This document shows, in pieces, positions 1 through 35,734 of a DNA stretch of 35,734 nt. The DNA lies in contig NZ_QHJY01000002.1 in NCBI RefSeq assembly GCF_003185805.1, positions 1 to 35,734 on the forward strand, written 5' to 3'. The position numbers and the translations under genes were made by a program. The DNA is from Caulobacter sp. D5 (lineage in GTDB: Bacteria > Pseudomonadota > Alphaproteobacteria > Caulobacterales > Caulobacteraceae). Within the stretch, counting starts at the first letter, position 1. Each line of letters opens with the position of its first letter. Below the pieces are notes generated by a model. The model saw nothing but the letters and a program-made list of their open reading frames with translations, was not told the DNA's origin and made no database searches.

Positions 1-135
1 CAGCCAGGCGGCATGCTCGGCTCGCGCGGCCTCGCCCGCGCCGTCGCGCAACCGCAGCGTCCGGCGCGCCGCCGCGTCGAACAGCGCCTCGTCCACGCCC
101 TCGCCTTTGCCCCCGCCTTTGACCGTGTCGTTCAT
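1..135 (-). CDS. FecR-like anti-sigma regulator (N-terminus only, runs off window)
   Basis: The first 45 codons of a minus-strand gene lie here, starting with the ATG complementary to 133-135 and running off the left edge without a stop. The visible peptide begins MNDTVKGGGKGEGVDEALFD and ends in an Ala-rich stretch with EHAAWL, which resembles the N-terminal cytoplasmic segment of FecR proteins (alpha-helical, with a conserved Trp). FecR proteins are inner-membrane regulators that pass a signal from a TonB-dependent receptor to a FecI sigma factor. The gene lies 64 bases downstream of a FecI-type sigma gene on the same strand, the usual FecI-FecR order, and that context supports the call more than the short peptide does. 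The membrane segment and periplasmic domain are outside the window. Confidence 0.6.
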   Translation of the reverse strand, partial: MNDTVKGGGKGEGVDEALFDAAARRTLRLRDGAGEAARAEHAAWL

Positions 136-199
136 GTGGACTTTCGGGTCCTCCCGATCACAGGACGAACCGGCGAGCGCCCTTCCCCTAGTCCCGTGC

Positions 200-745
200 T
201 CATGCATCGCCGCGGGCTTCCTTCAGGCGACGCCGGCAGTGGCTCATGGCCTTGGCCAGATGGTTCTCGACCGTGCGCGGTGAGATCCCAAGCCGGTCGC
301 CCACCTGCTGCATGGTCAGGTCCTGGCCGCGATAGAGCAGGATCACCTCGCGGCACTTGTCGGGCAGTTCTGCGATGGCGGCCTGGACGATGGCGATCTC
401 CTGGCGGCCCGCCACCACCTGGAAGGCCGACGGCGCCTCGCTGCGGGCGTCCGCCGGCAGGTCCCCGGGCGTGACGCGGCGGGCCTGGGCCGAGGCCTGC
501 CGCTGCCGGTCGACGACCAGGTTGGCGATGATCCGCCGCAGGTAGCTGAGCGGATTGCGCACCGCCCGGCCGTCGAAATCCGGCGAGCGGACGAGGTCGA
601 AGAGCTTGAGCCAGGCGTCCTGCATGACGTCGTCGGCCAGGCTGGCCGACCGCGTCTTGCGAAGGGCGAAGCGCCGAAGCTCGTCGTAGTGGACTTCCAG
701 CAGCTCCGGCAGGTCAGGCGTCGTTCCCCGCTCGCCCGTCAGCAT
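200..745 (-). CDS. ECF RNA polymerase sigma factor, FecI type
   Basis: This encodes a sigma-70-family extracytoplasmic-function factor of about 181 residues. Region 2 is visible near the N-terminus (HYDELRRFALRKT, then LADDVMQDAWLKLF and NPLSYLRRIIANLVVDR), followed by a linker and region 4 (IAELPDKCREVILLYR, then LTMQQVGDRLGISPRTVENH), which forms the helix-turn-helix that reads the -35 element. FecI-type factors direct transcription of iron-uptake receptor genes. I chose the ATG at 745; an in-frame GTG at 757 would add four residues but would leave only 10 bases to the Fur box at 768-782. A FecR-like gene follows on the same strand. The TonB receptor later in this window lacks the N-terminal signalling extension, so the partner receptor is probably elsewhere. 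Confidence 0.88.
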   Translation of the reverse strand: MLTGERGTTPDLPELLEVHYDELRRFALRKTRSASLADDVMQDAWLKLFDLVRSPDFDGRAVRNPLSYLRRIIANLVVDRQRQASAQARRVTPGDLPADARSEAPSAFQVVAGRQEIAIVQAAIAELPDKCREVILLYRGQDLTMQQVGDRLGISPRTVENHLAKAMSHCRRRLKEARGDA

Positions 746-767
746 GGCCCCACGCACCCGAAATCAA

Positions 768-782
768 TGAGAATGATTCTCA
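768..782. promoter_or_regulatory. Fur box (7-1-7 palindrome)
   Basis: The 15 bases TGAGAATGATTCTCA form a perfect inverted repeat of two 7-base arms around one central base. This matches the 7-1-7 form of the Fur operator (consensus TGATAATGATTATCA) at 13 of 15 positions. It ends 22 bases before the ATG of the FecI-type sigma gene, so Fur bound with ferrous iron would be expected to repress that gene and the fecR-like gene behind it. The facing gene kdgD starts 240 bases away and is a less likely target. Confidence 0.8.
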
Positions 783-896
783 GAAACTTTCGTCGGTTTA
801 GCGGGGGCCGCGCAGCACGTCAAAGGCCATCGTTCCCCGTAGAGCGAACAGAGCGGGCGCCGACGCCGAAAGCCCGCCTCGCTACGGATTCCCATC

Positions 897-934
897 AAGC
901 CAATTCCGGTATTGGTCGATAGCGCCTTTGGCTT
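897..934. promoter_or_regulatory. Candidate operator region upstream of kdgD
   Basis: Two nested inverted repeats lie 88-125 bases before the kdgD start. The outer one pairs AAGCCAA (897-903) with TTGGCTT (928-934); the inner one pairs CCAAT (900-904) with ATTGG (911-915). The 20 bases at 901-920 share 14 positions with 7867-7886 in the gudP/TonB-receptor divergent region. This is the kind of site a LysR- or GntR-type regulator of the locus could use. No clear sigma-70 promoter was recognised in 783-1021, and no gene was seen there. Confidence 0.4.
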
Positions 935-1021
935 AGACCCCGACACGGCGGCTCACTACCGTCACCCTCAAGAAACGGCCTCCCGGCGTGCGGGACCAGG
1001 CCGTCGCTCGGAGAGGACTTC

Positions 1022-1939
1022 ATGAGCCAGATGTCGCCGACGGACGTGGCCCGCCAGCTCGGCGGCGGCCTGCTGTCGTTTCCCGTCACGCATTTCGACG
1101 ACCAGCACCGGTTCCTGGAAGCGCCCTATCGCGAGCACTGCGCCTGGATGCTGGACCACGAGCTGGCCGGCCTATTCGCCGCCGGCGGCACGGGCGAGTT
1201 CTTCTCGCTGCGTCCGGACGAGGTGGGCCAGGTGGTGCGGGCGGCGGTCGCCGAGACCGCCGGCAAGATCCCGGTCATCGCCGGCTGCGGCTACGGCACG
1301 GCGATCGCCGTCGACCTGGCGCGCGATGCGCAGGCGGCCGGCGCGGACGGCCTGCTACTGCTGCCGCCCTATCTGACCAACGCCACGCAGGAGGGCCTCG
1401 GCGCCCACATCGAGGCGGTCTGCAAGGCCACCGACCTGGGCGTCATCGTCTACAACCGCGACAACGCCATCATCAACGAGGACACCCTCGAGAAGCTGTG
1501 CGACCGCAACCCCAACCTCGTCGGCTTCAAGGACGGGGTCGGCGACCTGGAACTGATGATGCGGGTCTACGCCCGGATGGGCGACCGCCTGACCTATATC
1601 GGCGGCCTGCCGACGGCCGAGACCTTCGCCCTGCCCTATCTGGAGATGGGGGTGACGACCTACTCCTCGGCCATCTTCAACTTCCTGCCCGACTGGGCCC
1701 TGGCCTTCTACAAGGCCGTGCGCGCCCGTGACCGCGAGACGGTGATGACCGGCCTGCGCGACTTCGTCCTGCCCTACATCGCCCTGCGCAATCGCGGAAA
1801 GGGCTACGCGGTCTCGATCGTCAAGGCGGGCATGAAGGCCGTCGGCCGCGACGCCGGCCCGGTGCGCCAGCCCCTGACCGACCTGACCGACGCCGAGTTC
1901 GCCGAGCTCGAAACCCTGATCGCCCGCGTCCGGGGCTAG
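1022..1939 (+). CDS. kdgD: 5-dehydro-4-deoxyglucarate dehydratase (KdgD)
   Basis: The 305-residue product is a class I aldolase-fold (TIM-barrel) enzyme of the dihydrodipicolinate synthase family. In the aldarate pathway it dehydrates and decarboxylates 5-keto-4-deoxy-glucarate to 2,5-dioxopentanoate (alpha-ketoglutarate semialdehyde). Family signatures are [14 protein letters not shown] (residues about 50-63), the conserved tyrosine in [10 protein letters not shown], and the Schiff-base lysine in GFKDGVGD; the length fits the family. FFSL and YNRDNA fit KdgD better than DapA or N-acetylneuraminate lyase. The ATG at 1022 follows GAGAGG. A LysR gene follows on the same strand and a GudP-type permease lies nearby, which strongly supports the assignment. 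The upstream glucarate dehydratase and downstream semialdehyde dehydrogenase are not in the window. Confidence 0.9.
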
Positions 1940-1974
1940 GTCCTGAACGCGCTCACGCCGCTCCGGCCGCCGGC

Positions 1975-1994
1975 CCTTCTTCCCGGGAAGAAGG
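1975..1994. repeat. 20-bp perfect palindrome between kdgD and the LysR gene
   Basis: CCTTCTTCCC is followed directly by its complement GGGAAGAAGG, with no loop, 36 bases after the kdgD stop. No T-run follows, so it is not a classical intrinsic terminator on either strand. It could be an RNA hairpin that separates kdgD from the LysR gene, an operator, or one copy of an intergenic repeat family; genome context is needed to choose. Confidence 0.5.
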
Positions 1995-2062
1995 CGCTGG
2001 CGATCGGCCCCAACGAACGTCTAGCCTCGCGACTCCAGGGTGTTGTCGACGGGCGCTTTCCG

Positions 2063-2971
2063 ATGTTCGAACTGAGCCAGCTTCGCTGCTTCGTCGCTAC
2101 GGCCGAAGAGCTGCACTTCGGCCGCGCCGCCCAGCGGCTGAACATGACCCAGCCGCCGCTGAGCCGGCAGGTGCAGCTGCTCGAGCGGATCCTCGGCGTC
2201 ACCTTGCTGGACCGCACCAGCCGTTCGGTTCGACTGACCCCGGCCGGGCGCGCCTTTCTGCTGGAGGCCCGCCGCATCCTGCGCCTGGCCGAGAGCGCGG
2301 CCCTGGCCACGCGCCGCATCGCCAGCGGCGACGCCGGCCAGATCGCCATCGGCTTCACCGCGGTGTCTGGCTACAGCTTCCTGCCGCGCCTGGTGATCCT
2401 GTCCAACGCCCGCCTGCCCAACGCCGACCTGACCCTGCGCGAGATGGTCACCCGCGAGCAGGTCGAGGCCCTGCTGACCGGCCGCATCGACATCGGCCTG
2501 GTGCGCCCGCCGATGGACCGCGCCGAGTTCGCCACCGCCCGGGTGCTCAGCGAGCCGCTGGTCGCCGCCCTGCCCAACGGCGATCCCCGCCTGGCCAAGG
2601 CCGGCCTGACCCTGGCCGACTTCGACGCCGGCCCGCTGATCATGTATTCGCCCGAGGGCGCGGGCTATTTCTACAACATGCTGACCACCCTGTTCGACGC
2701 CCACGGCGTGGCCCCGAACTACGTGCAGCACGTCACCCAGATCCACTCGATGCTGGCCCTGGTCCATGCGGGCCTGGGGGCGGCGATCGTGCCGGAGTCG
2801 GCCATGAGCCTGCACTTCGACGACGTGCAGTTCCGCCCCGTCGAGACCACGCCCGACCGACCGGTCGAGCTCTACATGGCCTGGCGCAAGGACAACGAGA
2901 GCCCGATCCTACAGACCTTCATCGACCTCTGCCTGGCCGAGGCCTCGCCGGCGGAGACGGACGAGCGCTGA
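2063..2971 (+). CDS. LysR-family transcriptional regulator
   Basis: The 302-residue protein has the standard LysR layout: an N-terminal winged helix-turn-helix (residues about 1-60, with LRCFVATAEELHFGRAAQRL, then TQPPLSRQVQLLE), a linker helix, and a two-lobed periplasmic-binding-like effector domain from about residue 90 (IAIGFTAVSGYSFLP, and IDIGLVRPPMDR). It lies between kdgD and an esterase gene on the same strand. The likely role, inferred from position, is to control the aldarate locus in response to glucarate, galactarate or a pathway intermediate. Candidate targets are the inverted repeats upstream of kdgD and between gudP and the TonB-receptor gene. The start at 2063 keeps the full DNA-binding domain; the ribosome site before it is weak. 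Confidence 0.92.
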   Translation: MFELSQLRCFVATAEELHFGRAAQRLNMTQPPLSRQVQLLERILGVTLLDRTSRSVRLTPAGRAFLLEARRILRLAESAALATRRIASGDAGQIAIGFTAVSGYSFLPRLVILSNARLPNADLTLREMVTREQVEALLTGRIDIGLVRPPMDRAEFATARVLSEPLVAALPNGDPRLAKAGLTLADFDAGPLIMYSPEGAGYFYNMLTTLFDAHGVAPNYVQHVTQIHSMLALVHAGLGAAIVPESAMSLHFDDVQFRPVETTPDRPVELYMAWRKDNESPILQTFIDLCLAEASPAETDER

Positions 2972-3029
2972 GGCGCTCTCCCTCCCGTCGCGGGCGCACG
3001 GCCCAACGACAAAAGACGGGAGAAGACCC

Positions 3030-4595
3030 ATGCCCCTCGACCGCCGCGCCGTAATGGCCGGAGCCGCCGCGCTGGCCATGCCGCTGCAGGTCAACGCCGC
3101 CGGCCGTGCGGCGCCGGTGGCGACCACCACGGCCGGGCGGGTGCGCGGCGTCGAGGTCGACCGGATCAAGGTGTTCAAGGGCGTGCGCTACGGCGCTGAC
3201 ACCGCGCCGCACCGCTTTCAGCCGGCGCTGGCCGCCCAGCCCTGGAAGGGGATCACCGACGCCCTGGCCTACGGTCCGGCCTCGCCGCAGCTGAAGACCG
3301 ACGAGCCGACCTCGGAGGACTGCCTGTTCCTCAATGTCTGGACGCCGGGTCTGGCCGATGGGCGCAAGCGGCCGGTGATGGTCTATGTCCACGGCGGCGC
3401 CCACGCCAACGGCTCGGGCTCCAGCCCGCTCTATGACGGGACCTGGTTGGCCAGGACCTATGACGTCGTCGTGGTGAGCGTGAACCATCGCCTCAACGCC
3501 TTCGGCTATACCTATCTGGCGCGGCTTGGCGGAGCGGAACTGGCCGACAGCGGCAATGTCGGCAACCTCGACCTGATCCTGGCCCTGCAATGGGTGCGTG
3601 ACAATGTAGCCGCCTTTGGCGGAGATCCTGGAAACGTCATGACCTTCGGCCAGTCGGGCGGCGGGGCCAAGTGCGTCACCCTGATGGCCATGCCGCGGGC
3701 GGCGGGCCTCTACCACAAGGTCGTGACCATGAGCGGCCAGCACGTCACCGCCATGGGGCCGATCCACGCCACGATCCGCGCCCGCGCCTTCATGGAGAAA
3801 CTGGGTCTCAAGCCCGATCAGATCGACGCCCTAAAGACCTTGCCCGCCGGCCAACTGGTCGAGGCTCTGAAGATGCGCGACCCGCTGGAACGCAAGGGAT
3901 CGATCGTTTTCTGGTCGGTACTGGATCACGGAGTCCTGCCGCGCCATCCGTTCTATCCGGACGCGCCGCGCGAGAGCGGCCACATCCCGATGATCATCGG
4001 CAACACCCACGACGAGACCAAGGCCTTCCTCGGCGGCGATCCGAAGAACTTCGCCCTGACCTGGGACGAGCTGCCGGGCAGGCTGGAGAACGAGCTGGTG
4101 CTCGACATGGCGCCCGAATATCTGGTCGGCCGCTATCGGGCGCTTTATCCGGCCGCCAGCCCGTCGGACCTGTTCTTCGCCATCACCACCGCCGGACGCT
4201 CGTGGCCGGGACATCTGATCCAGGCCGAGCAGCGAGCCACGATCGGGGCGCCGGCCTGGATGTACCAGCTGGACTTCGGCGCCCAGACCGACCCGAAGAT
4301 GGGCGCCTATCACAGCTACGACATCGCGCTGGTCTTCGGCACGCTGGACGCCCGGGGTTCGATGACCGGGACCGGGCCGGCGGCGATGAAGGTCCGCGAC
4401 CAGATGAGCGCCGCCTTCGCCGCCTTCGCGCGGACGGGCGATCCCAACTGCGCGGCGATCCCGGCCTGGACGCCCTATACCCTGCCCAAGCGGGCCACGC
4501 TGGTGGTCAATGAGACCTCGGCGATGGTCGATGACCCCCGCCGCGAGGAGCGGGAGATCTTCGCGGTGGCGCCGTTCATGAAGGAAGGAACGTAA
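3030..4595 (+). CDS. Type-B carboxylesterase, probably Tat-exported
   Basis: A 521-residue alpha/beta-hydrolase of the carboxylesterase type-B family. The N-terminus (DRRAVMAGAAALAM) has a twin arginine, a hydrophobic stretch and an AXA-like cleavage region near residue 24, so export by Tat is likely. Family marks are EDCLFLNVWTP (residues 96-106), the oxyanion loop YVHGGAHANGSG (119-130), the nucleophile Ser209 in GQSGGG, Glu329 in THDETKAF, and His428 in GAYHSYDIALVFG. The catalytic triad therefore appears complete. The substrate cannot be read from the sequence; within this locus it may remove ester groups from a plant or uronic-acid-containing polymer. The gene starts 58 bases after the LysR gene, with GGGAG before the ATG, and converges on the next gene. 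Confidence 0.9.
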   Translation: MPLDRRAVMAGAAALAMPLQVNAAGRAAPVATTTAGRVRGVEVDRIKVFKGVRYGADTAPHRFQPALAAQPWKGITDALAYGPASPQLKTDEPTSEDCLFLNVWTPGLADGRKRPVMVYVHGGAHANGSGSSPLYDGTWLARTYDVVVVSVNHRLNAFGYTYLARLGGAELADSGNVGNLDLILALQWVRDNVAAFGGDPGNVMTFGQSGGGAKCVTLMAMPRAAGLYHKVVTMSGQHVTAMGPIHATIRARAFMEKLGLKPDQIDALKTLPAGQLVEALKMRDPLERKGSIVFWSVLDHGVLPRHPFYPDAPRESGHIPMIIGNTHDETKAFLGGDPKNFALTWDELPGRLENELVLDMAPEYLVGRYRALYPAASPSDLFFAITTAGRSWPGHLIQAEQRATIGAPAWMYQLDFGAQTDPKMGAYHSYDIALVFGTLDARGSMTGTGPAAMKVRDQMSAAFAAFARTGDPNCAAIPAWTPYTLPKRATLVVNETSAMVDDPRREEREIFAVAPFMKEGT

Positions 4596-4616
4596 GGCCC
4601 CTCTTTCGGGGGAGGC

Positions 4617-6467
4617 TCAGGCCTTGCGGTCCCACGGAAAGCTCAGCGTCGGCGGGTTCACGTGCCGGCGCATCTTCAGCGTCAGGCGCGCGCCGCCCCC
4701 CGGCGCCAGGCGCACAGTGAAGGCCGAGGCGTCGATGGGCGCGGCGGCGACGTCGCCGACCGCGGCGCTGACGATCTGGTGCTCGCCATAGGCGCCGCCC
4801 TGCACGGTGACGCGGCGGCCGGCGACCTGGTTCAGGTTCACAAGGGTGACCACCGTCTCGTCGTCGGTCAGTTTCTCCACCAGGGCCGCCACGTCTTCCG
4901 GCACGCCGGCACGGCGGCGATCGGGGTCGAAGTAGCGCAGGCGGACATAGTGCAGCGCCCCGCCCTGGGCCGGCGAGGTCTTCGACCAGGGCGGCCGGGC
5001 GATGTGGATCCCGCCCTCCATCAGGTGGATCAGGGCCGTGACGCTGGCTGGATTGATGTCCAGTGTCGCGTCGGCCAGGCGGGTGTCGGGGGTGGACGTA
5101 TCGTCCCGCCGGGCCTGGGCGCGGGCCCGCACCCGTTCGAGGTCGGCGCGCAGGGTCTTGGCCGGGAACGAAGGATCCTTGCCGTCCAGCCAGTCGAGCC
5201 AGGGATGGGCCGCCGCGCGGGCGCGATCCGAGCCCTTCATCGACAGGTACCAGATCTCGAGCCCGTTCAGCTGGTGCTCGCCCGGCGCGTAGGCGTACCA
5301 GCCCTTGGGACCGTGCATGCGCGGGGTCGAGACCTTGCCGTCCACCACCTTCTTCTGGGCGTTGATGACGTCGGTCTGCCGCCGCCAGACGTCGAGATAC
5401 TTGTCGTCGCCGGTCAGCAGATAGGCGTTCATGAAGCCGACGACGGCGCGGGGCGTGCGGTTGCGGTCCTCGCGCTTGCCGGTCTGGGGCACGACGGGGC
5501 TGAAGCCCCAGCCATAGACCCCGCTCCACCACTGACCCTTGGGGCCGCCGATCCGGCCGTCGAGGCCGACCTTGCTGGGGATGACGTCGCCATTGGCCCG
5601 CGCCCGCGCGATCCAGCCGTCGACATAGGTCAGGATCCAGTCGCGATACCGGGGCTCGTGGTCGAGCATGTAGGCGTTCATCACCAGGCTGGTGGCCTGC
5701 AGGTTCAGCGGACTGTCGCCGACCACGTCGCCATATTCGTCGTAGTGGCGCATGGTCTCCTCGTAGGAGCGCTCGCCGTGCTCCATGTAGAAGTGCGTCA
5801 CGTCGAAGGGGTCGCCGGCCCAGTCCAGCGGCGTGGCCTGGCGCAGCATCGGACCCCGGCTGCCGGTGATCATGCTGCGGATGATGTTGAGCTTGGGGTC
5901 GTAGTTCGGCGTGGTCGGATCCTCGCCGGTATAGAAGCCCGAGAACCGCCTGGCCCGCTCGCGAAAGCGCGGATCGTTGGGCGCCGACAGCCCCAGCAGG
6001 TTGAACACCGACAGCCCCTCGGAAAGGTGCTGCCAGTCGCTCATGACCGGGAATTCCTTGTAGTACATGCCCTCGCGGGCGAACGGCACGTCCTTGGTCC
6101 TGGCCGCCGTGTACTGGCGGACATTGCCCTCGAAGGCCTTCTGGGCCAGGTCCAGCACCCGGTCGCCGGCGCCCAGGGCGTGCAGGGTCGGCCAGTCGTT
6201 GACGTTCTCGATGGCGTCGTCGGGGCCGTCGTTGGCGCCCCAGCGCTCATAGGCCAGCAGATAGCCGCGGTCGTCGAAATAGCGGGCGAAGAAGGCCTCG
6301 CAGGCCTCTTCGTTGGTCTTCAGCAGCTCGCGTTGCAGCAGGGCCCATTCGGGCGCGGCCATCGGGGTCGCGATCTCGAGCGCGGTCGGAGCGGCGGCGG
6401 CGGCCCGGGCGGGACCGGCGAAAGCGAGGGCCGAGGCGCCGGCCAGGACATGGCGTCGTGAAAGCAT
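4617..6467 (-). CDS. Tat-exported protein of unknown function, possible (alpha/alpha)-toroid carbohydrate-active enzyme
   Basis: A 616-residue protein starting MLSRRHVLAGASALAFAGPA, a clear Tat signal (SRRHVL) with a cleavage region near residues 22-26. The body is rich in helices, aromatic and acidic residues, with repeated blocks such as RYFDDRGYLLAYERWGANDG, GMYYKEFPVMSDWQHLSEGL and KGQWWSGVYGWGFSPVVPQT. This suggests a six-hairpin glycosidase- or lyase-like barrel, followed by a beta-rich C-terminal part from about residue 500. I do not recognise a named family. It begins 3 bases after the stop of the gudP-type gene on the same strand, so the two are co-transcribed. The inferred role is periplasmic processing of a uronate- or aldarate-containing substrate. 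Catalytic residues cannot be assigned. Confidence 0.75.
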   Translation of the reverse strand: MLSRRHVLAGASALAFAGPARAAAAAPTALEIATPMAAPEWALLQRELLKTNEEACEAFFARYFDDRGYLLAYERWGANDGPDDAIENVNDWPTLHALGAGDRVLDLAQKAFEGNVRQYTAARTKDVPFAREGMYYKEFPVMSDWQHLSEGLSVFNLLGLSAPNDPRFRERARRFSGFYTGEDPTTPNYDPKLNIIRSMITGSRGPMLRQATPLDWAGDPFDVTHFYMEHGERSYEETMRHYDEYGDVVGDSPLNLQATSLVMNAYMLDHEPRYRDWILTYVDGWIARARANGDVIPSKVGLDGRIGGPKGQWWSGVYGWGFSPVVPQTGKREDRNRTPRAVVGFMNAYLLTGDDKYLDVWRRQTDVINAQKKVVDGKVSTPRMHGPKGWYAYAPGEHQLNGLEIWYLSMKGSDRARAAAHPWLDWLDGKDPSFPAKTLRADLERVRARAQARRDDTSTPDTRLADATLDINPASVTALIHLMEGGIHIARPPWSKTSPAQGGALHYVRLRYFDPDRRRAGVPEDVAALVEKLTDDETVVTLVNLNQVAGRRVTVQGGAYGEHQIVSAAVGDVAAAPIDASAFTVRLAPGGGARLTLKMRRHVNPPTLSFPWDRKA

Positions 6468-6470
6468 CGA

Positions 6471-7787
6471 TCAGGCCGCCTTCAGCTGCAGGCGCTGGAT
6501 CTTGCCGACGATCAGGAAGTAGGCCAGCACGGCGATCAGGCAGTGGGCGCCGACGAAGATCAGGGCGCCGTCGAACGAGCCGGTGGCCTGGACGATGTAG
6601 CCGATGACGATCGGGGTCACGATGCCCGCCGCATTGCCGAAAGTGTTGAACACCCCGCCGGTGACGCCGGCCATCTCCTTGGGCGAGGTGTCCGACACCA
6701 CCGCCCAGCCCAGCGACGCCACGCCCTTGCCGAAGAAGGCCGCGGCCATGATCACGATGACCAGCCACTCCTGCTCGACGTAGTTGCAGATGACGATGCA
6801 GGTGGCGAGGATCATCCCCAGCAGCAGCGGCGTCTTGCGGGCGATGTCGAGATTGCCGGTGCGCTTGAGCAGGTGGTCCGAGATCATCCCGCCCAGCAGG
6901 CCACCGGCGAAACCGCACAGGGCCGGCAGGGCGGCGGTGAAGCCGGCCTGCAGGATCGACAACCCCCGCGCCTTGACCAGGTAGATCGGAAACCAGGTGA
7001 CGAAGAAGTAGGTCAGCACGTTGATGCAGTACTGGCCGACATAGACGCCCAGCAGCATGCGGCTGGTCAGCACCTGCTTGACGTTGGCCCAGGTGAAGGC
7101 CGCGCCGGCGCCTGCGGTCCTGTCCTCCATCCGCACCAGGCCGCCGCCGGCCTCGATGTAGTCGAACTCGGCCTTGTTGATCGCCGGGTGCTCGACCGGG
7201 CTGTGGATCAGCTTGACGAAGAAGAAGGCCGCGACGATGCCGACCGCGCCCATGACCAGGAACACCGAGCGCCAGCCGAAGCTGTGGGCCAGCCAGCCCA
7301 TCAGCGGGGCGAAGGCGACCAGCGAGAAGTACTGGGCCGAGTTGAAGATCGCCGAGGCGGTGCCGCGCTCGGAGCCGGGGAACCAGGCGGCGACGATGCG
7401 GGCGTTGGCCGGGAAGGACGGCGACTCCGCCAGCCCGACCAGGAATCGCATGGCGAACAGGGCCGCCGCGGCCGCGAAGCCGGTGAAGATCCCGGCGAAG
7501 CCCTGCAGCAGGGTGAAGAACGACCACAGCACGAGGGCGGCGGTGTAGATCTTCTTCGAGCCGAACCGGTCCAGCAGCGCCCCGCCGGGGATCTGGCCCA
7601 GGACGTAGGCCCAGGCGAAGGCCGACATGATGTAGCCCATGGCCACGGCGTCGAGGCCCAGTTCCTTCGACGCCGACTGGCCGGCGATCGAGAAGGTGGC
7701 GCGGTCGGCGTAGTTGATCGTCGTGATGATGAAGAGCGTCGCGATGATCAGCCAGCGTACGCGCGTACGCCTGGTGGATTCGGTCAT
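6471..7787 (-). CDS. gudP: GudP-type glucarate/galactarate MFS permease
   Basis: A 438-residue major facilitator of the anion:cation symporter family with about 12 hydrophobic segments. Long stretches resemble Escherichia coli GudP as I remember it: NYADRATFSIAG in helix 1, AFAWAYVLGQIPGGALLDRF, RFLVGLAESPSFPANARIVA, then GVYVGQYCINVLTYFFVTWF and GNAAGIVTPIVIGYIV near the C-terminus. GudP carries D-glucarate or galactarate with protons across the inner membrane. The ATG at 7787 follows AGGGAGAG. The gene shares a promoter region of about 340 bases with the divergent TonB-receptor gene and is followed after 3 bases by the exported 616-residue protein. The nearby kdgD makes aldarate transport a coherent role; a galactonate or hexuronate substrate is the main alternative. 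Confidence 0.9.
   Translation of the reverse strand: MTESTRRTRVRWLIIATLFIITTINYADRATFSIAGQSASKELGLDAVAMGYIMSAFAWAYVLGQIPGGALLDRFGSKKIYTAALVLWSFFTLLQGFAGIFTGFAAAAALFAMRFLVGLAESPSFPANARIVAAWFPGSERGTASAIFNSAQYFSLVAFAPLMGWLAHSFGWRSVFLVMGAVGIVAAFFFVKLIHSPVEHPAINKAEFDYIEAGGGLVRMEDRTAGAGAAFTWANVKQVLTSRMLLGVYVGQYCINVLTYFFVTWFPIYLVKARGLSILQAGFTAALPALCGFAGGLLGGMISDHLLKRTGNLDIARKTPLLLGMILATCIVICNYVEQEWLVIVIMAAAFFGKGVASLGWAVVSDTSPKEMAGVTGGVFNTFGNAAGIVTPIVIGYIVQATGSFDGALIFVGAHCLIAVLAYFLIVGKIQRLQLKAA
7755..7770. repeat. 16-bp perfect palindrome inside the gudP start
   Basis: GCGTACGCGCGTACGC lies over codons 6-11 of gudP and reads the same on both strands. It may be an intragenic operator or a hairpin that limits translation of gudP, or a chance result of two Arg-Val/Arg codon pairs. 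Only its perfect symmetry near a start codon makes it notable. Confidence 0.3.
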
Positions 7788-7866
7788 GGACGCTCTCCCT
7801 GGGTCGCCGATCTGTCGTCGGCATCGTTCAGGGAAGGCTAGAGGGCGTCGCGGCGCAGGTCTAAGT

Positions 7867-7905
7867 CAATTCGCCTATGGACCGATCCACGGGCGACATG
7901 GATCG
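7867..7905. promoter_or_regulatory. Candidate operator in the gudP / TonB-receptor divergent promoter region
   Basis: The 20 bases at 7867-7886 share 14 positions with 901-920 upstream of kdgD (shared pattern CAATTC, three bases, TAT, one base, G, two bases, CGAT). Overlapping it, CGATCCA (7883-7889) and TGGATCG (7899-7905) make a 7-base inverted repeat with a 9-base spacer. The position, 80-118 bases from the gudP ATG and about 220 from the receptor ATG, suits a regulator controlling both genes. The rest of 7788-8124 shows no gene. Confidence 0.4.
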
Positions 7906-8124
7906 AACCGCGGTACGCATCGAAACCCAAGAGAATCAACAGGCCGGCCAAGCGGGTCTCGCCGAGCGCCCTTGGGGAACCCCGCCGATCTGTGCCGAAC
8001 GCGCATAGGTTCATACCCGATTGGGATTGGCCCTCTGCTCGAACCCGTCCCTATGGTTCAGCCAACGAAGGAGCGGTCCGCCGCTCCCCAAAGCGACCCG
8101 CGAAGACGGGCATCGGGAGGGACC

Positions 8125-10914
8125 ATGACGTCCAACAGGAATCCGCGCCTTCGCGCCGTGCTCGGCGCCAGCGCTTCGGCCTTCACGCTCCTGGCCGCCG
8201 CTCACGCCGCCGCCCAGGAAGCCCCGGCCCCGGCTCCGGCCCAGCCGGCCTCCGACGAGGTCGAGGCCATCGTCGTCACCGGCTTCCGCGCCAGCCTGCA
8301 GAGCGCCATCAATCTCAAGCGCAACGAAAGCGGCGTGGTCGACGCCATCAAGGCCGAGGACATCGCCCAGTTCCCCGACCTGAACCTGGCCGAGTCGCTG
8401 CAGCGCATCCCGGGCGTGTCGATCTCGCGCATCAACGGCGAAGGCCGCCAGATCACCGTGCGGGGCCTGGGCTCGGAATACACCCGCGTGCGCATCAACG
8501 GCATGGAGGCCATCTCCACCACCGGCGGCACGGCCAACAGCGGCGGCACAAACCGCGGCCGCGGCTTCGACTTCAACGTCTTCGCCTCGGACCTCTTCAA
8601 CAGCATCGCCGTGCGCAAGACCGCCTCGGCCGACGTCGAGGAAGGCTCGCTGGGCGCCACGGTCGACCTGACCACGGCCCGCGCCTTCGACAGCCGCAAG
8701 CCCCAGCTCGTGCTGTCGGCCGGCGCCAGCTACAACGACCTGTCGGAGAAGACGACGCCCCGCGTCTCGGTCCTGGCCAGCAACACCTTCTTCGACGGCA
8801 AGGTCGGCGCCCTGATCTCGGTCGCCTACGAAGAGCGCCATCTGAAGGAAGAAGGCGCCAACATCACCCGCTGGGCCACCGGCGCCAGCAACGGCGGCTT
8901 CAACAGCGCCTCGACCGTGCCGGGCTACACCATCGCCCAGATCAACAGCGCCAACCTCTTCGCCCCGCGCATCCCGGCCTATGTCAGCTACGACATCGAG
9001 TCCAAGCGCCTCGGCGTGGCAGGCTCGCTGCAGTACAAGCCGACCTCCGACACCCAGGTCACGCTCGACGCCCTCTACGCCTACCTCGCCGGTACGCGGA
9101 AGGAGGCCCAGTTGCAGGCGATCGGCCTGTCGCGGGCCAACACCGGCAAGCCGCAGACCATCATCCGCGACGGCGTCATCGAGAACGGCAACCTGGTCTA
9201 CGCCCGGATGGACAATGTCGATCTGCGCACCCAGTCGGCCTATGACGAGCTGAACACCGAGTTCAAGCAGTTCACCCTGTCGGCCACCCACGACTTCAAC
9301 GAGCGCCTGCGGATCGGCGGCCTGGCCGGCTATTCGGACTCGACCTTCACCCAGCCGGTCTCGACCATCGTCACCTTCGACCGGGCCAACAGCCAGAACT
9401 ACGTCTACGACTTCCGCAAGGGCCGTGCTCCGCAGATCCTGCTGGGCTTCGACGCGACCGACCCGACCAGCTGGGCCTCGACCAACGGCACCTCGGAGGT
9501 GCGCATCCGTCCGCAGTTCGTCGAGAACCAGTTCTCGACCGCCAAGGTCTATGGCGAGTGGGACCTCAACGACAATCTGCGCCTCAAGGCCGGCGTCGAC
9601 TGGCGCAAGTTCGAGTACGACAGCTACGGCCAGTACCGGACCAGCGAGACCGCGGTCCAGACCCTCACCCCGGCCCAGCTGGCGTCAGTGTCGAAGGTGT
9701 TCAGCGGCTTTGGCCGCAACATGGACCTGCCGGCCGGCAACTTCACCAGCTGGCTCGTGCCCGACATCGACAAGTACGCCGCCCTGCTGAACATCTACAG
9801 CAACAGCGGCATCTACGCCCTGACCGACACCAACAACTCCAGCGCCCGCGGCCAGTACGGCGCGGTCGAGGAGCAGGACACCGGCGCCTACGTCCAGGCC
9901 GAGTTCAAGTTCAACGCCTTCGGCCTGCCGTTCCGCGGCGACGCCGGCGTGCGGCGGGTGCACACCCAGCAGGAGTCGGCCGGCTATGCGGCGGTCAGCG
10001 GCGCGATCCAGCGCGTCGAGGTCAAGCGCGACTACGATCTGACCCTGCCCTCGTTCAACCTGGCCGCCGATGTGAGCGACACCATCGTGGCCCGCGTCAG
10101 CGCCGCCCAGACCATCGCCCGCCCGGGCATCGGTTCGCTGTCGCCCGGCGGCGACGTGGCCGTGCAGGGCGCCAACCGCACCTACAGCTCGGGCAACCCG
10201 TACCTGACCCCGACCAAGTCGGACAATCTGGACTTCTCACTGGAATGGTACCCCTCGCAGGGGGCGATGCTGGCGGTGGGCCTGTTCTACAAGCGCATCG
10301 ACACCTTCGTGGCCACCCTGCGCCGCGAGGCCGTCTACAACACTCTGGGCCTGCCGGACTCGCTGCTGACCGGCACCGGTGCGACCTCTTCGGAAGTGTT
10401 CCAGGTCACCCAGCCGGTGAACAGCGACGGCGGCGACCTGAAGGGCTTCGAGATCAATCTCCAGCAGCCCTTCACCTTCCTGCCCGGCTTCTGGCGTCAC
10501 TTCGGCGTGGTGGCCAACTACACCTATGTCGACTCCCAGATCGAGTATCTGACCTCGACCACGCCCGGCGCGCCGACCGTCAACGCCACCCTGGTGGGGC
10601 TGTCGAAGAACGCCGCCAACCTGACCCTCTACTACGAGACCGAAAAGTGGAGCGTGCGCGGCTCGCTGGCCTATCGCGACGGCTACCTGACCCAGGTGCC
10701 CGGCAGCGACGGCAACACCGTCCAGGGCACCAACGAGACCCTCAACGTCGACCTCCAGGCCAGCTGGAACATCCGCGACAACCTCAAGCTCTCGCTCGAA
10801 GGCGTGAACCTGACCGACGAGTTCAACGACCAGTACGTCGGCGATAGCAACCGCCTCAACGTCTACACCCACAGCGGCCGCCAGTTCCTGGTGGGCCTGC
10901 GGTACAACTTCTAG
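8125..10914 (+). CDS. TonB-dependent outer-membrane receptor
   Basis: The 929-residue precursor has a Sec signal peptide (LGASASAFTLLAAAHAAAQ, cut probably near residue 29), an Ala-Pro linker, and a TonB-box-like EAIVVTGFRASL. The plug follows (about residues 45-170, with AEDIAQFPDLNLAESLQRIP and QITVRGLGSEYTRVRINGME), then a beta-barrel ending in GLRYNF with the C-terminal Phe typical of outer-membrane proteins. It resembles the large Xanthomonas/Caulobacter TonB-receptor group often used for carbohydrate uptake. I chose the ATG at 8125 because GGGAGG precedes it and the signal peptide starts there, although the frame is open further upstream. There is no N-terminal signalling domain, so it is not expected to act through FecIR. 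It is divergent from gudP, and its substrate is inferred to feed the aldarate pathway. Confidence 0.93.
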   Translation: MTSNRNPRLRAVLGASASAFTLLAAAHAAAQEAPAPAPAQPASDEVEAIVVTGFRASLQSAINLKRNESGVVDAIKAEDIAQFPDLNLAESLQRIPGVSISRINGEGRQITVRGLGSEYTRVRINGMEAISTTGGTANSGGTNRGRGFDFNVFASDLFNSIAVRKTASADVEEGSLGATVDLTTARAFDSRKPQLVLSAGASYNDLSEKTTPRVSVLASNTFFDGKVGALISVAYEERHLKEEGANITRWATGASNGGFNSASTVPGYTIAQINSANLFAPRIPAYVSYDIESKRLGVAGSLQYKPTSDTQVTLDALYAYLAGTRKEAQLQAIGLSRANTGKPQTIIRDGVIENGNLVYARMDNVDLRTQSAYDELNTEFKQFTLSATHDFNERLRIGGLAGYSDSTFTQPVSTIVTFDRANSQNYVYDFRKGRAPQILLGFDATDPTSWASTNGTSEVRIRPQFVENQFSTAKVYGEWDLNDNLRLKAGVDWRKFEYDSYGQYRTSETAVQTLTPAQLASVSKVFSGFGRNMDLPAGNFTSWLVPDIDKYAALLNIYSNSGIYALTDTNNSSARGQYGAVEEQDTGAYVQAEFKFNAFGLPFRGDAGVRRVHTQQESAGYAAVSGAIQRVEVKRDYDLTLPSFNLAADVSDTIVARVSAAQTIARPGIGSLSPGGDVAVQGANRTYSSGNPYLTPTKSDNLDFSLEWYPSQGAMLAVGLFYKRIDTFVATLRREAVYNTLGLPDSLLTGTGATSSEVFQVTQPVNSDGGDLKGFEINLQQPFTFLPGFWRHFGVVANYTYVDSQIEYLTSTTPGAPTVNATLVGLSKNAANLTLYYETEKWSVRGSLAYRDGYLTQVPGSDGNTVQGTNETLNVDLQASWNIRDNLKLSLEGVNLTDEFNDQYVGDSNRLNVYTHSGRQFLVGLRYNF

Positions 10915-10944
10915 GCGCGACCTACCTCCCCCCGGCGCCTAGGC

Positions 10945-10987
10945 AGCCCGCGCCGCTCTCCTTCCAGGGCGGCGCGGGCTTTCTTTT
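10945..10987 (+). terminator. Intrinsic terminator after the TonB-receptor gene
   Basis: AGCCCGCGCCGC (10945-10956) pairs perfectly with GCGGCGCGGGCT (10969-10980) across a 12-base loop and is followed by TTCTTTT. It lies 31 bases after the receptor stop codon and marks the end of the aldarate locus just before the island boundary. Confidence 0.92.
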
Positions 10988-11089
10988 CGGGAAGGAAAGC
11001 AGCGCTCGCGAAGGCCTCGGCTGAAGCTTCACCCCGACGACGTCGGAGACACCGGCGAACTCAGACAGCCCCGTAGCGATAGTCATGAG

Positions 11090-11167
11090 TTGGCGCCCCT
11101 TGTCGGACGAAACTGATAACTACAATTACGCTATACTACTCCAGAGGATCCCCCGGAGTGACAAGGG
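11090..11167 (+). repeat. Left direct repeat (attL-like)
   Basis: This 78-bp copy aligns without gaps to 24964-25041 with nine mismatches. The longest identical blocks are TGTCGGACGAAAC (13 bases) and CGGAGTGACAAGGG (14 bases). It contains ACTCC (11138-11142) and GGAGT (11155-11159), inverted arms around a 12-base centre, which could be a recombinase core. It lies about 100 bases after the TonB-receptor terminator. No gene was recognised in 10988-11256. Confidence 0.75.
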
Positions 11168-11256
11168 TAGGAAAAAGAGGGCCTCGGGCGAAGAAGCCAT
11201 GCCCTGACGATCATACGCCTCTAGTCCCTATTGGTACAGCGCAGCCCCGATAGACC

Positions 11257-12036
11257 TCAACACATGGATTCGAGGGCGCTTCGCACTACCGCTGCGCTAG
11301 CCCCCTCGATGACCTTTCCAAGCCGGTTCCACCTCCGAGGCACTCCGACCAAGCGCGCCGGCTGATCAAAGTCCAACCGGCCGGCGATCATCGGAAGTCC
11401 AAAAATGGCACCGCCGCTCTTGCCGATCGGATTGCGGGGCGTGGTGTGCCCCTGCGCCCCGTGCGCGCCCCTCTTCCGATCGAACGACACTGCAACCAGC
11501 CCCGCCTCGGTCTCGCTAGCCATGTCGAAGTATGCCTCTTTGGGCGTGTCCAACCGCATGCCCGGCATCATCCGATGGGCGCTGATCGGGTGTCCGACGA
11601 CACTAGCGTAAAACACCTCGCCTATGGGGGCACCGCGCCCAAGCACCTCTTCGGGCATCACGCACGCCCTCGTCGCCGGATCCAGCACCTCCGATGACAG
11701 GGGGATGATCGCCAGGTCGACTTCTTTGTTGAAGTGCTCAACACCCTTGATCGCCTGGGCCAAGCCTGTCGCGTCGAAGTAGCCGATCGGCACACCGGGA
11801 TTGTCCAGAAAGACATGCGCGCATGAGACCAGCACGGGCTGCCCGCGAAATTGCAGTAAGGTGGCGCTGCCGATCAGATAGGGTACGCTGTGGGGCTTTT
11901 CCCCCACGATGGGCACAACGCTTCGGAGCAGCGGCTCCACCTTGGCCTCAGCGACCGATCGCGAAAAGCCATCAATAGGAAAGCGCGCTTCCAGCACTGG
12001 ATTTGCCGAGCGCTTCTTGAGCATTCGGTAGACCAT
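11257..12036 (-). CDS. Trypsin-like serine protease
   Basis: The 259-residue protein has the marks of a chymotrypsin-fold peptidase: His74 in VLVSCAHVF, Asp107 in KEVDLAIIPL, and Ser207 in IGKSGGAIFG, in the right order and spacing for a triad. The stretch GSATLLQFRGQPVLVSCAHV fits the first barrel. No signal peptide or membrane segment is visible, so it should be cytoplasmic. The ATG at 12036 follows a strong GGAGGAG. The gene is at the left edge of the island and is divergent from the rest of the cargo. Trypsin-like proteases occur in several bacterial defence loci, often as effectors or processing enzymes, but nothing here shows which neighbour, if any, it works with. Confidence 0.8.
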   Translation of the reverse strand: MVYRMLKKRSANPVLEARFPIDGFSRSVAEAKVEPLLRSVVPIVGEKPHSVPYLIGSATLLQFRGQPVLVSCAHVFLDNPGVPIGYFDATGLAQAIKGVEHFNKEVDLAIIPLSSEVLDPATRACVMPEEVLGRGAPIGEVFYASVVGHPISAHRMMPGMRLDTPKEAYFDMASETEAGLVAVSFDRKRGAHGAQGHTTPRNPIGKSGGAIFGLPMIAGRLDFDQPARLVGVPRRWNRLGKVIEGASAAVVRSALESMC

Positions 12037-12131
12037 TACTCCTCCCCTTTGCGACCTTCCTCAGGTCCTATCGGCCCGCGGCGTAGTCGACCGACACTGT
12101 GAAAGTTGGGTTCAGCGCTCGACGTTGGGGA

Positions 12132-12156
12132 TCGGGCGATACTTGTTATCACCCGA
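12132..12156. promoter_or_regulatory. Imperfect inverted repeat in the divergent intergenic region
   Basis: TCGGGCGATA (12132-12141) and TATCACCCGA (12147-12156) pair at 9 of 10 positions around CTTGT. It lies between the divergent protease gene (start 12036) and the nuclease-like genes (start 12257). It looks like an operator able to control both directions. No regulator gene is adjacent. Confidence 0.4.
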
Positions 12157-12256
12157 ACAAAACGCGCAGGGCTACGACAACCTTAAGGTAGTAAGCTAGC
12201 CAACTCGCTCAAGCCGCAATTCATTGTGGCTTGAGCTCGGCTCGAAGGGGGACCCA

Positions 12257-12418
12257 ATGGCGCGACCGGCTAGCGACAATCACGACTTCGAGCGGCTGAT
12301 CGCCGACCTGCTGCGCGCCAACGATTTCGAGGTGCAGGAGCAGCGACTAGACCAAAGGGGCTTTGACTTCCGTATCACGAGTCGCAGCGGGGAGGCCTTG
12401 GTCGAAGTCAAGGCTTAG
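12257..12418 (+). pseudogene. Truncated restriction-endonuclease-like fragment (53 aa)
   Basis: The 53-residue reading frame begins MARPASDNHDFERLIADLLR and ends VEVKA at a TAG stop. The pattern matches the start of an Mrr-like PD-(D/E)xK nuclease: an N-terminal FE-containing helix, an Asp in RGFDFRIT, and the Glu-x-Lys in VEVK. The stop comes one residue after the catalytic lysine, before the rest of the fold could be completed, so this is probably a decayed gene or a deletion scar. The start has a good GGGGGA 5 bases upstream. It ends 20 bases before the next gene, which also has a D...ExK signature. A functional small protein cannot be excluded. Confidence 0.55.
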
Positions 12419-12438
12419 GCGGCCAAGGGGGGTAGGCG

Positions 12439-13794
12439 ATGGAGGGCTTTCGCATTCGCCCCCTCGCCGAGGCCGATATCGAGCGGGTCGTCCTCGCCGC
12501 AGGCGGCCGCCGCGCTCACCTCGACGCAGATGCCCGCGAGCTGCGCGGGGCCGACTTCGTGCTGGGCGACGTGGTGATCGAGTTGAAGGCCTTGGACGAG
12601 GAAGGCTTCGAAAAGCCCGATCGGCAGCGCAAGCTGGCGGCGCTCTTTGCCCAGCACGAGTCTGGTCGACCGGTGATCGTCGTCGATCGCGAACGCTTGC
12701 CCGAAACTGACCAGCGGGCCTATGACCGCATCGTCGAAGGGCCGATCAAGTCCGCGATCAAGTCGGCGCGAGGGCAGCTAGCTCAATCGCGCATAGAGAT
12801 CGGCGAGACCCGCCATTCCGTCGTGATGCTGGTCAACAACGGCTACACCGCCCTCGACCACGACGAACTGCTGGCCCTGGCCGAGCGCCGGGCGCGCAAC
12901 GACAGCAGCGAAATTGACGGCGTCATCGTCGCCGGCTGCTACTTCCACAGCGACGGGTTCGACGCGAACTTCTTCTGGCCGATGCATTACATCCCGATAC
13001 GGAGCCAAGCCGTGCCGACGGTGTTCGAGGCCCTGCACGCGGCCTGGGACATCTTGGCCGAGGAAGCCATGACGGAGTTGGTCATCAAGGGCCATGGCGC
13101 ACTGGCGCATAAGGGACCGGTGGTCGATCTTGCCTTCGAGGTCGACGAGGTCACCTTCGTCAAACCCTCCCCGCCGATGGGCCGAAAGTCAGACTTCTTC
13201 GTGCGGGGCCGTCCGCGGAGCGACAGTTCAGGCCTGACCCATTGCCCTCCAGTGGCGCAAACCTATCCACGCCTGTCTCTCGCCGACTGGACACGGATGA
13301 GGAAGCTCCTTCATCAGGCGCCCGGTCTTTGCGATAGCTTCGAAGCTTGGCTCAAGCAGGAGCAAACGGCCGCCGAGGCGGCGGTTCCCCTTCAGCCGTT
13401 TGTGACCGTCCCGGTAACTGCGGCCGCTTGGAAGGCCTGGGCGAAAGCCGAACTGCGCAGCGCGAACTTCACGACGCTGACGACCTACGCCGCTCTTCAG
13501 TTCGAGCTGCGCGCGCGCAAGCTACTGGCGGCTGCGGTGGAGCAGACCGTCAGCGCCCTGCGGCCTACCCGGTACATCTTGGCGCTCACGGAGGAGATCG
13601 GCCAAGACCGCGCCAACGACGTCTCGCACCTCGCTGTGATCGATGAGACAGACGGCGGGTTTAGAGTCGAGCCGATCCTTGAGGACGTCCGGATGTTCCA
13701 TGAGTACGCTCTGGTCCTGGCGTGCGCCTACGCCCAGGCTCGCAGCGTCGAGGCGGTGCTGTGGCGAAAGGACCAGACCTATGGCTGGGTCTAG
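12439..13794 (+). CDS. Predicted PD-(D/E)xK-like nuclease, function unknown
   Basis: The 451-residue protein is not one I recognise by name. Near its N-terminus RGADFVLGDVVIELKALDEE places Asp39 (and Asp44) before Glu48-Leu-Lys50, a layout close to the PD-(D/E)xK nuclease core, and EKPDRQRKLAALFAQHE follows. The rest is mixed alpha/beta with no membrane segment; GVIVAGCYFHSDGFDANFFW and a helical C-terminal third are the most distinct parts. The ATG at 12439 follows a G-rich ribosome site. It starts just after a truncated nuclease-like frame and is followed by 439 bases without a supported gene, so it may have been the second gene of a two-gene nuclease operon. Nuclease activity is inferred from a short motif only. 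Confidence 0.6.
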   Translation: MEGFRIRPLAEADIERVVLAAGGRRAHLDADARELRGADFVLGDVVIELKALDEEGFEKPDRQRKLAALFAQHESGRPVIVVDRERLPETDQRAYDRIVEGPIKSAIKSARGQLAQSRIEIGETRHSVVMLVNNGYTALDHDELLALAERRARNDSSEIDGVIVAGCYFHSDGFDANFFWPMHYIPIRSQAVPTVFEALHAAWDILAEEAMTELVIKGHGALAHKGPVVDLAFEVDEVTFVKPSPPMGRKSDFFVRGRPRSDSSGLTHCPPVAQTYPRLSLADWTRMRKLLHQAPGLCDSFEAWLKQEQTAAEAAVPLQPFVTVPVTAAAWKAWAKAELRSANFTTLTTYAALQFELRARKLLAAAVEQTVSALRPTRYILALTEEIGQDRANDVSHLAVIDETDGGFRVEPILEDVRMFHEYALVLACAYAQARSVEAVLWRKDQTYGWV

Positions 13795-14233
13795 CACCAC
13801 CTGCCGCCCCACTGCTCTTTCTTCGATAGGAAAGCCATCCAGCGCTGAACAGGACAGAATGGCTCCGCCATCCATTAGGTTCAGTTCCCGAACTTGAGAG
13901 CCGCAACACCGGCGACGAGCAGAGCCACGCCCAAATATTTGCAATCTATGAGAGTGATAGCCGCTTTTGCGAACGAGCAAGCCTTTCGCAATCCGCGCCT
14001 CCCAAGCCTCCGGAGCGCACGACGACGTGGATGTGTTTGCCGGTCGCAATGCCGGCGACCGACCCCTTGTCGTGAATGCGCGTCGAAATCAAACTTGACC
14101 TTGAATTGCCGGCAGTGCGCAACTGTAGGACGCTTCAACCCATCGTCGCCGCGTCGCCGGACAAATGGCCCGCCATGGGTGACGGGCTAGTCCATGCCTT
14201 GGCCGCAGGGTCGCGGCGCTATTACCAGAGACC
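13795..14233. other. Gap without a supported gene
   Basis: These 439 bases separate the predicted nuclease gene from the giant NTPase gene. Short open frames exist on both strands (for example 13881-14138 minus), but none has a convincing ribosome site or a recognisable protein. No clear terminator or promoter was identified. Its composition is more mixed than the flanking genes, which fits an old junction or decayed gene. Confidence 0.5.
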
Positions 14234-17200
14234 ATGACTGCACCTGATATCGTTCGCGCTACCCGAGACGGGGACCAGTTCCACTATGTTTGGGCGGCTC
14301 GCCAGTGCCTGGGCCTGCTGACCGCGCAGGACGGCCTGGCGGCCGTGACGATCGAAGGGCCCTCGAACGCCGAAATCCCGGGCGAAGAGGTCGAGGCCGG
14401 TCAGGAGCTGATCGACGTTGGCCTCTACTATGGGAGCGAGCGCATCGATCAGGCTTCCGCAATCCGCTATGTTCAGCTCAAGCACTCGACCGCTCGAACG
14501 CAGACGCCCTGGACCGCCAGCGGCCTCAAGGGCACGATCGACGGCTTCGCCAAGCGCTATAGAGAGATCGTCGCGCGCTCCTCGCCTGAGGACGTCGCCG
14601 CCCGGTTCACCTTCCAGTTCACGACCAATCGACCGATCGACCAGCGCGTCATCGAAGCCTTGGAGGACTTGACCGTGGGCGCGCCGGCCAGGCACGGCGA
14701 TCTAGATGCCCTGCTACTTGGATATGCCGGGCTTGACCGAGGTTCCGCCGCCGCCTTCTTCCAGCTCTTCCGGGCCGAGGGGCTGGAGAACGATCTCTGG
14801 GCTCAGCAGAATCTTCTGGTCGAAGACCTGCGGGCCTTTCTGCCGGAGGCCGACGGCGACGCCCCGGTTCAATTGAAGGATCTGGTGACCCGCAAGGCCA
14901 CCACGCAGTTCGCCGACAATCCCACCATCTTGCGCTACGACGTCCTCAGGGCATTGAAGACCGGCGAGGATGAGCTCTTCCCCTCACCGCCCCTGATCGA
15001 AGGCGCCTCCGAAGCCTTCGCCCGCGAGCAGGAGCCTGAAATCGTTCGAGTAGTCGTTGGCGCCGCTGCGCCTGTGGTGCTGCACGCCGACGGCGGGGTG
15101 GGCAAATCCATGGTCGCCACGCGCTTGGCGTTGGCTATGCCCGCCGGCTCGGTGACGATCGTCTACGACTGCTTCGGCACCGGCCTCTATCGAAGCGCCG
15201 TTGATTTTCGCCACCGCCATCGCGACGGTCTCGTCCAGATCGCCAACGAGCTGGCGGCCAAATCCCTTTGTCTTCCGCTGATCCCGTCGGCGCACGCAAA
15301 TGCGAAGACCTACGTCCGCGCCTTCCTGCACCGCCTTCGCCAAGCCTCGACGGTCTTGCGGGCCAGGGCGCCAGGCGCCCTCCTGTGCTTGGTCATCGAT
15401 GCCGCCGACAATGCGGAGATGGCTGCGGCCGCCCAGCAGGAGGCGTCGAGCTTCGCGCGAGATCTGATCCGGGCGCCGATGCCGGAGGGCGTTCGCCTGG
15501 TCTTCACGTCCCGAAGCCATCGCCGCGCCAGCCTCCAGGCGCCGCCGGAGGCTATCGAAATCGCGCTTCGCCCATTCAGCCTGGCCGAAAGCGCGCTTCA
15601 TCTGCGGCGCGTCTATTCAGCGGCCACCGACAGCGAAGCGGCCGAGTTCGATCACCTCACAAGCTCCAACCCGCGCGTCCAGGCACTGGCCATGGACCAG
15701 AAGCGTCCGTTGGCCGAGATGCTGGCGGCCTTGGGCCCAAACCCGACAACCATCGAAGCGGCCATTGGCGAACTCCTGGCCGGCGCGATCCGGGGCCTCA
15801 AGGACAAGGCCCATGGTGTCGGCGAGCAGCAGATCGAACAGATCTGCCGGGGCCTGGCGGTGTTGCGCCCGCTGGTGCCGATTTCGGTGCTGTCTCGCCT
15901 AACCGGTGTCGACGAGGGCGCGATCAGAACCTTCGCGTTCGACCTTGGACGTCCATTGCTGGTGCGGGGCGACAGCCTCCATTTCCTGGACGAGCCGGCC
16001 GAGACATGGTTTCGGGAGACCTTCACTCCCGACGCAGACGGCCTGAAAACCTTCGTCGACCGGCTAAGGCCGCTCGCCAATTCAAGCTCCTATGTCGCCG
16101 GCGCTATCCCTCAACTGCTGCTTGAGGCCGGCCGCTATGACGAGCTGGTCGAGCTGGCCCTGTCGACCGACGCGCTGCCGTCGGACAGCCCCCTGGAGCG
16201 CCGCGACGTCGAGCTGCAGCGGCTGATCTTCGCGCTCAAAGCCTGCCTTCACATCAAGTCCTACCCGTCGGCGGCCAAGCTCGCCCTCAAGGCGGCCGGC
16301 GAGACCGCCGCGGAGAACCGGCAAAACGCCCTTCTCAAATCCAATATCCACTTGGCTGGCGTGCTCCTTGCGCCCGATCGCCTGCAGGAGCTGGTGTCAC
16401 GGCGCACGTTCGGAGGGGGGTGGCAGGGCGCGCACCATGTCTATGACGCCGCCCTGCTTTCGGCTCGACCGGAATTTGCCGCCGACGCCAGCAGCCGCCT
16501 GCGGATGGCGCTCGATTGGCTGTTTGCCTGGTCCCGCGCTCGGTCAGACGACGACGATGATGGCAGCTCCCCGCGCGGCGACGTCACCGATAGCGACCGC
16601 GCCACGTTCTGCCTGGCCTATCTGCGCCTCAAGGACGCCAAGGCGGCCGTAGGCTTTCTTCGCCGGTGGCGTCACCGGCCGCTGTCGTTCAGCGTCGGCC
16701 GCATCTTAGCGGCCAAGTTGATCGATCTGGGTGATCTGGACGCCCTGGACGCCCTGGCCTCGTCATGCCGAAACGACATCTGGCTCTTATTGGCCCTGGC
16801 CCGGGCGATCAGGTCGTGCGGTCGAAAGATGCCAGCGCCTGCGCTCGAACGGCTGCTTCGGTTTCTCGAAGACCGCCGCGTCCAACTGGCGGAGTCGAAC
16901 GGATGGAACGAGAAATGGGACGTGCTGGAGGCGGTCACCGCAGCCGTCGAGCTGGCGATCGCACAGCTTCCGCCGGCGCCTGAGCGTTGGGCGGCGCTCA
17001 TCCGGCGCTACCTCCCCTCTTCGCCGCCGCACGCATTCACCAGCGACCTGCCCTACGACCGTGCCGAGATCCTGCGCGCCTACGTGCTGGAGGCGACGCT
17101 GCGGGGCCAGACACTCGCGCTCGTGGATATCGCGCCACCGGACGTTCGCGCCGAACTCGAGCAGGACCCCAAGCCTTACAATTTCAGCCGCGAGTGCGAG

Positions 17201-20200
17201 ACCTTCCTGCGAGAGACCGGCGGCCTTCTACCTTGGGTGCAGCTTGGCGTCGATATCGTCTGTTCGCGCGAGCCCGCAGAGCTTGGCGGGGCGATCAGCG
17301 CCGCCGCCGAGGCCAGTGACAAGGCGGGAAAGCGCGACCACCGAGAAGCCTTCCAGCTTCGCAACGCAAACGCGATCCTTTGGCTTACCACCCTTCGCCA
17401 GACCGGGCTGATCACCGGTGAAGCGCTTGAGGCCTTCAAAACCTGGAGAGCTGGGCCCACCATTACGCTCTGGCCCCAGACGCTGACCGCCTTGTGCCGT
17501 ACCGCCGCCCGAACGGCCGGTCTGGAGGCCTTCTCGCTCGATCTCTGCAATGAGACCCTGAAGGCCCTGGAGGCGAGCCGGGAAGACGCCCAGGAGCGGA
17601 CGGAAGCCTATTTGCAGCTGGCGCGCGCCATCTATCCAGTGAGCGCCGATGAGGCCTCAGCGGTGCTCGATCACGCCGTCGCGATCGCCGACAGGATCGG
17701 CGAGGAGAACCTGGATCGTTGGAGCGCGCTGCTCAACCTGGCGCGATCGGCCGGCAGCGGCGACGCGCCTCGACCCAGATCGGCCTATCGCCTCGCCCGG
17801 GCCGCGGAGCTGACCTACGAATATGTGGTGCGTGACAAGCACTTTGCCTGGGACGAAACGGCCAAGTCGCTCGCCGCGCTTTCGCCGAGCTCCTGCCTGG
17901 CGATCTTCAGCCGATGGCGCGACCGGCGCTTTGGCCATGCCGCGCGGCTGCTGCCCATCGCGATCGAGACGTTTGTCAAAAGCCAGCAACTGCCGCCCCT
18001 CGCCTTTCCAGTACTGGCGGGCCTTGAGGCCTGGTGGTCGAGGATTGAGAACCTCAAGGATTTCCTCGCCAAGGAGCCGCTGCCATGGCGCCGGACTCAA
18101 GGCGCCGAGATCGCTTACCGCTATATCCGTCTGCAGTCGCAAGAACCGGAGAACTGGAAATCTTTGGCGGAACTGGCCCGCGCCCACGAGCTGGATTTCC
18201 CCGACCTGGATCGCCTGCGCCAAGCAAGCCAGGCCGTCGCGGACACCGACGCCGCGGCGGAGGCGGCAGCCGCCGCGCGCGCCAAGGCCGAGGCGGCCGC
18301 TCGTCCGCCGAACCTTGGCCTTCGCGCGGAAAAGGCGCCCCCCGACTGGGAGGCTGTTTTCAAAGACATCGACCCTGGCGCCACCCAATCCTTGCGCGAG
18401 GCTCATCGCCGCTGGCGCACCTTTGGACCGCCCTACTTCCTTGAAGCCTTCATCTGCGAGGCGGCCCGGCGGCTGAAACCAGGCCAAGAGTCCCCGCTCC
18501 TTCGAGCGATCACCGAATGGCCCGACTTCAATATCTATAGCCTTCGCAGCTTCCTGGATGGCGCGCCCGAGGCTTGGCTGGACCGCCTGGCCTATCGACA
18601 AGCGCTTAAGACGGCAGTCCTCACGGTTTGTCGTCGCGATCCCACGCGGGTCTATCTACGCGGCTGGGGACGCGTCCTCCCGTTTGAGATGCTCTTCACC
18701 AAAGGCGTCCTGACCGAAGCGGAGGTGGTCGCGGCCCAGATCAGCGGCTTTACCGACCTGGTCGCCGTACTCGACGCCGGCGGTCTTTTCCATCTGCTCG
18801 ATCCAATCGCCGCCACCCTGACCCCCGATCAGGCCGATGAGGCTTTGCACTATGGGCTCGACCTGTTCGAGCCGACGCTGAACGAGGAGGACGGCGATGG
18901 CGTCTGGACCGACGCCTTGGCGCCGAAGGAGGATCTGATCGAAGCTCTGGCCGGCTACATCTGGGCGGGCTTGGCCTCGCCCAAGGTGGCTGAGCGTTGG
19001 GCTTTCGCCCATGTCGTACGCAACGCCGTCGAGATGGACTGGCGGGAGCTTCTGAAAGCCTTGGCGCAGCTGGCCCAGGCGAGCAAGGCCGGCCCTTTCG
19101 CCGACCACCGCCTACCCTTCTATGCTTGGCATGCCCGCCAGTGGCTGATCATCGGCCTGGAGCGCGGGGCCCAGTCGCGCGCCGCCGCCCTGGCGCCGTT
19201 CATTGCCTGGCTGCAAGACGTAGCGCTAGATGAGCACGTGGTCATCGCCGAGTTCGCGCGACGATGCCTGGTGGGCTGGGCGTCGACGCCGGACGGAAAA
19301 GACTTCGCCCTATCGACGCTGGATCAGGTCAATCGGCCCCTTCATCCGAAGACGATCTACCAGAGCTGGTTTCGCGATGAAGAGGCCGAGGCCGAAGAGG
19401 CCATCCCTGACGAAGACAAATACTATTTCGGCCTCGATGTCGGCCAGTATTGGCTCGCCCGCATGGGGGGTGTTTTTGGGCTGTCGCAAGGCACGACAGA
19501 AAGGCTGGCCTTGAAGGTGATCCGAGCGCGCCTGGGCGCCAATGGCGGCGGCTGGCGGGACGATGCGCGCCACACTCGCAAGATCTTCCGTGACGGCGAG
19601 ACCCATCATTCTCACGGCAACATGCCGAAGACCGACAATCTCGGCGCTTATCAAGGCTATCACGCGATGATGTTGACGGCGGGCGCGCTGCTCAAGACGC
19701 GTTCCGTTGGCCAGCAAGCCGACGCCGACGAGGACAACTTCACCGATTGGATCGATGATCGCCTCCTGCGGCGCACGGACGGGCGCTGGCTGTTCGATAG
19801 GATCGATCCGGCCCTGCCTCGGTCGTCGAACGACAAAGGCTCATACGATGCCGAATGGCCCTGGCTGATAAGCCGCGACCATCTGGACGCGCAATTGCTA
19901 ACTGCCGATGGCCGCACGGTGCTTTGGGGCTATTGGGCCAATGGCGGCAACTACCGGCGCGAAAGGGTCACGGTCCGCAGCGCCCTGGTGTCTGAACCCG
20001 CCGCCTCGGCTCTCCTGACCGCCTTGCAAACCGCCGACGAGCCTGGCCGGCTCTCCCTTCCCGACGCCGAGCGGTCCGACGCGGTGGAAATCGACGACGC
20101 CGTGCTCTTTGGTTGGGTCGCCGACCACAGCTATGGCTCTGGCCTGGATGAAGAGGATCCGTGGGCCGAGGGGCTTCACTTCCCAGGTCCCGCCCCCGCC

Positions 20201-20533
20201 AACGACATCATCGGCAAGCTGGCGCTCGAGCAGGATGCGGACGCGCGTTGGTGGCGAAGCCCGGACGGCGCGACGCTGCTGAGCGAAACCTGGACCACGA
20301 CCGAAGATCATGGACGCGACGAGACGACCGTTTCGAGTTGGCGGCTCTCCGGAGACAAGGCCTCTGTTGCCGCCCTTTTGCAGGCGCATCCGGGACACTG
20401 TCTCATCCTGACGGTCGGCATGCGCCGCGATCTGCCCGATTATGCCCGGCGCAACGGCGAGTTCATCGAGTATCCGTGGTCCTATATGCGTTCCTACCTG
20501 ATGAGGTCCGATGGTGCCGCAACCCCGTTCTAA
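14234..20533 (+). CDS. Giant STAND-like P-loop NTPase with N-terminal nuclease-like domain
   Basis: The 2099-residue protein has three visible parts. Residues about 1-130 resemble Cap4/DUF4297-type dsDNA nuclease domains: DQFHYVWAARQCLGLL, Asp61 in LIDVGLYYG, and Gln81-Leu-Lys83 in RYVQLKHST. Residues about 255-480 form a P-loop NTPase: Walker A ADGGVGKS (285-292), then IVYDCFGTGLYRSAVDFRHR, Walker B-like LCLVIDAADNAE (384-395) and LVFTSRSHRR. The remaining 1500 or so residues are mostly helical, with a His cluster (H1791, H1792, H1794, H1810) and a more globular end. This is the architecture of STAND/Avs-like defence sensors: nuclease effector, NTPase switch, and a large C-terminal sensor. 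I do not recognise it as a named type. A 224-residue partner overlaps its 3' end by 23 bases. Anti-phage function is inference. Confidence 0.78.
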   Translation: MTAPDIVRATRDGDQFHYVWAARQCLGLLTAQDGLAAVTIEGPSNAEIPGEEVEAGQELIDVGLYYGSERIDQASAIRYVQLKHSTARTQTPWTASGLKGTIDGFAKRYREIVARSSPEDVAARFTFQFTTNRPIDQRVIEALEDLTVGAPARHGDLDALLLGYAGLDRGSAAAFFQLFRAEGLENDLWAQQNLLVEDLRAFLPEADGDAPVQLKDLVTRKATTQFADNPTILRYDVLRALKTGEDELFPSPPLIEGASEAFAREQEPEIVRVVVGAAAPVVLHADGGVGKSMVATRLALAMPAGSVTIVYDCFGTGLYRSAVDFRHRHRDGLVQIANELAAKSLCLPLIPSAHANAKTYVRAFLHRLRQASTVLRARAPGALLCLVIDAADNAEMAAAAQQEASSFARDLIRAPMPEGVRLVFTSRSHRRASLQAPPEAIEIALRPFSLAESALHLRRVYSAATDSEAAEFDHLTSSNPRVQALAMDQKRPLAEMLAALGPNPTTIEAAIGELLAGAIRGLKDKAHGVGEQQIEQICRGLAVLRPLVPISVLSRLTGVDEGAIRTFAFDLGRPLLVRGDSLHFLDEPAETWFRETFTPDADGLKTFVDRLRPLANSSSYVAGAIPQLLLEAGRYDELVELALSTDALPSDSPLERRDVELQRLIFALKACLHIKSYPSAAKLALKAAGETAAENRQNALLKSNIHLAGVLLAPDRLQELVSRRTFGGGWQGAHHVYDAALLSARPEFAADASSRLRMALDWLFAWSRARSDDDDDGSSPRGDVTDSDRATFCLAYLRLKDAKAAVGFLRRWRHRPLSFSVGRILAAKLIDLGDLDALDALASSCRNDIWLLLALARAIRSCGRKMPAPALERLLRFLEDRRVQLAESNGWNEKWDVLEAVTAAVELAIAQLPPAPERWAALIRRYLPSSPPHAFTSDLPYDRAEILRAYVLEATLRGQTLALVDIAPPDVRAELEQDPKPYNFSRECETFLRETGGLLPWVQLGVDIVCSREPAELGGAISAAAEASDKAGKRDHREAFQLRNANAILWLTTLRQTGLITGEALEAFKTWRAGPTITLWPQTLTALCRTAARTAGLEAFSLDLCNETLKALEASREDAQERTEAYLQLARAIYPVSADEASAVLDHAVAIADRIGEENLDRWSALLNLARSAGSGDAPRPRSAYRLARAAELTYEYVVRDKHFAWDETAKSLAALSPSSCLAIFSRWRDRRFGHAARLLPIAIETFVKSQQLPPLAFPVLAGLEAWWSRIENLKDFLAKEPLPWRRTQGAEIAYRYIRLQSQEPENWKSLAELARAHELDFPDLDRLRQASQAVADTDAAAEAAAAARAKAEAAARPPNLGLRAEKAPPDWEAVFKDIDPGATQSLREAHRRWRTFGPPYFLEAFICEAARRLKPGQESPLLRAITEWPDFNIYSLRSFLDGAPEAWLDRLAYRQALKTAVLTVCRRDPTRVYLRGWGRVLPFEMLFTKGVLTEAEVVAAQISGFTDLVAVLDAGGLFHLLDPIAATLTPDQADEALHYGLDLFEPTLNEEDGDGVWTDALAPKEDLIEALAGYIWAGLASPKVAERWAFAHVVRNAVEMDWRELLKALAQLAQASKAGPFADHRLPFYAWHARQWLIIGLERGAQSRAAALAPFIAWLQDVALDEHVVIAEFARRCLVGWASTPDGKDFALSTLDQVNRPLHPKTIYQSWFRDEEAEAEEAIPDEDKYYFGLDVGQYWLARMGGVFGLSQGTTERLALKVIRARLGANGGGWRDDARHTRKIFRDGETHHSHGNMPKTDNLGAYQGYHAMMLTAGALLKTRSVGQQADADEDNFTDWIDDRLLRRTDGRWLFDRIDPALPRSSNDKGSYDAEWPWLISRDHLDAQLLTADGRTVLWGYWANGGNYRRERVTVRSALVSEPAASALLTALQTADEPGRLSLPDAERSDAVEIDDAVLFGWVADHSYGSGLDEEDPWAEGLHFPGPAPANDIIGKLALEQDADARWWRSPDGATLLSETWTTTEDHGRDETTVSSWRLSGDKASVAALLQAHPGHCLILTVGMRRDLPDYARRNGEFIEYPWSYMRSYLMRSDGAATPF

Positions 20534-21185
20534 GGCGATCATCGACCTTGGCAAACGCTTGGTCGAACAGCTGAACGATGATGGCGACCTGGCCGCGGCC
20601 TGGCTGTCGCACTTGCTGGCCGAACGCATCGTGGCGGCCGAACAGGCTGAAGGCGAACAGAAGGTCGCCGCCGAAGACGCGTGCGTGAAGCTGATCCTCG
20701 AACTTTGGAGCAAGCGAAACCATTTCAACGACCACCATCGCCCCTTGCGGGATATGGATTCGATCGTCCGGACCCTCGCCTCCCTCGACGTCGAGCGCGT
20801 CGACCACCGCTATTTCAGCAACGTTCTTCGGGGGCCAGCGGCCAATGGCGTGCCCGAACCGGCTCGCCAGTGGCTCGAGTTCGCGACCGAACTCGACACC
20901 ACGGCCAAGACCTTGATCCGGCTGGCGCTCGCAAAGGCCGTCGAAGCGATGGGTCCCGACGCTCAGGCCTGGACCGATTTGGCCGCTGAAGCGGCCGTGG
21001 AGGAGCCCGCCGAGACGCTCATCGTGCGCTTCGTCTCGCCCGGGCACAGCGACGACGATTGGGAGCGGCAGGCTCGTCGGCGAGAGATCAAGAGCCTGCG
21101 CGAGTTCATCGCCCTGTCCGAGGGCCTCGCCGACAGCCTGCAAGCCAAGCTCGACGTCGAAACGCCGCCCGATAAGCCAAATTAG
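20511..21185 (+). CDS. Small partner of the giant NTPase, unknown function
   Basis: The 224-residue protein is acidic, almost wholly helical by composition and soluble. It starts MVPQPRSKAIIDLGKRLVEQ; the ATG at 20511 lies inside the last 23 bases of the giant NTPase gene with GAGG just upstream, so the two are almost certainly co-translated and act together. Recognisable features are LILELWSKRNHFNDHHRPLR near residues 61-80 and a charged C-terminal helix. No catalytic motif, transmembrane segment or DNA-binding fold was recognised. Possible roles, all inferred from position, are an inhibitor, an assembly factor or a second sensor for the NTPase. Confidence 0.75.
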   Translation: MVPQPRSKAIIDLGKRLVEQLNDDGDLAAAWLSHLLAERIVAAEQAEGEQKVAAEDACVKLILELWSKRNHFNDHHRPLRDMDSIVRTLASLDVERVDHRYFSNVLRGPAANGVPEPARQWLEFATELDTTAKTLIRLALAKAVEAMGPDAQAWTDLAAEAAVEEPAETLIVRFVSPGHSDDDWERQARRREIKSLREFIALSEGLADSLQAKLDVETPPDKPN

Positions 21186-21533
21186 TCGGGCAAGAGCCAG
21201 GGCGCTCGAAGTCGGTGGCCTTAGGGCTACGATCAAGGGCAGTCGCAGACACTGCTCCCAAATCCGATCTTCGCGCGTATGGCTGGCGAAACGACGGCGG
21301 GGCGACACGCCGGACTCCAACTCCATGCGCAGGCCCAGCTTGCCAGGCCTGTGCATGCTGTTGGCGCAACAAGTTTCGAGCTTCCAGACGCCCGGGGGCG
21401 GGAGGAGTCCTCCCAGGCCTTTCTGCGTATCGCCGCGCAAGAGTTCTTGATTTGTTCCAATGCATGAACTAGCGTCGATGGGCAGGACAACCGGTAGGAA
21501 CCTGCTAGACATCGGTCTTCACCGCCCGATGGA
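21186..21533. other. Gap before darT containing a palindrome
   Basis: These 348 bases hold no supported gene. GGGAGGA-G-TCCTCCC at 21400-21414 is a perfect 7-1-7 inverted repeat about 120 bases before darT and is the best candidate operator for the toxin-antitoxin operon. Short frames on both strands here lack ribosome sites and family resemblance. Confidence 0.5.
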
Positions 21534-22181
21534 ATGCCTATGCCAGGAACGGTCCCAAAGCCGACCCAGATCATTCACATGACCCACATCGGCAATCTCG
21601 ACGCCATCTTCGCCAGGGGCGCGCTTTCCGCGACCGCGAAGCTTCAGGCACGGGGAACGCAGTTCACCAACATCGCCTATTCGTCGATCCAGGGGCAGCG
21701 GGCGACCAAACAAGTGCCGTGCGGTCCCGGCGGCTGCCTGCATGATTACGTGCCGTTCTATTTTACCACTCGCAGCCCGATGCTCTACACGATCAACCGA
21801 GGAAACGTGCCTTGTGAGGGCGGACAGGACGCCTTGGTGCATCTTGTTTCGACAGCTCAGAAGGTCGCGGCGGCCGGCCTGGGCTACGCTTTTAGCGATG
21901 GCCACGGAATCATGGCCTACTCCAGCTTCTACGATGACCTCGCCCAACTTGATGAAGTGGATTGGGGTGTCATCGGCAGCCGGCAGTGGGCGGACACGGT
22001 TGAGGATGGCGATCGCAAGCGACGCAAGCAGGCTGAGTTCCTGGTCTGGGATAGCTTTCCCATGCGCCTTCTGAGTGGCATTGCGGTGAGATCGCCGCAA
22101 CGCCGCCAGCAGGTGGAAACCTTGCTGGAACGACATGGGTTGGAACTGAAAGTGGTGGATAAACCCGCCTGGTACTACTAG
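21534..22181 (+). CDS. darT: DarT-type DNA ADP-ribosyltransferase toxin
   Basis: The 215-residue protein is a DarT (DUF4433) toxin, which moves ADP-ribose from NAD+ onto bases in single-stranded DNA (thymidine or guanosine, depending on the subtype) and so blocks replication. Family features are PTQIIHMTHIGNLDAIFARG (residues 10-29), Arg56 in GQRATKQVPCGPGG, the aromatic YVPFYFTTRSPMLYTI, and Glu168 in KQAEFLVWDSFP, which corresponds to the catalytic glutamate. The protein is full length. A second ATG at 21540 is an equally good start. The DarG-like antitoxin gene follows after 10 bases. DarTG pairs act in phage defence. The target base cannot be read from the sequence. Confidence 0.9.
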   Translation: MPMPGTVPKPTQIIHMTHIGNLDAIFARGALSATAKLQARGTQFTNIAYSSIQGQRATKQVPCGPGGCLHDYVPFYFTTRSPMLYTINRGNVPCEGGQDALVHLVSTAQKVAAAGLGYAFSDGHGIMAYSSFYDDLAQLDEVDWGVIGSRQWADTVEDGDRKRRKQAEFLVWDSFPMRLLSGIAVRSPQRRQQVETLLERHGLELKVVDKPAWYY

Positions 22182-22191
22182 GAAGCCTGCG

Positions 22192-23244
22192 ATGATCACA
22201 TTCGCGAGCGGCGACCTCCTCCAATCGGGCGCCGAAGCCATCATCAACACCGTCAACTGCGTCGGGGTGATGGGCAAGGGCATTGCCCTGCAATTCAAGC
22301 AGGCCTTTCCACGCAACTACGATGCCTATCGGCGCGCTTGCGAGGCCGGCGAGGTGCGGCTGGGCGAGATGTTCGTCTTTGACACGGGCAGTATGATCAA
22401 CCCGCGCTGGATCATAAACTTCCCGACCAAAGGCCACTGGAAGGCCAACTCTCGGCTGGAAGACATTGTCATCGGACTGGAAGACCTCAAGCGGGTGATA
22501 GTCGATCGGAACATTCGATCGATAGCAGTCCCTCCCCTGGGATGCGGCAATGGCGGTCTGAATTGGCGCGATGTCGAACCGGCCATCCGTCACGCCCTCG
22601 GAGACCTGAACAATGTCGATGTTCGCCTGTTCGCCCCGGGCGCCGCGCCGAAGGTCGATGAAATGCGCGTGGGCACTGAGCGGCCGAACATGAGCCGCGG
22701 TCGCGCCCTGGTGCTAAGCCTGCTGGGCCTTTATGGCGCTGCCGGTTACCGTCACAGCCTGCTGGAGATCCAGAAGCTGACTTATTTCCTTCAAGCAGCT
22801 GGCGAAGACCTCAAGCTCGGCTTCCACAAGCACCACTATGGACCCTACGCCGAGAACTTGAACCACGTCCTTCAGCGCATCGAAGGACACTTCATCCGGG
22901 GCTATGGCGATCGCAGCCAAGCCGCGGAGATTGCCGTACTCGAGGACGGGCGGCAGGAAGCCGAGGCTTTCCTGTCCAGCGAAGAGACCGCTCAACAGCG
23001 CTTGGAGCGTGTCGCCAAGCTAATTGAGGGCTTCGAGACGCCCTACGGCTTGGAACTACTCTCGACCGTGCATTGGATCCTGACCCACGATCGAGATTCC
23101 AAGAACGATCCTGAGCGCGTGATAGAGGCGGTAAAGTCGTGGAACCCGCGCAAAGCCGCCATCATGCGCGAACCGCATATCCGGACTGCTATCAATCATC
23201 TGCGCAGCCATGGATGGGTTGATCAGGACGCCCACGCGGCCTGA
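22192..23244 (+). CDS. darG: DarG-type macrodomain antitoxin
   Basis: The 350-residue protein has an N-terminal macrodomain (about residues 1-155) that removes the ADP-ribose placed on DNA by DarT, and a C-terminal domain that in known DarG proteins binds the toxin. Macrodomain marks are TVNCVGVMGKGIALQFK with Asn22, the loop INFPTKGHWKANS whose Lys80 matches the lysine essential in characterised DarG, and VPPLGCGNGGLNW. The C-terminal part (from about residue 165, MSRGRALVLSLLGLYG, HHYGPYAENLNHVLQ) is typical of full-length DarG. The start at 22192 has AGGAAG upstream. It is co-transcribed with darT, and 59 bases separate it from the ADP-ribosyltransferase gene downstream. Confidence 0.93.
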   Translation: MITFASGDLLQSGAEAIINTVNCVGVMGKGIALQFKQAFPRNYDAYRRACEAGEVRLGEMFVFDTGSMINPRWIINFPTKGHWKANSRLEDIVIGLEDLKRVIVDRNIRSIAVPPLGCGNGGLNWRDVEPAIRHALGDLNNVDVRLFAPGAAPKVDEMRVGTERPNMSRGRALVLSLLGLYGAAGYRHSLLEIQKLTYFLQAAGEDLKLGFHKHHYGPYAENLNHVLQRIEGHFIRGYGDRSQAAEIAVLEDGRQEAEAFLSSEETAQQRLERVAKLIEGFETPYGLELLSTVHWILTHDRDSKNDPERVIEAVKSWNPRKAAIMREPHIRTAINHLRSHGWVDQDAHAA

Positions 23245-23303
23245 TCTTCGTCATTCAGGAACCCGCGACAGCGCAACCGCAGCTTTCGACCGCGAGGACT
23301 TCA

Positions 23304-24089
23304 GTGAAACGAAGCCGCCTGACGCTTGAGAGCGTACCTGGCTTGGCCACCTTCGCCACAGCGCCTCTGGACCATGAGTACGAGGCCTATCTCTTCGGCT
23401 CCGACGTCGAAGCCGTTCCATTTCCCCACTGGACGGCACACCTTCGCGAGTTCTGGGGCTGGTACGCAGAGGCGCCTGACTATACGACCAGCGCCGAGCA
23501 CCTTCCCACGGTCAAGGCGATGATCGCCGAAGGCCTGGTCCAGCAACGCCTTGAGGATCTCGCTGAAGAAGTCACCCAGGCAAAGTCGGGCGAAGAGCTC
23601 AACTGCTGCCTGGTCCGGCAGTACACGCGCGAAGGGCGGCTCTATCGAGAAATCAACGAAGTACTCCGGCGCGGCCATGTAGGCGAAGATCTGCGCCAAC
23701 ACGGTTTCACGCCGTGGGTGCTTCAGTTCAACTCGGCAATTCGTCAACGGCCGATCTTCGAAGGTGTCAGCTATCGCGGTGCGCGCCTTACTCCGGCGGA
23801 CATCGACAAGTACCAGCCCGGCCTGATGTTCGAATGGGGCGGCTTCATCTCCGCCAGCAAACACCGCGACGTCGCGGTCGACATTGCCGGAAACGTCCTG
23901 TTCGAGATCACTCCCTGGGGTTCGTACAGCATGTACGGCAAGCGTAACCCAATCGACATCGCGGAGCTCTCCATAGCACCCGACGAAGCTGAGGTTATCT
24001 TCCCGATCGCTTGCACCTTTCGGGTTAAGGGGACTCGCAAGGAAGGACATCGATCGGTGATCGAGATGGAGACGGTCGATCAGTACTGA
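23304..24089 (+). CDS. R-S-ExE ADP-ribosyltransferase, third gene of the DarTG operon
   Basis: The 261-residue protein starts at a GTG with GAGGA upstream. Its C-terminal two thirds fit an ART-fold mono-ADP-ribosyltransferase: REINEVLRRG (115-124), the NAD-binding Arg158 in VSYRGARL, Ser183/Ser185 in GGFISASK (the F-x-S-x-S motif), and Glu228-Ala-Glu230 in DEAEVIFP, the ExE motif that usually marks arginine-directed protein transferases. Residues 1-100 are mostly helical. No signal peptide is visible, so it acts in the cytoplasm. It is unlike DarT, which has a different sequence and targets DNA. There is no obvious separate antitoxin after it; the next features are terminator-like hairpins. 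It may be an accessory effector or an independent toxin; the target is unknown. Confidence 0.75.
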   Translation: MKRSRLTLESVPGLATFATAPLDHEYEAYLFGSDVEAVPFPHWTAHLREFWGWYAEAPDYTTSAEHLPTVKAMIAEGLVQQRLEDLAEEVTQAKSGEELNCCLVRQYTREGRLYREINEVLRRGHVGEDLRQHGFTPWVLQFNSAIRQRPIFEGVSYRGARLTPADIDKYQPGLMFEWGGFISASKHRDVAVDIAGNVLFEITPWGSYSMYGKRNPIDIAELSIAPDEAEVIFPIACTFRVKGTRKEGHRSVIEMETVDQY

Positions 24090-24108
24090 GCAGCCTACCT
24101 GCTTTTTT
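24089..24108 (+). terminator. Intrinsic terminator after the ART gene
   Basis: AGCAG (24089-24093) pairs with CTGCT (24099-24103) and is followed by a run of T to 24108. A second hairpin, GGCTCT-TGG-AGAGCC at 24115-24129, and a weaker GACC-TTTG-GGTC follow. The first overlaps the last base of the ART stop codon. Together they probably end the darT-darG-ART transcript. Confidence 0.65.
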
Positions 24109-24269
24109 AGGATCGGCTCTTGGAGAGCCTCTGTCCGACCTTTGGGTCATTTACTTCCTGCCCACCGCCTCCCCCGTCCGGCTCCGCTCACCACCTCCCT
24201 GGCCAGGTCGGTGGACGGCTAGCTAGCGCCAGACACGGTGCGCCTCCCTGGCCTGCAATCGATAGCGCC

Positions 24270-24300
24270 TTAACATTTTGGGACGCAAGGGCTTGATAAT
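24270..24300 (+). promoter_or_regulatory. Possible promoter of the small AraC-type gene
   Basis: TTAACA (24270-24275) and GATAAT (24295-24300) each match five of six bases of the sigma-70 -35 and -10 consensus. The 19-base spacing is long, so the call is tentative. It lies 29 bases before the chosen start at 24329. Confidence 0.35.
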
Positions 24301-24328
24301 CCGGGACATGTTGAGCCCGGAGGCAATC

Positions 24329-24763
24329 ATGGCCGCTCGTCCGTCACGCCCATCTCGAAACACCCAACCTCTCAGCACAAAGGCGAAAGTGTGCGAGGTA
24401 TTGCAAGAGCTACTTCCCACCGGGAACTGCTCGGTGGAGGCGGTCGCAGAGCGCTTTTCAATCGATCGACGATCCCTCCTGCGTCGCCTGAGATCCGAAG
24501 GCGCAACCTATTCGGACTTGCTAAAACAGGTACGAAACGAGCTTCTCGAACACTACATCGAGAACACCGACCTATCCCTGACCCAGATCGCAGGCCTATT
24601 AGGCTTTACAAGCATCTCGGCTCTTTCGCGATGGAAGAAAAGCCAGCCCCGTCAGTCGCAGGCCGAAGCCCCAACTGCTCCTAGCGAGACCTTTTGGATG
24701 GAGGATGACATGTACTTCGACATCATCCACATCCCCAAGCCAACTCGAAAATCGCGAAAATAG
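24329..24763 (+). CDS. Small AraC-type DNA-binding protein
   Basis: The 144-residue protein has one recognisable domain, an AraC-family double helix-turn-helix (about residues 35-105): VEAVAERFSIDRRSLLRRLR in the first unit and SLTQIAGLLGFTSISALSRW in the second. There is no effector-binding domain; the N-terminus is a short basic tail and the C-terminus carries the acidic WMEDDMYFDIIHIP. The ATG at 24329 was chosen because GGAGG lies 5 bases upstream; in-frame starts further up have no ribosome site. It is the last gene of the island, about 200 bases from the right repeat. It could regulate the island or, as small DNA-binding proteins beside att sites sometimes do, help control excision. Confidence 0.75.
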   Translation: MAARPSRPSRNTQPLSTKAKVCEVLQELLPTGNCSVEAVAERFSIDRRSLLRRLRSEGATYSDLLKQVRNELLEHYIENTDLSLTQIAGLLGFTSISALSRWKKSQPRQSQAEAPTAPSETFWMEDDMYFDIIHIPKPTRKSRK

Positions 24764-24884
24764 CGTCCCGATCGGTCAACTTCGGACCATCTGATGGGAG
24801 CGTCACCGCGTGCACGAAAATACAATCTTGAGGTGCATCTCTTGTCGCACCCCAATTGAAAATGCGAACTTTTTACCGCCCTTT

Positions 24885-24964
24885 CTACGCTACGCTATGC
24901 CTTGTCGAGTAAGGGATCGTAGTCTCGGCGGCTCTGGCGTAGTTCGTCGTAGTCTAGCGTAGTT
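24885..24964. repeat. Cluster of CGTAG repeats beside the right direct repeat
   Basis: CGTAGTC/CGTAGTT occurs four times on the plus strand, starting at 24918, 24938, 24948 and 24958, so the steps are 20, 10 and 10 bases, which puts all copies on one face of the helix. Two more CGTAG copies lie in tandem on the minus strand at 24885-24894. They abut the right 78-bp repeat on the island side. This resembles arm-type sites bound by a tyrosine recombinase or an excision factor. The remainder of 24764-24884 shows only a weak hairpin (GGTGC/GCACC) and no gene. Confidence 0.55.
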
Positions 24965-25041
24965 TGGCGCCCACTGTCGGACGAAACCGATAACTACGAA
25001 TACGCTATTGTACTCCAGAGGCTCCCGCGGAGTGACAAGGG
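24964..25041 (+). repeat. Right direct repeat (attR-like)
   Basis: This 78-bp copy matches 11090-11167 in the same orientation, 13,874 bases apart, with nine mismatches and no gaps. The ACTCC (25012-25016) and GGAGT (25029-25033) arms are kept. It ends 51 bases before the 3' end of the hybrid kinase gene and so marks the border between the island and the chemotaxis operon. Confidence 0.75.
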
Positions 25042-25092
25042 GCGTAAACGAGGCCGCCGGGCTTCGACGGTCCAGAGACAAGGAGCGGCCGC

Positions 25093-27858
25093 TTAGCCGC
25101 CCTGGCGTTTCAGGATCTCGCCAATGCGTCGCCCGAGTCGCTCGATGGCGAACGGCTTGCCGATGATCTCCATCCCGCCTTCGAGGAAGGCGGCCTGGTC
25201 GGCGGCCTGCTTGGCGTAGCCGGTCATGAACAGGATCGGAAGGTCGGGACGCCGCTCGCGGGCGATCTCGGCCAGCTGTCGGCCGTTGAGGCCCGGTAGC
25301 CCCACGTCGCTGATGAGCAGATCGATATGTCGCGAGGATTCGAGGATCGGCACGGCCTGACGGCCATCTGCGGTCTCGATGCCGCGATAGCCTAGTTCAT
25401 CCAGCACCTGCATCACCAGCAGCCGCACAGCGGCGTCGTCCTCGATGACGAGCACGGTCTCGCCGGCGCCGATGGGCGCGGTGTGGTCGTCGACCGCTAC
25501 GGCCGCTTCAACGAAGCCCTGATGACGCGGCAGGAAGAGCTGGATGGTCGTTCCCTGGCCTTCGACGCTGTCGATGACCACATGCCCTCGGGATTGTTGA
25601 ACGAAGCCGTAGATCATCGACAGGCCCAGGCCCGTGCCCTGCCCCAGCGGCTTGGTCGTGTAGAAGGGATCGAAGACCTTCTGGAGCACTTCGGGCGGCA
25701 TGCCCGTGCCGGTGTCGGTCACGCTGATGGCGACGTAGTCGCCGGCTTCGGCATGATCGCTGTCGGCCAGTTCTCGGTCCAGGAGATGAACGTTGCGCGC
25801 GGTGATAATCAGTTCGCCGCCGTCAGGCATGGCGTCGCGGGCGTTGATGCCGAGGTTGAGGATCGCGCTCTCTAGCTGGTTCTCGTCGGCGACAGCCGGC
25901 CAGAGGTCAGCTGAGATGTCGATGCGCAGCGACACCTGCTCGCCCAGCGTTCGGCGCAGAAGGTCTTCCATGGAAGCCGCCAGCGTACCCACGTCCAACG
26001 CGCGGTTGTCGAGGGTCTGGCGGCGGGAAAAGGCGAGCAGCCGGTGCGTGAGCGCCGCCGCGCGCTGTCCGGACTGCGTCGCCGCATCCAGGAAACGATC
26101 GACGTCGGCCATCCGCCCTTCGGCGATGCGTCGCCGCACCATGTCGATGCCGCCGAGGATGCCCGTGAGCATGTTGTTGAAGTCGTGCGCCAAGCCGCCG
26201 GTCAGTTGACCCACGGCCTCCATCTTCTGGCTTTGGCGCAGCTGGTCCTCCAGCGCCTTGCGCTGGGTGACGTCGCGCCCGATGCCGTAGATGGCGTCGC
26301 CTTCTGGCATGGCCGTCCAGTTGACCCACAGATAGGTCCCGTCCTTGGCCCGCATACGGCAGTCGAAATCGCCCATGGGCTCGCCCCGGGACAGGGACGC
26401 GAACTGCTCCATGGCGGCCTCGTGGTCATCGGCGTGCACAAGGCTGCCGGCCGGCATGGCGACAAGATCGGCTTCGTCGTAGCCCAGCAAGGTCTTCCAG
26501 GCGGGGTTGGCCGCGCGATAGAGTCCATCGGGCCCGATCACGTGCAAAAGGTCGCGCGACAGGTTCCAGACCCGATCGCGCTCCTGAGTGCGCGCGGCGA
26601 CGCGGACCTCCAGGGTCTCGGTGAGCATGCGAAGCTGCTCTTCGGAACGCTTGGTCGAGGTGATGTCGTAGATCACGCCGATGAAGCTGACGCCGCCCGT
26701 TCCATGGGGCCGGTACTCGCCTCGCGAGGCGAGCCAGCGCTCTTCTCCCGTGTCGGCCCTGCGGACGCGGAACTCGTGGAAGGCCGGGCCGAAGGCGTGT
26801 TGTCCGTCCCGCCCCTGGATGATCGGCGGGTCATCGCGATGGACGAGGGCGTTGATGGTGCGGACAGGAAGGCTGATCGCCGGCCGCAGGCCCAGAAGCT
26901 GGCAGAACTGCTCGGAGACGTCGGCGGTCCCGTAGCCGCTGAGATACTCGAACGATCCGACGCCGCCCGCGGTCTGGGCGACCAGCAGCTGTTCCTCGAC
27001 CCGCTTCTGGTCGGTGATGTCGGCCAGGACGCCGGAGAAGCGGACGGGGCGGTCGTGGGCGTCGAGATAGGTGCGTCCGCGGGCCGACACCCAATAGACC
27101 GCTCCATTTCGCACGACGCGATAGTCACGCGTGAAGACCTCTGCGCCGTGCAGGGCGCCCGCGACGGCGATCTTCAGCCGCAACCGATCGTCGGCATGAA
27201 CCGGCGCGAAGAAGGACGAGGTCGGAAGACCTTCGGCGGCCGCCACCGGGTCGAGGCCGTATAGATTGGCGAAGCGTACGTCGGCGACCAGCGTGCCGGC
27301 GGCGATGTCCCATTCCCATGCGCCGGCCGCGCCCGCGATCGCCTGCGCGACCCGAAGCCGCTCGCGCGCTTCGGCCAGGCGCTGGCGACTGACGCGAAGC
27401 TGCTCGACCACCACCTCGTCTGCATATTCGCCCGTGACGTCGGCCTGCGTCGCGAAGCGATAGGCGAGCGCGCCGTCAGCGTCTCGAAGGGTGGTGATGT
27501 TGAGGCGGTTCCAGAACGGCGCCCCGTCGCGTCGCCGGTTCAGGATATCGGCGGTGACGGCGCCGTCGCGCCGCACGCCCTCGGCGATGAGCGCGACGGT
27601 CTTAGGGTCGACGTCGGGATCCTGCAGGAAGCGGCAGTTGCGCCCAACAGCTTGGCGCGCCGAATAGCCCGTCAGGCTTTCAAAGGCCGCATTCACGTAG
27701 ACGATGGGATCATCGTCCCGTCGAGGATCGGTCACCGTGACCGCGACGCCCGATTTCACCAGGGCGTCGAACAACGGGCCGGCGAGCGCCCGCAGCGCTT
27801 CCAGCGCGGGGCTCGTCTCGTCATCCTGGGGACGTGTCGCGGCGTCGGCCTCGGTCAT
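25093..27858 (-). CDS. LOV-domain hybrid histidine kinase with receiver domain
   Basis: The 921-residue protein starts with a LOV photosensor (about residues 25-145) containing GRNCRFLQDP, where Cys75 is the residue that forms a covalent adduct with flavin in blue light. Three more PAS-type domains follow (about 175-290, 300-405 and 425-540). The kinase core has the phosphoacceptor His558 in GGLAHDFNN, an ATP-binding domain with NLGINARDAM and DTGTGM, and a C-terminal receiver with Asp851 in LLISDVGLPG. No membrane segment is seen, so it should be cytoplasmic. It lies 43 bases after cheC on the same strand and looks like the last gene of the operon. No good ribosome site precedes the ATG at 27858; a palindrome lies there instead. 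The output partner is not evident. Confidence 0.93.
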   Translation of the reverse strand: MTEADAATRPQDDETSPALEALRALAGPLFDALVKSGVAVTVTDPRRDDDPIVYVNAAFESLTGYSARQAVGRNCRFLQDPDVDPKTVALIAEGVRRDGAVTADILNRRRDGAPFWNRLNITTLRDADGALAYRFATQADVTGEYADEVVVEQLRVSRQRLAEARERLRVAQAIAGAAGAWEWDIAAGTLVADVRFANLYGLDPVAAAEGLPTSSFFAPVHADDRLRLKIAVAGALHGAEVFTRDYRVVRNGAVYWVSARGRTYLDAHDRPVRFSGVLADITDQKRVEEQLLVAQTAGGVGSFEYLSGYGTADVSEQFCQLLGLRPAISLPVRTINALVHRDDPPIIQGRDGQHAFGPAFHEFRVRRADTGEERWLASRGEYRPHGTGGVSFIGVIYDITSTKRSEEQLRMLTETLEVRVAARTQERDRVWNLSRDLLHVIGPDGLYRAANPAWKTLLGYDEADLVAMPAGSLVHADDHEAAMEQFASLSRGEPMGDFDCRMRAKDGTYLWVNWTAMPEGDAIYGIGRDVTQRKALEDQLRQSQKMEAVGQLTGGLAHDFNNMLTGILGGIDMVRRRIAEGRMADVDRFLDAATQSGQRAAALTHRLLAFSRRQTLDNRALDVGTLAASMEDLLRRTLGEQVSLRIDISADLWPAVADENQLESAILNLGINARDAMPDGGELIITARNVHLLDRELADSDHAEAGDYVAISVTDTGTGMPPEVLQKVFDPFYTTKPLGQGTGLGLSMIYGFVQQSRGHVVIDSVEGQGTTIQLFLPRHQGFVEAAVAVDDHTAPIGAGETVLVIEDDAAVRLLVMQVLDELGYRGIETADGRQAVPILESSRHIDLLISDVGLPGLNGRQLAEIARERRPDLPILFMTGYAKQAADQAAFLEGGMEIIGKPFAIERLGRRIGEILKRQGG

Positions 27859-27872
27859 GATTCAAACTGAAC

Positions 27873-27884
27873 GCCAAGCTTGGC
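27873..27884. repeat. 12-bp palindrome before the LOV kinase start
   Basis: GCCAAGCTTGGC lies 14 bases before the kinase ATG, between it and cheC, and is flanked by TGAAC and GTTCA-like arms that could lengthen the hairpin. No Shine-Dalgarno sequence is visible here, so the structure may influence how the kinase is translated relative to the genes upstream. Confidence 0.4.
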
Positions 27885-27901
27885 AACAGGTTCAACCACG
27901 G

Positions 27902-28537
27902 TCACGCTTCGCCGACCACGCGCTCGATGAAATCGGCGATCAGGCCCTTCAGCGCCTGCAGCGACGGCAGGTCCATGAGCATCGCGATATAGCCGCGGAT
28001 GTCCCGGTCGTTAATGGCGAAGTTGATGTACAGGAACAGCACCACGCCCCCATCGGAGGCCTCCGGTGAGAGGTGGAACAGCTTGGAGCCGTCGCCGCGG
28101 ACGACCTGCGGCAACGACATCGTCAGGGGGCGCTGCAGCATGTTGGCCATGGTCGCCAGGCAGCTGTTGAGAACCACGTTGCCGGTCTCGGCTAAGGCCT
28201 CGTCTTCCATGTCGGCGGCGTCGGCGGCCGACAGGGCGCCGCCGGTCACCGCGTGGACCAGCGCCATGCTGTTGGATTGCGGGAAAATCAGCAGGGCTCG
28301 TCCCGAAAACACGCCGTCGAAGTCCTGACGGACGGCGACGAGCTCGCCGCTTTCGCGTTCCCGGATAAGCGTCGTAGCGCCCTCGCGGGTGACGACCTCG
28401 ACCGACGGCACCGACAGCAGGACCTGCTCGCCGACCATCTTGCGAAGATTGGCGGCGGCGCGGCTGACCCCGATATTGACCAGTTCGGTCAGGGCGTCCC
28501 GCTCCAAGTCGTCGAGCAGGATGGACTGGGCGGTCAT
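27902..28537 (-). CDS. cheC: CheC-family CheY-P phosphatase
   Basis: The 211-residue protein fits CheC, which removes phosphate from CheY-P and aids adaptation. The first active-site motif D-x3-E-x2-N is visible as Asp14, Glu18 and Asn21 in RDALTELVNIG. The second is present in a variant form in EALAETGNVVLNSC, with Glu replacing the usual Asp or Ser. The spaced pair of helices and VPSVEVVTREG are also typical. The ATG at 28537 overlaps the stop of the CheY-like gene by 4 bases (ATGA), so the receiver and its probable phosphatase are translationally coupled. CheC is better known from Bacillus and Thermotoga than from alphaproteobacteria. Confidence 0.83.
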   Translation of the reverse strand: MTAQSILLDDLERDALTELVNIGVSRAAANLRKMVGEQVLLSVPSVEVVTREGATTLIRERESGELVAVRQDFDGVFSGRALLIFPQSNSMALVHAVTGGALSAADAADMEDEALAETGNVVLNSCLATMANMLQRPLTMSLPQVVRGDGSKLFHLSPEASDGGVVLFLYINFAINDRDIRGYIAMLMDLPSLQALKGLIADFIERVVGEA

Positions 28538-28917
28538 TGCGCCGCCGATCGCAGCCGCAGCGCGGCGCCCGACAGGAAGCCGCGCATGCCCTCCTCCGTC
28601 ACCGGCTTGGCGATGAAGGTGGCGTTGGCGGCGCGCGCGCGACTGATGATCTCATCCTGGACGTTGGCGGTGGCCACGGCGATCGGCATGGTCGGGAAGC
28701 GTTCGCGCAGCTCCTCGGCCAAGGCCAGGCCGTCCCGCCCGGGCATGTTGTAGTCGAGGACCGCCACGTCGATCGCCTGGGCGTCGAGCGCGGCGATGGC
28801 TTCATCCGCATTGCCGGCCTCGACCCGCGTCCAGTCGGGCTGCAAGGCCGCGATGGTCTTGCCCAGGACGATCCGCGCCAGCTTGCTGTCATCGACGATG
28901 AGAACGGTCGTCCCCAT
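28534..28917 (-). CDS. cheY: CheY-like single-domain response regulator
   Basis: A 127-residue receiver domain alone, with no output domain. The acidic pair Asp9-Asp10 (VLIVDDSKLAR), the phosphoacceptor Asp55 (VAVLDYNMPG), a Thr/Ala switch region in AVATANVQ, and the conserved Lys in FIAKPVTEEG are all present. It probably receives phosphate from CheA encoded upstream and passes the signal to a motor or another output. GAGGAGAAG gives a strong ribosome site before the ATG at 28917. It overlaps cheC by 4 bases. Confidence 0.9.
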   Translation of the reverse strand: MGTTVLIVDDSKLARIVLGKTIAALQPDWTRVEAGNADEAIAALDAQAIDVAVLDYNMPGRDGLALAEELRERFPTMPIAVATANVQDEIISRARAANATFIAKPVTEEGMRGFLSGAALRLRSAAQ

Positions 28918-28933
28918 GAACTTCTCCTCGCAC

Positions 28934-28953
28934 CGCCGCGCACCGGCGCGGCG
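28934..28953. repeat. Hairpin between the STAS-like gene and cheY
   Basis: An 8-base stem (CGCCGCGC with GCGCGGCG) closes a 4-base loop in the 43-base gap. In the minus-strand transcript the U-run comes before the hairpin, so it is not an ordinary terminator of the operon. It lies just upstream of the cheY ribosome site and could be an RNA processing or stability element that separates the levels of the upstream and downstream genes. Confidence 0.55.
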
Positions 28954-28960
28954 TAAAAAA

Positions 28961-29224
28961 CTACGCCCTTGGAACTTCGGACGATTGCTCGCCGATCAGG
29001 GCGGGCAACAGTACGTCTCGCAGGAAGGGATCATCGGGAACACCAATGATCTTCGGACGAAAGGCCAGTATCGCCTGGATTACCGCCCCATGCAGACCTT
29101 CGCACGCCGCGAGGTCCAGGGTGGAGTCCGAAGCGCCTTGTAGCAGAGCCGTCAACGGCTCTGCGTCTTCTACCCGACATATCCCTTGCAGGCGAATGAC
29201 CGGTCCATCGCGCACAATCGTCAT
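28961..29224 (-). CDS. STAS-domain-like small protein
   Basis: The 87-residue protein resembles a STAS domain: a beta strand in VIRLQGICRVEDAEPL, a strand in STLDLAACEGLHGAVIQAIL, and a following helix. The Ser or Thr that is phosphorylated in anti-anti-sigma STAS proteins is not present at the usual place (LHGAVI instead of a D-S/T motif), so it probably works as a non-phosphorylated scaffold. Its ATG overlaps the cheA stop by 4 bases, which ties it to CheA. Its exact role in the pathway is not known. Confidence 0.65.
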   Translation of the reverse strand: MTIVRDGPVIRLQGICRVEDAEPLTALLQGASDSTLDLAACEGLHGAVIQAILAFRPKIIGVPDDPFLRDVLLPALIGEQSSEVPRA

Positions 29225-31134
29225 GTCAGCAGCTCCGCCGGATCCAGGACCATCAACACCGCGCCGTCCGCGAGCAGCGTGGCGCCCATGACGCCCGGCG
29301 CCCCGGCGAGCAGTCCCGTCATGGGCCGCACGGCGGCGTCCATCCGGTCGACGATGGCGTCCACCGCCAGACCGACGAGTTCGCCTCGCGCCCGCGCCAC
29401 GACGACCCGCTCGCTCGAGCGGGTTTCGGCGGAAGCGCCGCCCACTAGATCTCCGAGAGACAACAGCGGAACGACGGCGTCGCGCAGCTGAAACGCCCTG
29501 CCCGCGCGCACGGGTACGACGCGTTCGACCGCCACTCGGACGATCTCGACCACGGCGTCCAGCGCCAGGCCGTAGCGTTCCTCACCGCAGGTCACCACCA
29601 TCACCTTCGTCAGGACCATGGTGACCGGCAGGATGAAGCGGACGGTCGTGCCCTGGCCCAACTGGCTATCGACCTCGACCTTACCGCCCAGTTTCTGGGC
29701 CGCTTCGCGCACCACGTCCATGCCCACGCCGCGGCCCGACACCGCGCTGACCTCGTTCGCCGAGGAGAATCCCGGGGTGAAGATCAGGTCGATCGACGCC
29801 TGGTCGTCCAGGCGATCGGCCGCCTCTTGCGTGAGCACGCCGCGATCCGTCGCCAGGGTGCGAATCCTGGCCGGATCGACCCCCGCGCCGTCGTCCCGCA
29901 CCTCGATCACCACCTGGTCCGCAACCGCCCTGGCCGTGAACCTGATCGAAGCGACGGCCGGCTTGCCGGCGCGCGCGCGAACCTCGGCCGGCTCGATCCC
30001 GTGATCTATCGCGTTGCGCAGAACATGCAGCAGTGGCTCGAACAGAGCATCGACGATGGTCTTGTCGACCTCGACGTCGCCGCCTTCCACCTCGAGCGAC
30101 ACAGCCTTGTCCAGCGAGCGGGCGATTTCCCGCGCCATACGATGGAACCGAGCGAACAGCGGGCCGAGCGCCACCAGGCGAACCTTGCCCACCGTCACAT
30201 GCAGGTCGCCGACCAGCCGGTCCAACTGGGCTTGCCTCGCGCGCAGGGCCTGGCCCAGAGCCTGCCCACCGGGAAGGGCCTCAGCCTGGGCCGCCAAGTC
30301 CGCCAGGCCGTTCTTGGCGATGACGAGATCGCCGGCCAGCGCCGCCAGGCGGTCTACGCGCTCGGCGTCGATGCGCAGGGTCTTGCGCGCGCCGTGCTCG
30401 GGCGCTCCCCGCGCCTCCCTCGTCATCAGGTCGACGAACTCAACCTGGTCGGCCACGAAACGGAACGCCCCCTCGACCTCAGCCCGACCCAGTGTCGAAA
30501 CCGCCTCCAGCACCAGATTGCAGGCATAGGGATCGTAGTCCTCGGACGCCGCCCAGGGCTCGCGCGGTGATATCCTGAGGCCCGCCAGGCCCGGCGTCGC
30601 CGCGATGATGGCGACGGGATCGTCGCCCGCAAAATAGCTGTCGGCGCGCGGAGTGTAGCGAACAGCCGTAACCCCCTTGTCGGCGAAGCCTTCGGGCGGG
30701 CGCCAACTCGTCGCCGCCGGCCGGACCGCAAGGTTCGCCGGAGCGCTCACCGAAGCGACCAGAGCCCGGAGACGCGCAGTTTCCGTCTGGCTGGTCTCTT
30801 CGGCGCTGGCGGGCAGGACGCCGTGATGATCCAGCGCATCCAGCCAGCGATCGATCGTGTCCACGACGCTGAACAGGGCTTCGAAATCCTCGGCCACGCC
30901 GGTGCGCTCTGCCCGCAGCAGGGCCAGCAGGTCTTCGGCGGCATGCAGCATCAGGCTCATCGGCCGCAGGTCGAACAGGCCCGCCGAGCCCTTCAGCGTG
31001 TGGATCGCCCGAAAGCAGCCGTCCAGCGCGCCGGCGTCGTCAGGCTGGCGCGCCAACCTGCCGAGGTCGTGTTCGGCGCCGGCGACCAGTTCGCGGCCTT
31101 CGCTCAGGAACTGGACCATGAGATCGTCGGTCAT
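29221..31134 (-). CDS. cheA: Chemotaxis histidine kinase CheA
   Basis: The 637-residue kinase has a P1 HPt domain with the phosphorylated His45 in FRAIHTLKGSAG, a P2-like region (about 150-240, with DDPVAIIAATPGL and DPYACNLVLEAVS), a P3 dimerisation helix pair (250-320), a P4 ATPase domain with the N-box HVLRNAIDHGIE (370-381), RDDGAG and GRGVGMDVV, and a P5 CheW-like domain (505-637). It takes chemoreceptor signals through CheW and phosphorylates CheY and CheB. The ATG at 31134 was chosen because it overlaps the cheR stop by 4 bases (ATGA) and begins P1 directly; the longer open frame upstream is a shadow of cheR. Confidence 0.95.
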   Translation of the reverse strand: MTDDLMVQFLSEGRELVAGAEHDLGRLARQPDDAGALDGCFRAIHTLKGSAGLFDLRPMSLMLHAAEDLLALLRAERTGVAEDFEALFSVVDTIDRWLDALDHHGVLPASAEETSQTETARLRALVASVSAPANLAVRPAATSWRPPEGFADKGVTAVRYTPRADSYFAGDDPVAIIAATPGLAGLRISPREPWAASEDYDPYACNLVLEAVSTLGRAEVEGAFRFVADQVEFVDLMTREARGAPEHGARKTLRIDAERVDRLAALAGDLVIAKNGLADLAAQAEALPGGQALGQALRARQAQLDRLVGDLHVTVGKVRLVALGPLFARFHRMAREIARSLDKAVSLEVEGGDVEVDKTIVDALFEPLLHVLRNAIDHGIEPAEVRARAGKPAVASIRFTARAVADQVVIEVRDDGAGVDPARIRTLATDRGVLTQEAADRLDDQASIDLIFTPGFSSANEVSAVSGRGVGMDVVREAAQKLGGKVEVDSQLGQGTTVRFILPVTMVLTKVMVVTCGEERYGLALDAVVEIVRVAVERVVPVRAGRAFQLRDAVVPLLSLGDLVGGASAETRSSERVVVARARGELVGLAVDAIVDRMDAAVRPMTGLLAGAPGVMGATLLADGAVLMVLDPAELLT

Positions 31135-31988
31135 GCGGCCTCTCCGGGCCGCTGGAAGACGACCGCGTCCTCGAACCGGCGCACCAGGAACCGGTCGCTG
31201 ATGCGGCTCATGGACTCGGTATGGCCCAGGCACAGGTAGCCGCCCGGATTCAGCCGGTCATAGAGGTTCCTGGCGGCCGCCAGCCGAGAGGCGTCGTCGA
31301 AATAGATCAGCACGTTGCGGCAGAAGATGATGTCGAACGTCCCCTGCCCCGCCAAGCTGGGCCCGTCCACGAGATTGGCCGGGCTGAAGCTCACCGACTC
31401 CCGCAGGTCTTTGATCAGCTTGCGACGATGCCGGCGGCTCGGCTCGAAATAGGCCTCGACGACCTCGGGCGGCAGCTTCGACAGCGCGCGCTCGCCGTAC
31501 AGACCCTCGTGCGCGGCGTGCAGGGCGCGCGTATCGATGTCCGAGCCGACGATCTCGACATTGTAGGCGTCCACCATGCGCCAGTTCTCGAGCAGCCAGA
31601 TCGCGATCGAATAGGCCTCTTCGCCCGTCGAGCACGGCGCCGACCAGATCCTGATCTTGTCGCCCGGACGGCGCGAGGTAATCAAGTCCGGCAGCAGAGA
31701 CCGGCTGAGACAGGCCAGCTGGTGCTCTTCGCGATAGAAATAAGTCTCATTGACGGTGAAGGCGTTGATCAGCGCCTCGCGCTCGACGGGGTCTGTCCGC
31801 AGTTGACCGAAATAGGTCGCGAAGTCCGGGCAGCGGGTCGCGACGATGCGGTCGGTCAGGCGCCGCTCGATGTAGTAGCGCTTGCTCTCGCCGAACTGCA
31901 TGCCAGTCTGCCGGTACAGGAACTCGCAGACCCTTTTCAGGTCGCCGGCGCTCAGATGCGCCTGCTCTGGCGTCGGGGTCTGGCTCAC
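31131..31988 (-). CDS. cheR: Chemotaxis protein methyltransferase CheR
   Basis: The 285-residue enzyme methylates glutamates of chemoreceptors with S-adenosylmethionine. It has the N-terminal helical CheR domain (about 10-85, ending FTVNETYFYRE), the SAM-binding motif WSAPCSTGEEAYSIA (115-129), VGSDID (148-152) and FCRNVLIYF (222-230). I chose the GTG at 31988 because it overlaps the cheB TGA as GTGA and gives a normal CheR length. The frame stays open further upstream, but that part is the shadow of cheB. The cheA gene overlaps its 3' end. Confidence 0.94.
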   Translation of the reverse strand: MSQTPTPEQAHLSAGDLKRVCEFLYRQTGMQFGESKRYYIERRLTDRIVATRCPDFATYFGQLRTDPVEREALINAFTVNETYFYREEHQLACLSRSLLPDLITSRRPGDKIRIWSAPCSTGEEAYSIAIWLLENWRMVDAYNVEIVGSDIDTRALHAAHEGLYGERALSKLPPEVVEAYFEPSRRHRRKLIKDLRESVSFSPANLVDGPSLAGQGTFDIIFCRNVLIYFDDASRLAAARNLYDRLNPGGYLCLGHTESMSRISDRFLVRRFEDAVVFQRPGEAA

Positions 31989-33073
31989 CCCGCCCCGACC
32001 ATGTCGCAGACCTTGCCGGCGATGGCGTCCAGGCGCGCCACGACGTCCGCGCCGCCGGCTTTGACCAGCTCGCCCGGCATGCCCCAGACGACGGCGGTGT
32101 CCTCGGACTGGGCGATCGTGCGCCCACCGGCGGCGCGCAGCGCCGTCATGGCGCGCGCGCCATCGTCGCCCATGCCGGTCATCAGCACGCCCACCAGTCG
32201 CTCGGGCGGCATGACGGCGGCTGCGCTGTTCACCAGCCGGTCGACGCTGGGATGCCAGCGGTGCTCGGCGCTGGACGGCGTCGACAGCGCCACCGGACCG
32301 GCGCTGCGCCGGCTGATCGTCATGTCGGCGTCCCCACGCGCGATATAGACGCAGCCGGGAGCAAGCGGCGTCGGCCGCGCCACCTCGATCACCCGCAAGG
32401 CGCAAAGCCCGTCCAGCCGGTGGGCCAGGGACGCCGTGAACGCCGCCGGCATGTGCTGCGCCACCAGGATCGGCCAGGGGAAGTCCGCGGGCATTTCGCC
32501 GAGCACGGCGTCAAGGGCCGGCGGACCGCCCGTCGAAGAGCCGATGATGACCAGCCCCGGCGGCATGCCGGCCGGTAGGGGCTTCCAGGCCGCGACAGCC
32601 TTGCCGCGCGGCGCCGGCGGCAGGACGATGGCGCCATGGCGGGCCCTCAGGCGCTCGGCCAGGCGGTGGGATCGGCGCAAGCGCGACGCCGCAGCCATCA
32701 CCACCTTTTCGACCAGGATCGGCGCGAACTCGTCGACGGCCAGCGACACCGCCCCGTCCGGCTTGACGACGAAATCGACAGCGCCGAGCTCCAGCGCCTC
32801 CAGGGTGGCGTCCGCCCCCTCGGCGGTCAGCGACGAGACCATCACCACCGGACAGGGTCGCTCGACCATGATCCGGTCAAGGCAGCTGAGGCCGTCCATG
32901 CGCGGCATCTGGACGTCCAGGGTGATCACGTCGGGCTTGAACGCGTGAACCTGCGCCAAAGCCTCGACCCCGTCGCGCGCGAAGGCGACCTCGAAGCCCG
33001 GCGTATCTTGAAAAACATCGCCCAGTACGCGGCGCATCAGGGCGGAATCGTCGACGATCAGCAGACGGGTCAC
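31985..33073 (-). CDS. cheB: Chemotaxis methylesterase/response regulator CheB
   Basis: The 362-residue protein has a receiver domain (residues 1-125, with Asp8-Asp9 and phosphoacceptor Asp53 in ITLDVQMPRMDG) joined to a methylesterase domain (about 170-360). The catalytic residues are Ser180 in IIGSSTGGPP, His207 in AQHMP, and Asp304 in TGMGDDGA. It removes methyl groups from chemoreceptors when phosphorylated by CheA. It starts with GTG at 33073, overlapping the stop of the CheW-like gene by 4 bases. The gene is complete and ordinary in size. Confidence 0.96.
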   Translation of the reverse strand: MTRLLIVDDSALMRRVLGDVFQDTPGFEVAFARDGVEALAQVHAFKPDVITLDVQMPRMDGLSCLDRIMVERPCPVVMVSSLTAEGADATLEALELGAVDFVVKPDGAVSLAVDEFAPILVEKVVMAAASRLRRSHRLAERLRARHGAIVLPPAPRGKAVAAWKPLPAGMPPGLVIIGSSTGGPPALDAVLGEMPADFPWPILVAQHMPAAFTASLAHRLDGLCALRVIEVARPTPLAPGCVYIARGDADMTISRRSAGPVALSTPSSAEHRWHPSVDRLVNSAAAVMPPERLVGVLMTGMGDDGARAMTALRAAGGRTIAQSEDTAVVWGMPGELVKAGGADVVARLDAIAGKVCDMVGAG

Positions 33074-34518
33074 GAGGCGGGCGACCTCGCCGTCAGATCG
33101 CGCAGCAGGTCGGTCTCGGCGCGCTCCAGCAAAGCGCGCGTATCGATGAGCAGGATGACGTCCTCCTCGCGCTCCACCTTCGCGGCGCGGTCGAACAAGC
33201 GGTCGCCATCGCCCGATAGTTCCGGCGCAGGCATCAGATCGCCGGCTTCAACTTCCAGGATCCTGGACACGGCGTCGACGGCAAACCCGGCCTGCAATCC
33301 ATCCACGGTTACCACGACGACGCGGCGCGTTTCGCCGGCCGCTTCGCCGCGAACCGCGAAGCGCTTGCGCTGGTCGATCACGGGGATCACCCTGCCACGC
33401 AGGCTCATCACCCCCTGGACGTAGGCCGGCGCCTTCGGCAGGCGGGTCAGGGTTTCGGGCAGGCGGACCACCTCATCGACGGCGGCGATGGGCAGGCCGT
33501 AGGTTTCATCGCCCAGGCGAATGACCAGGAAGCGCTCCCGCGCCGTCGCAGAGGTCGCGCTGGCCATGGCCGTATCCTTCTGGTCGTTCGTCTCGGCGAG
33601 CAGTTGCGCCACCCGCTCATCGGAAAGCACGCGCTCGGGGGCCAGAATCGACACCAGGCCTCGACCGTCCGGAAGCCGCAGCACGGAGTCGATCCGAGCC
33701 TCGCCGCTGGCGCGATTGAACAGGCTGGGCGCGGGCCCCACGGCGTCGCGAGACGCCCGCAGGATGACGCTGATCCGATCGACCAGCAGCGCCAGGCGAC
33801 GGTCGCCGATGCGCACGACCACGATGCGGTCGTGGGCTTGCACGTCCCGCTCCGCCAATCCCAGAAGGGCTCGCAGGGAGACGACCGGCAGCACCTCGTC
33901 GCGCAGTTCGAAGACGCCGATCAGGACAGCCTCGGTTCGTGGAAGGGCGACGACGCCATTGGGAACAGCCATCACCTCGGCGACGGCGTCTAGGGCCAAG
34001 GCATAGTCTTGCCCAGCCAAGACGAAGTTGAGGAACGCCAGTTCCGCCGCCGCGGCTGTCGATCGCGCGACGACCTCGCGCTCGGGCGCGCGACGCACGG
34101 CGCGGAAGGCCGAGAACCTGTCCTGCAGCGCCGCATCCAGATCGAACCAGCGCGCACCGTCCCCATCGTCGAGCAGGAGCCGGCCGTGCCCCGCCTCGGC
34201 GCCGTCCGTCTCCGAAGACTTCAGGGCCTCGATGGCCTCGACCGCCAAGCCTATAGGCGGATCGCGGCGCAGCACAACGACGCGCGAGGCCTCCGCGCGA
34301 GCCTCCTCGAGAACTTCGTCGCCCAGCAAAGCGCCCAGCGACACCACCGGCAGCACCAGACCACGCAGGTGCGTGACGCCCAGCAGGCCGGGCGGGCCAT
34401 GCGGCATGCGCGTGATGCGAGGCGTGCGGATCACCTCGGCTACACCGTCGGCGGCCATGGCCACGCGCGCGCCGCCGGCGCGAACCGTCAGCCTCTGGTG
34501 GGTCTCGTTCGACGCCAC
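33070..34518 (-). CDS. Three-domain CheW-like coupling protein
   Basis: The 482-residue protein carries three CheW-type domains in a row: about residues 5-135 (LLGVTHLRGLVLPVVSLGAL), 160-300 (LIGVFELRDEVLPVVSLRAL) and 327-465 (VQGVMSLRGRVIPVIDQRKR). A normal CheW is about 150-170 residues. The linkers (136-159 and 301-326) are charged. It should bridge CheA and the chemoreceptor, perhaps holding several partners at once. The GTG at 34518 lies 1 base after the mcp stop, and its 3' end overlaps cheB by 4 bases. The longer frame upstream is a shadow of the mcp gene. Confidence 0.88.
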   Translation of the reverse strand: MASNETHQRLTVRAGGARVAMAADGVAEVIRTPRITRMPHGPPGLLGVTHLRGLVLPVVSLGALLGDEVLEEARAEASRVVVLRRDPPIGLAVEAIEALKSSETDGAEAGHGRLLLDDGDGARWFDLDAALQDRFSAFRAVRRAPEREVVARSTAAAAELAFLNFVLAGQDYALALDAVAEVMAVPNGVVALPRTEAVLIGVFELRDEVLPVVSLRALLGLAERDVQAHDRIVVVRIGDRRLALLVDRISVILRASRDAVGPAPSLFNRASGEARIDSVLRLPDGRGLVSILAPERVLSDERVAQLLAETNDQKDTAMASATSATARERFLVIRLGDETYGLPIAAVDEVVRLPETLTRLPKAPAYVQGVMSLRGRVIPVIDQRKRFAVRGEAAGETRRVVVVTVDGLQAGFAVDAVSRILEVEAGDLMPAPELSGDGDRLFDRAAKVEREEDVILLIDTRALLERAETDLLRDLTARSPAS

Positions 34519-34519
34519 C

Positions 34520-35734
34520 CTAGCCCGCCGCGGCTTGCTGCTGCAGTTCGCTTGCCAGAAGCGCGATCTCCTCGATCGCGGCGGCCAGTTCCTCGGCGCT
34601 CTGCGACTGCTGTCGGGCGGCGGCGGCGGCCTGGGCCGCCGCGCTGCTGGCCTCCTCTGCCGCCGAAGCGATCTGGCTGATCCCCGACAGCACCTGGGCG
34701 CTGGCGGCCAGGACGTCCTGCGCGCCCTGCGCGATGTCGTCCGAGCCGGTCTTGAGCCCGGCGGTGTCGACGGCGATCTGCGCGAGCCGAGCCTCGATGG
34801 CTCGGTTCTTGTCGAGCTCGGCGGTGGCCAAGGCGTTGATCTGATCGACTTCTCGCCGGACCTTGGCGATCTGCGCGGCGATGGCGGACACCAAGTCCTT
34901 GACCGCGTCGGCGTTGTGCGAGGCGTCGCGCGCCAGCGTGCGTATGTCGCCCGACACGACCGCGAAGCCCCTGCCCGCATCGCCGGCTCGAGCCGCTTCG
35001 ACCGCGCCGCTCGTCGCCAGCATCGTGATCTGCACCGCGACCAGACCCAGTCCATCGACGATCTTGCCGATCGAGCCGGCCAGTTCCTCCAACTCCTCGA
35101 CGGTCTCCAGGACGGCGCCGTTCTCGTCGACGGACGTGGCGACGCCCTTCGCCAGACGCGCGACGGCCGCCTGGCCCTCCGTCAGCATGGTTTGCATGGC
35201 CGCGACGCGCTCGGCTCCGGCGATCGCATTGGCGCTGGACGCACGGGCGGCCTTTTCGATCTCCTCCATGGCCGAGCCGGCCTGCTGGGTCGCGGCCGCC
35301 TGGATTTGAGCGCCGCGGCTGATCTGGTCAATGGCCACGAGAATCTCACCGGCCGCGCCCGACAGTTCCTGCACAGTGGCCGACAGCTCTTCGGCGGCGG
35401 CCGAAGCCTCTTCAGCCGCAGCCGAGGCGCCTTCACCGCCGACCAGCATCTCGATCATCTCGGCCAGGGCCTCTGACGCCGTCTGGCTCTGCTCCAGCGA
35501 TTGCCCTTGCTGCTGCACGGAGCGCTGGGCCTCGGCGGCGGCGGCGGCCTGTTCCTCGGCCGCGCTCGACACGCTCTCGGCGCCGCGCCGCGCCTCGTTG
35601 GCGGCGCCAGCGGCCTCGACGGCGGCGATCAGGATCATCTGGCTGTCTTCACCCAGGGTCGTCATCTCGCGACGCACGGCGGCGAGGATTTCGCCGACCT
35701 GGGCGCCGGCCGCCGCCTCGGCCGCGGCGGGGGT
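34520..35734 (-). CDS. Methyl-accepting chemotaxis protein signalling domain (5' end outside window)
   Basis: The last 404 residues of a chemoreceptor are visible; the frame is open to the right edge, so the true start lies outside. The sequence is a long Ala- and Glu-rich coiled coil with two helical arms around a tip at about 34950-35035. EAARAGDAGRGFAVV is kept there, but the usual QTNILALNA tip is replaced by QITMLATSGA. No membrane segment is visible in this part, so whether the receptor is soluble or membrane-bound cannot be judged. It is the first known gene of the operon, 1 base upstream of the CheW-like gene, and is the likely dedicated receptor of this system. Confidence 0.9.
   Translation of the reverse strand, partial: TPAAAEAAAGAQVGEILAAVRREMTTLGEDSQMILIAAVEAAGAANEARRGAESVSSAAEEQAAAAAEAQRSVQQQGQSLEQSQTASEALAEMIEMLVGGEGASAAAEEASAAAEELSATVQELSGAAGEILVAIDQISRGAQIQAAATQQAGSAMEEIEKAARASSANAIAGAERVAAMQTMLTEGQAAVARLAKGVATSVDENGAVLETVEELEELAGSIGKIVDGLGLVAVQITMLATSGAVEAARAGDAGRGFAVVSGDIRTLARDASHNADAVKDLVSAIAAQIAKVRREVDQINALATAELDKNRAIEARLAQIAVDTAGLKTGSDDIAQGAQDVLAASAQVLSGISQIASAAEEASSAAAQAAAAARQQSQSAEELAAAIEEIALLASELQQQAAAG

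Follow-up and report, generated by a model that had tools for sequence, protein, structure and literature searches.

The 35,734-nucleotide (nt) stretch of the Caulobacter sp. D5 genome analyzed here (the window; assembly GCF_003185805.1, contig NZ_QHJY01000002.1, positions 1 to 35,734 of the forward strand) contains two overlapping genes whose sequences identify them as a diverged AVAST type 3 pair, Avs3a and Avs3b, and hence as an ordinary member of an already described immune system (Table 1). The larger product matches the PADLOC Avs3a model with a score of 2428 bits (residues 1 to 2096 of 2099 on model positions 1 to 2087 of 2090), the smaller matches the PADLOC Avs3b model with 178 bits (residues 5 to 219 of 224), and these are the sole PADLOC matches of the two proteins at E values up to 1. 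The best NCBIfam matches are to the corresponding families, NF041816 (Avs3a; 2558 bits) and NF041817 (Avs3b; 164 bits), and a search of the PDB with the large protein returned a single match at E values up to 1, 8dgc_A (SeAvs3), with 1465 bits over residues 6 to 2095. Because both open reading frames (ORFs) match named families over almost their full lengths, chance is excluded. Models of the other AVAST types (1, 2, 4, and 5) gave no PADLOC match at E values up to 1, and among the NCBIfam Avs models the large protein matched Avs3a alone.

The features of AVAST type 3 present in the window are full-length Avs3a homology, the nuclease residues, the Walker A and B motifs, and an adjacent Avs3b gene. 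Neither product reaches the curated NCBI equivalog cutoff (2558 against 2800 bits for NF041816 and 164 against 200 bits for NF041817), so the pair is classed as divergent within the type and as lying outside those equivalogs. The closest relatives compared are about 50% identical to the window Avs3a (49.7%, and 51.1% for Halomonas) and 38 to 41% identical to the window Avs3b; identity to the Klebsiella Avs3a (L010) is 39%. Scores and identities this low would suit a distinct two-component STAND system other than Avs3, with the small protein as an obligate coeffector and a sensor for something other than terminase, but such a system is highly improbable in light of the full-length matches to Avs3a, Avs3b, and 8dgc and the end-to-end alignment of the window pair with NCBI-annotated avs3a and avs3b genes (records L008 and L010). 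A new, distinct system was rejected on the PADLOC, NCBIfam, and 8dgc matches. The original prediction had regarded an obligate small partner as setting the system apart from known Avs, which does not hold, since Avs3b is a named component of AVAST type 3; it had also named a close match to a characterized Avs as evidence against itself, and Avs3a (PDB 8dgc) is such a match. In plasmids of Janthinobacterium and Klebsiella, the NCBI annotation likewise places avs3a and avs3b next to each other, with an overlap.

Table 1. Features of the AVAST type 3 locus and the adjoining DarTG genes in the window
Feature	Position (nt)	Strand	Basis
avs3a, STAND sensor protein (nuclease, NACHT NTPase, sensor), 2099 amino acids (aa)	14234..20533	+	PADLOC, NCBIfam, and PDB matches
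N-terminal PD-(D/E)xK (Cap4-like) nuclease domain, residues 1 to ~235	14234..14938	+	Border is an estimate
Nuclease residues E41, D61, Q81, K83	14354, 14414, 14474, 14480	+	Conservation and alignment to SeAvs3
NACHT NTPase domain, residues 281 to 463	15074..15622	+	Pfam NACHT
Walker A, GGVGKS (K291 at 15104)	15092..15109	+	Within NACHT domain of avs3a
Walker B, IDAADN (D389)	15395..15412	+	Within NACHT domain of avs3a
C-terminal sensor region, residues ~700 to 2099	16331..20530	+	Inside SeAvs3 (8dgc) alignment, residues 6 to 2095
avs3b, all-helical partner, 224 aa; start codon within avs3a end	20511..21185	+	PADLOC, NCBIfam, and AlphaFold2
avs3a/avs3b overlap, 23 bases	20511..20533	+	Sequence
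DarT toxin	21534..22181	+	Over NCBI cutoff
DarG antitoxin	22192..23244	+	Over NCBI cutoff

The coordinates, protein lengths, strand, and overlap of the two genes are exactly as originally predicted, and the predicted architecture (an N-terminal nuclease-like domain, a P-loop NTPase, a long sensor, and a coencoded small helical partner) was borne out by the Pfam NACHT match (30.0 bits against a cutoff of 26.7), the SeAvs3 alignment, and an AlphaFold2 model of the partner. The motifs of the large protein, E41...D61...Q81-x-K83, GGVGKS, and IDAADN, are real and conserved among relatives. Across 79 aligned Avs3a proteins whose frames reach at least 1900 aa, the window protein included, the P-loop K291 and the Walker B D389 are kept in all 79, and E41, D61, Q81, and K83, which align with SeAvs3, are each kept in 77. 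Motif and conservation together indicate which of these nuclease residues are probably catalytic. The C-terminal sensor is more variable, with a mean identity of 0.24 to 0.38 by segment versus 0.51 for the NTPase.

The exceptions to conservation of the nuclease residues are few. The open frame of L069 lacks an N-terminal stretch, and L079 departs at K83 only. The Avs3a of a Shewanella plasmid (L017, positions 3221 to 9520) begins with an unrelated-looking N-terminus that offers no counterpart of E41 or D61, and its Q and K are aligned in one alignment but the K alone in another; it retains the NTPase, the sensor, and Avs3b despite the replacement, possibly an effector swap within Avs3. At four further loci (L004 at positions 5986 to 12260, L066, L089, and L096), avs3a is split over two or three ORFs, each with an intact-looking Avs3b beside it.

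The pairing of the two genes is nearly constant. A scan of genome contigs found 249 Avs3a relatives, and the Avs3b profile located a partner at 75 of the best 80 loci. The contig ends inside Avs3a at three of the others (L037, L064, and L084) and within Avs3b, part of which is visible, at a fourth (L058); the only long Avs3a with no detectable Avs3b, searched over 9 kb downstream, is that of a Phenylobacterium (L051, positions 15237 to 24225). Thus, among the best 80 of 249 relatives, Avs3b adjoins Avs3a at 76 of the 77 loci with readable downstream sequence, at least 3 of the 76 having only a fragmentary or split Avs3b (L047, L076, and L079). The hosts, going by the titles of the records, presumably span several phyla. 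Homologues of the large protein lacking the partner, the other finding that the original prediction had said would count against it, are therefore not the rule, though Avs3b is missing beside distant Avs3a-like genes. The Phenylobacterium locus indicates that Avs3a does not depend absolutely on the partner in every host.

Matches among plasmid records number 19 for Avs3a and 8 for Avs3b; of the 13 Avs3a-matching records that were examined, 9 have Avs3b beside Avs3a. The four without it (L011 and L014 to L016) encode distant Avs3a-like proteins and come from Agrobacterium, Cupriavidus, Janthinobacterium (L014), and Tistrella; these proteins resemble the window protein in length and alignable layout but are less than 30% identical to it; an equally distant Rhizobium locus (L013) does have an Avs3b-like neighbor. 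A contig from a viral collection, IMG/VR, also carries the pair (L120; Avs3a at 303 to 6578 and Avs3b at 6454 to 7245). In a Qipengyuania plasmid (L005, positions 8742 to 9699), Avs3b occurs without Avs3a, next to an integrase gene. The sequence directly upstream of this Avs3b (8742 to 8990) resembles the Avs3a C-terminus, the best of 79 queries matching with an E value of 3e-6 and five others matching at the same place with E values of 4e-5 to 0.04. A stand-alone Avs3b was rejected for this case, which is better read as the remnant of an Avs3a lost, likely by deletion.

The two genes also appear to be linked in expression. The sequence GAGG (20503 to 20506) directly precedes the avs3b start, and together with the overlap it suggests translational coupling. 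Counting the window, 85 loci carry both genes, and at 84 of them the avs3b reading frame stays open through the avs3a stop codon.

An AlphaFold2 model of Avs3b, built from an alignment of 64 Avs3b proteins, is all helix (mean pLDDT of 87.3; pTM of 0.76), and none of the 64 departs from G14, W31, H34, W66, or D129. Sequence comparison of Avs3b with the PDB gave no match at E values up to 10, a profile search gave chance matches only, and no clear structural relative of the model was found. By sequence, Avs3b is thus unlike any PDB chain, and SeAvs3 seems to have been solved as a tetramer in its absence. A full-text search of the literature covered for Avs3b by name returned no relevant paper, judging by titles.

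Evolutionary distances of Avs3a and Avs3b are strongly correlated (r = 0.93 across 67 of 73 pairs, near-duplicates having been removed), and none of 1,000 permutations gave so high a value (highest, 0.15), but the permutation leaves joint inheritance uncontrolled, and the correlation mostly reflects such inheritance. Partial correlations with Avs3b by Avs3a segment, calculated from 65 pairs after L017 and L069 were dropped, are highest for residues 1750 to 2099 (0.40) and lowest for the nuclease (-0.17); these values are small, their significance is untested, and shared descent is not removed from them. They hint weakly that the divergence of Avs3b follows most closely that of the C-terminal end of the sensor.

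The near-constant pairing, the parallel divergence of the two proteins (strongest for residues 1750 to 2099), and the survival of Avs3b in L017 lead us to the tentative reading that Avs3b is a dedicated partner of the C-terminal end of the sensor, needed in the cell to gate activation. Avs3b might instead be an antitoxin-like inhibitor that holds Avs3a off until infection, not a coactivator or stabilizer. A small partner with an overlapping start that is almost always kept would fit this role, as would the apparent recovery of the SeAvs3 tetramer without Avs3b, and the persistence of Avs3b beside the replaced N-terminus of L017 shows that it is not tied to the nuclease domain. An inhibitor is nonetheless less likely than not, and the long Avs3a of L051, which has no Avs3b nearby, argues against a strictly needed antidote.

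Close to the host, the locus is patchily distributed, as is usual for defense genes. Avs3b matches occur in 5 of the 398 genomes of the order, 4 of them strong, host included; in all four of the latter, Avs3a ends within a few bases of Avs3b (in G148, the start of Avs3a is lost at the contig end), and the fifth match is marginal (E value of 5e-4) and without Avs3a. Among 385 genomes of the class, the host alone matches Avs3b. Avs3a occurs in 2 of 61 genomes, the host and a genome (G060) whose distant homologue (L003) has no Avs3b beside it, and no Avs3a match was found in 36 same-genus genomes of that set. Another same-genus genome, G194, carries the Avs3a-Avs3b pair.

The window ceases to be collinear with each of the three same-genus genomes examined at 10991 to 10993, just after a TonB-dependent receptor gene. 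It has a G+C content of about 0.69 at either end and of 0.58 to 0.67 from 11 to 25 kb, being lowest after DarTG, and that of avs3a (0.64 to 0.67) hardly differs from that of the receptor gene (0.66 to 0.68). The outer genes scanned are ordinary and include the TonB receptor, a transporter, and chemotaxis genes. DarTG, which acts in phage defense through DNA ADP-ribosylation, directly follows avs3b. Upstream of avs3a, on the plus strand, a 64-aa ORF (12224 to 12418) matches Mrr_cat (22.9 bits against a cutoff of 21) and ends one residue after an EVK motif, and a 451-aa ORF in another frame (12439 to 13794) has no clear match; the two are possibly a broken nuclease gene. On the minus strand, positions 11257 to 12036 encode a weakly trypsin-like protein with CAH and GKSGG motifs (Pfam Trypsin_2, E value of 0.067, below the cutoff).

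The patchy presence of the locus, with Avs3a in 0 of the 36 same-genus genomes and the pair in one other, raises the question of whether the window holds a decayed or nonfunctional copy of Avs3. The broken appearance of the upstream ORFs, including the Mrr_cat fragment, and the splitting of Avs3a over several frames at the four loci noted above point in the same direction, and the failure to find a sigma-70-like promoter in positions 13700 to 24300 says little (0 found, with 1.1 expected by chance). Decay is nevertheless scarcely probable in this case, because both frames are open and all catalytic residues are intact.

What we observe is the homology and architecture of the two proteins, the conservation of the catalytic residues, and the near-constant pairing; with tetramer formation and nuclease activation carried over from the relative SeAvs3, these make the window pair very probably an AVAST type 3 anti-phage locus, with a tetramer-forming, DNA-cutting Avs3a that probably senses terminase and its partner Avs3b. 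The neighboring DarTG genes, another phage-defense pair, are in keeping with such a role. SeAvs3 is reported to respond to terminase (Gao et al., 2022), and the primary papers on Avs3 are those of Gao et al. of 2020 and 2022. Avs3a would rest as an inactive NTPase-nuclease until its long C-terminal sensor engages a conserved protein of the phage, by homology most likely the large terminase subunit. The NTPase would then support assembly of a tetramer, as taken from SeAvs3, pairing the N-terminal Cap4-like nuclease domains, and the paired nucleases would cut both phage and host DNA, which would stop the infection and usually kill the cell. Avs3b would be supplied by coupled translation as a small helical partner, and it may bind Avs3a and determine how stable Avs3a is, or at what threshold it is activated, in the cell. 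SeAvs3 is described as tetramerizing upon binding viral proteins, with activation of the paired nuclease domains (PMC11291478), and Avs1 to Avs4 as acting as nucleases once they recognize terminase, portal, or a further phage protein (PMC12931631). Related Avs proteins sense phage proteins other than terminase (PMC12931631), which counts against the terminase trigger presumed for the window Avs3a by homology.

In the host genome, Terminase_6N gives two hits, of 143 and 24 bits (L109 and L110), and TerL_ATPase (PF03354) gives none; a resident host terminase may thus have to escape Avs3.

Among known systems, the window pair is most like SeAvs3, with a near-equal length (2099 versus 2092 residues) and shared catalytic residues, and like AVAST type 3 in general, with its downstream overlapping Avs3b, from which it differs in its diverged sequence. 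The CBASS Cap4 nuclease is controlled by a cyclic-nucleotide sensor. The nucleases of CBASS Cap4 and HerA-DUF4297 (Cap4/DUF4297) share the PD-(D/E)xK fold class of SeAvs3, and that of HerA-DUF4297 is under HerA control (PMC11291478), whereas in the window the nuclease is fused to a NACHT NTPase followed by a long sensor. AVAST types 1, 2, 4, and 5 are likewise STAND sensors of phage proteins (PMC12931631), but type 1 has a nuclease-protease pair (PMC12799240) and type 5 has a Sir2 effector (PMC12931631).

The locus thus adds to a system that was itself already described a diverged Avs3 member that scores below the NCBI cutoffs. A useful by-product is the count of Avs3b, which accompanies Avs3a at 76 of the 77 readable loci and whose function thereby becomes a clear target. 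If Avs3b is a gating partner, Avs3 would be a two-protein sensor and not a single-protein one.
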